Source of the DNA: Cololabis saira
Taxonomy: Eukaryota > Chordata > Actinopteri > Beloniformes > Belonidae
Direction: 5' to 3'
DNA length: 64,000 nt
Assembly: GCF_033807715.1 (NCBI RefSeq)
Contig: NC_084606.1
Span: forward strand, 39,142,478-39,206,477
A program made the position numbers and the translations under genes. Below the pieces are notes generated by a model. That model worked only from the letters and a program-made list of their open reading frames with translations. It was not told where the DNA came from and ran no database searches. Below are positions 1 through 64,000 of the stretch, piece by piece (the first letter of the stretch is position 1; each line of letters begins with the position of its first letter).

Positions 1-66
1 TTATTAAGCTTTTTGTCACTCCTCACGATGAAGATGAAAATGTCATATAACACATATATTGTTATG

Positions 67-377
67 TACGGAAGAGTATTTGGGCCAGGCAGGGGAAAAA
101 TAAAAATAATATTTTAGAGGAAGAATTCTTTTTCATTATGCACTTCGAGAAAAAAGTCTAAATGTCGAGAAAAAAGTTAAAATTTCGTGAATAAAGATGA
201 AACGTTGAGAAAAAAGGCGAGATTTCGACTTTATTCTTGAAATTGTATTTCAACATTATTCTCGACATTTCAACTTTTTTCTCCACATTTCGACTTTTTT
301 CTCAAAGTGCACAATAAAAAAAGATCTTCCTCCTTTCAAATATTTTTTCTCCTGCTTTGCCCTAATACTCTTCCGTA
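67..377. mobile_element. TIR element with 6-bp target duplication (GTTATG), copy 1
   Basis: Starts TACGGAAGAGTATT and ends AATACTCTTCCGTA, flanked on both sides by GTTATG. The interior is an inverted arrangement of the motif GAGAAAAAAGTCGAAAT and its complement, so the whole element can fold back. A second copy lies at 26811-27310. No coding capacity. Confidence 0.85.
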
Positions 378-656
378 GTTATGACTTAATGTAACAACAC
401 ATCAAACGATTAGCCCAACAGACATAAATGAGACAACTTCTGCGCATGAGGACCAAAGGCCTTTTATAATCCTGGTGCAGTGCTGGATAAATTAAGACTT
501 TAGAAATGTGTCAGTATGTTTAAGTTTGCTGTTAATGTGGGGCTCCTTGTGCAGCATCAAAAGCCAAGTTTCCACCGAGCGATACGGAATGGTTGAACAA
601 CAGAAGTGGCCGAGAGGAAGTTGCCACTGGTGGTTAGCAGAGACGAGGACTAAAGG

Positions 657-1081
657 CTGAGTTATGGTTCTGCGTCAAAACGACGCCGTGCCTACGCCAC
701 GTCACTGACGCCGTCACTGACGTGCACCTCCCAAAAATTGTAACTACACGTCGAGGCGACCCAGACCAAACGCAGACGAGAGGGCTGTGATTGGTTCGTT
801 TGGTAGCAACGCATTTCCGGTTTGAAGCAGTCGTGAACTTTCAGCGCTCTTTTCTTTGTGTATGTGTGATTTTTTTTTGTTTTTTTGCACAATAGTTGTC
901 CTTATCTCTTTGATTCACAGTGACCGGAAAAAGTCGGATAAACCATTCAGGAAAAGCTTGCGGTCACGGGGGGTACTGCACCGCGGCGGAATGGAATGAC
1001 GGAGAAGTCTGAAGGGTTCACTACGGCGTCACGGTGACGGAGTAGGCACGGAGTCGATTTGACGCAGAACCATAATTCAGG
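657..1081. mobile_element. Harbinger-like MITE
   Basis: Inverted ends GCTGAGTTATGGTTCTGCGT and its near complement (ACGCAGAACCATAATTCAGGC). These ends and the internal ACTACGGCGTCACGG string are typical of fish PIF/Harbinger-type MITEs. A related piece lies at 32725-32898. Confidence 0.65.
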
Positions 1082-1183
1082 CTTTAGACGCGGACTGACT
1101 AGCATGAGCGACTTCTGGCAATGGATGGCGAGCGAGGGGTCCAGGTGGCGGCGGGCGCCGTCTGTGTACGTCAGGAGGACGGG

Positions 1184-1208
1184 TTAACCCTAACCCTAAC
1201 CCTAACCC
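1184..1208. repeat. short interstitial telomeric repeat (CCCTAA)4
   Basis: Reads TTAACCCTAACCCTAACCC and continues for one more unit, an exact run of about four telomere hexamers between a GC-rich segment and the next repeat. It lies inside an intron or flank of the gene, so it is not a chromosome end. Confidence 0.85.
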
Positions 1209-1239
1209 AGTAGAGGGCTGCATTGGGATTGGGGCCCGC

Positions 1240-1522
1240 CGGGTCCCTCTGAGTCAATGTGTGTGTCCTTTAAAGTAAAATGTACTCTCTTATTAATGAG
1301 AATGGCTACCCCTCTTTGTCTGGAGTTGTAACAGGCCGAAAACACATGCGGAAACTGTGCCGTGGCCAGTGTATCTGCTGAAGCTTTAACTAAATGCGTT
1401 TCCTTTAATAAGACAATGTCTGCCTGCAGAGTTTTCATCTGATTAAAGAGTTTTAGTCTCTTCTCTCTATTTCCAGCTCCGTTTACATTCCAGGATAGAA
1501 ACTTTAATTTGTCTATAATCAC
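1240..1522 (-). pseudogene. L1/Tx1-type LINE endonuclease fragment
   Basis: Reading frame beginning KLKFLSWNVNGAGNREKRLK, then LQADIVLLKETHL and RGVAILINKRV. This is the N-terminus of the apurinic-type endonuclease of L1-like LINE ORF2. The asparagine and the catalytic glutamate (KETH; usually QETH) are visible. Only about 90 codons remain and there is no reverse transcriptase, so it is a dead fragment. Confidence 0.75.
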
Positions 1523-2606
1523 ATCGTTGGAAGTAATATTATATGTAAATGGTTATGTTGTTGTACTGTATGAGTTTGTGTAAATTACTAATGATAAATT
1601 GTTGCATATGTGCGTGCCATGTTATTCTATGTGTGTGGCATGTGTATTCATACCAATCTACCAAACAGAAAGTGCAGCAGAATGGGACATAGAGGAAAAA
1701 AAGGAAAATTTAAGAAAGGAATGGGAAAAGGGGGTGAGGTGGGGGGGAGGGAAATAATTCTAATCATAATTAAAAAAAAAAGGAACGATCACCAGTGTGT
1801 GCTGTGACTTACTGAGACGAACAGTGCAATGATTATTAATAAATTAATATGAGCCGAAAGTGTTTATGAAGCTATATCTGATCTAACCACCAAGTGTTTA
1901 TGGAGCTATAACCTCAATCACATAACTGATGCGTGTGCGAAAGTTGAAATAGCTTGTGGATGATGACAATGATGCATCTAACTTTCGGTCAGGTGACCTA
2001 TGAACTGTCAATTATCCATCAAGCTCCATAATGATCATGTAACATTAAATCAGATTTGTCTGGACATTTCTCTTGCGGGACGGTAGAAGCCACTAAATCA
2101 ATGCATCTCTATTAATGTGCGGGCATGAATTCTCAGAGTTTTGCGGATGCGGGCGGGAGTGGATATAAACACTGCGGGAGTGGAACACACAGGTTACGAG
2201 TGGTAATGGTCAGAAATTCGGCGGGAGCGGGATGAAGAAAACAGTCCCGCGCCGGGCTCTACGCCACAGTCAGGCACAGATGACCAACTGGTGAGTGTTT
2301 GAGTTTGTTGCGGTATTCTGAAGTTACCATACACTCAAACAGGAAACAATGGTTAATGGGTTTAACCCTTCAGGTTGTCACCTGCTGATGATTTTGTCAT
2401 GTCAACAAATTGCCAAATAAAATAATTCCTGCTATGAACCAGAGAAATGACTTTAGGTGTTTTTTGCTAATAATCCCTCTAATATTTAGAGAAGGTACTG
2501 TAGCTGTCAACTTCCAACAGTCTTCACCCACACAAATGCAGAGACGGGTACACATAGCAGTAGTTCACGGCTTCAGAAAAGGTGATGTCTTGCTGACGAC
2601 ATAGGG
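1523..2606. other. non-coding stretch with a possible hAT-like end
   Basis: AT-rich sequence with no exon. From 2085 to 2275 it becomes rich in GCGGGAGTGG-type strings and ends CCGCGCCGGGCTCTACGCC. This resembles the complement of GTAGAGGGCTGCATTGGG at 1210 and at 44524, suggesting one element from about 1210 to 2270 that engulfed the LINE fragment. The remainder shows nothing. Confidence 0.35.
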
Positions 2607-2630
2607 TTGCAAACTTCCAACTTTCAACTA

Positions 2631-3063
2631 CTTCCTTCCTTCCTTCCTTCCTTCCTTCCTTCCTTCCTTCCTTCCTTCCTTCCTTCCTTCCTTCCTTCCT
2701 TCCTTCCTTCCTTCCTTCCTTCCTTCCTTCCTTCCTTCCTTCCTTCCTTCCTTCCTTCTTTTTTCCCTTCCTTCCTTCTTTCCTCCTGCTCTCTCCTTCC
2801 TTCTCCCTTCCATCCTTCCTCCCTTCCTTCCTTCTTTCCTCCTGCTCTCTCCTTCCTTCTCCCTTCCTTCCTTCCTTCCTTCCTTCCTTCCTTCCTTCCT
2901 TCCTTCCTTCCTTCCTTCCTTCCTTCCTTCCTTCCTTCCTTCCTTCCTTCCTTCCTTCCTTCCTTCCCTCCTTCCTTCCTTCCTTCCTTCCTTCCTTCCT
3001 TCCTTCCTTCCTTCCTTCCTTCCTTCCTCCCTTCTTCCCTTCCTCTTTTCTCCCTCCCTCCCT
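2631..3063. repeat. (TTCC)n microsatellite array
   Basis: About 430 bp of TTCC with interruptions such as CTCCTGCTCTCTCC that recur in the other arrays of this window. Unlike the other arrays, no TTAACCCTTGTGCTGTC terminus is visible on either side. Confidence 0.95.
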
Positions 3064-3473
3064 CACCATGCCGACCTGAACGCGGACGTGCTGCTCGGTG
3101 GAAACGCAGTTAAAGGGAATGTCAGACGGTGGTGGGAATGTCAACATGCAGATTTCAGAGAGTGAAAACAAGTGTGAAAAATAGTTTTCAGAGTGCCTTA
3201 AAAGCAGTTCGTTAACATCACCAATGCTTGAGAACCGAGGAATGGAAACTACGTTGCAACACAAAAGGAATTTTCCAGCACTGCATTGTACTCTTCCCTG
3301 TTTGTAAAGTTTAGATTGCTCATGCACACAAAAGCACTCGTCAGCCTTGGTCGCCCGTAGGTCCCACCGGGGGCGGAAACGCCATGGCCATAGACTTTAG
3401 AACCACAGCAATCAGCGTGAAAGCAGGCAAGTCACCAGCCAGTGCAGCACTGAGCTCATGCTCAACCTCTTAC

Positions 3474-4337
3474 CCTTCCCAGGAAGTCGTCATCGTCATA
3501 AAACCCTGCCTGATCTCTAGAGGGAAGCTCCTCGCACACGGGCCGCCCAACCTCGGCGGGATGCTCCCGTGAAGTTTCTGAATCATAAGAGAATTCACCG
3601 AGACTTTCACTGCCGGAGGAGAAGCGCTTGCAGTCCTCTACTACGAGGAAAGGGTGAGCGGTGTACTGAGGGCTTCCCTTCAGGGAGCCGATGTCAGGAG
3701 TCCTGCTCGGTATCGGTGAAGGGGGTTCATAGATATGATAGCCGAGCTCGCATTCTTGATTCCCGTCGTCCGGTTCAGAAAAGTCTTGCCTGCAGTCAAA
3801 GAACTCAACGTCCGACTCTGAGTGTTGTGGAGACTCGGGGCTCGTCCGGGGTTCTTTTAGAGGGGTGTTTGGTTCTTGTAATTCTAATTCTGAGATTGTT
3901 CCTTCAAATTCTGATAACACTTTCTCAAAGTCTGGAGAAAAGTCAAGGTCTTCGGCGGTTTGAGACTGTGTTTTGCTGGCGTCCAGGGTCACAGCCTGAA
4001 CTGACCTGGAGTCGCTGGAGACTTGAGACACTGGACTAAAATCATTCAAGGACATCTGGCTGCATTCATGTCCTGAAAATATTGCCTCATGATCTGGTGG
4101 TAACAAAAACTGATGAGAAATGGGTGAAAGAAGCTGACTGGACCGAGGTTGGGAGGACCCCTGAGATGGGTCAGTCTTCTCAATAGTGTGCAGAACTGCA
4201 GTGACAGTTCGGTGTGTTGTGTACAAGCTCTGGTCAGGTAGTTGAATGGGAACTTGCAGCAGTGGCTTCTCATCACTGACCAGCACACTTATCCTACCGG
4301 CATCATCTCTTTGAAACTCAGTTTCCCCTGGAGGAGC
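3474..4337 (-). CDS. ank3: ank3 late regulatory exon, 288 codons
   Basis: An 864-nt phase-0 exon with acceptor tcacttacag and donor AGG then gtaaga. It opens APPGETEFQRDDAGRISV, follows the second giant exon in phase, and ends DDDDFLGR. It is acidic and Ser/Pro-rich with SPDFEKVLSEFEGTISELE, TSPESPQHSESDVEFFD and PPSPIPSRTPD, i.e. the same SPES style as the second giant exon. Because it ends in a good donor, at least one more exon must lie to the left of the window. The conserved ANK3 C-terminus (human TEEEYIDEHGHTV) was not found here. Function unknown. Confidence 0.8.
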
Positions 4338-4396
4338 CTGTAAGTGAAATGATTCTATTACCAATCACATTCGCTCCAGATCAGAAGGATAATTGG

Positions 4397-5438
4397 TAGG
4401 GGTGTAACGATACACTAATCTCACGATACGGTACGATACACGGTATTGAGGTCACGATAACGATACGATATTATAGCAGTATTTTTTTAACAACCTTGAA
4501 TGAGGAACATATGACTGGAAAAAATGGTCTTTTATTTGAAAGACACAAAATACAAAACAATACTGTACGTTTGCCCTATTGTTACAGTTTGTAATGTTTT
4601 ATAACTGTTTAAGTTTAAAGAGAAAGCCAGGCCAAACATTTTCTACAAACTGAACTAAAAGTAAATGTCAGGTTTGCATTATGCATCTTCAGTTTCATAC
4701 AAGTACAAATATTTAGCCACAAACTGAATAGTTTCTCTCATGTATGATTTGACTTTTTTCTTTTCCAGAAATTTAACAACTAAAATTAAATAAATAAATA
4801 AAAGTAAATAAATACATACAATTTTACATCATAAAAAAGATTGATTCATGCTCACCTTATAAGTGTAAGAGGAGATTTATTTTGTTAAGAAGGTTATTTT
4901 GGTAATTCAGGGTTCATTATTTTACAAATATATTCTTTATATTGTGATGTAAATCAGGGACTATAATGACACTAGTCAGTTTATCTGTAGTGATTAGTCT
5001 GTTTTAGATTGGGCGGAGTGATACGCCACAGTACGGCACTAGGTGCTGTGTTGATGTTCTAAAATCCTACACTGTTGAGGGACATTAAAGTACACTGGAA
5101 CTCAGCAGAAGTTGTCCCCGTGTTTATCCTACTCACGACCCCAAAAAGGTTTAATTTAATAAGGTAAGGCTTAACTCTACACCAGCCTTACACAAGTAAA
5201 AGTTCAGAGCTCAAAACCCTGCAAGAGTCCCGTGATCGGGACCAAAACGGTACTAGTTTCTTCTGAGGAGGAAGATTTTGGTCCACGGGTCGAGGCGTGG
5301 GCGAATACGCGTTACTAGTCAACACAATATATAATATTAATAACCCAATATCGCGCTACAGTTTGTCACTTCCACGACACGTATTGTGACGTTTTTGTAT
5401 CGCAGAATTTCGTGGCACGATATATTGTTACACCCCTA
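4397..5438. mobile_element. hAT-type non-autonomous element (TAGGGGTGTAACGATACACT ends), copy 1
   Basis: 1042 bp with ends TAGGGGTGTAACGATACAC and ATATATTGTTACACCCCTA. It is flanked by an 8-bp duplication ATAATTGG/ATAATTGA with one mismatch, the hallmark of hAT elements. No transposase frame remains. It lies in the intron between the second giant exon and the 864-nt exon. Confidence 0.88.
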
Positions 5439-5577
5439 ATAATTGATATTTACATCTGAAATTAACACAGCATTTCTCTATGTTAGTATCACTGAACAAT
5501 GAGTAGCACTTTTCTTCATCCAGCATCTCATTATCTTCAGAACAACAGAGTCAGTTTGTCATCAAAGCATGCAGCTT

Positions 5578-6246
5578 TTAACCCTTGTACTGTCTTCGGC
5601 TCAAAATGACCTAATTCTCCTGTTCCTTCTTTCCTCCTGCTCTCTCCTTCCTTCCTTCCTTCCTTCCTTCCTTCCTTCCTTCCTTCCTTCCTTCCTTCCT
5701 TCCTTCCTTCCTTCCTTCCTTCCTTCCTTCCTTCCTTCCTTCCTTCCTTCCTTCCTTCCTTCCTTCCTTCTTTCCTTCCTTCCTTCCTTGTTTTCTCCCT
5801 TCTTTCCTTCTTTCATCCTGCTCTCTCCTTCTTCCCTTCCTTATTTCTCCCTTCCTTCCTTCCTTCCTTCCTTCCTTCCTTCCTTCCTTCCTTCCTTCCT
5901 TCCTTCCTTCCTTCCTTCCTTCCTTCCTTCCTTCCTTCCTTCCTTCCTTCCTTCCTTCTTTCCTCCCTCCTGCGCTCTCCTTCCTTCTTCTCTTCCTCTT
6001 TTCTCCCTTCCTTCCTTCCTTCCTCCCTTCCTTCCTTCCTTCCTTCCTTCCTTCCTTCCTTCCTTCCTTCCTTGTTTTCTCCATTCCTTCCTTCCTTCCT
6101 TGTTTCCTCCTGCTCTCTCCTTCCTTCTTTCCTTGTTTTCTCCCTTCCTTCCTTCTTTCTTTCCTTCTTTTCATTCTTCCTTCCTTCCTTCTTTCCTCCC
6201 TTCTTCTCTTCCTCCTTCCTTGACCCGAAGACAGCACAAGGGTTAA
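5578..6246. mobile_element. piggyBac-like MITE filled with a TTCC array
   Basis: Flanked by TTAA on both sides, with ends CCCTTGTACTGTCTTCGG and CCGAAGACAGCACAAGGG. TTAA target duplication and CCC...GGG ends are characteristic of the piggyBac superfamily. Almost the entire interior is a TTCC array. The side with the longer unique end carries GGCTCAAAATGACC. Confidence 0.8.
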
Positions 6247-6418
6247 ACCATTTAATCACCCAGCGAGTCACAAGACACCATAATATAACACAGCAGCTCA
6301 ATTATTAAATCACGCCATTTTATTAGTTCATCTCGACATGCCCTTATGAGTTAATAATTAAAAGTAGCTTGTTGATACGAGGTGAGTCTTTGCTGGATAG
6401 TCATGCCCTCTGTCTTAC

Positions 6419-9400
6419 CCCGTGAGAGGCTGCCGGGCTCTTCTCTTTCTCACTCTTTACAGCTTTAACTGGTGGTGGCATCACAGAAAACGCTTTTTTC
6501 ACGTCTTCCTCACAAATAGTGGTTGGTAAACTTGAGAAACTTTCAGCTTCTGGACGATGCACAATCCCTTCTTTGGAAAATAAGACTTCTGATTGTGGTT
6601 CATTTATCGGCTGCATGCCACTGTCAAGATGTTTATCGCTGGACATTTCCTCAAAATCTTGAACTATAAATGATGACATTTTCAAATTGGCCTCAGGTGG
6701 TGATGAGGGTAATACAGGAGATGCCACTTGGTGTGAGAGTGTTAAGCTCCAGACTGATGTATCAGGACTTTCATAACAAACGTCTAATTCATCTTCAGAT
6801 CCAATACTTTCAGGGCTTAGAGGTCTAGGGCTATCGTCAATCCAGCATTCAATGGGTAGACTCTCAAAGTCTGATAAGTCTGATGACAACGACAAAGGTG
6901 AGGGGGATCTATCAAATGGGGCAGCGTCCAGGAAATAAGAGGATAATATTCTCATAAATTCGGGTACTGGTGAGTCGGGCAGTAGTCGGTGGAATTCACT
7001 GACGGATGATACAGATTCAGGAGAGGATGGTCTGTCAGTATCTGCAGCTTTTGATGATATAACCATGAGCTCATAGTCTGAATCTGAATCCAGTGATTCT
7101 GGTGAGGATGGTTCGCGTATGGGGGCGTACTCCTCCAACGCTGCAGCAAACTGAGGGATGGGAGAGTCTGGAGACAGCCGCCTCCTCTCGTTGAACTCGG
7201 GCAGTGATTCTGGAGATGATGCTCTTTTGTCCGCCATGCTCATGGCCGATTCCACCGTCATAGGTCTGTACTCGAGCGGAGACTCAGATAATGGCCTTTC
7301 ACTCTCATTCTGACCCTCACACGGAACAAATGGTGGAGATGATGGACAGATTTCTGCAAATAGTGACTGGAAATGAAGTTCCGTGAAGTCTGATGCTTCA
7401 CCAGGAACACCCCTCTTAGATTCGTCTATATTGCCCCAGGGCTGCATGAATCCTGTTTTATTCTGAAAGGTTTCTCCTGCATACTGAGGATCACGTACTT
7501 GAGATATCAGCTTCCACAGCTCAGCGCCATAAATTAGATTGTACCCAGCTACCGCAGTGGCTGAGTAAGGTGTCACTAGTGTTGCTAGAGCAGCAGATGC
7601 TGATCTGTGTTCTGTACAACATGGAACTGAGGATTGTGATAAACTCTCAGACTCATCAATTGACTCAGTGGACACTGGAGAGACTGATGTGATTTCCCCC
7701 TGTAACATCACTTCCACAGGTGACACGGGTTTGTATTCTGGATTTGACTCAACTGAAAGCGGCCTCTCTCGTGCCGTTGATTGAACTGATTCAGGTGAAT
7801 CTCGTCTGTCCTCAAGATCAAACGCCACAGACATTAAAAACTCAGTTAAAACATACTCTACATCTGAATCTACGTATTCAGGGGAGGGTGACCTATAGCC
7901 AGCATTTATGATTATGTTTTCAGGCACTGCTGCTTTGTACTCAGGTATGGGCGAGTCTGGTGACAAAGCCTGGTATTCGTCTTCAGATGCTCCTGAGCCA
8001 GGTGAGGAAGGTCTTCTATCATAAAACAATGGTCCTAGACTAAGAACAAAATATTCAACATCTGAACATGCTGATTCAGGGGATGTTGATCGACTATCAA
8101 AAATAACTTCAGATAGTTCTGGCTCTACAAAGTCCGGTAGAGGAGACTCAGGTCTGAGTGACCACACGGATTCAGGAGAGGAAAGCCTTCTCTCCATGAA
8201 TTGTAATGGCACGTCCGTTTCCAGATCTGATGACACTGATTCAGGTGATGGAGTCCTCAGCTGCCTGTATGGTTTGACAGATTGGTGTACCATAAATTCA
8301 GGTATGGGAGAGTCGGGGGAAAGTGGCCTGAAGTCATCTTTTGATGCTATTGAACAAGGAGATACGGCTCTGTCTTCAAAAAGCCAAATCACACACAAAT
8401 CTGTCTCCAGGTCCTGATCAGAAACCTCTGACTCAGGTGAAGTGGACCTTAAGGTCATATCTGCTCTGGAGAACTCATGTTCTGCCGGTCTAAAGTCAGG
8501 TATGGGAGAGTCGGGGGAAAGTGGCCTGAAGCCATCGTTTGATGCTATTGAACAAGGAGATACGGCTCTGTCTTCAAAAAGCCAAGTCACACACAAATCT
8601 GTCTCCAGGTCCTGGTCTGAAACCTCTGACTCAGGTGAAGTGGTTCTGTATCTTACTATTAAAATAGTGGCTTCAGTATTGGGGAACTGTGGTACTGGAG
8701 AGTCTGGAGACAAACACCTAAGATCAGGATCAGACATCTCAGATTGACGGGAATCTGTTCTGTCCTCCCAATCAAACATCTGGCAAATCAAAGGAGCATA
8801 TTCTATGTCTGAAAACACTGATTCAGGTGAATTGGACCTGAAGGACAAGCGTGACGTTGAGCATTCAAGTTCTGCCGGTCTAAATTCAGGTATGGGGGAA
8901 TCAGGCGAAAGTGGTCTAAAGTTATTGCTTGATGCTATTGAACAAGGAGATACGGCTCTGTCTTCAAAAAGCCAAGTCACACACAAATCTGTCTCCAGGT
9001 CCTGGTCAGAAACCTCTGACTCAGGTGAAGTGGACCTTAAGGTCATATCTGCTCTGGAGAACTCAAGTTCTGCAGGTCTAAATTCAGGTATGGGAGAGTC
9101 GGGGGAAAGTGGCCTGAAGTCATCGCTTGATGCTATTGAACAAGGAGATACGGCTCTGTCTTCAAAAAGCCAAGTCACACACAAATCTGTCTCCAGGTCC
9201 TGGTCTGAAACCTCTGACTCAGGTGAAGTGGTTCTGTATCTTACTATTAAAATAGTGGCTTCAGTATTGGGGAACTGTGGTACTGGAGAGTCTGGAGACA
9301 AACACCTAAGATCAGGATCAGACATCTCAGATTGACGGGAATCTGTTCGGTCCTCCCAATCAAACATCTGGCAAATCAAAGGAGCATATTCTATCTCTGA

Positions 9401-12400
9401 AAACACTGATTCAGGTGAATTGGACCTGAAGGACAAGCGTGACGTTGAGCATTCAAGTTCTGCCGGTCTAAATTCAGGTATGGGGGGAATCAGGCGAAAG
9501 TGGTCTAAAGTTATTGCTTGATGCTATTGAACAAGGAGATACGGCTCTGTCTTCAAAAAGCCAAGTCACACACAAATCTGTCTCCAGGTCCTGGTCAGAA
9601 ACCTCTGACTCAGGTGAAGTGGACCTTAAGGTCATATCTGCTCTGGAGAACTCAAGTTCTGCAGGTCTAAATTCAGGTATGGGAGAGTCGGGGGAAAGTG
9701 GCCTGAAGTCATCGCTTGATGCTATTGAACAAGGAGATACGGCCCTGTCTTCAAAAAGCCAAGGCAAACACAAATCTGTCTCCAGGTCCTGGTCAGAACA
9801 CACTGATTCAGGTGAAGTGGACCTGAAGGACAAGTGTGATGTTGAGCATTCAAGTTCTGCCGGTCTAAATTCAGGTATTGGGGAATCAGGCGAAAGTGGT
9901 CTAAAGTCATCGCTTGATGCCATTGAACAAGGAGATACGGCCCTGTCTTCAAAAAGCCAAGTCAAACACAAATCTGTCTCCAGGTCCTGGTCAGAACACA
10001 CTGATTCAGGTGAAGTGGACCTGAAGGACAAGCGTGACGTTGAGCATTCAAGTTCTGCCGGTCTAAATTCAGGTATGGGGGAATCAGGCGAAAGTGGTCT
10101 AAAGTCATTGCTTGATGCTATTGAACAGGGAGATACGGCCCTGTATTCAAAAAGCCAAGTCATGCACAAATCTGTCTCCAGGTCCTGATCAGAAACCTCT
10201 GACTCAGGTGAAGTGGACCTTAAGGTCATATCTGCTCTGGAGAACTCATGTTCTGCAGGTCTAAATTCAGGTATGGGAGAGTCGGGGGAAAGTGGCCTGA
10301 AGTCATCGCTTGATGCTATTGAACAAGGAGATACAGCCCTGTCTTCAAAAAGCCAAGGCAAACACAAATCTGTCTCCAGGTCCTGGTCAGAACACACTGA
10401 TTCAGGTGAATTGGACCTGAAGGACAAGCGTGACGTTGAGCATTCGAGTTCTGCCGGTCTAAATTCAGGTATCGGGGAATCAGGCGAAAGTGGCCTGAAG
10501 TCATCTTTTGATGCTATTGAACAAGGAGATACGGCCCTGTCTTCAAAAAGCCAAGTCACACACAAATCTGTCTCCAGGTCCTGGTCAGAACACTCTGACT
10601 CAGGTGAAGTGGTTCTGTATCTTACTATTAAAATAGTGGCTTCAGTATTGGGGAACTGGGGTACTGGAGAGTCTGGAGACAAACACCTAAGATCAGGATC
10701 AGACAGCTCAGATTGACGGGATTCTGTTCTGTCCCCCCAATCAAACATCTGGCAAATCAAAGGGGCATATTCTATCTCTGAAAACACTGATTCAGGTGAA
10801 TTGGACCTGAAGGACAAGCGTGACGTTGAGCATTCAAGTTCTGCCGGTCTAAATTCAGGTATGGGGGAATCAGGCGAAAGTGGTCTAAAGTTATTGCTTG
10901 ATGCTATTGAACAAGGAGATACGGCTCTGTCTTCAAAAAGCCAAGTCACACACAAATCTGTCTCCAAGTCCTGGTCAGAAACCTCTGACTCAGGTGAAGT
11001 GGACCTTAAGGTCATATCTGCTCTGGAGAACTCATGCTCTGCAGGTCTAAATTCGGGTATGGGAGAGTCGGGGGAAAGTGGCCTGAAGTCATCGCTTGAT
11101 GCTATTGAACAAGGAGATACGGCCCTGTCTTCAAAAAGCCAAGTCAAACACAAATCTGTCTCCAGGTCCTGGTCAGAACACACTGATGCAGGTGAATTGG
11201 ACCTGAAGGACAAGCGTGACGTTGAGCATTCAAGTTCTGCCGGTCTAAATTCAGGTATGGGAGAGTCGGGGGAAAGTGGCCTGAAGTCATCTTTTGATGC
11301 TATTGAACAAGGAGATACGGCTCTGTCTTCAAAAAGCCAAGTCACACACAAATCTGTCTCCAGGTCCTGATCTGAAACCTCTGACTCAGGTGAAGTGGAC
11401 CTTAAGGTCATATCTGCTCTGGAGAACTCATGTTCTGCAGGTCTAAATTGAGGTATGGGAGAGTCGGGGGAAAGTGGCCTGAAGTCATCGCTTGATGCTA
11501 TTGAACAAGGAGATACGGCTCTGTCTTCAAAAAGCCAAGTCACACACAAATCTGTCTCCAGGTCCTGGTCAGAACACACTGATTCAGGTGAAATGGTTCT
11601 GTATCTTACTATTAAAATAGTGGCTTCAGTATTGAGGAACTGGGGTACTGGAGATTCTGGAGACAAACACCTAAGATCAGGATCAGACAGCTCAGATTGA
11701 CGGGATTCTGTTCTGTCCTCCCAATCAAACATCTGGCAAATCAAAGGAGCATATTCTATCTCTGAAAACACTGATTCGGGTGAATTGGACCTGAAGGACA
11801 AGCGTGACGTTGAGCATTCGAGTTCTGCCGGTCTAAAGTCAGGTATGGGAGAGTCGGGGGAAAGTGGCCTGAAGTCATCGCTTGATGCTATTGAACAAGG
11901 AGATACGGCCCTGTCTTCAAAAAGCCAAGTCAAGCACAAATCTGTCTCCAGGTCCTGGTCAGAACACACTGATTCAGGTGAATTGGACCTGAAGGACAAG
12001 CGTGACATTGAGCATTCAATTTCTGCCGGTCTAAATTCAGGTATGGGGGAATCAGGCGAAAGTAGTCTAAAGTTATTGCTTGATGCTATTGAACAAGGAG
12101 ATACGGCTCTGTCTTCAAAAAGCCAAGTCACACACAAATCTGTCTCCAGGTCCTGGTCAGAAACCTCTGACTCAGGTGAAGTGGACCTTAAGGTCATATC
12201 TGCTCTGGAGAACTCATGTTCTGCAGGTCTAAATTCAGGTATGGGAGAGTCGGGGGAAAGTGGCCTGAAGTCATCGCTTGATGCTATTGAACAAGGAGAT
12301 ACGGCCCTGTCTTCAAAAAGCCAAGTCACACACAAATCTGTCTCCAGGTCCTGGTCAGAACACACTGATTCAGGTGAATTGGACCTGAAGGACAAGCGTG

Positions 12401-15400
12401 ACGTTGAGCATTCGAGTTCTGCCGGTCTAAATTCAGGTATGGGGGAATCAGGCGAAAGTGGTCTAAAGTCATCACTTGATGCTATTGAACAAGGAGATAC
12501 GGCCCTGTCTTCAAAAAGCCAAGTCAAACACAAATCTGTCTCCAGGTCCTGGTCAGAACACACTGATTCAGGTGAATTGGACCTGAAGGACAAGCGTGAC
12601 GTTGAGCATTCAAGTTCTGCCGGTCTAAATTCAGGTATGGGGGAATCAGGCGAAAGTGGTCTAAAGTTATTGCTTGATGCTATTGAACAAGGAGATATGG
12701 CTCTGTCTTCAAAAAGCCAAGTCACACACAAATCTGTCTCCAGGTCCTGGTCAGAAACCTCTGACTCAGGTGAAGTGGACCTTAAGGTCATATCTGCTCT
12801 GGAGAACTCATGTTCTGCAGGTCTAAATTCAGGTATGGGAGAGTCGGGGGAAAGTGGCCTGAAGTCATCGCTTGATGCTATTGAACAAGGAGATACGGCC
12901 CTGTCTTCAAAAAGCCAAGTCAAACACAAATCTGTCTCCAGGTCCTGGTCAGAACACACTGATTCAGGTGAATTGGACCTGAAGGACAAGCGTGACGTCG
13001 AGCATTCGAGTTCTGCCGGTCTAAATTCAGGTATTGGGGAATCAGGCGAAAGTGGTCTAAATTCATCACTTGATGCTATTGAACAAGGAGACACGGCCCT
13101 GTCTTCAAAAAGCCAAGTCACACACAAATCTGTCTCCAGGTCCTGGTCTGAAACCTCTGACTCAGGTGAAGTGGACTGATAAGCATATGTTTCTATGGAG
13201 GCTTGTAGCTCCTTCCCAAACTTTAGAGAGCCTGTCGATTCAGGAGATGATAATCCGGGGATCGATGGCAGCGACACGGGTGAGGAAGACCTAAATTCTG
13301 ATGCAGAATCAGGTGACAAAGGCTTCTCTTCAAGTACTCGTTTTAATGCCCCTGGATGGTCTGGTCTACTTTCAGTAACACAGCAGACATTTGTAATTAC
13401 AGGAGCAAACTCAACATCTGTTGGAACTGAGCCAGAAGATACTGAACCAAACCTAATAAATGATGGGAAACGTTCAACTACTGATAGGGCCTCATGTTCA
13501 TCTCCAGAAGCACCTGAATTAGGTGATAGACATCCCTGTTCATCTGATATTATTATACGTAAGCCATCTTCGTAATCCATATCAGAAAAACAAACTGGCT
13601 CAGGTGAATTGGCGAACTCATGTTTTGCATTGCCAGACCCTCCAGGTTGGCTTACAGAGACGTCTACTGCATAATGAGGGTCATAAAGCTGACTTATCAT
13701 CCGGTGTTCTCTATAGGCTACACCACCCGCTGACTGACTGTCACTGAGGTCGTACAAAGTTGATTCGGGGGAGTCAGTTCTCTGGTCTGTGACGGCCGCT
13801 GACATGGGAAACCCATATTTGACATCCGAAGGTGAGGAGGACCTGTTCCCCGAGCCAGCTCTAACTGGCTCAGAGACTGCAGATCTGAAGTCTGGTAGTG
13901 GCCAATCTGCTGAATCTACCTCATCGGACATAGCTAGTTCAGGTGAAGAAGGTTGAGACTGTGAAAACTGAAGAACTGAGTCTAACCCCAACTCTTTCCA
14001 GGATGCTACAGAATCAGAGCCACACTCTGACTCAGAATCTTGGGTCTTTTCTCTCTCTAAACTACTTTTATCTGTAGTGGCCAACTTCACATTATCCTCT
14101 AACTCTCTCTCTCTAATGTCTGAATCTTCGTGAAGATATTCAATTCTTGTTCCAGCATATTTGAAAACCCCTGTTTTACCTAAATACATTTCCCCAACAT
14201 AGTGAGGATCATGTATTTGAGAGATTAGCTTCCACAGCTCAGCATCATATGTGAGTTTATAGAATGGCACCGTAATTGCTTTCGAAGATTGACTAGTCCC
14301 AACTAGTGGTCTCTCTGTGGTCTGTGCTTCTGGTGAGGCAGGTCTCCGCAGAGAAATACTTATGTCTTCATTTGACTGCGGATTTTCAGAATGAAGTGAT
14401 AATGATCGTTGATGCATTTCCAACATCAGGGGAGAAGTTTTACCTTCTGCAAGCCGTTCCGACTTTACCTGATGAGTTTCTTCTCTGTGAAACTGAGGCG
14501 TGCCTGTCTGAGCCAACAATCTTTCTTCTACATACTGTGGATCATGAACTTTAGAGATGAGCTTCCAAGGTTCAGTATCATGAGCTAAACTTAACAGCAA
14601 ATGTTCAGCTGAAGGTGGAGGAGTATGACTCTGAACTGTAGAAGCTGAATACTTTTGGGGCTGACCTTCGTGTACGTCTGAAGATGAAGTCATTGACTCA
14701 GTTAGACCCTCAGATGCAGGTTTTGTTTCTAACCTTTCAACACACGTGTCTCCTGTAACAGATGTTGTTTGTGTGGGTTGACGCAACACGTCTTTGTCAA
14801 AAAGCTGGCCAGTTTCAGGATTTGACGATTGCCTGAAATCACTAACTGAGTCGACAGAACCAGGAGACGGTGGCTGGTTTTCAAAGTAAGATGGCAAAGG
14901 CTTGGTCTCATGGATAGTATCTGCCAACGCTGACTCTGTGTCTGCTTCATGAGACTGTGGTAGTACTGGTCTGTGGTATTGTTCTGATTCTGATGAAGAA
15001 ATCATGACCCAGTCGTCATCACTCTCAGCTGATACCTGCTTTGGTTCATGATCTGTAGGTCTGATGTCTGATTCCATATCAGATAGCTCTGCTTCAGGAG
15101 AGGATGACATACATTTATAACTTTTAAAACGCTTAGAGGCAGATAGACTAGATTCTGGGACAGGGGAGTCTGCTGAAAGCTGGTAGGTTGCGGTGATGGA
15201 CCCTACGGATTCAGGAGATGAGGACCAAATCTCGTAGAAATCACAAGTCTCATGTTGTTCAGATGTAAAAACCCAGTGCGCTGTTTCCTCAATCATAGAC
15301 TCAGGTGATGATGCTCTGTCATCTAAGTCAAACGTTAATGACGGAGGTGACATCGATCTTCCACAGCTGTCGTCACTGCCAGGGGACACCGGTCTCCCAA

Positions 15401-16551
15401 AAGGCTTTTTATTTGAAACCATTGGTGTTAAAGGCCTTTCCTCTGTGACTACCGTTAACAGCACTTGGGTGCCCCCTGGTGGTTGTTTGTGGACGGAGGC
15501 CCCATCAGGCTCCCACGGAAAAACAGGGGGTGGGAGTGGGGACAAGGGCCTAAAGTGAGGAACCGGCGAATCAGGAGTGAGAAAATGCAACTCATTCACT
15601 GATGACACAGATTCAGGTGTTGACACTCTGCTCTCTGTGAGCAATATTGCTGTGGTGGAAACCCATTCAGGTGAAGAAGACCTGCCATGAGCCGAGCTTT
15701 GAATGGCAGGTATTGACTCACACACATTTTCAAAAGTTGGATCATTTGATTCCTGGGTGAAGGCTGCAGAGGGGATGCTTTCCAGTTTTTCAGACGTCAA
15801 AACTGAGGTTGTCTTCTGGGTTTGGCCCATGACATCAAGATCATCTGAAACTGAGGCCTGAGTAACGTCAGCTTTAATTCCAGAGGTTGAAACATCTCTC
15901 CTGACTTCTTGAATCATGCTGTCAGAGCATGACAGAGACACATCTTCACTTTCTGAATCCACCAGCTTAACCTCATATCCATACAGAACTTTATAAAGTC
16001 TCTGTGACACTTCATCTAGGTGTCTTGTTTGTTCGCCCTGTGTAAATTCGATGCCTCCACTGTCCGGGGGCGCTGAAGCACCCAGAGGTATCTGCTCACC
16101 CCGAGGTTGCTGCACCTCCTCCGATTCCTTCAGCTCCATGGACAGGTTCTTGAAATCTTGCTCAGCTTGCTCACATTCGGTCAAACTATCTCCATAATCC
16201 GTCAAAGACAGCAGTCGACTTTCGCTTACACCTGTCCGAGAGACGTCGGACGTCTCCCGCCAACTTAACGGTTCTGGTTCTGCAGAGGTGGGAGTTCGTA
16301 GACACTCCAAGCTCCAATCCTCTCCCCCCTCGTCCACCCCCTCACATTCAGCATCACCTGGTTCAACAGTAGGGGTGAGGGGTGGGGTGGTCTGAACACA
16401 CAGCTTGGGTCCCCCTTTGTACACGGGGTCTATCACATGGGATCTGAGCTGGTAGGGAGAGGTGCGGTACAATGTGAACAGAGGACTTACTTGTTTGTAA
16501 CTGCCTGTGTGCACAGAGTCTGTCACTTCCTCGTATATTCTTTGTGATGGG
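6419..16551 (-). CDS. ank3: ank3 second giant exon, downstream of the death domain (SPES/SPDSP repeat exon)
   Basis: One exon of 10133 nt. The acceptor is a run of 15 C then atgcag; the donor is CACGGG then gtaaga. It enters completing the leucine codon of the preceding exon and, apart from one extra base, leaves in phase 0, so 3377 codons are intended. The product begins PSQRIYEEVTDSVHTGSYKQ. Three parts are visible. The first is an acidic Ser/Pro-rich leader (16551 to about 13180) with scattered SPES and SPDSP motifs and three WKLIS-like segments. The second is a core of 25 near-identical tandem units (13178-8295). The third is a tail of degenerate units (8294-6419) with a fourth WKLIS segment. 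The motif S-P-E-S/S-P-D-S-P suggests many proline-directed phosphorylation sites (inference). The frame is broken once by an added G at 9482-9487, so this assembled copy would terminate soon after. I do not recognise a named domain. In known ANK3 proteins this place holds only a modest regulatory domain. Confidence 0.85.
8295..13178 (-). repeat. 25-unit coding tandem array, 198-bp (66 aa) and 192-bp (64 aa) units
   Basis: Twenty-one copies of a 66-residue unit (key parts SPESEVSDQDLETDLC, WLFEDRAVSPCSIASS, RPLSPDSPIPEFRPAE) and four copies of a related 64-residue unit (key parts SPESVFSEIEYAPLICQMFD, CLSPDSPVPQF). Within the 66-residue class the tail is either ELECSTSRLSF or EHEFSRADMTL, and the two tend to alternate. 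Unit lengths are multiples of three and copies differ by only a few residues, which implies recent unequal exchange or gene conversion. Copy number was counted by eye from the translation. Confidence 0.9.
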
Positions 16552-16557
16552 CTGCAT

Positions 16558-16572
16558 GGGGGGGGGGGGGGG
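16558..16572. repeat. G15 homopolymer (C15 polypyrimidine tract of the second giant exon)
   Basis: Fifteen G on the plus strand; on the minus strand C15 followed by atgcag forms the acceptor of the 10-kb exon. It is the only pyrimidine tract available there. Confidence 0.9.
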
Positions 16573-16639
16573 AATACAATATTTAGTCACACAATGACCA
16601 ATTAATTACAAAATGACAGAAGACACAGCTCATCACAGA

Positions 16640-17052
16640 CTACGTTTACATGCAGTCAAAATTCTGGTTATTGCTAATATTCCGGTTACTGAAACATTCG
16701 GAATATTCCGTTTACATGGTAATTAATCATTTGGGATATCTGGATCAAACCAGCGACGCACGGAGAACGTCATGACACAATTACCGTCATTTCCGCTTCT
16801 TCTTCCTGTATCCAAATTCAAAACAAATGCTGCTTCGCACAACTTTTCGCTCACTTTCTTTTAAATCTGGCTATCCCGATACTTTCTACTGTCTACAAAT
16901 TAACCCAGGGCTCATATTCGGGTTTTTAAAAACCCGAATATGAGCAAATTCGGGTTATTCAAAGGGGTTATTGGTGTTTAGATGGCCGTGCAAAACCGGG
17001 TTATTGCCAATATTCAGGTTTTAAAAGGGTTATTGACTGCATGGAAACGCAG
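16640..17052. mobile_element. MITE with CTACGTTTACATGCAGTC ends, copy 1
   Basis: Left end CTACGTTTACATGCAGTC and right end GACTGCATGGAAACGCAG form imperfect inverted repeats. The body contains further inverted pieces (GGTTATTGCTAATATTCCGG, CGGGTTTTTAAAAACCCG). A second, right-truncated copy is at 29379-29960. Confidence 0.7.
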
Positions 17053-17142
17053 TCACAGGTATCAGGGAAAGGCTTGAGGACATCCCTGGAACTGGCAGAC
17101 ATCTCTGTTTATGAGTGTACTGATGGTAAGTTACTGTAGAGG

Positions 17143-17310
17143 CCAGGGGCCGGATTCACAAAACATTCTTAAGAAAGAAAAATCTTCTTAAGTGGGAATT
17201 TTTTCTTAAGTTCAGTCTTAAGAAGAAAAAAGAGAAGAAGTCATATTCTCCAAAAAAGTTCTTAAGTTTTTTGTCAACTTTCTTCTTAAGTTTCTTCTTA
17301 AGAAAAAACA
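17143..17310. repeat. CTTAAG-rich interspersed repeat
   Basis: Begins GGCCGGATTCACAAAACATT and consists of alternating TTCTTAAG and CTTAAGAA strings, so it is strongly self-complementary. It has the look of a short MITE; I could not define its right end. Confidence 0.4.
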
Positions 17311-17481
17311 CTTTTGAGTCCTTGAAAATTGACATTTTTATAATACATAAATGTTAGATAAATTTTTGGGGTGAATTTTCATCAAGTCTTGATAGTTTTA
17401 CTTCAGATCCGTTGGGGTGGTGTATAAGAGCAAAACCACAAAAACTCTCTTGCGGACATCCACGTGTTTTGAATAACTTAC

Positions 17482-17716
17482 AGTGTGATTTCCATCTCCT
17501 TTTGAAGATTGTCTTTCTGGACGTTTCTCAGACGGCCTGTTGCGCTGGAGCCCGTCTCAGGCCTTCCTGAGGGTTCGTGAAGCGATGACAAACTGGAGGA
17601 TAGGTCCTCTGCTGACACCACAGGTACCTCTCTTCCTGAAACTGGACTCCTACCCGTCGCTTCCGTACGCCTGCCCGGTCTGGGACTGTCAATGTCTTCA
17701 TGGAGGGCAGAGAAAC
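17482..17716 (-). CDS. ank3: ank3 regulatory-domain exon ([15 protein letters not shown])
   Basis: A 235-nt exon with acceptor cttggacag and donor CACT then gtaagt. It opens with [15 protein letters not shown], matching human ANK3 GFSVLQEEL right after DHSE. It contains [20 protein letters not shown], comparable with the human PPIVSEEDISVGYSTF stretch, and ends KEMEIT with two bases left over. That phase joins exactly to the second giant exon. Confidence 0.9.
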
Positions 17717-17810
17717 CTGTCCAAGTATACACGGGAGGTGTTAGCGCATCCGAGGCAACTGTTCACACAAACTTGACAAGTTTGTCTCAAACTAATGCTA
17801 TCAGGAGCAC

Positions 17811-17963
17811 CTTCACTATGGTCCAGAGCTATGGTTTGCTCTATTTCTGCGTAGGTATGTGAAGACGTCTCGTCTTGAGCGGATCTGTTCATGGTGGTTT
17901 CAATAAGGTGAACGATGTCCATGCGGTTGATCTTTGTCAGTTTCTTGATAAGAGTTGTTCTTG
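17811..17963 (-). CDS. ank3: ank3 death domain end and start of regulatory domain ([16 protein letters not shown])
   Basis: A 153-nt exon with acceptor ttactacag and donor gtgctc. It encodes [20 protein letters not shown] followed by ETTMNRSAQ and [17 protein letters not shown]. Human ANK3 has [16 protein letters not shown] and [18 protein letters not shown]. The exon closes the six-helix death domain and begins the C-terminal regulatory domain. Confidence 0.95.
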
Positions 17964-17984
17964 CTGTAGTAAAAAACAAGTTTA

Positions 17985-18600
17985 GGAGGATAAGATTCAA
18001 CTTTAATAATCCCCAAAGGGGAAACTTCATTGCCACCATGGCCACAACAATACAACATAAAACAATCAAGTATACACATTAACAATGTCTCCACCTAGGG
18101 ACAGCAGTGGATCAATACAACAAAAAATAACTAGAAAATGAGCCCCCAAAAAAGGGAGATAAAAGAAAAAGAATACAAATCCATTTAAAAGTGCAATGTG
18201 CAAGACAAGCATAGCAGTAAATTAAACAGCTAAGAATATAGCTGCAATTAAAAGTGCACTGTACAAGAGAATATGGCAGCAAGTTATGACAGTCTAAAAG
18301 AGTGGCTGCAGTTTAAAGTGCAATTTGCAGAACAAGGGTTAATATAGCAGCAAGACATGACATCAGCAGTCCAAGTTAAAAAGTCTGGTTGCTGCAGGAA
18401 CAAAGGACTTCCTAAGTCTCTCTGTGGAGCATCTGGACAAAAGAAGCTTCTACTTCTGCTACTTTTCGAGAGAAAAAAACTGTACAGGGGATGATCATCT
18501 TGGGACAGGATAACTCTGAGCTTCCTCCTAGTATAACTGGTACTATAACTGGTACTACTGGTACTACTATGTCAGGCTGCCGCCCCAACAAACAACCGCA
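17985..18600. mobile_element. non-LTR retrotransposon 3' fragment, probable
   Basis: Intronic stretch with TTTAATAATCCCCAAAGGGGA, a motif common at the 3' ends of fish LINEs read in reverse. It continues with repetitive AAAAGTGCAATGTGCAAGAC-type phrases. No reading frame. Clade not determined. Confidence 0.35.
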
Positions 18601-18759
18601 TAAAAAAGGACACTTGCTAAAATGCCATTATAAAAAACATTTAAAAGGGATCTGCTGATGACAGCTTCACTTTGACGGTGAGCGGCAGCTTTGAGCCTGT
18701 AATCGGGTAAAAACTGTAGACTTTCAGAAATGTGGATCATGAACGTGATGATGACTGAC

Positions 18760-18891
18760 CTGCAACGTGATGTCCTTCACTCTCTGCCCACTGGTTCAGC
18801 AGGGCATGACTCTGGTCTTGGAGTGAGTTGGGATTTTCAATCCTTATCATGTTGATCCTTTCCTCACTGAAATCCAATTCTCGTGCCAACT
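18760..18891 (-). CDS. ank3: ank3 death domain, exon 2 ([20 protein letters not shown])
   Basis: A 132-nt exon with acceptor tgccctcag and donor gtcagt. It encodes [35 protein letters not shown] and AESEGHHVA. Human ANK3 has [20 protein letters not shown] and [15 protein letters not shown], so assignment to ANK3 is firm. A piggyBac-like element with a GGAA array fills the intron on its 5' side. Confidence 0.96.
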
Positions 18892-18943
18892 CTGAGGGCA
18901 AGAAAGAAAATATGGAAACAATTAATTATAAATTAAGACAGTC

Positions 18944-20039
18944 TTAACCCTTGTGCTGTCTTCAGGTCAAGGAAGGAGAAAGAGAAGAAGGAAGGAAGGA
19001 AGGAAGGAAGGAAGGAAGGAAGGAAGGAAGGAAGGAAGGAAGGAAGGAAGGAAGGAAGGAAGGAAGGAAGGAAGGAAGGAAGGAAGGGAGAAAATAAGGA
19101 AGGAAGGAAGGGAGAAAACAAGGAAGGAAGGGAGGGAGAAAACAAGGAAGGAAGGGAGAAAAGAAGGAAGGAAGGAAGGAAGGAAGGAAGGAAGGAAGGA
19201 AGGAAGGAAGGAAGGAAGGAAGGAAGGAAGGAAGGAAAGAAGGGAGAAAATAAGGAAGGAAGGAAGGAAGGAAGGAAGGGAGGAAGGAAGGAAGGAAGGA
19301 AGGAAGGAAGGAAGGAAGGAAGGAAGGAAGGAAGGAAGGGAGAAAACAAGGAAGGAAGGAAGGGAGAAAACAAGGAAGGAAGGGAGAAAAGAAGGAAAGA
19401 AGGAAGGAAAGAAGGAAGGAAGAATGAAAAGAAGGAAAGAAAGAAGGAAGGAAGGAAGGAAGGGAGAAAAGAAGGATGGAAGGAACAAAGGAAGGAAGGA
19501 AGGAAAGAAGGAAGGAAGGAAGGAAGGGAGGAATGAAGGAAGGAAGGAAGGAAGGAAGGAAGGAAGGAAGGAAGGAAGGAAGGAAGGAAGGAAGGAAGAA
19601 AAGAAGGAAGGAAGGAAAGAAGGAAGGAAAGAAGGAAGGAAGGAAGAATTAAAAGAAGGAAGGTAAGAAGGAAGGAAGGAAGGGAGAAAAGAAGGATGGA
19701 AGGAAGGAATGAAGGAAGGGAGAAAAGAGGAAGGGAAGATGGAAGGAAAGAGCAGGAGGAAAGAAGGTAGGAAGGGAAAAAAGAAGGAAGGAAGGAAGGA
19801 AGGAAGGAAGTAAGGAAGTAAGGAAGTAAGGAAGGAAGGAAGGAAGGAAGGAAGGAAGGAAGGAAGGAAGGAAGGAAGGGAGAAAAGAGGAAGGGAAGAA
19901 GGAAGGAAAGAGCAGGAGGAAAGAAGGTAGGAAGGGAAAAAAGAAGGAAGGACGGAAGGAAGGAAGGAAGGGAGAAAAGAGGAAGGGAAGAAGGAAGGAG
20001 AATTAGGTCATTTTGACCCAAAGACAGTCCAAGGGTTAA
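18944..20039. mobile_element. piggyBac-like MITE filled with a GGAA array
   Basis: TTAA-flanked, with ends CCCTTGTGCTGTCTTCAGG and GACCCAAAGACAGTCCAAGGG. About 1 kb of GGAA between them, interrupted by recurrent GGGAGAAAA and GAATGAAAAGAAGGAAAG phrases. It lies between death-domain exons 1 and 2. Confidence 0.85.
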
Positions 20040-20136
20040 GGGAATATGGACATTTTGTGGCTTCTTTTGAGAGAGCTAACTACAAGTGTAGATGTCAAGC
20101 TTGGTACTTTTAACCAGCGCTGTTAAGGGGACTCAC

Positions 20137-20214
20137 CTGTCCAGCTGAAGCCCAGGTGGTCGGCCACAATGGCCAACTGTTGCTCTTTTCTCTCTGCTTC
20201 ATCCTGTGGATCTA
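20137..20214 (-). CDS. ank3: ank3 death domain, exon 1 ([20 protein letters not shown])
   Basis: A 78-nt exon with acceptor atttgcag and donor gtgagt. It completes a split codon with the giant exon, then encodes [20 protein letters not shown] and GFSWT. This is the conserved start of the ankyrin death domain (human ANK3 DPQDEQERIEERLAYIADHL). Two bases in and one base out agree with both neighbours. Confidence 0.95.
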
Positions 20215-21292
20215 CTGCAAATACCACCAGACAGCCATGAACGGTCAAAGCAGCAAGCTTGACCAAGTCAAGTTACAAGTACAAACTCTGTCTTCAAATA
20301 ACTTTCACTGGCTTTCTTGTTTCTGGGCCTTTGACAGCTCGCTTGACGTTTATAATGTATATATTTAATCAAACTGCATATTGTAAAACATGAACATAAT
20401 GTGTCTGGAAAGACAAGTTGTGATACATGAGCTGGTGACTCTAATATTGAGAAATCAAAATTTCAGTGTCAAGAAAAGTCCTGCCATCGAAGGTGTTGGT
20501 ATATTAAAGGGTCAATTCCAAAACTGTGATCAACTGTGAAAGATGATAACAACAGAATCTATTCACAATAGAAGACAGAAAACATCTACTGTTTAAACTG
20601 AGATTTTAACCACTTTGAGACCATTTGTTTTTTAGGGTAGGTCTTGCATATCTCAGCAAGACACTGCAAATCTACACTGCATCCATTAAAAGAGCATGGT
20701 TTCATAGCAGAACCAATTGAAAACATTCAGTTCATTATAAAACAAAAAAATGTAAGAAAGTTGAGGACCATTGAGGAATCCAGATTGGAACAACATTCCC
20801 ACCTCAAAAACTCCAGCAAATGGTCTCCTCGGTTACCCCACATCTATTGACTATTGTGTCAAAGTGGTAAACACTGTCTCAATTTCTTTGAGAAGTGCTG
20901 CTACCTTCAAATTTAAAGACTTTCTTCCCCTACAGACGATACTTTTTCCTCATTTCCTTCAAACATTTGGTATGCTTTCTATGTACCATTGTGAATAAAA
21001 CATTGTTTTTCTATTTTGGGGGGAAATATGGGTTATATTTTCCTTTTGGTCTGTAAAAGGTTTAGCCATAAAAAGTTCCATAATGCCTTTAAGTCAATCT
21101 TGAGATTTTTCAGCACACAGAAAGAAAGAAAGAAAGAAAGACAAACACAAACACAGCTCAGGAAACACAACAACACGGGTTCTTCATCTACAACGGGACA
21201 TAACTACGAGAGACAGAGAGGCAGCACCTTTACAGCTAGTAGACTAATGAGGCACAAGCGATAGATAATATTCCCTTAAACTGGGGGGATAC
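20215..21292. other. intron with no recognised element
   Basis: Unique-looking AT-rich intron between the classical giant exon and the first death-domain exon. Only a short (GAAA)5 run near 21120 is notable. Confidence 0.6.
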
Positions 21293-24200
21293 CTTGACTT
21301 TGGACTTTATCGTCTGGGATTCGCTGCATCTGTGTCTCAACAGGGTCGTCCCACTGTGGTCTAATGGGAAAGATGTCTCCTGAGGGAGGGAATTGCAGCA
21401 CTGGGAAAGTTTCTCTTTCTATAACCGAAGGATCAATGAGACTGCTCTCATCGTCTGAGAGGGCGGATATGGCCTCTTGCTCTTTCTCCGCCTCTGCCTG
21501 TGCCAACCTCGCCACGAGCTTGGCCGCTTCGTCACTTATCTCTTCAAAGAACTCATTGGACTGTTTACGTGGTTCACTTTTCTCTTTAGTAGGTGTTGTC
21601 AAATGAGACGACGGACCACTTTTGCCTCGAACTGGCAATCTGGACTGGAAGGCTTTCGATTTTGATGACTCTGCACTTTTAGGAGACGACCTTGGAGACT
21701 CCCCCTCGCAGAAGCTCTTGGCTTTTGAAGATGTCGCCTTGGTTTTGACCTCCATAGAGGGACCCGCGTCTGTCTCAGATTTCCTCCTTGCGTCCTTTTT
21801 GACAGGGACCTTAAGCTTTTTATCTTGATTAGATTCAGCACGTTTGATATTGGTATCCACCTTGCTAGCCTTGATGGGAATTCTGGATTTAGAATCTGAA
21901 ATGAAAGAGGCTTCTTTTTTGGGAGTAGTTGATAAGGCAGTTGTATGAGATAGAGAAGGAATCATAGATTTGCCTCGACCTTGGGAAGTTGACTTAGCTT
22001 GGGTTTTGACTGTTTTCTTAGCACTACTGGAAGCACTTTGCTTGGACTTGCCTGATGTTTTGGGGGTTTCTATGACTAACTGTGCCTCTTCCGGGGAGGA
22101 GTCTGAGGATTCCTGCCCCTGCTCTGAGTAAACTGATCTAGTGATAGTGGTTTCTGCAGTCTGTACATTTGTTATAATTTGTTCAGAGCAACTTGTGTCT
22201 AAATATATGGATCCTTCATTTTTACTCTGGTCCGCTTTACTCTCTAGAAGTTCAGGCGGTGCCTGATCTTTATTCATGGGTTTGGTTGAAGCTGCAATGC
22301 CCATTTTAGGGATTTTAGATTTGGACGCATCGTCTTTAGAGCTTGGCTGATCCCTTTCAGGCGGGGAGTGAGAATGTGATTCAAGAGTCTCTTTTGGTAC
22401 CTCATCTTCCTCAGTCTTGACCTCGAGGGTTAGATTGAGGCCAACTTCAGGATCTGCTGCTGATCTACCTTCTTGCATGGGCTCTTCCAAGACAGGCTCT
22501 TCTAAAGGTTGTTCTCCTATTTGGAAAAAGGCAAAACCACCCCCTTCTTCCTCATAGCTTCTCTTAGTCATATCAATAGCACCACTTCGGGTCATCTCAA
22601 ATAGCTTTCCTTCTTGGAAGAGAAAAGGATTTGGTTCACTAGTAGGAGTGCCTTCTTCTGTTGGTGTTCTACCAGGTGTGGTGTCTGGAGTTGCTTGCAG
22701 AGACTGACGGTCAACTGCCAGATTCAGGATCTTTTGTTCTTCCTCTTTTACACGAGCTGCAAAAGTGGCATCATCCTCTCGCATTGCAGACCAGGAGTCA
22801 CTGTCCACCCTTGCAGTGACGCCTTTTGATTCCGTTTTTGGGAGATCCAGTGCCCCATCTTCTCCATCTCCATCATTGATACAAATCTCCAGTGTTGTTT
22901 GACCTGTCGCAACAGATGCACTCAGTTCCGTATCTGGTGCTCCTGAACCGGCACGTTGATCTCCTTTCACTTCATCTGTTACATTGCTAGATGGTTTTTG
23001 ACTACCCGCCTGTCCCCCACTAACGGCCAACATTTCACCATCCTCATCATCTCCTTTATTTTCTTTCGACTTCCTTAAGCTCTCCTCCTTTTGTTCATCA
23101 GTCCTATTTTCAGCGTCCGTTGTTGGTGTTATTTCGGTGCTAACGACGGATGATGGGCTGCTTTCTCCAGTTTCCAGTGGGAGCTTTGAGGGAAGCTGTT
23201 CTGAGACAGAGTGAGGCCCCTCTGAAGTGAAAGTGGCTGAAGTTGTGGCCTCTTTGATGTGGGGTCCATCATGCAAACCTGCTGAAAAACGAGAGGGAGG
23301 TTGTACTTTAATACCGGGATCAATGAAAAAAGCTAATTTTGAATCCTCAGTGGGTCTACTCAGCCCACATTCACTTTGCAAAAGCTTCTCACTGGTGGGC
23401 TCTAAGTTTTCACAGCTGTCATCCCCTATTTTGAGATCAGATGAGAGAACCAAATCTTTTCTAGAGTTCTTTATTCTCTTTGCGTCTTGTTCCATTTCAT
23501 CAAATGTTTTGATTTTGGCTGCCATTTTAAACATCTCCTCCTCTGGAGTGATCTTTCTCTTAGCTTCATAGCTGTCTGCTGTATCCTCTTCTTCTGGGTC
23601 TTCGGGGATGACAGATGGTTCGGATGGAACAGAGAGGAATGCATTGTCTGGGAGTTTGGGGTTAACCTCATAACTTACCTCTTCAGAACTAGGAGTTTCA
23701 GGGGAAAGGGGACTCTTACCGGAACTCGTGATCTGAGATGTCTGCTCGCAACTGTCATCATCAGCGCTACCCTCGTGGTCTCGAAGCAGCCTACCGCGCA
23801 ATGCGTCTTGGGGGAATTCAGCAGCTTTGGTGGGTTCTGGATGACTAGAGGGTTTACTCGGTGGATGGAATATGGATGGGAAGGATGGGTGGCTTATTTG
23901 CTCTACAGGGCTGCTCTCTAGGGAGTCATGAGGGGGGGATTCTTTGGTTGGACTGGGTTCAATAGAGTCTGGGGACTTATGGGAAGAATTCTCTTCCATT
24001 AGAGGACTACCTTCTAGAGAGTCTCTGTGGCTTATTGTCAAAGAGTCATCAGCTAATGGACTGAGAGCATCTGCTTCTTGTTTCAAAGTAAGGTCTAAGC
24101 TTTCACGGTGCTGAGATGGGGATCTAGAGGCTGGAGAACCAACTAATGACAATGCTAATGGACGATCAGGGCTATCGTCATCGCTAAGAAATGTTTCTAC

Positions 24201-25795
24201 AGTCTCTGAAACTCTTTTTGTAAGTTTCGGAGGTTTAGATTGCATAGACCCACTCCTAACAGATATGGACTCACTTGTTGCGTGGTCATCTGCTGCATCG
24301 CTGGAAGAGACAGGAAGGGTCAGTTCTGTAGTCAGTTGCTCACCAGTGGGACCTACAACAGAGTCCCCAGACACCTCTGCATCTTTAATGTCTTTTTTAA
24401 CTTTTCTGGCAACTGATGCTGAATCTGTAGACTTCTGTGGTCCAGTCAAACTTTCAGGGCTTGTGCCTGGAGTTGCCAGACCTTCATGTTTGCAACTTTC
24501 CTCTGAGCTCAGGTGAGGGGTTCCATCTCCAGAACTGGCGCTTAGTGAGTCTGCCACAGCTTCATGTTTAAAGCTGTCAGAGCTGTCGTCAAGGCCACCG
24601 TTTCCAAAGTCGGCAGTTTCAGTTAGCTGCCAGTGGACAGCAGCTGACTTCTCCGATGGCATGGAGTCCAGTGATACTTCTTTTTCTTGCGCGACAACTG
24701 AGGTTACTTTGGTCACAGTTTTGGAGTGGACAGTTTCAGTTTTTGTGGTTTTCTGTGATGTAGAGGCTGTTTTGAGCTCAAATAACCCAGACTTTCTCTT
24801 TGAGGGGTCCTGCCCACTCTGGAATGCTTGCATCAGCTCCTTTACTGACACAGTCTCCTCAAGTTTTTCAGATTCAGCTTTATGGGGTTTAGGGGGTGGT
24901 GGTGGTTTGGATTTAGGGCTTTCTTTGGCTTTTGGAGAGGGTTTGCTCATTACGGGCAAATGTGAAGGCTTGCTTCCAGTGACCTTTTTGGACTTTTGCT
25001 CTGCTTCTACTTTTTGTTGTAAGGCTTTTACTTTGTCCTTTATTGATCCAATGGGCGTTTCTTCAATTACAGGGGACACCGGTGAGGCTTTCTCAGTAGT
25101 AGGCACAGTTAAAGAAGCGCATGTTTCTGTGGTTTCCTCAGCCTTCCCCTGGTCTTTCCCCTTCCTTCTCACTGGCTTTTTAACATCACCAGTAGTCGTT
25201 CTCTCATGAACTTTAGTTGGAGTGGTTGGTTTTCCACTTTTGCGTAGAACGACATCAGTGAATTTTTCTTGTACACCTGTCTCTTTTTTAGTCTTTACTT
25301 TGGAGCTTACTGGTGCGTCCAGGAGGTACTCTTTAAGGTCACCACTGCCTTTTATGGCTTTAGGTCTGGGCACTCCCCTGTTAGTTCTGCTTTCACGTAA
25401 AACTGGCTCTTGAACTTCTAAGGATGCCATTGTCTTGGCGTCTTCTACCTCACTATCAGAAAGGAGAACCCAGTCCTCGGCAATTGTTGGTGTGTTCGCT
25501 GCCTCCTCTCCCACCTCACCCTGATAGGTTCCACTCCTCAGTATCTCACTGACTTTCTCTAAGTCCTCTTTGACTTTCTCTAAGTCTTTTTCCATTATTT
25601 CTAATGGTTCTCCAGAAACATCCTCAGTCCCTTTCTCTAGAGCACACCCTCCGATGGGAGGGGATTTCTCTCTTGAGTCTGCCGTCAAAATGGCAGTCAT
25701 TTTGATCAAATCTTGTTTCATCTCTGACACGTCGGAAAGAAGATCTGGTTCTCGAATCAGCTCAGATTTCAGGCCTGACGTCTCCGTCTCTTCAT
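21293..25795 (-). CDS. ank3: ank3 classical giant exon (neuronal 270/480-kDa tail domain)
   Basis: One 4503-nt open exon. The start was chosen at the acceptor tccataatggaag and the end at GTCAAG then gtatcc, leaving one base for the death-domain exon. It is clearly the vertebrate ANK3 giant exon. Conserved blocks in order include LLSDVSEMKQDLIKMTAIL, VKEDLEKVSEILRSGTY, ETPIGSIKDKVKALQQKVE, ELMQAFQSGQDPSKRKSG, SSGKSPLSPETPSSEEVSYE, TPEEEMFKMAAKIKTFDEM, FAARVKEEEQKILNL, TPTEEGTPTSEPNPFLFQEG, FEMTRSGAIDMTKRSYEEE and FFEEISDEAAKLVARLAQAE. In mammals this exon makes the axon-initial-segment isoforms. Three SxIP motifs (SKIP 22308-22319, SRIP 21876-21887, SMIP 21957-21968) are candidate EB-protein binding sites. 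It is shorter than the mammalian exon and lacks the long PVSPSxKTE serine-rich repeat block. It has no internal stop. Confidence 0.95.
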
Positions 25796-26804
25796 CTTCC
25801 ATTATGGAAGAAGAACAAGTAAGGAGTAAAAAAAGTCAAAAATGTAAATGAAAGGAGACAGACATTGGAGAAGGAGGTCAGGATAAGACTGGAAAACACT
25901 GTAGGGATCATAAGTTTCACAGCAGGTTCTATACAACATAACAGGAATTCGGCTTTTACTTTCTTTACTGTGATACAGCAAAGAGTCAATAAAAACAATG
26001 GGGAAAAATATGAGCAGGAAATAACTTGCGCATACACTCGCACCCACACTCACATGACAAACTATGACGCAGAACGGAAATACACAAAAGAAAAACTGCA
26101 CCAGCTGTGAATGAGCTCATAGAAGAAAAAGAAACATCAAAGAAACAACATCAAACTATCTCAAGATTGCTTAAATGTGTGACAAATGTCACTGTGATGA
26201 CAGGAAAATGGCTTGAACACAACTGAGTATGACAGTTACGTCAATTAAAGAAAGCCAGTGATGAGCTAAACACACGATGATTTGACTTAAACAAATTAGA
26301 ATCACAGAATGTAAAACACAATAACATCTAAAATACTAAAAATAAAATATAGTTCTATAGACTGAGAACGTAAATAACACAAAAACACAACAAAAAACAC
26401 AAGAAAACAGTGATTTAATGGGGAATTCCAAAATCAAGATAAAAAACAAAAATATCAAAAATAACTTATAACTCGTTAATAACATGTCATCACACGCACA
26501 CACATACACACACACACACACATTTATGTAAGGCAAGTTATTTCCATGCAAAGCAAAGGGAAGGGCTGATGGAAAGAGAATGGAAAAGGGAATGGAGTGA
26601 GCAGACAGTCAAAGTCATGACTGCTTTTAAAATGTAAGAGCCAATGAGCAATAAGTGCTCGACCCCAACTGTAGCGCGTTCCTGAAAACCTACGAGGAAT
26701 TTCCCTCAGTAACATATAATCCTCTGATGTCACATATGTTTTACCTACAGCGGCAAGAAAAAGTGTCCAAAGCCCTTGGAAATAATTTCTGCAGTAATTT
26801 GCTA
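25796..26804. other. intron, mostly unique; short CA repeat
   Basis: No exon recognised. It holds a (CA)n run at about 26492-26521 on the plus strand and otherwise nothing notable. Confidence 0.55.
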
Positions 26805-26810
26805 GTAAAG

Positions 26811-27310
26811 TACGGAAGAGTATTAGGGCCATGGAGTAGAAAAAATATTTGAGAGGGGAAGATTTTTTTTTATTGTGCACTTCGAGAAAAAAGTTGAAAT
26901 GTCGACATTAATGTTGAAATACAATTTCAAGAATAAAGTGAAAATTTTGTGAATAAAGTCGAAATTTTGCCTTTTTTCCCTCAACATTTCGATGTACTTA
27001 TTAACCTGACTGGTTGAGAAAAAAGTCGAAATGTCGAGAATAAAGTCGAAATGTCGAGAATAAAGTCGAAATGTTGAGAATAAAGTTGAAGTACAATTTC
27101 GAGAAAAAAGTTGAAATGTTGAGAAAAAAGTCAAAATTTTGTGAATAAAGTTGAAATTTTGACTTTATTCTTGAAATAGTATTTCCACATTAATCTCGAC
27201 ATTTCGATTTTTTTCTCGACATTTCGACTTTTTTCTCGAAGTACACAATAAAAAAAAATCTTCCCCTCTCGAATATTTTTTCTACTCCATGGCCCTAATA
27301 CTCTTCCGTA
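26811..27310. mobile_element. TIR element with 6-bp target duplication (GTAAAG), copy 2
   Basis: Starts TACGGAAGAGTATTAGGGCC, ends GGCCCTAATACTCTTCCGTA, flanked by GTAAAG on both sides. The interior is a longer version of the GTCGAAATGTCGAG motif array than in copy 1 (500 versus 311 bp). An identical termini pair with different 6-bp target sites shows real transposition. Confidence 0.88.
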
Positions 27311-27958
27311 GTAAAGTGTTAAGGCATTGACAGAAATTGATAATTTAATGCCAAATTAATGCAGAAAACCAGTTTTTCTGGCCAATGTAGAACATAAGCA
27401 TTTCCACATGAATTTAGAAGTTTTTTACATTTATTACATGAACAAAGCGTGGAGGGAGGGAGGGATTCAGTGGTCTAGGGGTTTACTACTGCTTCATCTT
27501 CAAACTAGAACCACTGCTAGAGTACGACTACAATCACAGCCTCTGTTTATTTTCGCCGGGTCCTCATTTGTGCTTCGTTTTTTCTGCAAATGCATAAAGT
27601 GCATTTGAGCAGATAGACCAGATGCTACTGCTAGGAAACAGGGGCCGTTATACAAACATCACAGAGCGAGCAGCTCAGCTTTCGTGTACATACGTAGAGG
27701 ACAGTGTGTCGCTCTTTCCCCGCACGTCCCAGCTTAAACAGCGAAGGTGAGAGAGGGTTAAAGGCATGACAAAGATGCAGGCGTGAAGTTCAAAAAGAAC
27801 AGCAACTCAGGAGAAAAGTGAAGCTTCAGGAGAAGCGTGACATGAACATGAAGATGAGTGACGAGACAGATTCATAAGCAGCTAAAAGGCTTGGACGGCA
27901 TGCAAACAGTCTCAGTGTGGGCTGCACGGTTACGCTTTAGTTCATATTCTGCTTTCTA

Positions 27959-28595
27959 TTAACCCTGGTGCTGTCTTCAGGTCAAGGGAGGAGGAAGAGA
28001 AGAAGGGAGGAAAGAAGGAAGGAAGGAAGGAAGGAAGGAAGGAAGGAAGGAAGGAAGGAAGGAAGGAAGGAAGGAAGGAAGGAAGGAAGGAAGGAAGGAA
28101 GGAAGAATGAAAAGAAGGAAAAAAGAAGCAAGGAAGGGAGAATGAAAAGAAGGAAAGAAAGAAGGAAGGAAGGGAGAAAAGAAGGATGGAAGGAAGGAAG
28201 GAAGGAAGGAAGGAAGGAAGGAAGGAAGGAAGGAAGGAAGGAAGGAAGGAAGGAAGGAAGGAAGGAAGGAAGGAAGGAAGGAAGGACGGACGGACGGAAG
28301 GAAGGAAGGAAGGAAGGAAGGAAGGAAGGAAGGAAGGAAGGAAGGAAGGAAGGAAGGGAGGGAGGAAGGAAGGAAGGAAGGAAGGAAGGAAGGAAGGAAG
28401 GAAGGGAGAAAGGAGGAAGGAAGGAAACTAGGAAAGAAGGAAGGGAGAAGGAAGGAGAAAGCAGGAGGAAAGAAGGAAGGGAGAAGGAAGGAGAGAGCAG
28501 GAGGAAGGAAGGAAGGGAGAAGGAAGGAGAGAGCAGGAGGAAAGAAGGAACAGGAGAATGAGGTCATTTTGACCCGAAGACGGTACAAGGGTTAA
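27959..28595. mobile_element. piggyBac-like MITE filled with a GGAA array
   Basis: TTAA-flanked; left end CCCTGGTGCTGTCTTCAGG, right end GACCCGAAGACGGTACAAGGG preceded by GAGGTCATTTTGACC. The GGAA array occupies the interior. It sits about 120 bp 3' of the 22-nt microexon. Confidence 0.85.
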
Positions 28596-28714
28596 GTTTA
28601 TTCGATCACTCACACAGTATCAACACTTCTGATATTAGCTTCTTTGATAACGACAATCAATATTATTAGCATATAAATGTTAAATAAAAAAAACAAAACA
28701 CTAAATGTCTTACA

Positions 28715-28736
28715 TTTCTCGAACATCCTGCTGGTC
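28715..28736 (-). CDS. ank3: ank3 22-nt microexon (TSRMFEK)
   Basis: A 22-nt segment flanked by a strong acceptor (tttctttttcag) and a strong donor (gtaaga). It encodes TSRMFEK plus one base. That base completes TAT with the first two bases of the giant exon, giving TSRMFEK-Y-EETETSGLKSE. Human ANK3 has MTSEKNDETESTETSVLKS at the same junction, so length, phase and residues all fit. No other exon was recognised between this one and the linker at 37.8 kb. Confidence 0.65.
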
Positions 28737-29378
28737 TGAAAAAGAAAATGCAAAATGTACAGTTAGTTTGTTAATAAAAGAGAAACTACTACTTCAGGTT
28801 TGTCACGAACAACCAACATCACAACATCAACAGTAAACGATGTACACAGATCTGGAGTAGATCAATCAACGACTCCACAAACGTTGGGACTCTGCATGAA
28901 ATGCAAGTAAACACAGAATGTAAAGATCTGTAAATCTCAAAAAGCCACATTTGAGTCACAACAGAAAAAGCATCACAAATGTTGAGAGTGATACATTTTA
29001 CACTTTCATGTAAAATATTTACTTATTTTGATTTTGATGGCAGCAACAAGTCTCAAAAAAGGTTGAAGGCTGGAAAGGTGGACCAAGCAAGAAGCACCCG
29101 GAGAAACATTTACAACTGAGAACAGCTAGGTGGCATGATTGGTCTCAGAAGTGAAGCCAAATAACGAGGTTCACCAATCTCTGAAAACTGAGCGTGCACA
29201 TTACGAACCATTTCAGATCATCTAAAATGGAATGAAGCAAAGAAGAATATGGTCCTATGACCTGTCAAATGAAAATGGTAGATTCTTTTTTGACACCTTG
29301 GACACCAGGTCCTCCGTACTAAAAAGGAGTGGGGTCATCATGCTCGTAAAGGTCCTGCAGCTTTCAGCAAGACAATGA

Positions 29379-29960
29379 CTACGTTTACATGCAGTCAAAA
29401 TTCAGGTTATTGCTAATATTCCGGTTACTGAAACATTGGGAATATTCCGTTTACATTAGTAATTAATCATTCGGGATATCTGGATCAAACCAGCAACGCA
29501 CGGAGAAGGTGATGACACAATTCCCGTCATTTCTGCTTCTTCTTCCTGTATCCAAATTCAAAACAAATGCTGCTTCGGGCAACTTTTCTCTCACCTTCTT
29601 GTAAATCTTCTATCCCGGTACTTTCTACCATCTACAAATGCAGAAATGTTCATATCCTTCATTACATTTATGAAGTGATTAGTCTCCTCCTGGTCTTGGT
29701 TTCTCCGTGTTTAGAAGAACTTCCTGGACTCAAAAGACCAGGATTCCTTGTGAACAGAGCATGTGCAGAAAACTAATTCCTGTTCCGTTTGATGGGGATA
29801 TTCCGTTTACATGACCCAATATTCTGACCTGGCAATAAAGCTTTTTCTGATTCTGATTCTGTTTCTGATTCGGTTTTAAAAGGAGTAACCCAGGGCTCAT
29901 ATTCAGGTTTTTAAAAACCCCAATATGAGAAAATTCAGGTTATTCAAAGTAGTCTAGATG
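29379..29960. mobile_element. MITE with CTACGTTTACATGCAGTC end, copy 2 (truncated)
   Basis: Matches the 16640-17052 element from its left end through AATATTCCGTTTACAT and CCAGGGCTCATATTC. The right end is missing and a segment rich in CTGATTCTGATTCTG is inserted. Confidence 0.6.
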
Positions 29961-30189
29961 GAAAGTGGGGTCCACGCGCACCCCCCGGATTTTTTTATGC
30001 CACCTGATTTTTTTTAATCCTTTAAATGTCTAGTTTCAGAATTTGGTCAGTGCCAAGATCAACTAATGTCTGAAAGGCTTCGTTTTCACACTTAATTGCA
30101 TCTAACTCCAGACCAGAAAATTGAAATTTGAGATTGGCAAAGTAGCATATCCTATCATACATACAAGCCACAGAGACTAATAACACATT

Positions 30190-30640
30190 TATTTTTGCTG
30201 CAACCACCGAGCAACGACCAAAACAATCTAGCAACCACCTAGCAACCACTTTTAAGACCCTAACTACCCTAGCAACCACCCTAGCAACCACACCTAAAAG
30301 AACTTAAAACCTCCTTGGTCTAGAAGGAAAATGGGTTTCAAGGGTAACCCCTATTATTTATGTCATCTACTTTTTGTTATCATCAAAGTGTCTTCTTTCA
30401 GAATTTGTCAGGTGCCAACCTGAAATCATCTCCCAAAGGTTTTATTTTTTATCCTTGTACTGCGAACCCCGACCAGAAAACTCTAAACACCGACATAGTA
30501 TGTGGTGCAACTTTTGTCCTAAACAACTTACAGAGACAAATTAATACATTTTCCAAGCCAACTCTGATAGGCCATCACGTAGCAACCACCTTTAAGACCC
30601 TAGCAACCACCCTAGCAACCGCCTCTGTAAGTTGTTTAGG
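30190..30640. repeat. degenerate AGCAACCACC minisatellite blocks
   Basis: Two clusters (about 30198-30296 and 30578-30625) of CTAGCAACCACC-type units, with a partly inverted copy of the flanking text (TAAGTTGTTTAGGACAAAAG versus CTTTTGTCCTAAACAACTTA). No coding content. Confidence 0.55.
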
Positions 30641-30812
30641 ACAAAAGTTACACCACATTGTAGAGACAAATGAATATATTTACCCAGGCAACTCTGGTAA
30701 AATGAACACAATAAAATAATTGTTTATTACATTTGACTACACACTGACTGTTTAAAACAAAAATCGTAAATAAAAAGCCAAAAAATGTGTGTAGGATGCA
30801 GTTAACTTGTGA

Positions 30813-31253
30813 CTAATCGTCAAATTCGCCATCACTGAGGAGATCTTCTATCTCTATTTCTTTCATTTCTAAGTTTTCATCATTCTTATACTCGTTGTCC
30901 TCTTCATCACCAGATATGTTGTTGTTGACAGCATCGGCTCCCATGTCAAGAGCCGCCTGCTCTTCCACCTCAGCTCTTTGAGCCAGTAACTCGACAAGAG
31001 TAGGAGGGAGGATGGGTCCCATTGTCCATATGGGTTCCAGTACCTCTTCGTCTGTTTTCTCCCAGCCCATGCCCGGGTCATATGCGTTTGGGCTTTCCAT
31101 TATTGCCTCGGCTGCTCTCTTATAGCATGCCACCCTGTAGTTAGCCCGTTGCAAATGGGGGATGAGACAGGCTTTGGGAGGAGGCAGGCGTTCAAGGTCT
31201 ACTTTCGACCTAGAGTCCAGGACCTTCTCGCTACCAACCATCTTCCTCAGCAT
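30813..31253 (-). pseudogene. C-terminal fragment of a mobile-element-like protein of unknown function
   Basis: A 146-codon frame ending in an acidic tail (EEDNEYKNDENLEMKEIEIE). The body has LERLPPPKACLIPHLQRANY, YDPGMGWEKTDEEVLEPIW and GPILPPTLVELLAQ. The LPP...HLQRANY...GW...PIW pattern resembles the C-terminal part of multicopy fish proteins of probable transposon origin; I cannot name the family. Its 5' part runs into the assembly gap. It is not an ankyrin exon. Confidence 0.5.
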
Positions 31254-31289
31254 CTTCGCTCGTGCTGCATCAACCGATGTTATTCGTGG

Positions 31290-31789
31290 NNNNNNNNNNN
31301 NNNNNNNNNNNNNNNNNNNNNNNNNNNNNNNNNNNNNNNNNNNNNNNNNNNNNNNNNNNNNNNNNNNNNNNNNNNNNNNNNNNNNNNNNNNNNNNNNNNN
31401 NNNNNNNNNNNNNNNNNNNNNNNNNNNNNNNNNNNNNNNNNNNNNNNNNNNNNNNNNNNNNNNNNNNNNNNNNNNNNNNNNNNNNNNNNNNNNNNNNNNN
31501 NNNNNNNNNNNNNNNNNNNNNNNNNNNNNNNNNNNNNNNNNNNNNNNNNNNNNNNNNNNNNNNNNNNNNNNNNNNNNNNNNNNNNNNNNNNNNNNNNNNN
31601 NNNNNNNNNNNNNNNNNNNNNNNNNNNNNNNNNNNNNNNNNNNNNNNNNNNNNNNNNNNNNNNNNNNNNNNNNNNNNNNNNNNNNNNNNNNNNNNNNNNN
31701 NNNNNNNNNNNNNNNNNNNNNNNNNNNNNNNNNNNNNNNNNNNNNNNNNNNNNNNNNNNNNNNNNNNNNNNNNNNNNNNNNNNNNNNNN
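31290..31789. other. assembly gap (500 N)
   Basis: Exactly 500 N, which is usually a placeholder for a gap of unknown length. It lies in the interval where the ZU5-ZU5-UPA exons of ank3 should be. Confidence 0.98.
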
Positions 31790-32724
31790 TTTACAGATGC
31801 AGTCAGTATTAAAAATGCTCCATATCCCATCCTTGGAGGACGGTTAGACTGGTTATTTCATTAACGGTGAAGAGGAAAAGGCCTGACTCAGCACATACCT
31901 TTGCATTCGACTATGGAGGCAGACAAGGAAGACCGACCGTGAAGTATGAGGAGGCGAGGTTGCAAAACACACAAACACACACACGTACAAATGCAGACAG
32001 TTAGATGTTTTGTGCACAAAAAGAAAGGGTTTCACATACAGGAAGTACATCAGTAATTAGACAGAGACAGGGTGTGTCTCTACTAGGGGTTGTAACGATA
32101 CACTAATCTCACCATACGGTATGATACACGATATTGAGGTGACGATAATGATACAATACGATATTATAGCAGTATTTTTATTAACAACTTGAATGAGGAA
32201 ATTATGACTAGAAAAAATGGTCTTTTATTTGAAAGACACAAAATACAAAACAATGCTGTGCGTTTGCCCTATTGTTACAGTTTGTAATGATTTATAACTG
32301 TTTAGGTTTTAAAGAGAAAGCCAGGCCAACCATTTTCCACAAACTAAAAGTTAATATCAGGTTTGCATTATGCATCTTCAGTTTCATACAAGTACAAATA
32401 TTTTGCCACAAACTGAATAGTTTCTCTCATGTATGATTTGACTTTTTCTTTTCCAGAAATTTAACAACTAAAATTATATAAATAAATAAAAGTAAATAAA
32501 TAAAACTATGAAAACACCGGTGCATCAGCAAAAATAGTCCCTGGTAATTCACTTCCGTTGTGGCTTTTTTATTTGCGTCGTTTTTTTTTCAATTTTCAGC
32601 AGGGTTTCTTTATATTTGCAGCGTTTATTTTATTTGCAAAGCGTTTATTAAATTTGCAGCAGCGTTTATTTCTGTTTTGCAGCGTTACTTTTATTTTCAG
32701 CAATGGCGGGGTCTCGACCACCGT

Positions 32725-32898
32725 ACTTATTTCTTTGATTCACTGTGACCGGACAAGCTGGAAGCTAAAGAAAGTATCAACCAGCGCTCTGGGGGGTTTT
32801 GCACCGCGGAGAGAATGGAGTGACGGAGAAGTCCGAAGGTTCACGACGGCGTCACGGAGACGGCGTAGGCTCTGCGTTGGTTTAAGGCAGAACCATAA
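32725..32898. mobile_element. Harbinger-like MITE fragment
   Basis: Matches the right half of the 657-1081 element (TTGATTCACTGTGACCGG, CACCGCGGAGAG, ACGGCGTCACGGAGACGG) up to GCAGAACCAT. Its terminal bases (ATCAGGC) reappear on the far side of the GGAA element at 36513, so the GGAA element jumped into it. Confidence 0.65.
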
Positions 32899-35800
32899 CC
32901 CTTGTGCTGTACTTCTGGGTCAAGGAAGGAAGGAAGGAAGGAAGGAAGGAAGGAAGGAAGGAAGGAAGGAAGGAAGGAAGGAAAGAAGGAAGGAAGGAAG
33001 GAAGGAAGGAAGGAAGGAAGGAAGGAAGGAAGGAAGGAAGGAAGGAAGGAAGGAAGGAAGGAAGGATGGGAGAAAAGGAAGGGAGAGAAAGGAAGGGAGA
33101 AAAGAAGGAAGGAAGGAAAGAGGAAGGAAGGAAAGGAAGGAAGGAAGGAAGGAAGGAAGGAAGGAAGGAAGGAAGGAAGGAAGGAAGGAAGGAAGGAAGG
33201 AAGGAAGGAAGGAAGGGAGAAAATAAGGAAGGAAGGATGGGAGAGAAAGGAAGGGAGAAAAGAAGGAAGGAAGGAAAGAGGAAGGAAGGAAAGGAAGGAA
33301 GGAAGGAAGGAAGGAAGGAAGGAAGGAAGGAAGGAAGGAAGGAAGGAAGGAAGAAAATAAGGAAGGAAGGAAGGGAGAAAAGGAAGGGAGAAAAGAAGGA
33401 AGGAAGGAAGGAAGGAAGGAAGGAGAAGGAAGGAAGGAAGGAAATAAGGGAGGGAAGGAAGGAAGGAAATAAGGAAGGAAGGAAGGAAGGAAGGAAGGAA
33501 GGAAGGAAGGAAGGAAGGAAGGAAGGAAGGAAGAAAATAAGGAAGGAAGGAAGGGGAGAAAAGGAAGGGAGAAAAGAAGGAAGGAAGGAAGGAAGGAAGG
33601 AAGGAAGGAAGGAAGGAAGGAAGGAAGGAAGGAAAGAAGGAAGGGAGAAAATAAGGAAGGAAGGATGGGAGAAAGGAAGGGAGAAAAGAAGGAAGGAAGG
33701 AAAGGGAAAAAAGTGGAAAGGAAGAAGGAAAGAGAGAGCAGGAGGAAAGAAGGAATGGAGGAAAGAAGGAAGGAAGGAAGGAAGGGAGGAAAAGAGGAAG
33801 GGAAGAAAAAAGGAGGAGAGCAGGAGGAAAGAAGGAAGGAAGGAAATAAGGAAGGAAGGATGGAGAAAAGGAAGGGGAGAAAAGAACAAATGAAGGAAGG
33901 AAGAAGGAAGGAAGGAAGGAAGGAAGGAAGGAAGGAAGGAAGGAAGGAAGGAAGGAAGGAAGGAAGGAAGGAAGGAAAGGAAGAAAAGTGGAAGGGAAGA
34001 AGAGAGGAGAGAGCAGGGGGAAATAAGGAAGGGAGGAAAGAAGGAAGGAAGGAAGGAAGGGAGAAAAGAGGAAGGGAAGAAGGAAGAAAAGAGGAAGGGA
34101 AGAAAGGAAGGAAGAGAGCAGGAGGAAGGAAGGGAAAAGGAAGGCAGGAAGGAAGGAAAGGGAAGAAGGAAGGAGAGAAGTAGGAGGAAAGAAGGAAGGA
34201 AGGAAGGAAGGAAGGAAGGAATGAAGGAAGGAGGAAAGGAGAAAACTAGGAAAGAAGGAAGGAAGGGAGAAGTGAAGAGGAAGGGAAGAAGGAAGAAAAG
34301 AGGAAGGGAAGAAGGAAGGAGAGTGCAGGAGGCAAGGAGGTAAAGAATAGGAAGGAAGGAAGGAAGGAAGGAAGGAAGGAAGGAAGGAAGGAAGGAAGGA
34401 AGGATGAAAAGGGAAGAAGGAAGGACGAAAAGGGAAGAAGGAAGGAGAGAGTAGGAGGAAAGAAGGAAGGAAGAAAGGAAGGAAGGAAGGTGAGAGAAAA
34501 CAAGGAAGGAAGGAAGGAAGGAAGGAAAGAAGGAAGGGGAGGAAGGAAGGGAGAAAAGAGGAAGGGAAGAAGGAAGGAGAGAGCAAGAGGAAAGAAGGAA
34601 GGAAGGAAGGAAGGAAGGAAGGGAGGAAAACAAGGAAGGAAGGAAGGAAGGAAGGAAGGAAGGATGGAAGGAAGGAAGGAAGGAAGGAAGGAAGGGAAGG
34701 AAGGAAGGAAGGAAGGAAGGAAGGAAAGGGAAGGAAGGAAGGAAGGAAGGAAGGAAGGATGGGAGAAAAAGGAAGGGAGAAAAGGAAGGGAGAAAAGAAG
34801 GAAGGAAGGAAAGAGGAAGGAAGGAAAGGAAGGAAGGAAGAAGGAAGGAAGGAAGGAAGGGAAGGAAGGAAGGAAGGAAGGAAGGAAGGAAGGAAGGAAG
34901 GAAGGAAGGAAGGAAGAAGGGAGAAAATAAGGAAGGAAGGATGGGAGAAGAGAAAGGAAGGGAGAAAAGAAGGAAGGAAGGAAAGAGGAAGGAAGGAAAG
35001 GAAGGAAGGAAGGAAGGAAGGAAGGAAGGAAGGAAGGAAGGAAGGAAGGAAGGAAGAAGAAAATAAGGAAGGAAGGAAGGGAGAAAAAGGAAGGAGAGAA
35101 AGAGGAAGGAAGAAGGAAGGAAGGAAGGAAGGAAGGAAGGAAGGAAATAAGGGAGGAAGGAAGGAAGGAAATAAGGAAGAAGGAAGGAAGGAAGGAAGGA
35201 AGGAAGGAAGGAAGGAAGAAGGAAGGAAGGAAGAAAATAAGGAAGGAAGGAAGGGAGAAAAGGAAGGGAGAAAAGAAGGAGGAAGGACAGGAAGGAAGGA
35301 AGGAAGGAAGGAAGGAAGGAAGGAAGGAAGGAAAGAAGGAAGGGAGAAAATAAGGAAGGAAGGATGGGAGAAAAGGAAGGGAGAAAAGAAGGAAGGAAGG
35401 AAAGGGAAAAAAAAGTGGAAAGGAAGAAGGAAAGAGAGAGCAGGAGGAAAGAAGGAATGGAGGAAAGAAGGAAGGAAGGAAGGAAGGGGAGGAAAAGAGG
35501 AAGGAAGAAAAAAGGAGAGAGCAGGAGGAAAGAAGGAAGAAGGAAAGGAATAAGGGAAGGAAGTGTTGGGAAAAAGGAAGGGAGAAAAGAACAAATGTAA
35601 GGAAGGAAGGAAGGAAGGAAGGAAGGAAGGAAGGAAGGAAGGAAGGAAGGAAAGGAAGGAAGGAAGGAAGGGAAGGAAGGAAGAAAAGTGGAAGGGAAGA
35701 AGGAAGGAGAGAGCAGGGGGAAATAAGGAAGGGAGGAAAGAAGGAAGGAAGGAAGGAAGGGAGAAAAGAGGAAGGGAAGAAGGAAGAAAAGAGGAAGGGA

Positions 35801-36512
35801 AGAAGGAAGGAGAGAGCAGGAGGAAGGAAGGGAAAAGGAAGGCAGGAAGGAAGGAAAGGGAAGAAGGAAGGAGAGAGTAGGAGGAAAGAAGGAAGGAAGG
35901 AAGGAAGGAAGGAAGGAATGAAGGAAGGAGGAAAGGAGAAAACTAGGAAAGAAGGAAGGAAGGGAGAAAAGAGGAAGGGAAGAAGGAAGAAAAGAGGAAG
36001 GGAAGAAGGAAGGAGAGTGCAGGAGGAAGGAGGTAAAGAAAGGAAGGAAGGAAGGAAGGAAGGAAGGAAGGAAGGAAGGAAGGAAGGATGAAAAGGCGAG
36101 AAGGAAGGACGAAAAGGGAAGAAGGAAGGAGAGAGTAGGAGGAAAGAAGGAAGGAAGAAAGGAAGGAAGGAAGGGAGAAAACAAGGAAGGAAGGAAGGAA
36201 GGGAAGGAAAGAAGGAAGGGAGGAAGGAAGGGAGAAAAGAGGAAGGGAAGAAGGAAGGACGAGAGCAAGAGGAAGAAGGAAGGAAGGAAGGAAGGAAGGA
36301 AGGGAGAAAACAAGGAAGGAAGGAAGGAAGGAAGGAAAGAAGGATGGAAGGAAGGAAGGAAGGAAGGAAGGAAGGAAGGAAGGAAGGAAGGGAAGGAAGG
36401 AAGGAAGGAAGGAAGGGAGGAAAAGAGGGAAGTGAAGAAGGAAGGAGAGAGCAGGAGGAAAGAAGGACAGGAGAATTAGGTCATTTTGACCCGAAGACAG
36501 CACAAGGGTTAA
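32896..36512. mobile_element. piggyBac-like MITE with a 3.5-kb GGAA array
   Basis: Left end ATAACCCTTGTGCTGTACTTC (the flanking TTAA has become ATAA), right end GACCCGAAGACAGCACAAGGG then TTAA. The interior is about 3.5 kb of GGAA with kilobase-scale internal duplications (the phrase GAACAAATG occurs near 33890 and again near 35590). It is the largest of the six such elements. Confidence 0.8.
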
Positions 36513-36849
36513 ATCAGGCTTTAATCCTACCGTGCTACACACTGAAACAACAAGCGTTGGAAAGATGGGAGAGATTAGTCACCCACCAGCTCAGAGCGCC
36601 CTCTTGTGTTAAACCAAAATCACTACATTGAAAAAGAAATCAGCGTCTGCTTGTATTGACTGGATACATTTGTCTCAATATCGCGCTACAGTTTGTCACC
36701 TCCCACGACACGTATCGTGACGTTTTTGTCTCGGGAAATTTCGTGGCACAATATATTGTTACACCCCTAGTCTGTACACAGGAGAGCCAGGGTCAACTAG
36801 TCTTCCAGAACATGAAGGGTTAGATGGAAAGCGATGCACGTACTTATCA

Positions 36850-37660
36850 TTAACTCTATGTACTGTCTTTGGGTCAAAATGACCTAATTCTCCTGTCCTT
36901 TTTTCCTCCTGCTCTCTCCTTCCTTCTCCCTTCCTCTTTTCTCCCTTCCTTCCTTCCTTCCTTCCTTCCTTCCTTCCTTCCTTCCTTCCTTCCTTCCTTC
37001 CTTCCCTTCCTTCCTTCCTTCCTTCCTTCCCTTCCTTCCTTCCTTCCTTCCTTCCTTCTTTACTCCTTTCCTTCTTTCTTTTCTTTCCTTCCTTCCTTCT
37101 TTCTCCCCTCGTACATTCTTTCCTTGTTTTCTCCTTTCCTTCCTTCCTTCCTTCCTTCCTTCCTTCCTTCCTTCCTTCCTTCCTTCCTTCCTTCCTTCCT
37201 TCCTTCCTTCCTTCTTTTTTCCCTCCTTTCCTTCCTTCCTTCTTTTCTCCCTTCTTCCCATCCTCCCCTTCCTTATTTTTCCCTTTCCTTCCTTCTTTCC
37301 TCCCTTCCTTCCTTCTTTTTCCTTCTTTCCTTCCTCCATTCCTTCCATCTTTTCTCCCTTCCTTCCTTCTGTCCTCCCTTCCTTCTTTCCTTCTTTTCTC
37401 CCTTCCTTCATATCCTTCCTTCTTTTTTTCCATTCCTTCCTTCTTTCCTCCCTTATTTCCTTCCTTCTTTCTTTCCTTCCTTCATTCCTCCTTTTTTCCC
37501 TTCCTTCCTCCTTTTTTCCTTTCCTTTCTTCTTTCCTCCCTTCCTCCCTTCTTTCCTTCCTTCCTTCTTTCCTCCCTTCCTTCCTTCTTTCCTCCCTTCC
37601 TTTTTTCCTCCCCCTTCTTCCATTCCTCCTTCCTTGACCCAAAGACAGCACAAGGGTTAA
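36850..37660. mobile_element. piggyBac-like MITE filled with a TTCC array
   Basis: TTAA-flanked; left end CTCTATGTACTGTCTTTGGG with GGTCAAAATGACC, right end GACCCAAAGACAGCACAAGGG. The interior is TTCC. It begins only 80 bp from the end of the split hAT element and lies about 120 bp 3' of the GDDTMTGD exon. Confidence 0.82.
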
Positions 37661-37778
37661 GTGATTATGAGAGACGGGGATAAGTCCTTTTAGTTTTTAT
37701 TTACAGACAGGTTTTAACAGCCAGAGCAGGTTTTTTTGTCCGTCATTGTTGCAGCGTGTTGTACCTGTCAGCTACGAC

Positions 37779-37908
37779 CGCCCCTCCAGGCTGAATCGAA
37801 GGTAGTTCATCCCGTCCAGATACTGTCCTGGCAGGGAGTCGTCTCCCAGCTCCCGGAGGTCTTCGGCCCTCAGGTACTCCCCTCCATCGCCTGTCATTGT
37901 GTCGTCAC
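37779..37908 (-). CDS. ank3: ank3 linker exon before ZU5 ([13 protein letters not shown]), 3' end uncertain
   Basis: The acceptor ctctgaag precedes codons for [28 protein letters not shown] and [14 protein letters not shown]. This is the ankyrin-G-specific segment just upstream of the first ZU5 domain; human ANK3 has [20 protein letters not shown]. The 3' boundary is a problem. The frame runs into TAG two codons after SLEGR, and the only GT before the stop is a weak donor (GCG then gtcgta). A better-looking donor (ACAG then gtacaa) lies 14 bases further on, beyond the stop. I ended the exon at the weak site, which leaves the expected partial codon. Confidence 0.75.
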
Positions 37909-38004
37909 CTTCAGAGGAAAAAAAGATTGAGTGCAGGAGCAGGACTTGCACAAGACCTACTCCAATTTTTTAACCATTCGAGCACACTGTGATATGTGAT
38001 ATGA

Positions 38005-41000
38005 TTCCATGGAACCCCACCACTCGCTTCATGTGTCTAACCGATTTTCCCCACTCAACGACACACCCACTGAGAAGCTGACCCTGGTGATTGGCGACTC
38101 CATAGTCAGGCATGTGAGGCCGACTCCAGCGACCATAGTTAGGTGCATCCCGGGGGCCAGAGTGGGCAACATTGAAGCAAAATTGAAGCTGCTGGCAAAG
38201 AGTAATCATAAATTTGGTAAAGTTATCATCCATGTCGGAGCTAATGACTCCCGTCTTTGCCAGTCGGATGTTCACTAAAGTTATTTGTGGTCGGTGTGTA
38301 ACTACGCCAAAACCATGTCGGACTCCGTAGGTTTCTCTGGTCCCCTCCCCAATCTGACCAGCAATGACATGTTTAGGCCGCGATGCTCTCGCTCCGTCGC
38401 TGGCTGTCGCGGTGGTGTTCAGAAAACGACGTGGCCTTTATTGACAATTGGGAGACGTTCTGGGGAAAGCCCGGTCTGATTAGAAGAGACGGCATTCATC
38501 CCACCCGGGATGGTGCAGCTCTTATTTCTAGAAATCTGGCCAGTTTTATTAGACACTCCCCCCTGACAATCCAGGGTCCAGGCCAGGATGCAGAGCTGCA
38601 GTTTAATACACTTCTCTGCTGCTTCCCGAGGACCAACGCCCTGCCAATAAACTGTAGGATTGCATTATGTATTTGGCGACTCTAAAACTATAGGGAATTA
38701 CATGATGTAATTGGCGACTCTAACAAGGTGTCTAGCAAAATAGAATTGGTTGCAGTTCCCTGCCTTCCAAAAGTTCACCAGGTGCGGCATTATAGAGGCG
38801 TCAATCAAAATAACCTTGTAAAAATTAAAACCAATGCACATTTGGTACCAATAAGAGACCGAAAAATTAGATGGCGATGTTGAAGCGCAAAATAGGAGGT
38901 ATTATTTTAGCAGATGTTTGTCCGATGAAGTTATTGGTAAATTTAGGGAGGCCATTGCTTATCTTACGATAGTGGAAAATAGTGAAGTAGTAGAGGCCAG
39001 TGACCTGGGTTCTACCTCTGCAGATGTTGATTTCCTTGCTATTAAACACTGCTGATTTGTTGCATTCAGCTTTAGATGAAGTTGCTCCTTTGAGAAGGAG
39101 GGTTTCCAACCATAGGAGCTTAACTCCCTGCTATAATTCAGATATCCACACCGTTGAAACAAAACGTGCGTAAAATGGAAAGGAAGTGGCACTCTTGTAA
39201 GTCTGTAGACTCCTATCGTGAATGGAAAGATAGTCTAATACTATATAAAAAAGTAATTTGCAAAGCCGGAACAGCTTATTATTCAGCGTTGATAGAGGAT
39301 AACAAAAGTAACCCACATTTTCTGTTCAGCACTGTAGCCAGGGCTGACAAAGAGTCACAACTCTGTTGAGCCGTGCATTCCTGCAGCTCTCAGTAGTGAA
39401 GACTTTATCAGCTTCTTTAACAGTAAAATCAGGAGAATTAGAGACGAAATCAACCAGCCGGTTGTGGGTGTTTCTTCAGCTTTAGCGACTTCCTAGGCTC
39501 TGACTTGTCTCTAGACTATTTTGATTCTATAGACCTCCCTGAGCTGACTTCACTCGTTAATAGAGCTAAGTCAACCACATGTATGTTAGACCCCATCCCG
39601 ACTCCACTATTCAAACATGTTCTTTCTCTTATTGGCACAACAATACTGGAGCAGATGAACTTATCCCTAAACTTAGGATATGTACCACAGGTTTTCAAAG
39701 TTGCAGTAATTAAACCTTTACTTAAAAAACCTTCTCTTGACCCAGACATCTTAGCCTAATTATAGACTAATTTACAATCTTCCATTTGTATCTAAAATTC
39801 TGGAAAAGGCAGTTTCAAGCCAGTTATGTGACTAATTGTATAGAAATGATCTGTTTGAAGTCTTTCAGTCAGGGTTCAGAATGCATCATAGCACAGAGAC
39901 AGCACTGGTTCGAGTCACGAATGACCTCCTTATGGCCTCAGATAAGGGATTAGTGTCCATACTGGTTCTACTGGACCTCAGTGCTGCTTTTGACACTGTA
40001 GATCATGGCATTTTACTGCACAGGTTAGAGCATGTTGTTTGGATTAAAGGGACAGCTCTACGTTGGTTTAAATCATATCTACTGTATCTGACAGGTTCCA
40101 GTTTGTTCATGTACATGAGGTTTCTTCAGGACAGTCAAGGGTCTGTTATGGTGTTCCGCAGGGTTCAGTGCTAGGGCCAATCTTGTTCAGTTTATACATG
40201 TAGCCATTGGGAAGTATAATCCAGAAATCACGGCATACACCTTTCATTGTTATGCTGATGATACGCAGCTCTATTTGTCTATGAAGCCCCGATGAAACAG
40301 AACTGTTAGTTAAACTTCAGGCATGTCTGAGGGACATCAAGGACTGGGATGTCCGGAAATTTCTTGCTTCTAAATTCAGATAAAAACAGAGGTTATCATT
40401 CTTGGTCCAGAGCATCTTAGGAAGGGATTAGATGGTGTTGCGATGGCTTCCAGTGCAACTGTGAGAAACCTTGGTGTTATTTTCAATCAGGATTTGTCGT
40501 TTAAACCATATGTTAATCAGGTTTTTAAAATAGCATTTTTCCATCGTAATATCGCAAAGATTAGGAAAATCCTCTCGCAGAGTGATGCAGAAAAAACTAG
40601 TTCATGCATTTGTATCTTCTAGACTAGATTATGGTGATGTGTTATTAGCAGGATGTCCAAGTAATTTGCTGAATAGGCTCCAGCTGATCCAAAATGCAGC
40701 AGCACGAAGTACTGACAGGAATCAGCAGGAGAGACCACGTTTCTCCAGTGTTAGCGTCGCTCCATTGGCTTAGCTCCACAATATTTGCAAGACCTGATAG
40801 TGCCTTACTGTTCCTGGCAGAGCTCACCGTTCTCGGAGAGTGCAGGTTTACTCGTAGTTCCTAGAGTATCTAAATGTAGATTTGGAGGGCGGGGGCGTTC
40901 TGCTATCAGGCACCACTACTATGGAACCAACTTCCAATCTGGGTTAAGGAGGCTGACACCACCTCCACCTTTAAAACCAAACTGAAAACCTTTCTGTTTA

Positions 41001-41318
41001 GTAAACCTCTAGTTAGTGTTTAGTAAACCTCTAGTTAGTGTTGTTAACTCTCTAGTTAGTGTAAACTCTAGTGTGTTAGAGTCAGTAGTCATAGCTGCAG
41101 CTATAGAACAAGACTATAACTCATTCTACCTGCTTTTTTGTCCTGCTTTTTATTTCGTACTACCTTTATTTTCCATTGTCTATATTTTGTAATTATATAT
41201 ATTTTTTACTTTTTACTTTTTTACCCCCCTTCCCTGCATGTGTGTGTTAAGTGTATTGCTGCTAACATGTGAGGTTCCCCATTGAGGGAGAAATAAAGGA
41301 TTATCTTATCTTATCTTA
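38005..41318 (+). mobile_element. degenerate L2-like LINE
   Basis: Plus-strand remnants in three frames with many stops. An SGNH/esterase-like part shows [13 protein letters not shown] (about 38080) and HVGANDSR, then [12 protein letters not shown] (about 38490). Reverse transcriptase pieces show HSTETALVRVTNDLL and LVLLDLSAAFDTVDH (motif A, about 39960) and FHCYADDTQLYLS (motif C, about 40245). The 3' end is AATAAAGGATTATCTTATC with a short TTATC repeat tail. The combination of esterase domain, YADD-type RT and short tandem tail suits the L2/CR1 group. No intact ORF; it lies in an ank3 intron in the opposite orientation. Confidence 0.82.
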
Positions 41319-41339
41319 TAATAGTTAGTCTGAAACATA

Positions 41340-41955
41340 GCTTGGTGGTAGATATGCTGCTATAGGCCTATGCTGCAGGGGGGCCGACATGATCACTGGG
41401 CGGTGCCCCTCACCTTTCTCTTCTCTTCTTCCCATTTTTTAATTAAAGTATCTCATAGCCATCATTGTTGTCCATCGTTCTTGAAGTTCGTTGTGCTGGC
41501 CCCCTTTTTTCTCTTTTGTGTGTGTTTGCCGGCCGGAGCTTCAGGAGCTGCATGCTGACCTGCAGTCCCCCCCCCCCTGATCATCCCACTGCTGCTTCCA
41601 CCTGTCTGTGTAGATGTTTGCTATGTGCTTGCCCCCGACCACCTCAGTGTCTGCTGTCTACATCTGTTTATACAGTCATCCCTAGTGAACCAGTAGTGAA
41701 CCAGTTAGCCATTGTGTCTGTGTCTCTCCTTTCTCTGTTCTTCATTCTCTCTGTCTGTTCTCTCTTTTCCTGCTCTGCCCAGCTGGTCTCCAGCAGGAGG
41801 GTCCCCCGTTATGATCCAGGTACTGGTCCAGTTTTTCCTGGCCACTGTTGATGTCATGTTTATGTAATAATTGTTCGGGGGTCATGTTCTGAGTCTCTTG
41901 AAAAAACCTAGAGACAACTTCTGTTGTAATAGACGCTATAATAAAATTGAATTTA
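41340..41955 (+). mobile_element. retrotransposon 3'-end-like repeat, copy 1
   Basis: Contains GCTGGCCCCCTTTTTTCTC, CAGGAGCTGCATGCTGACCT and a terminal AGACGCTATAATAAAATTG. The same order recurs at 43660-44240. It looks like the 3' untranslated region of a fish non-LTR element; clade not determined. Confidence 0.5.
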
Positions 41956-42179
41956 TTATAGCGATCGCAAAAAACAGACCACGCACGTTTCTATGCTCGG
42001 TCAATCAACAGCGTCACCACAAGATCGCGTTGTGGCTGTGGTTGAGGTGACTTTTGAAGGCTCCGCGTTGATTCGAAGATTAGAAGATACTGACGCGTTC
42101 CACCATGATGCCTCTACGGGGTAACTGGAGCCTCAGCAGAACAACTACAGACGCACGTTTGGCAGCCGTCTATTGGCGC

Positions 42180-42857
42180 TTTTCCACTAGTACCTACTCA
42201 GCTCAACTCGACTCGCCTCAGTTTACTTCTTTTCCACCAGGGAACTCTACTCTGCAGAGGTTCTAAGTCGGGCTGTATCTGACATCATCACACTACAGGC
42301 CACCGATTGGTCGGGGGGTTGGAGTCAGACGTCTGAGTCAGGAGGAGGAAATCAGTGAAAGGGCGACTCTGACGGATTCTTGTTCATTTTATTCGACAGG
42401 CAATGGCAGCAAAAGTCTGTTTGGTGATCCAACTCTGAGGTGCAGATGTTCATAAATCTGGTGCTGAGGAGAGAATTAAAAAGGGATCTAGACGGAGATA
42501 AGGAACGACCAGATCTACCAGGAGCTCTGTCTCTTCATAGCTGCTCACGGTTCCAGCTGACTTTTCAGAGGCGCAGAGACAAAAGCATTGCCGCTTGAAG
42601 CTTCTTTCAATCTCATTTTTTAACTTGATATCAAACACAAGCCACAGACCCAGCAGCACATTTATCATCTCCTCCAGGTTCTACATCTTTAGTGTTGTTG
42701 TCTTCTTCGTTTAGATCACACAATCAAATATGTCACAGCAGATTCTCTCCAACCTCCTACTTCTCATCTGGGTATCGAAAATACAAGGGCGAGGCAAGTC
42801 GAGTCGAGACGAGGCATGGTGGGTCGAGTCGGGCTGAGTAGGTACTAGTGTAAAAGT
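42180..42857. mobile_element. MITE with TTTTCCACTAGTACCTACTC ends
   Basis: Left CTTTTCCACTAGTACCTACT and right AGTAGGTACTAGTGTAAAAG are inverted copies followed by CTCGACTCG / CGAGTCGAG strings. About 680 bp, no coding frame. A common fish DNA-transposon derivative. Confidence 0.7.
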
Positions 42858-42941
42858 GTACAGTCCCCGAATCAGAAAAGGCTGGAACAATATGCCTGGA
42901 GGTGCCTGAGGAAGTAAAAAATGTGAAAATAGTTAACTCTT

Positions 42942-42945
<4 letters not shown>

Positions 42946-43005
<60 letters not shown>
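42946..43005. repeat. (TTA)n microsatellite
   Basis: About twenty TTA units 144 bp downstream of the RAVQADV exon on the minus strand. Confidence 0.95.
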
Positions 43006-43148
43006 GAGGAAAACTTCCAATTTTCAAAAATGTCCAGTCCATTCCCATTAATTCCCATATATTCCAGTTAATTCCTGTGGAAAGCTTGTGTCTCTGAAAA
43101 GTCATGTGGATTTGCATCCCTGTTCACACACAAAACCATGCTCATTAC

Positions 43149-43202
43149 CTTCCTCGTCCGTGATGTCATCTGACAGAACATCAGCCTGCACGGCTCTCGC
43201 TG
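43149..43202 (-). CDS. ank3: ank3 linker exon (RAVQADVLSDDITDEE)
   Basis: A 54-nt exon encoding roughly AARAVQADVLSDDITDEE, corresponding to the human linker segment ending LSDGEYISDVEEG. The donor is gtaatg. The acceptor is a tandem cagcag, so two start points three bases apart (43202 or 43199) are both in frame. This is a typical NAGNAG alternative acceptor. It enters with two bases and leaves one, consistent with both neighbours. Confidence 0.85.
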
Positions 43203-43430
43203 CTGCAGGTGGACAATTCAGTCACTCTCTAGATCTTTAAATCTTATCATGTGTCAAAGGTTTACGACTCTGTTGTGTTTCAGTCTGCCTGATGGATTCC
43301 TGCAGCTCTGAGAGACTGACAACACCCCTAGTTCTGGCTGAACAAGCAGGTTTAGATGGGTTGATGGAGCTAGCGAGGCCTCCTGGCTGCCGGACCGTAG
43401 AGATGAGCGCTGGTGTGCACCGTGACTCAC

Positions 43431-43503
43431 CTTCTTCATCCGAGACGTCTAGCACTTCAGTCATGGTCTCCGGCACGTTCAGCTTGTGTTTCTCCGTCAC
43501 CGT
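43431..43503 (-). CDS. ank3: ank3 linker exon ([20 protein letters not shown])
   Basis: A 73-nt exon with acceptor ttgccag and donor gtgagt, entering in phase 0 and leaving one base. It encodes [20 protein letters not shown] followed by SDEE. This is the highly conserved linker between the ankyrin-repeat solenoid and the spectrin-binding module; human ANK3 has TEKHKMNVPETMNEVLDM. Phase matches the next exon. Confidence 0.93.
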
Positions 43504-43659
43504 CTGGCAACAGAAAGGAAAAGGATCCCATTAGCTACCGCTCAGCTGAGCTCCTGTATGTGTGCGTGTTTTTTCTCTCTCACTATTTGCCTCGACATTA
43601 CTGCATCCATATTTTGTGTCACTTGTGTGAGCAGTCAACAACCACAGTAACAGGGACAC

Positions 43660-44240
43660 CTTTCATTATTATCATTTTTGTCCATCGTACTTGTAGTTTC
43701 TTGTGCTGGCCCCCTTTTTTCTTTTTTGTGCATGTTTGCAGGCCAGAGGTTCAGGAGCTGCATGCTGACCTGCAGTCCCCCCCTCTGATCATCCCACTGC
43801 TGCTTCCACCTGCCTGCAGTCCCCCCCTCTGATCATCCCACTGCTGCTTCCACCTGCCTGCAGTCCCCCCCTCTGATCATCCCACTGCTGCTTCCACCTG
43901 CCTATGTAGATTTCTGCTGTGTGCTGCTGATGTCCTGGCCTGCCCCCTCTCCTTTCACTGTTCTTCATTCTCTCTCTGTGTTCTCTCTTTTCCTGCTCTG
44001 CCCAATCTGGCCTCCGGCAGGAGGGTCCTCCCTTATCATCCAGGTCCTGGTCCAGGTTTCTTCCCTCCTAAAGGGGAGTTTTTCTTGCCACTGTTTGGCT
44101 TATGGTTTTTCTAACACTAGGGGAGTTTTTCCTGCCATTGTTTATGTAATAATTGCTTGGGGGTTTATGGTCATGTTCTGGGTCTCTGGAAAGATCCTGG
44201 ATACAACTTTTGTTGTAAAAGACGCTATATAAATAAAATT
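43660..44240 (+). mobile_element. retrotransposon 3'-end-like repeat, copy 2, with internal 49-bp tandem
   Basis: Same order as 41340-41955. A segment with CTGCAGTCCCCCCCTCTGAT and CATCCCACTGCTGCTTCC is repeated three times (about 43770-43905). It ends AGACGCTATATAAATAAAAT. Confidence 0.5.
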
Positions 44241-44345
44241 CCATCCATCCATCCATTATCTATACCCGCTTTATCCCTTGCGGGGTCACGGGGGTCTGCT
44301 GGAGCCTATCCCAGCTCATTTCAGGTGAGAGGCAGGCAGATAAAT
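44241..44345. repeat. CCATCCATCCATTATCTATACC fish retro-repeat fragment
   Basis: Starts with a CCAT run and continues TATACCCGCTTTATCCCTTG and GGGGTCACGGGGGTCTGCTG, a sequence family very widespread in teleosts. Related pieces lie at 60405-60540 and 61085-61255. Confidence 0.7.
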
Positions 44346-44523
44346 AAAATTGAAATTGAAAATTGAAATTGAAACCTTTCCTTTTCCACTCCTTTTGCCT
44401 TCAGAACAATCTTTATGTTTGGTGGCACAGATTCAACAAGCTGTTGAAACATTGCTCCTGATCCATATACATGATATCATCACACACTACCTCCTGCCAC
44501 CACACCCCCGGGGGGTCTCTGAT

Positions 44524-44640
44524 AGAGGGCTGCATTGGGATTGGGTCCCGCTGGGTCCAATGGGACCCAATGCAAATCTCGCGGGAGCGGGCGGTTTGAA
44601 CTGTGCTGTGGGCGGGAACAGGCGGCTAAAAAAAAACACT
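44524..44640. repeat. TAGAGGGCTGCATTGGGATT repeat fragment
   Basis: Shares GAGGGCTGCATTGGGATTGG with 1212-1250 and GCGGGAGCGGG with 2220-2230. It probably derives from the same interspersed element. Confidence 0.45.
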
Positions 44641-44682
44641 GCGAGATCTACCACTGAAACCACTTCCACCTCTCCGGCGTAC

Positions 44683-44781
44683 CGTGGTGGTGGTGATGAT
44701 CTCCTCGGTGACGACCCTCAGCGTGTCCACCACAGATATGTATCCCAGCCTCCGGGCAATGCCCAGGGCAGTGTTACCATT
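44683..44781 (-). CDS. ank3: ank3 exon, last ankyrin repeat ([18 protein letters not shown])
   Basis: A 99-nt phase-0 exon with acceptor ttctccag and donor gtacgc. It encodes [19 protein letters not shown] and ends EEIITTTT. This is the C-terminal capping repeat of vertebrate ankyrins, followed by the threonine run that leads into the linker to the first ZU5 domain. Confidence 0.94.
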
Positions 44782-44864
44782 CTGGAGAAGAAAAGAAAGG
44801 TGTATTATCTTGACACGGCAGCACGGACAGAGCAGCTGGCAGAGTGTGGGAGGTGTTTACTCAC

Positions 44865-44963
44865 CACCGTCATGGCGTTGGGTTTAGCTCCGTACTGCAG
44901 CAGAACATTAATGATGTGTGTGTTTCCCTGCTGGGCTGCTTGGTGGAGGGGAGTGTATCCATT
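44865..44963 (-). CDS. ank3: ank3 exon, one ankyrin repeat ([18 protein letters not shown])
   Basis: A 99-nt phase-0 exon with acceptor cctcatcag and donor gtgagt. It encodes [20 protein letters not shown] and ends [22 protein letters not shown] is a diagnostic block of the penultimate ankyrin repeat. Confidence 0.94.
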
Positions 44964-45137
44964 CTGATGAGGAATCACAACTTTATTCAGCATTCAATAA
45001 CATCATAAGCAGGGCTGCTTCACCCAAATGATCTGATAGATCAGACAAACTAGTGACCACCAAGAAAAATTAGTCTAAAATCTTGTAAAGTGAATGAATA
45101 TAGTCAACATCTGTTGTAGGGAACTGCTTTGGATGAC

Positions 45138-45236
45138 CTTGGTTTTGGCGTTGACACCAGCTCCGTTTTGAAGTAAGAAGTTGACCATCTTGGCATTTCC
45201 GTAGTGGCAGGCTACGATCAGAGGGGTGTAGCCCAG
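45138..45236 (-). CDS. ank3: ank3 exon, one ankyrin repeat ([18 protein letters not shown])
   Basis: A 99-nt phase-0 exon with acceptor tttcccag and donor gtcatc. It encodes [20 protein letters not shown] and ends NAKTK. Human ANK3 has MGYTPLHVGCHYGN at this place, so the usual TPLH histidine is isoleucine here (TPLI). The string otherwise matches ankyrin-G closely. Confidence 0.92.
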
Positions 45237-45337
45237 CTGGGAAAGAACAGACATGAGCTTTACTGGAACTGCTATTCATGCACTGGATAAATCCAGCAGA
45301 AGCTGAACCAAGCTGTGGGCTGTCTCAGCTTTTGCCT

Positions 45338-46384
45338 GCTTTCACACCTGTGGCCCGTTTGTTTTGTTCCGATTCAGGGGCTAAATCGTTACAGTTGTTT
45401 CGTTTTTCGTTTGTGGTGTTTGTGTTCACAAGGCAACCGTCTGTAGCAGTTCAAAGCTGTTAAAAAATGCCATGCGCGAACCAACTGTTCTCTCATTGGT
45501 CAGAAATGAACGCGGAAGGAGTTTCTTCTTCCGTACCCCGGGAAAAACAACAAAGGTTATGAGTGAGTTGTGTGGGTTGCTGTGTGGATTCTGTTCTCAC
45601 TGCAAACGAACCGCTCCAGGTCTGGAATGGAAGCGAGCCGAGACCACCTTTCCTAGGAGATCTCGGCTCGCTTGTTTTGTCCCGCATCCGAGCCCGATCG
45701 CTGTGTTCACATGTACCAGGGGTCGGCAATCCAAAATGTTGAAAGAGCCATATTGGACCAAAAACACAAAAAAACAATATGTCTGGAGCCGCAAAAAATG
45801 AAAAGTCTCGTATAAGCCTTAGAATGAAGACAACACGTGCTGCATGTTTCTATATTAGTTAGAACTGGGGGAAGATTTTTTTTTTCATTATGCACTTTGA
45901 GAAAAAAGTCGAAATGTCCAGAAACAAGTCGAAATGTTAAGAAAAAAGTCAATTTCGTGAATAAAGTAGAAATGTCGAGAAAAAAGTCAAAATTTCGTGC
46001 AAAAAGTAGAAATTTTGAGAAAAAAGTCGAAATCTCTAGATTAAAAAGGAAAGAAAAAAGGAAGAAAAAATAAAAAAGGAAAAAAGACGAAAAAAAAGAA
46101 AAAAGAAAAAAAAAGAAAAAAAGGGAAAAAAGAGAAAAAAAGAAAAGAAAAAAAAGGAGAAAAAAGGTCAAACATTTTTGAAAAAGCTCCAGGGAGCCAC
46201 TAGGGCGGCGCTGTGGCTCTAGAGCCGCGGGTTGCCGACCCCCGTCCTAGGAGATCTCAGCTCACTTGTTTTGTCTCGCATCCGAGCGCAATTGCTGTGT
46301 TCACGTGTACCAAACCAACCGATCTTTAGGGGGAAACGCTCCCTGTTTCAGAACAACTGCTCCAAATGGGACAGGTGTGAAAGC
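45338..46384. mobile_element. outer MITE with GCTTTCACACCTGT ends
   Basis: Left GCTTTCACACCTGT and right ACAGGTGTGAAAGC are exact inverted copies. The element fills the intron between two ankyrin-repeat exons and is itself interrupted by a second element at 45717-46244. Confidence 0.7.
45717..46244. mobile_element. hAT-type MITE carrying the GTCGAAATGTC motif array
   Basis: Ends CAGGGGTCGGCAATCC and GGGTTGCCGACCCCCG are typical hAT termini. The interior (about 45895-46060) consists of GAGAAAAAAGTCGAAATGTC-type units, then an A-rich tract. The flanks are a 70-bp imperfect direct duplication (CCTAGGAGATCTCGGCTCGC on the left, CCTAGGAGATCTCAGCTCAC on the right) rather than a clean 8-bp one. Confidence 0.75.
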
Positions 46385-46422
46385 ACACTCAGAGATGGAA
46401 GGATGCAGATAACTGCTCATAC

Positions 46423-46521
46423 TTTGGTCTGCTGGTCGAGGTTTGCTCCGTTCTTGGCAAGGATTTCTGCAACAGCTACTTTGTCTTCCTGAGCTGCCAG
46501 ATGGAGGGCAGTCAGGCCACT
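46423..46521 (-). CDS. ank3: ank3 exon, one ankyrin repeat ([18 protein letters not shown])
   Basis: A 99-nt phase-0 exon with acceptor tcctgcag and donor AAA then gtatga. It encodes [19 protein letters not shown] and ends LDQQTK. It is separated from the two-repeat exon by an intron of only 98 nt. A nested MITE (45338-46384) starts directly 3' of it. Confidence 0.92.
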
Positions 46522-46619
46522 CTGCAGGAGGGAAACACGCAGAACAGGGAGGTGAAGAAGCACTAGCAGAGAGATGAAAGACTGGTGCTCCGAGCTGCAG
46601 GCTTTGGTTTCCAGGTTAC

Positions 46620-46817
46620 CTTGGTGGGAACGTTGATCTGAGCTCCTTTGCTGATCAGCAGGGCGGCCATGTCGGTGTTTCCCTCCTGGGCGGCCAGGTG
46701 GAGCGGAGTGACGCCCTGCTTGGTCAGGATGTCGGTCTCAGCGTCGCACTGCAGCAGCACCGTGGCAATATCCATCTGGTTCTTCTTGGCGGCAATGTGC
46801 AGAGGAGTGTAGCCGTT
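46620..46817 (-). CDS. ank3: ank3 exon, two ankyrin repeats ([18 protein letters not shown] / [18 protein letters not shown])
   Basis: A 198-nt phase-0 exon with acceptor cccggcag and donor gtaacc. The first repeat begins [19 protein letters not shown], an invariant ankyrin block. The second begins [18 protein letters not shown] and ends NVPTK. Human ANK3 has QGIASVHLAAQEGHVDM here, so the fish copy keeps the regular TPLH signature that the human protein has lost. Confidence 0.94.
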
Positions 46818-46970
46818 CTGCCGGGACAGACACAGGTGGTACTGCTTAGGCTCTGCAGGACGCCATGGACACATGCTTGCAAAAGGAACATTTCTGGGAA
46901 ATTTCTGGGAAATGTCTTTAAGATCATGTATGGCAAACCTAAACAGGGACTATGTCATATATTTGTGGGT

Positions 46971-47746
46971 TTAACCCTTGTGCTGTCTTCGGGTCAAGGA
47001 AGGAAGAAGGGAAGAAGGGAGGAAAGAAGGAAGGAAGGAAGAATGAAAAGAAGGAGAGAAAGAAGGAAGAAAGGGAGAAAAGAAGGATGTAAGGAAGGGA
47101 GCAAATAAGAAAGGGAGGATGGGAGAAAAGGAAGGTAGAAAAGAAGGAAGGGAGGAAAGAAGGAAGGAAAGAGGAAGGGAAGAAGGAAGGAAGGGAAATA
47201 AGAAGGAAGGAAGGAAGGAAGGTAGGAAGGAAGGAAGGGAGAAAACAAGGAAAGAAGGAAGGGAGGAAAGAGGAAGGGAATAAGGAAGGAAGGAAGGAAG
47301 GAAGGAAGGAAGGAAGGAAGGAAGGAAGGAAGGAAGGAAGGAAGGAAAGAAGGAAGGAAGGGAGGAAAAAGGAAGGGAAGAAGGAAGGAAGGGAAGAAGG
47401 AAGGAAGGGAAGAAGGAAGGAAGGGAGAAAAGAGGAAGGGAGAAGGAAGGAAGGGAAGAAGGAAGGAAGGAAAGAAGGAAGGGAGAAAACAAGGAAAGAA
47501 GGAAGGAAGGGAGGAAAAAGGAAGGGAGGAAGGAAGGAAGGAAGGAAGGAAGGAAGGAAGGAAGGAAGGAAGGAAGGAAGGAAGGAAGGAAGGAAGGAAG
47601 GAAGGAAGGAAGGAAGGAAGGAAGGAAGGAAGGAAGGAAGGAAGGAAGGAAGGGAGAAAAGAGGAAGGGAGGAGGAAGGAGAGAGCAGGAGGAAAGAAGG
47701 ACAGAAGAATTAGGTCATTTTGACCCAAAGACAGTACAAGGGTTAA
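46971..47746. mobile_element. piggyBac-like MITE filled with a GGAA array
   Basis: TTAA-flanked; ends CCCTTGTGCTGTCTTCGGG and GACCCAAAGACAGTACAAGGG, the latter preceded by TTAGGTCATTTTGACC. GGAA interior. It lies about 150 bp upstream (minus-strand sense) of the two-repeat ankyrin exon at 46620-46817. Confidence 0.87.
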
Positions 47747-48257
47747 TCAATTCTTTCAGTCTAAACTCTTGAGACGTTTAAACCGATTTTAACTTCTGAT
47801 TTACAGTTATGGTATAAACTCGTTTGAATGTGTTCGTTGGACTAAAACTGCATCTGAAATCCCATCCTTCCACCCTAATGAGTAGCAAAAACAGTGTGAG
47901 ACTTTTTAGGGGGTCCAAAACATTAGTATGTACACAATAGTATGATTTATCCATACTCATTCTGGAGAAATGTATTAGTATGGATTGATGGACACTAGCT
48001 AAGCAGAAACTTCCCACAATGCAATGCAGCGGTGTTTGGTTGCTAAGTGCTGCGCATACACTTAGCAACCAACACAAATGGAGGATAACGTTAGTGGTAC
48101 CAAGCAAAGCAAAGGAGTAGTTACCATGGTAACAACTCCCCCTCGCAATGTCAGGACGTGCCGTGTGTCTCTGAGTAGTACGTTTGAATTAATGCATAGG
48201 CCTACTACTGATATTTACTCAAAAGTGTGCCGAACTTAAGTATACTTTTTGAGTATA
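47747..48257. other. intron with no recognised element
   Basis: Unique-looking sequence between two elements; no exon or repeat recognised. Confidence 0.5.
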
Positions 48258-48259
48258 TA

Positions 48260-48627
48260 CAGGACTGTCTCAGAAAATTAGAATATTGTGATAAAGTTCT
48301 TTATTTTCTGTAACGCAATTAAAAAAACAAAAATGTCATACATTCTGGATTCATTACAAATCAACTGAAATATTGCAAGCCTTTTATAATTTTAATATTG
48401 CTGATTATGGTTAACAGTTTAAGATTAAGATTCCCAGAATATTCTAATTTTCTGAGATAGGATATTTGAGTTTTCTTAAGCTGTAAACCATGATCGGTAA
48501 TATTAAAATAATAAAAGGCTTGCAATATTTCAGTTGATTTGTAATGAATCCAGAATGTATGACATTTTTGTTTTTGTAATTTGCATTACAGAAAATCACA
48601 ATATTCTAATTTTCTGAGACAGTCCTG
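48260..48627. mobile_element. Tc/mariner-type palindromic MITE
   Basis: Flanked by TA; ends CAGGACTGTCTCAGAAAATT and AATTTTCTGAGACAGTCCTG. Much of each half is inverted relative to the other (AAATATTGCAAGCCTTTTAT and its complement). A related end occurs at 52770-52806. Confidence 0.85.
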
Positions 48628-48784
48628 TACAGATAAACTGGCCTTGCCTCCGATGTAGATCCACACCCTTGACTAACCCCAAAGATGTTTTTTTATTGGT
48701 TTGTTGTTATTACTCGTCTCCTATTCTCCTATGAACACATCAGTGAGCACAATGCTGAGCAGGAGAATCCTGCACGAGTCTCAC

Positions 48785-48883
48785 CTTGGCCATGGTGTGG
48801 GGCGACGCCCCTTTGTCCAACAGCAGCAGCGCCACCTTCTGGTTATCGTAATGTGCTGCGACGTGGAGGGGGGTGAGGCCGTT
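48785..48883 (-). CDS. ank3: ank3 exon, one ankyrin repeat ([18 protein letters not shown])
   Basis: A 99-nt phase-0 exon with acceptor cctgcag and donor gtgaga. It encodes [20 protein letters not shown] and ends SPHTMAK. The [13 protein letters not shown] block is an almost invariant signature of vertebrate ankyrins. It lies between a Tc/mariner-type MITE (48260-48627) and a foldback element (49031-49540). Confidence 0.94.
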
Positions 48884-49030
48884 CTGCAGGGGGAGGGATG
48901 CCGGGTTCAGGAGGATTAAACAGCAGTTAGTGCAGCACGGGGCATTAAAACACTCACACACTTTCAGTTAACGAGGAATGTTAAAAAAGGACTGCAGGCT
49001 GGGATGAACGCAAGGAGAGTTATGCATGGA

Positions 49031-49540
49031 GTTTTGCTAATTTGAAAAGGAAATTGTAATTGAAAAACTAAGATTTGAACCTGAAAATTCAAGTTTTGAT
49101 TATGAACTTTTATAGTTTCAATTTTTTTTCAGTTTCAGATCTTTTTTTTCAGTTTCACATCTTTTTTTTAGTTTCAGATATTTTTTTCGGTTTCAGATCT
49201 TTTTTTTCAGTATCAGATCTTTTTTTTCAGTATCAGATCTTTTATTTCAGTTTCAGATCTTTTTTTTTCAGTATCAGATCTTTTTTTTCAGTATCAGCCT
49301 TCTCTGTTATACTGTCACTCATGATGCCACGCCCCTCCCAGTTGATGTCACGCCCCCTACGCCAGATCGGGGCTAAAAGTCGGAAACTGAAAAAAAAAAA
49401 ATCTGAAACTGAAAAAAAAAAGATGTGAAACTGAAAAAAAAAATGTAAACTGTAAAATGATAAGTTCATAATCAAAACTTGAATTTACAGGTTCAAATCT
49501 TAGTTTTTCAAATACAATTTCATTTTCAAATTAGCAAAAC
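49031..49540. mobile_element. foldback element with AGTTTCAGATCTTTTTTTTC tandem interior
   Basis: Left GTTTTGCTAATTTGAAAAGG and right CCATTTTCAAATTAGCAAAAC-like ends are inverted. The interior has about eight 20-bp units on the left and a few inverted ones on the right. No target duplication was defined. Confidence 0.6.
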
Positions 49541-49925
49541 GTATGGCCTTGATTTAGCTCCATAGTTATGGAGCAAATAAGAGAAAAGAGAAATCAAACA
49601 TAAAGAACCTTGCCGTGAAAAATTGTTGGTAATCCAACTGAATAAAAGGTTGATTTGATTCAGATTGATCTTACCAGGCCTTCTGCAGCCAAGTGAACCT
49701 CAACACAGAAAAGCAGCAACACATCACGTTACCCTCAAATGGAGGAAGACGTTTCATCAAGAAGCTATGGTGGCCCACAAGGGACAAACGCACTGCAACG
49801 CCCTAGTGGCAACGGAGAACGGCTTCAAGTACAGAAACGATTCAAATTCACAAACTCAAAACGAGGTACAAAAAGAGGAACGTGGTGCAAATGAAAAAAC
49901 CTCCCAAGGCCCTGACGGTAGAGCA

Positions 49926-52480
49926 GGAGTGTGTGTGGGATTCCTACCTAACGGTACAGTCGGGGTGTGTGTGGGATTCCTACCTGACGGTACAGTCAGT
50001 GTGTGTGGGATTCCTACCTGACGGTACAGTCAGTGTGTGTGGGATTCCTACCTGACGGTACAGTCGGAGTGTTTGTGGGATTCCTACCTGACGGTACAGT
50101 CAGTGTGTGTGGGATTCCTACCTGACGGGAGAGTCGGAGTGTGTGTGGGATTCCTACCTGACGGGAGAGTCGGGGTGTGTGTGGGATTCCTACCTGACGG
50201 TACAGTCAGTGTGTGTGGGATTCCTACCTGACAGGAGAGTCAGAGTGTGTGTGGGATTCCTACCTGACGGGAGAGTCGGAGTGTGTGTGGGATTCTTACC
50301 TGACGGGAGAGTCGGAGTGTGTGTGGGATTCCTACCTGACGGTACAGTCGGGGTGTGTGTGGGATTCCTACCTGACGGTACAGTCGGGGTGTGTGTGGGA
50401 TTCCTACCTGACGGTACAGTCAGTGTGTGTGGGATTCCTACCTGACAGGAGAGTCAGAGTGTGTGTGGGATTCCTACCTGACGGGAGAGTCGGAGTGTGT
50501 GTGGGATTCCTACCTGACGGGAGAGTCGGGGTGTGTGTGGGATTCCTACCTGACGGTAGAGCAGGAGTGTGTGTGGGATTCCTACCTGACGGTACAGTCG
50601 GGGTGTGTGTGGGATTCCTACCTGACGGTACAGTCGGGGTGTGTGTGGGATTCCTACCTGACGGTACAGTCAGTGTGTGTGGGATTCCTACCTGACGGTA
50701 CAGTCAGTGTGTGTGGGATTCCTACCTGACGGTACAGTCAGTGTGTGTGGGATTCCTACCTGACGGTACAGTCAGTGTGTGTGGGATTCCTACCTGACGG
50801 TACAGTCAGGGTGTGTGTGGGATTCCTACCTGACGGGAGAGTCGGGGTGTGTGTGGGATTCCTACCTGACGGTACAGTCGGGGTGTGTGTGGGATTCCTA
50901 CCTGACGGTACAGTCGGGGTGTGTGTGGGATTCCTACCTGACGGTACAGTCAGTGTGTGTGGGATTCCTACCTGACGGTACAGTCAGTGTGTGTGGGATT
51001 CCTACCTGACGGTACAGTCGAGTGTGTGTGGGATTCCTACCTGACGGTACAGTCGGGGTGTGTGTGGGATTCCTACCTGACGGTACAGTCAGTGTGTGTG
51101 GGATTCCTACCTGACGGTACAGTCAGTGTGTGTGGGATTCCTACCTGACGGTACAGTCAGTGTGTGTGGGATTCCTACCTGACGGTACAGTCAGTGTGTG
51201 TGGGATTCCTACCTGACGGTACAGTCAGTGTGTGTGGGATTCCTACCTGACGGGAGAGTCGGGGTGTGTGTGGGATTCCTACCTGACGGTACAGTCGAGT
51301 GTGTGTGGGATTCCTACCTGACGGTACAGTCGGGGTGTGTGTGGGATTCCTACCTGACGGTACAGTCAGTGTGTGTGGGATTCCTACCTGACGGTACAGT
51401 CAGTGTGTGTGGGATTCCTACCTGACGGTACAGTCAGTGTGTGTGGGATTCCTACCTGACGGTACAGTCAGTGTGTGTGGGATTCCTACCTGACGGTACA
51501 GTCAGTGTGTGTGGGATTCCTACCTGACGGTACAGTCAGTGTGTGTGGGATTCCTACCTGACGGTACAGTCAGTGTGTGTGGGATTCCTACCTGACGGGA
51601 GAGTCGGGGTGTGTGTGGGATTCCTACCTGACGGTACAGTCGGGGTGTGTGTGGGATTCCTACCTAACGGTACAGTCGGGGTGTGTGTGGGATTCCTACC
51701 TGACGGTACAGTCAGAGTGTGTGTGGGATTCCTACCTGACGGTACAGTCAGAGTGTGTGTGGGATTCCTACCTGACGGTACAGTCAGTGTGTGTGGGATT
51801 CCTACCTAACGGTACAGTCAGAGTGTGTGTGGGATTCCTACCTGACGGGAGAGTCGGGGTGTGTGTGGGATTCCTACCTGACGGTACAGTCGAGTGTGTG
51901 TGGGATTCCTACCTGACGGTACAGTCGGGGTGTGTGTGGGATTCCTACCTAACGGTACAGTCGGGGTGTGTGTGGGATTCCTACCTGACGGGAGAGTCGG
52001 GGTGTGTGTGGGATTCCTACCTGACGGTACAGTCGAGTGTGTGTGGGATTCCTACCTGACGGTACAGTCGAGTGTGTGTGGGATTCCTACCTGACGGTAC
52101 AGTCAGTGTGTGTGGGATTCCTACCTGACGGTACAGTCAGGGTGTGTGTGGGATTCCTACCTGACGGTACAGTCGAGTGTGTGTGGGATTCCTACCTGAC
52201 GGTACAGTCGAGTGTGTGTGGGATTCCTACCTGACGGTAGAGCAGGAGTGTGTATGGGATTCCTACCTGACGGTACAGTCGGGGTGTGTGTGGGATTCCT
52301 ACCTGACGGTACAGTCAGTGTGTGTGGGATTCCTACCTGACGGTACAGTCAGAGTGTGTGTGGGATTCCTACCTGACGGTACAGTCGGGGTGTGTGTGGG
52401 ATTCCTACCTGACGGTACAGTCAGAGTGTGTGTGGGATTCCTACCTGACGGTACAGTCGGGGTGTGTGTGGGATTCCTAC
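49926..52480. repeat. 35-bp minisatellite abutting an ankyrin-repeat exon, about 73 copies
   Basis: Unit GGATTCCTACCTGACGGTAC then AGTC(G/A)GGGTGTGTGTG, with 33- to 36-bp variants (CAGTGTGTGTG, GGGAGAGTCGG). On the minus strand every unit reads CAG then GTAGGAATCC, matching the authentic donor at 52480. The array therefore starts exactly at the exon edge. It is very homogeneous. Confidence 0.95.
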
Positions 52481-52579
52481 CTTCCCAGCAGAATCCGGAG
52501 GAGCGCGCCGCTGCAGCAGCAGCTTGGCCACTTCCAGGCTTCCGTACTTGGCGGCCACATGCAGCGGAGTGAAACCTTT
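52481..52579 (-). CDS. ank3: ank3 exon, one ankyrin repeat ([18 protein letters not shown])
   Basis: A 99-nt phase-0 exon. The acceptor is ctctgcag and the donor is AAG then gtaggaatcc. It encodes [19 protein letters not shown] and ends PDSAGK; human ANK3 has [18 protein letters not shown]. The exon is intact, but its intron begins inside a 2.5-kb minisatellite whose every unit repeats the donor-like string on the minus strand, so many decoy donors lie immediately downstream. Confidence 0.93.
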
Positions 52580-52956
52580 CTGCAGAGAGAGACGGGGACG
52601 GAGAGACGTCTCAACACGGTGGCAGATGAACATCTGTGAGCCCAGAGCTGAGCCCAGATGCTTTATTCACCTTCAACCCCCCAAATGTCTAATGCTTTCA
52701 GCTCCATTTCTTTTATTCACATCCATTTTTTGCATTTCATGCCTGCAAACTTACTAAAAAAGTTCAAACTTTATCACAATATTCAAATTTTCTGAGACAG
52801 TCCTGTACATATGTATTATGTATATGTATGTAGATCTTTTTATCTTATATATCTTTTTTATCCTGTTGTTTTTAATTTTACTTGTCTTGTTTTATATTTG
52901 TAGCTGTGAAGCGTCTTTGAGATATTTTAAAAGTGCTTTATAAATAAAATTGATTA

Positions 52957-53091
<135 letters not shown>

Positions 53092-54480
53092 CTCCCTCCA
53101 CAGCGTCCCTGGACGTTGCCCTTATTTGTGTATTATCACTAAAATCGGGGCGGCGTGGCATCAGACAGAAATCCCTTCACTTAAACAAGAATGTGCTTTC
53201 AGGTTATTGTCCTGAAGCGACTAGCAGCTGACTGACGTGCTGATGAAACCCCTGGTAACTCCCAGCCTGGGAGACGAGGCGGAGCTTCCGTTTGGCCCTG
53301 CGTCCTGCAGAGGGAGCACTTTAACCGTGTGAGAACCCTGAACGGAGCACATGACCGGTGTTTACCACCCAGCCCTGCTGGAGCGGCCGCTCCTTTGTTT
53401 GCTCAGCTCTGGTTTGGACGTCAAACATGCACAGAAAAAAAAACTGGAGATGAGAACACGAGAGTCGAGGGTAACGCATGTGTCCTGGTCAAAATAATGT
53501 AGTCGGGATCGATGGCTTTTACTTTTGTCTCACGACGCCACAGCTCTCGGTGGTTTGGTTTCTATAGCAACAGCCACATCCCTCGTCCCCAGAGAGAGGT
53601 CAATCTGGACCCGGTGAACCGAACACAGCGTCCCAAATGGCTTCGTTTCACTGTTTCACTGTTCTTGTTACATGAAGAAATGACTCCAGTGAGGAGCGGT
53701 GCAAAGCGCTGATCTTCAGGGTTCCGCCTCTTCACATAAACATCTCCACCATCACGATGATAAATCACTGGAACGGTCTGGGGCTTTAGGAGGGTTCAGA
53801 CGCAGGCGGCAGCTTTACAGCCTCATCAATCTTTCATCAGAAGTGGGTCAGATAGACGGGCCGGCCGTAATCACAGGCGTCAGTGCAGCCCCAACTGGAT
53901 TACGCTTCATTTTGATTTTCTTTTGCGCCAATTACAAGCCTCACTGCTCTCCCCAAGAACCAAACGTCAGCAGGACGTGTCGGGTGTGGCACGGATGGAT
54001 TCCCTTCTTCTCCTTACATTCAGATTACATTTATAACTGCTAATCTTCTCAGTCAGCTCAGGCTGATCAGATCCGGAGAGAGTCAGACCGTCTTCATTTA
54101 CACATTTACATGCATTTCTCCAAATCCAGATGAATTGATTGGATACGTTTTGCAGGTTGAAGTGTACAGCAGGGGTCTCCAACCCACTTCCTCCCAAGCT
54201 CCCATCGTAGTGACAGGTTGTCTAATAATACCTGAATTTAGTGCTATTAAACATACTGTATGTACAGTAACCTCCGACTATCTGTCCAGTAAACACCTCA
54301 CTAAAGCAATGATAACCTTATGGTAATCTTAAACATGCTGTTGGGATATCGATGTATGGCCTTCAGTCTATTTACAGTCTAATGAAGTCCCATCTGGTTG
54401 TAGGAGGGACTTTCTCATGGATAACTGTTTTGAAAAGAATATAGAACAACGTGTCCAACCTCCGGTGAAAATAATATGTA
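53092..54480. other. intron with no recognised element
   Basis: About 1.4 kb of mixed-composition sequence with no exon, tandem array or terminal repeats that I can see. Confidence 0.5.
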
Positions 54481-54615
54481 ATAGAGGGAATGTGCATGAC
54501 GTCACAGATACGACTTCACAGCGGGTTACGCTCACTGAGTGACAGAAAGACTGAGTGTCAGAAAGACTGAGTGGCAGCGTAAACTTTCAGTTTGAGCATC
54601 TGGAAAACATCTAAA

Positions 54616-54693
54616 ATGGGAAAGAGCTGTTTTGCGATCGACTGTACTCATAGATTTACTCATAGAGTTATCGTTTTAAAGACTGCCGAAAAA
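54616..54693 (+). pseudogene. THAP-domain N-terminal remnant of a transposase
   Basis: A short frame MGKSCFAIDCTHRFTHRVIV then a few residues before a stop. The first two zinc-ligand cysteines are in typical THAP context (M-x-K-x-C and D-C). The remainder of the domain and the transposase are missing. Confidence 0.5.
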
Positions 54694-54696
54694 TAA

Positions 54697-57600
54697 CCAC
54701 TGGTTCTTGGTAACTGTACCAAATATTAATGTCCATGGACCACTGGTTCTTGGGGTAACTGTACCAAATATTAATGTCCATGGACCACTGGTTCTTGGGG
54801 TAACTGTACCAAATATTAATGTCCATGGACCACTGGTTCTTGGTAACTGTACCAAATATTAATGTCCATGGACCACTGGTTCTTGGGGTAACTGTACCAA
54901 ATATTAATGTCCATGGACCACTGGTTCTTGGTAACTGTACCAAATATTAATGTCCATGGACCACTGGTTATTGGGGTAACTGTACCAAATATTAATGTCC
55001 ATGGACCACTGGTTCTTGGTAACTGTACCAAATATTAATGTCCATGGACCACTGGTTCTTGGTAACTGTACCAAATATTAATGTCCATGGACCACTGGTT
55101 CTTGGGGTAACTGTAACAAATATTAATGTCCATGGACCACTGGTTCTTGGTAACTGTACCAAATATTAATGTCCATGGACCACTGGTTCTTGGTAACTGT
55201 ACCAAATATTAATGTCCATGGACCACTGGTTCTTGGTAACTGTACCAAATATTAATGTCCATGGACCACTGGTTCTTGGTAACTGTACCAAATATTAATG
55301 TCCATGGACCACTGGTTCTTGGTAACTGTACCAAATATTAATGTCCATGGACCACTGGTTCTTGGTAACTGTACCAATTATTAATGTCCATGGACCACTG
55401 GTTCTTGGGGTAACGGTACCAAATATTAATGTCCATGGACCACTGGTTCTTGGGGTAACTGTACCAAATATTAATGTCCATGGACCACTGGTTCTTGGGG
55501 TAACTGTACCAAATATTAATGTCCATGGGCCACTGGTTCTTGGTAACTGTACCAAATATTAATGTCCATGGACCACTGGTTCTTGGGGTAACTGTACCAA
55601 ATATTAATGTCCATGGACCACTGGTTCTTGGTAACTGTACCAAATATTAATGTCCATGGACCACTGGTTCTTGGTAACTGTACCAAATATTAATGTCCAT
55701 GGACCACTGGTTCTTGGTAACTGTACCAAATATTAATGTCCATGGACCACTGGTTCTTGGTAACTGTACCAAATATTAATGTCCATGGATCACTGGTTCT
55801 TGGGGTAACTGTACCAAATATTAATGTCCATGGACCACTGGTTCTTGGTAACTGTACCAAATATTAATGTCCATGGACCACTGGTTCTTGGGGTAACTGT
55901 ACCAAATATTAATGTCCATGGACCACTGGTTCTTGGTAACTGTACCAAATATTAATGTCCATGGACCACTGGTTCTTGGTAACTGTACCAAATATTAATG
56001 TCCATGGACCACTGGTTCTTGGGGTAACTGTACCAAATATTAATGTCCATGGACCACTGGTTCTTGGGGTAACTGTACCAAATATTAATGTCCATGGACC
56101 ACTGGTTCTTGGGGTAACTGTACCAAATATTAATGTCCATGGACCACTGGTTCTTGGGGTAACTGTACCAAATATTAATGTCCATGGACCACTGGTTCTT
56201 GGTAACTGTACCAAATATTAATGTCCATGGACCACTGGTTCTTGGTAACTGTACCAAATATTAATGTCCATGGACCACTGGTTCTTGGGGTAACTGTACC
56301 AAATATTAATGTCCATGGACCACTGGTTCTTGGTAACTGTACCAAATATTAATGTCCATGGACTACTGGTTCTTGGTAACTGTACCAAATATTAATGTCC
56401 ATGAACCACTGGTTCTTGGGGTAACGGTACCAAATATTAATGTCCATGGACCACTGGTTCTTGGGGTAACTGTACCAAATATTAATGTCCATGGACCACT
56501 GGTTCTTGGGGTAACTGTACCAAATATTAATGTCCATGGACCACTGGTTCTTGGGGTAACTGTACCAAATATTAATGTCCATGGACCACTGGTTCTTGGG
56601 GTAACTGTACCAAATATTAATGTCCATGGACCACTGGTTCTTGGGGTAACTGTACCAAATATTAATGTCCATGGACCACTGGTTCTTGGTAACTGTACCA
56701 AATATTAATGTCCATGGACCACTGGTTCTTGGTAACTGTACCAAATATTAATGTCCATGGACCACTGGTTCTTGGGGTAACTGTACCAAATATTAATGTC
56801 CATGGACCACTGGTTCTTGGTAACTGTACCAAATATTAATGTCCATGGACTACTGGTTCTTGGTAACTGTACCAAATATTAATGTCCATGAACCACTGGT
56901 TCTTGGGGTAACGGTACCAAATATTAATGTCCATGGACCACTGGTTCTTGGGGTAACTGTACCAAATATTAATGTCCATGGACCACTGGTTATTGGGGTA
57001 ACTGTACCAAATATTAATGTCCATGGACCACTGGTTCTTGTTAACTGTACCAAATATTAATGTCCATGGACCACTGGTTCTTGGTAACTGTACCAAATAT
57101 TAATGTCCATGGACCACTGGTTCTTGGGGTAACTGTAACAAATATTAATGTCCATGGACCACTGGTTCTTGGTAACTGTACCAAATATTAATGTCCATGG
57201 ACCACTGGTTCTTGGTAACTGTACCAAATATTAATGTCCATGGACCACTGGTTCTTGGTAACTGTACCAAATATTAATGTCCATGGACCACTGGTTCTTG
57301 GTAACTGTACCAAATATTAATGTCCATGGACCACTGGTTCTTGGTAACTGTACCAAATATTAATGTCCATGGACCACTGGTTCTTGGTAACTGTACCAAT
57401 TATTAATGTCCATGGACCACTGGTTCTTGGGGTAACGGTACCAAATATTAATGTCCATGGACCACTGGTTCTTGGGGTAACTGTACCAAATATTAATGTC
57501 CATGGACCACTGGTTCTTGGGGTAACTGTACCAAATATTAATGTCCATGGGCCACTGGTTCTTGGTAACTGTACCAAATATTAATGTCCATGGACCACTG

Positions 57601-58541
57601 GTTCTTGGGGTAACTGTACCAAATATTAATGTCCATGGACCACTGGTTCTTGGTAACTGTACCAAATATTAATGTCCATGGACCACTGGTTCTTGGTAAC
57701 TGTACCAAATATTAATGTCCATGGACCACTGGTTCTTGGTAACTGTACCAAATATTAATGTCCATGGACCACTGGTTCTTGGTAACTGTACCAAATATTA
57801 ATGTCCATGGATCACTGTTTCTTGGGGTAACTGTACCAAATATTAATGTCCATGGACCACTGGTTCTTGGTAACTGTACCAAATATTAATGTCCATGGAC
57901 CACTGGTTCTTGGGGTAACTGTACCAAATATTAATGTCCATGGACCACTGGTTCTTGGTAACTGTACCAAATATTAATGTCCATGGACCACTGGTTCTTG
58001 GTAACTGTACCAAATATTAATGTCCATGGACCACTGGTTCTTGGGGTAACTGTACCAAATATTAATGTCCATGGACCACTGGTTCTTGGGGTAACTGTAC
58101 CAAATATTAATGTCCATGGACCACTGGTTCTTGGGGTAACTGTACCAAATATTAATGTCCATGGACCACTGGTTCTTGGGGTAACTGTACCAAATATTAA
58201 TGTCCATGGACCACTGGTTCTTGGTAACTGTACCAAATATTAATGTCCATGGACCACTGGTTCTTGGTAACTGTACCAAATATTAATGTCCATGGACCAC
58301 TGGTTCTTGGGGTAACTGTACCAAATATTAATGTCCATGGACCACTGGTTCTTGGTAACTGTACCAAATATTAATGTCCATGGACTACTGGTTCTTGGTA
58401 ACTGTACCAAATATTAATGTCCATGAACCACTGGTTCTTGGGGTAACGGTACCAAATATTAATGTCCATGGACCACTGGTTCTTGGGGTAACTGTACCAA
58501 ATATTAATGTCCATGGACCACTGGTTCTTGGGGTAACTGTA
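54697..58541. repeat. 43/45-bp satellite array with 2022-bp higher-order duplication
   Basis: About 87 units of CCACTGGTTCTTGGTAACTG then TACCAAATATTAATGTCCAT-GGA. The unit is 43 bp, or 45 bp when TTGG is TTGGGG. Rare variants (GTTATTGGGG, CTGTAACAAA, ACCAATTATT, GATCACTG, GGACTACTGG) recur at an exact 2022-bp offset, so a block of about 1.6 kb has been duplicated. Confidence 0.95.
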
Positions 58542-58646
58542 CGGGTCACTCACTTTCTGACAATCTGTCTTTCTGCCACTCAGTGGGCGTAACCCGCTTT
58601 GAAGTCCCATCTGTGAAGTCATGCGCATTCCCTCTATACTCTAGAT

Positions 58647-58871
58647 CAGGGGTGTCCAAAGACGGTCCTCGAGGGCCAGTGTCCTGCATGTTTTAGATGT
58701 GTCCCTTTTTTTATCAAACCGTGATACAAGAAGCTTGGTCATCAACAGAACTATCCAGACTTTGAAGACAAGGTGGTGACGACCGTTAATTAGAATCAGG
58801 TGTGTTGATGCAGGGAAACATCTAAAACATGCAGGACTGCGGCTCTCGAGGACCGACTTTGGACACCCCTG
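58647..58871. mobile_element. hAT-type MITE (CAGGGGTGTCCAAA ends)
   Basis: Ends CAGGGGTGTCCAAAGACGGT and ACTTTGGACACCCCTG, with a perfect 8-bp duplication CTCTAGAT on both sides. 225 bp. A relative lies at 61495-61693. Confidence 0.92.
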
Positions 58872-59035
58872 CTCTAGATAATGGATGGACCACTTGATAT
58901 CCTCAATGCCTGAACACCATTTAAGCATTGGGAGAAAGATGTGTTCATGTGAAACCGGGTCTGGCTTGGACAGAGGTCAGAGGGACTTTGGCTCCTCAGC
59001 TCTTTGGGTTTAGTTAGTTAGTTCCTTCCACCCAC

Positions 59036-59233
59036 CTTAGTGGCCAGCGAGTGTGAAGCTCCCGCCTCCAGCAGGACTGAGGTGGTCTCCAGCTGCCCCT
59101 CCCTGGCAGAGATGTGGAGGGGTGTGTAGCCGTTGGTGGTGGCGGCGTCAGGATGGGCCATGTGCTGCAGCAGCAGCTGCACGATCTCCGTTTTCCCCAG
59201 GCGGGAGGCAATGTGGAGGGGAGTCTGGTCCTC
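59036..59233 (-). CDS. ank3: ank3 exon, two ankyrin repeats ([18 protein letters not shown] / [14 protein letters not shown])
   Basis: A 198-nt phase-0 exon with acceptor ctgtttcag and donor gtgggt. It encodes two adjacent 33-residue repeats, the first beginning [14 protein letters not shown] and the second [14 protein letters not shown], ending SLATK. A two-repeat exon at this position is the normal vertebrate ankyrin arrangement. Together with the preceding exon it forms a compact group only 400 bp long. Confidence 0.93.
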
Positions 59234-59326
59234 CTGAAACAGCACCGGGGAGAGAAGATTATTCCTCGTTTTGGGCTGAAAAAAAGAGTTATTGGAGCTG
59301 GTACTTGTGAGCGACGTCAGTCGTAC

Positions 59327-59425
59327 CCGGGCCCGAGCGTCAACGATGGCTCCGTTCCTCAGAAGACACCGGACCACCTCCACCTGACCGGCCCTGGCGG
59401 CCATGTGTAACGCTGTTTCCCCTCG
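59327..59425 (-). CDS. ank3: ank3 exon, one ankyrin repeat ([18 protein letters not shown])
   Basis: A 99-nt phase-0 exon with acceptor tgtgcag and donor gtacga. It encodes [19 protein letters not shown] and ends in DARAR. The order ([10 protein letters not shown] after [10 protein letters not shown]) matches vertebrate ankyrin-G. The C-terminal loop is more diverged than its neighbours (human reads QVEAKAK at this point). Confidence 0.92.
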
Positions 59426-59490
59426 CTGCACACATAGCACACAACCCCGGCACGTTTGATACAAGCCGCCAGTAAAAGAACGTTACAACC

Positions 59491-60192
59491 ATAGACATTC
59501 ATACGTAGACGCCCCATCGAGTGCTGAGCCGTACGTCAACGTCGCCGCCATATTGGATGTGGCAAGACTGCGCTGTAAACTAATACAAGTAAATGGACTT
59601 ATTTTCATAAAGTGCATTTCTACAAAGAAATTTACGTTTTACGTCTCATTTATTCATTCACACACGTACTAATAACATATTTGAACCATTTTTCAGACAA
59701 TATCTGTCATATCTATATATAATAACTGAAACAATCTGAAAAATGGTTCAAATATGTTATTTTGTTACTTGAAAATTTTAGAATATGTTTATGTAAAATA
59801 TGCTTTGTTGATGGAAAAATATGTTTCTCTATGTTTCTTATTTTTGTGAGGGGGATATATATTGTTTTTCAGCACTACCTTGTTCTCTATAGCTGATATA
59901 ACATGAATTACTCCTATGTGGGATCAATAAAGTTCTTATTTTTGCCATCTGAGAAAATTAAATATATTATATTTGGTGCCTAACTGTTTCCCAAGTATAT
60001 TAGTGCGTGTGTGAATGAATAAATGAGACGTAAAACGTACATTTCTTTGTAGAAAGGCGCTTTATGAAAATAAGTCCATTTACTTGTATTAGTTTACAGC
60101 GCAGTCTTGAACATCCAATATGGCGGCGACGTTGACGTATCGCAGCAGCGGGCAAGAACACTCGATGCGGCGTCTACGTATATATGTCTATG
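59491..60192. mobile_element. foldback DNA element with long inverted repeats
   Basis: A perfect 8-bp duplication GTTACAAC flanks 702 bp. Ends CATAGACATTCATACGTAGA and CTACGTATATATGTCTATG are the tips of inverted repeats roughly 200 bp long (TTTACGTTTTACGTCTCATT versus its complement). It sits between two ankyrin-repeat exons. Confidence 0.87.
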
Positions 60193-60240
60193 GTTACAAC
60201 CCCCTCCCCACCCCCCATTCCGGTCGTTCCCATCACTCAC

Positions 60241-60339
60241 GATGTTGCTGACGTCAGGCGAGGCTCCGTTCTGCAGCAGGAGGAGGACGATGTTCAGGTG
60301 ACCCATGAAGGCCGCCACGTGGATGGGAGTCAGGCCGGA
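60241..60339 (-). CDS. ank3: ank3 exon, one ankyrin repeat ([16 protein letters not shown])
   Basis: A 99-nt phase-0 exon with acceptor tgtccag and donor gtgagt. The product starts [18 protein letters not shown] and ends PDVSNI. It follows directly on the previous repeat in all vertebrate ankyrins; human ANK3 has [25 protein letters not shown] is the canonical repeat helix signature. Confidence is high from repeat order, length and splice sites. Confidence 0.93.
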
Positions 60340-60404
60340 CTGGACACAAGAGCGAAGCCAGTTAAGGAGGAAAAACACTCACCCAGGTTACCACAGAGTA
60401 TCCA

Positions 60405-61255
60405 TTCATCCATCCATCCATGTTCTAAACCCAAGGTAGAGGCACGGGTCCACCTGGACAGGTCGCCAGTCCATCGCAGGGCCACATATACGGACAAACA
60501 ACCAGACACACTCACACCCACGGGCGATTTAGAATCATCAGTTACCTACTGTTAGGATTTCATGAAATTGTTAAAAGCTAAAAGAATTTATAACACTGGT
60601 GGGCTTTCTCTTTATATTCAAAGTAACCTCGTATGGATTAAGACACGGAGCCACCCCCTGGTGGTACGGGTAGACTAGATTAGATTAGAAGTTAAATACA
60701 ATACACATAGCATTGTTGAAGAGGAGACGGTGGGGAAAAGCAGATGCTTAGCATTGGGGGGTCTTATCTGTGTTCTGGGTGGGCACCCCAGGTGAGAGAA
60801 ATAACAAAGGAGATGGAAGTGACACGTTCCGGGGGTCTTTCCCGTAGCTGGCTCCACCAATGACATTCACTTGCAAAGAACACCCCCCTTCTTTTAGTAT
60901 AAAAAGGAAGTGGATCGATGACCAGGGGTGCATTTCTCTCTTACCTCTGTGGTTTCCAGACAAACGTACCTCCAGCTGGAAAACCTTGTACTTGACGTAT
61001 TAAAAGCTTGTATTAACCTTTGATTCGATTCCATTAGTTTTATTTTGGTTCGCCAGACAAACGAACACGAATCTTTCACTACTACGCATGTTTTTGGACT
61101 GTGGGAGGAAACCGGAGTAACCGGAGGAAACCCACGCAAGCACGGGGAGAACATGCAAACTCCACACAGAAAGGCCCTGCTGGGCCTGGGAGTTGAACCG
61201 GGGACCTTCTTGCTGTGAGGCAACAGTGCTGACCACTAAGCCACCGTGCTGGCCA
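60405..61255. mobile_element. teleost retro-repeat interrupted by a probable solo LTR
   Basis: The outer sequence is a common fish family (CCATCCATCCATCCATGTTC at the left, GGTCGCCAGTCCATCGCAGG, then GTTTTTGGACTGTGGGAGGA and GAGTTGAACCGGGGACCTT on the right). It is split at 60550-61078. Confidence 0.65.
60550..61078. mobile_element. probable solo LTR
   Basis: Starts TGTTAGGATTTCATG and ends ATCTTTCA with CTAC on both sides. It contains GTATAAAAAGGAAG (TATA box-like, 60897) and a downstream TATTAAAAGCTTG. Length 529 bp; no internal retroelement remains. Confidence 0.5.
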
Positions 61256-61494
61256 CACCACAGAGTATCCTGTCCCAGCAAACACGCCTGTGCTGCAGAA
61301 CCTGAACTCAAGTCCAGGACCAGTGTTGTGCAAGTTCATACTTCTGATGAACTAGTTCAAAGTTCAGTTCACATAGTTTAAAAATGAACAGTTCACGTTC
61401 ATAGTTCACTATTTTCATTTTGAACTAGTTCAAATTCAGTTCATTTCAATATTTTTAGGTGAGAAGTACGAATGAAACGCTGTTCACCGTATAC

Positions 61495-61693
61495 CAGTGG
61501 TCTTCAGCCCTGGTCCTCAGGACCCCTGTCCTGCATGTTTTAGATATTTCCCCTCAGCTCCCTGATATAAATGACTGTCATTAACAGACTTGTGCAGACC
61601 TGGATGACAAGCTGATGACGACCATTAATTAGAATCAGGTGTGATGATGCAAGGAAACATCTAAAACATGCAGGACAGGGTTGGGGACCCCTG
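61495..61693. mobile_element. MITE nested in the hAT element
   Basis: Left CAGTGGTCTTCAGCCCTGG, right CAGGGTTGGGGACCCCTG. It shares CCTGCATGTTTTAGAT and its complement with the 58647-58871 MITE. Confidence 0.65.
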
Positions 61694-62092
61694 CTGAATA
61701 CAATCATGTATTGTCCTAGTGGCGTTTCAACTTTATTCAGAGGCTGTAAATCTCCAACATTGTAGTGCATTATCAATTTGTCTACCTGTCACTGGGAAAT
61801 CAGACCTCTTGGTCTTTCTGGGAACTTTTTTGATTGTTAAGGACTCGCAGATATTTTCTCCCACTGGACGGATGCTTTAACTCCACATGACGTTTCAAAT
61901 GTGAAGTTGACGAGGCAGACGCTCAGACTTGTTTTCCAGCGCAGGTGGACATAATTTGCACAGAAAGGTTAGTTTCCTACCGTCAGACTCTTTGGGAGAC
62001 GATGTGTAAAATTCCCGCAGATAATGATAAGCGGATCATCATCTGACGGCTCGCTGAGGCTGCGTCTGCAACGTCTCTCTTCACCTGTCAAG

Positions 62093-62212
62093 GCTGATTT
62101 ATGGTTCAGCGTTAAATCGACGGCGAAGACTACGGCGTAAGGCACGCGGCGACGCGAACCATACAGTCCGCACGCCACGTACGTAGGTGTAACGCGGAAC
62201 CATAAATCATCT
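62093..62212. mobile_element. Harbinger-like MITE nested in the hAT element
   Basis: Ends GCTGATTTATGGTTCAGCGT and AACGCGGAACCATAAATC are inverted. The interior has ACTACGGCGTAAGGCACGCG. Same broad family as 657-1081. Confidence 0.7.
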
Positions 62213-62770
62213 TACATTTGTAAAGACTGCACCGGGCTCGTCGAGCATTTTAAATGTGCGCGCCGGCCGCTGGTGAAATAAGAAAGATTTTTCCGTAATA
62301 ATTGGACCTAAACAGTGAAGCTGCAACTCACATAATCTGAACAGTTCAAATTCCAGTTCATGATCTGCAGAATGAACAAGTTCACGTTCAAGTTCTTTAT
62401 GTGTAAATATGTTGCGTTCAGTTCAACGTTCTCACAGAAATGAACGTGTTCAATGAACGTGTTCAATGAACGCGTTCATTTGAACGCGTTCATTTGAACG
62501 CGTTCATTTGAACGCGTTCATGCACAACACTGTCCAGGACACATGTGGGCTGCTGTTAACCCAAACATGTTGTAGCCAGTCTACATTCACCAGTGGATGA
62601 GCTGCGTGTTTCCATGCAGGGCCAGTGTCTGCTGGCGGTCATTAGACCAAGATACTTAACTTGTAGTTAGGAAACAGCCACATTTCAAACAAAGACAGAG
62701 TAACTTCACTCTTCTTCCTATTACTATTGGCTATTACTCCTGGAGGAGTAATAGCCTCCTGGAGGAGTAA

Positions 62771-63873
62771 TAGCCCAGATATACTTGCTGTTGGTTCTTG
62801 CGTTCACGTCCGTTCGCGTCTGTTCTCGTGCAGCACCAACTGCAACGTCGCTCGCGTAGTACGTGAGGAGAGCGCATCGTACCGGCGGTAACCGATAGGG
62901 GGCAGTAACCGATAGGGGGCAGTAACCGATAGGGGGCAGTAAGCAGAGCAACAGTTGGAAAAGTGATGAATTATTTAGTAGCAGCGGTAGTAGCAGTATC
63001 AGATTAGAACAACGAACAAGTTAACATGACACCATTGGATGAAGAGGAGATTATAACATTGCTTTGGTTGCGATCTCGGTAAAGGAAACGGTGCCAGCGA
63101 CCTCCACGTCACTTGTTGTCAGCTGGTATCAGACCGGGACCAGCTGGTATCAGACCGGGACCAGCTGGTATCTGGAGCAGCTGGTACCGGGACCAGCTGG
63201 TATCAGACCGGGACCAGCTGGTATCTGGAGCAGCTGGTACCGGGACCAGCTGGTATCAGACCGGGACCAGCCGGTATCAGACCGGAACCAGCTGGTATCA
63301 GACCAGCCGGTATCAGACCGGAACCAGCTGGTATCAGACCAGCCGGTATCAGACCGGGACCAGCTGGTATCAAACCGGGACCAGCTGGTATCAGACCGGG
63401 ACCAGCTGGTATCAGACCAGGACCAGCTGGTATCAGACCAGGACCAGCTGGTATCAGACCAGGACCAGCTGGTATCAGACCAGCTGGTATCAGACCGGGA
63501 CCAGCTGGTATCAGACCAGCCGGTATCAGACCGGGACCAGCTGGTATCAGACCGGGACCAGCTGGTATCAGACCAGCTGGTACCAGACCGGGACCAGCTG
63601 GTATCAGACCGGGACCAGCTGGTATCAGACCAGCTGGTATCAGACCAGCTGGTATCAGACCGGGACCAGCTGGTATCAGACCAGCTGGTACCAGACCGGG
63701 ACCAGCTGGTATCAGACCGGGACCAGCACCACTCGCGTCCAGAGCCAGAACCGCAGGTCGCTACGCGTTCAGTGTCTTTTTGAGAACGTGCACGTCGATG
63801 CATCAAATGAACGCAGGGTACGCGTGGCGGCCATGACCCGTACGCGGTCTGAACTGCAAGTATATCTGGGCTC
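62771..63873. mobile_element. Harbinger-like TIR element carrying a CAGCTGG minisatellite
   Basis: Ends TAGCCCAGATATACTTGC and GCAAGTATATCTGGGCTC, flanked by TAA, a 3-bp duplication typical of PIF/Harbinger. It includes a 19-bp triplicate (GTAACCGATAGGGGGCA, about 62888-62942) and the minisatellite listed separately. Its right end is 20 bp from the donor of the first visible ankyrin exon. Confidence 0.65.
63117..63731. repeat. CAGCTGGTATCAGACC minisatellite
   Basis: About 32 units alternating between 21 bp (ATCAGACCGGGACCAGCTGGT) and 15-16 bp (ATCAGACCAGCTGGT). Every unit contains the palindrome CAGCTG or a one-base variant. It lies inside the Harbinger-like element. Confidence 0.93.
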
Positions 63874-63893
63874 TAACGGGGCGTGACAGGCAC

Positions 63894-63992
63894 CTCTGTA
63901 ATGGCCTGGATGGAGGCTCCATATTTGACCAGCAGCTCCATCACTTTTACTCGGTTCTTCTTACAGGCTATGTGCAGGGGTGTGAAGCCGTT
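63894..63992 (-). CDS. ank3: ank3 exon, one ankyrin repeat ([17 protein letters not shown])
   Basis: A 99-nt phase-0 exon bounded by an acceptor (ctccacag) and a donor (gtgcct). It encodes exactly one 33-residue ankyrin repeat beginning [14 protein letters not shown] and ending SIQAITE. This is nearly identical to the repeat in the middle of the vertebrate ankyrin-G membrane-binding domain (human ends SIQAVTE). Ankyrin repeats stack into a solenoid that binds ion channels and adhesion molecules such as Nav channels and neurofascin. It is the most 5' exon visible; the earlier repeats must lie beyond the right edge. Its donor is only about 18 bp from the end of a Harbinger-like insertion. Confidence 0.93.
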
Positions 63993-64000
63993 CTGTGGAG

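Follow-up and report, generated by a model that had tools for sequence, protein, structure and literature searches.

To our knowledge, mammals possess only a short tail after the death domain of ANK2. Giant ankyrins organise axons, and variants exclusive to giant ankyrin-B are linked to autism, according to the available sections of a review (PMC9386378) in which the mammalian insertion (exon 40) is also put ahead of the death domain. In the accessible parts of Jegla et al. (PMC5135030), long exons are described as following the death domain in protostomes and echinoderms and as preceding it in chordates, and the multiple long exons of zebrafish AnkB are attributed to introns splitting one ancestral exon. 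The literature searched, with most subscription papers outside its coverage, yielded no description of a giant exon that follows the death domain in a vertebrate. Teleost models with a giant tail are already in databases, often under other names. The window, meaning the whole stretch of 64,000 nucleotides of Cololabis saira that was analysed, contains much of a teleost ank2 gene, in which a second giant coding exon sits after the death domain.

An ankyrin-B gene with a classical giant exon

On sequence grounds, the gene is ank2 (ankyrin-B), of the ank2b type by its nearest named relatives, and not ank3 (ankyrin-G) as given in the first-pass annotation, an identification that follows from the death-domain scores, the mapping of the Sander ankyrin-2b model P0097 and a match to the ankyrin-B LIR. 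The death domain, encoded by three exons with their linker, reaches 134 bits to Ankyrin-2 (4d8o), compared with 92 to Ankyrin-3 (4o6x) and 83 to Ankyrin-1, and the ank3 identity was rejected on this basis. Both ankyrin-repeat exons and death-domain exons are present in the window; when mapped by tblastn, P0097 matches the ankyrin-repeat, classical giant and death-domain exons, the 235-nt and 864-nt exons that lie on either side of the giant tail exon, and a stretch at 16547-16482. The 5′ part of ank2 extends beyond the window, and the ZU5-UPA region (P0097 residues 897-1504) found no match within it, its exons probably having been missed owing to a gap of 500 N at 31290-31789. The C-terminal block of P0097 also found no match within the window, so that the end of the ank2 gene lies outside it.

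The classical giant exon of ankyrin-B, which had already been recognised at about 25795-21293, is confirmed upstream of the death domain (21293..25795, minus strand), with a stop-to-stop frame of 1519 codons and, by tblastn, 74% identity over 1555 columns (25793-21285) to the region of P0097 that precedes the death domain. A 42-residue piece of its product matches the Ankyrin-2 LIR chain of 5yir/5yis (E 7e-4). The death-domain exons follow on the same strand: a 78-nt exon (20137..20214) with ends set by AG/GT and 92% to P0097 over 26 residues, a 132-nt exon (18760..18891) with AG/GT ends and a P0097 match, and a 153-nt exon (17811..17963) that includes the linker, likewise bounded by AG/GT and 79% to P0097 over 53 residues.

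The giant exon after the death domain

Beyond the linker, the order on the minus strand is a 235-nt exon (17716-17482; donor GTAAGT, 78% to P0097 over 78 residues), the giant tail exon (16551-6419) and an 864-nt exon (4337-3474), both flanking exons having AG/GT ends. The 864-nt exon is in phase 0 on both sides and ends in ...YDDDDFLGR; its product is 53% to P0097 over 328 columns and was aligned with the ends of 28 relatives chosen by pattern. The giant tail exon itself, supported by splice sites, reading frames, fish homologues and pN/pS, measures 10133 nt as assembled and encodes 3377 residues when read through a frame switch. Its acceptor is strong (...CCATGCAG, followed by CCC at 16551) and its donor, after 6419, reads GGG followed by GTAAGA.

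A single open exon was rejected as sequenced. Stop to stop, frame A spans 2370 codons (16586 to 9474) and frame B 1040 codons (9523 to 6401). Both are far longer than chance would give: in 100 first-order Markov sequences of equal length, stop-free runs reached 228 codons at most. The frame map and a comparison of array copies place the switch in the overlap of the two frames (9474..9523, minus strand), in a C homopolymer within a 198-nt tandem array. The earlier description of a 10.1-kb open exon with its own acceptor and donor therefore stands as to the splice sites while its one frame gives way to two runs, and the phase attributed to it with both neighbours holds for each frame and its own flanking exon, but the upstream frame does not carry through to the donor. 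The switch is likely to reflect an error in the assembly or an indel of very recent date, as similarity to other fish continues beyond it: the last 622 residues, which lie wholly in frame B, have best local alignments of 26-56%. A genuine mutation of this individual, which would truncate the giant tail within the array and leave shorter tails intact, draws on the end of the assembled frame A at 9474 and on a homopolymer longer than in six other copies of identical context. Set against these matches beyond the switch, however, such a mutation appears distinctly unlikely, the more so as the four array copies in frame B (88-93%) are about as close to the reference copy as the 17 in frame A (89-100%), and long-read assemblies often get the length of homopolymers wrong.

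The array (8293..13176, minus strand; TRF 5191, 24.8 copies) comprises about 25 copies of a 198-nt, or 66-residue, unit rich in SPDSPIPEF, and the pattern SP.SP[IVL]P[EQDH][FY] is found 27 times in the giant tail exon and 0 times in 500 shuffles. Among 21 copies chosen by DNA identity alone, one of which touches the homopolymer at its edge, pN/pS is 0.17 (bootstrap 0.12-0.22), whereas the other sense frames give 1.76 and 1.59, with 419, 148 and 1226 differences at codon positions 1, 2 and 3; codon-level constraint on the array is supported. This set was used instead of an earlier one of 20 copies, which had been chosen by amino-acid pattern, a choice that lowers pN, and gave 0.16. One antisense frame is also low (0.21), so that pN/pS alone cannot choose the strand, which is set by splice sites and homology.

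In composition, the giant tail exon product holds 26.7% Ser+Glu and 52.2% SETDKP, compared with 11.5% and 33.5% in a fish Ank-UPA core. The long exons of giant ankyrins are characterised by about 25% Ser+Glu and over 55% SETDKP in the available text of Jegla et al. (PMC5135030), placing the fish exon above the first value and slightly below the second. It carries 156 [ST]P sites and 23 S-x-I-P sites (2.0 on average and at most 7 after shuffling); the array contains 21 of the latter, in copies reading DSPIP[EDQ], and the two others are DSPIPEY and DSPIPQF. EB1 binding is favoured by basic residues near the SxIP motif, as stated in the accessible portion of PMC12695022, whereas the SPIP sites of the fish exon are flanked by acidic residues and lack such basic surroundings, making direct EB binding by these repeats doubtful.

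The unique first part of the exon contains, at residue 511, a LIR-like site, DDDWVMISS (14994..15020, minus strand), found by pattern and in percomorph relatives. This DDDW-V-x-I-S site resembles the ankyrin-B LIR, and similar sites occur in other percomorph giant tail exons, though it returned no PDB match. The LIR-like pattern lies in the giant tail of 11 of 27 chosen proteins, in four of them elsewhere in the tail (P0010, P0090, P0092, P0101), and two more of the 27 carry it only in the classical upstream region. By pattern, the site was present in 11 of 79 alignments, in which repeats spoiled the alignment and three of the 11 were Pygocentrus isoforms with the pattern inside a repeat. A putative LIR-like site conserved at percomorph level only is suggested by these sequences. 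Pfam gave only sub-threshold matches in the giant tail exon, the best being DUF3664 in the array (22.1 bits, cut-off 23), which is taken as chance. A module W-K-L-I-S-x-[IV]-x-DP-x-Y is found three times in the exon and also in Parambassis and Umbra.

Short and giant tails in ray-finned fish

The giant tail exon has an internal donor after its nucleotide 61 (CAA followed by GTAAGT, phase 0; first intron base 16490), which defines a short form at 16491..16551 on the minus strand, based on the donor and on models P0097 and P0135. Residues 3247-3265 of Sander P0097 match the 61-nt product (SQRVYEELTDTVRTGSFKQ) and are followed directly by the product of the 864-nt exon. The same junction was found in nine further models (P0074, P0075, P0077, P0091, P0093-P0096 and P0098) by pattern match, not individual inspection, and in P0135 the 61-nt product is joined to the C-terminal block. 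Among 60 short-tail models, in which fewer than about 260 residues separate the C-terminal block from the death-domain linker, 48 show G-[ST]-x-[KR]-[QH] before that block, at the place of the 61-nt donor, these 48 being mostly near-identical isoforms (36 with one sequence) and the printed stretch of the other 12 lacking the motif. Among the matches listed, 26 of 191 proteins continue beyond the donor point (K-Q-VSP type), some only briefly. From the internal donor and the short isoforms of relatives that end there, the most fitting reading of the giant tail exon is an alternative 5′-splice-site extension, predicted to give either 61 nt or 10.1 kb. Gene models of relatives show both 61-nt-type and giant forms, pointing to alternative inclusion.

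The relatives were collected in three protein searches and are for the most part automatic gene models. With the initial 1150 residues of the giant tail as query, 73 proteins were returned, all named ones from ray-finned fish and nine unnamed; two further searches contributed the best 120 of 1889 matches and 61 matches, the latter 61 all from ray-finned fish, for 191 distinct proteins in total. Death domain and C-terminal block occur together in 117 of the 191 among the matches listed, and the distance between them is 2715-4059 residues in 13, 200-1000 residues in 45 and below 200 in 59, numbers that reflect the queries, length limits and many salmonid isoforms rather than abundance. Eleven of the 13, again among the matches listed, also have UPA. 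One is the Megalops (tarpon) model P0172, whose 6851 residues include both giant regions, in that 1418 residues separate UPA from the death domain and a further 3575 follow that domain; the corresponding lengths are 712 and 2890 residues in Echeneis P0090, and the remaining nine have 32-43 residues from UPA to the death domain and 2715-4059 after it. Other teleosts, which had been proposed as a check on the exon, thus carry the homologous region after the death domain, in models of ank2.

Repeat content of the giant tail differs greatly between species. SP.SP[IVL]P[EQDH][FY] occurs 3-22 times in the 13 teleost proteins counted, a count that in P0046, P0054, P0060 and P0110 did not begin at the death-domain linker, the boundary pattern being absent or elsewhere. 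In Anguilla P0118, 764 residues follow the death domain. The single bowfin model, P0191, has 994 residues after the death domain, with a different SP-rich repeat and without the teleost pattern; its source name is ankyrin-3, but its death domain is nearer Ankyrin-2 (157 vs 110 bits). The ank2a models with the SP motif, Phycodurus P0054 and Hypomesus P0067, have no death domain, so that the position after it is established only outside ank2a. A tree of the C-terminal region separates four ank2a-type rows from 31 others (100/99) and groups bowfin, whose branch is long, with osteoglossomorphs (95/90) among the 31; with this placement, the tree cannot date the giant tail exon.

Proposed role, origin and likeness to known giant ankyrins

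The earlier proposal of a second giant class is retained for the exon after the death domain, in view of fish conservation, gene models and codon constraint, and is transferred from ankyrin-G to ankyrin-B. In the reading preferred here, which we regard as probable, an ank2b-type gene has a two-donor coding block after the death domain that supplies giant-arm isoforms. The proximal donor would give the 61-nt exon and the ordinary ankyrin-B tail, while the distal donor would give the exon of about 10.1 kb and set the C-terminal block apart from the death domain by about 3,380 residues rich in Ser, Glu and Pro. With the classical upstream exon also available, ankyrin-B isoforms could then bear a giant arm before the death domain, after it, or on both sides. 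Choice of the distal donor in certain tissues would part the C-terminal block from the core by a long arm, which may act as a disordered spacer and docking rod with many proline-directed phosphorylation and docking sites, its phosphorylatable SP-rich repeats and LIR-like site possibly recruiting microtubule-linked, Atg8-family or kinase partners. More tentatively, and by analogy, the giant tail might connect microtubules, or factors associated with them, to the membrane skeleton of ankyrin-B. Such a link would be expected from the Ank2-XL C-terminal repeat region, stated to be essential for microtubule interaction in the available part of PMC6703079, and from the SxIP-bearing arm of 480-kDa ankyrin-G, as described in the accessible text of PMC6839619.

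The giant tail exon could instead serve mainly a separate, tail-only giant protein made from an internal promoter, apart from the ankyrin-repeat isoforms and comparable to small muscle ankyrin-1. Among the matches listed, 66 of the 191 collected proteins have no death domain, and eight of the 73 proteins of the first search start at a homologous internal Met (MTDF.., in P0003, P0008, P0015, P0016, P0031, P0034, P0048 and P0064). Starts at the first in-frame Met are, however, usual where models are incomplete, and length limits biased the search towards fragments; Cololabis saira itself has Leu at the site of this Met (SLTDYGDS), and the 11 models that, among the matches listed, unite UPA, death domain, giant tail and C-terminal block speak against a tail-only protein, which we consider unlikely. 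It is highly improbable that the region represents a pseudo-exon without expression or a gene of its own: relatives' pieces are named 'mucin-2-like', 'cardiomyopathy-associated protein 5-like' or uncharacterised in some databases, but its place within ank2 is supported by the splice sites and their phases, by the ank2 exons on either side, by constraint and by gene models that combine the parts.

As to the origin of the giant tail exon, growth within ray-finned fish is favoured by its fast-evolving, repeat-built sequence and by the different repeat in bowfin. Bowfin split off before the teleost genome duplication, and its one model already has 994 residues after the death domain. In a rather unlikely alternative, ray-finned fish ank2 may have kept or regained the exon after the death domain that has been inferred to be ancestral in bilaterians, beside the chordate one before it. 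The published single 'switch' of position before chordates would then be a gain or duplication, and the arm of vertebrate giant ankyrin-B could precede the death domain, follow it, or do both. A teleost ankyrin-B with both giant positions alters the picture of a long exon only before the death domain in chordates. As a vertebrate equivalent of Ank2-L/XL, the tail exon could be removed in zebrafish or medaka while the upstream exon stays intact, directly testing the effect of arm position relative to the death domain. Fish models of ANK2 disease would be affected too, since their C-terminal region would be unlike that of mammals.

The homologous region lies in the same place in the NCBI/UniProt ankyrin-2 models of Plectropomus (P0088) and Megalops (P0172), mostly automatic annotation. 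The fish tail exon is like those of 440-kDa ankyrin-B and 480-kDa ankyrin-G in its thousands of nucleotides, Ser/Glu-rich product and alternative use, and the LIR-type motif of giant ankyrin-B is also found in the upstream giant exon of this fish gene. In the sources as far as available, however, the giant exons of vertebrate ANK2 and ANK3 are situated downstream of the spectrin-binding part and upstream of the death domain, whereas the fish tail exon follows the death domain; and while the giant exons of vertebrate AnkG are said to be without arrays in the accessible text of PMC5135030, the fish tail exon has its 198-nt tandem array. By position it is closer to the long exons of Drosophila Ank2-L/Ank2-XL, C. 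elegans unc-44 and sea urchin, which, in the available descriptions, are likewise downstream of the death domain. Drosophila Ank2-XL, with 76-residue repeats and composition bias described in the same accessible text (PMC5135030), resembles the fish tail in position, array and composition. In contrast to these Drosophila, C. elegans and sea-urchin ankyrins, the fish gene has a long exon upstream of the death domain as well.

Features of the giant exon and the tail beyond it

The giant exon after the death domain (6419-16551, minus strand) encodes three copies of a module, WKLIS.(I/V).DP.Y, at 14553-14567, 14220-14234 and 7502-7516 on the minus strand, which corresponds to no known domain and is also carried by Parambassis and Umbra. 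Eight fish models have one common internal methionine (MTDF..) as their first residue, where the window has a leucine, the counterpart reading SLTDYGDS (16185-16208, minus strand); this shared start may be an internal start or an annotation artefact. Following the product of the 864-nt exon, and located beyond the window, is the block EIAEELG..SSDSSEEEVLTTRVVRRRVIIQ, which is highly conserved in teleosts, in the fish protein model P0003 (residues from 3714) and its relatives.

Missing exons and repeats

The ZU5-ZU5-UPA exons (residues ~897-1504 of the Sander ankyrin-2b model) found no match in the 64-kb window, and were probably swallowed by an assembly gap, since the interval 25800-37780 is broken by a run of 500 Ns (31290-31789) and also contains long tetranucleotide repeats. 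Between ankyrin-repeat exons lies a minisatellite (57190-58640, minus strand) with many overlapping copies that have open frames (YPKNQWSMDINIW...).

Naming of related models

Pieces of the ank2 tail are filed under other names, namely cardiomyopathy-associated protein 5-like, mucin-2-like, mucin-3B-like and mucin-17-like (P0020, P0031, P0043 and P0044). Models from Amia (P0191), Oncorhynchus kisutch (P0120) and Brachionichthys (P0132) are named 'ankyrin-3' at source but have an ankyrin-2 tail; for the death domain of the bowfin (Amia) model, ANK2 is a better fit than ANK3.
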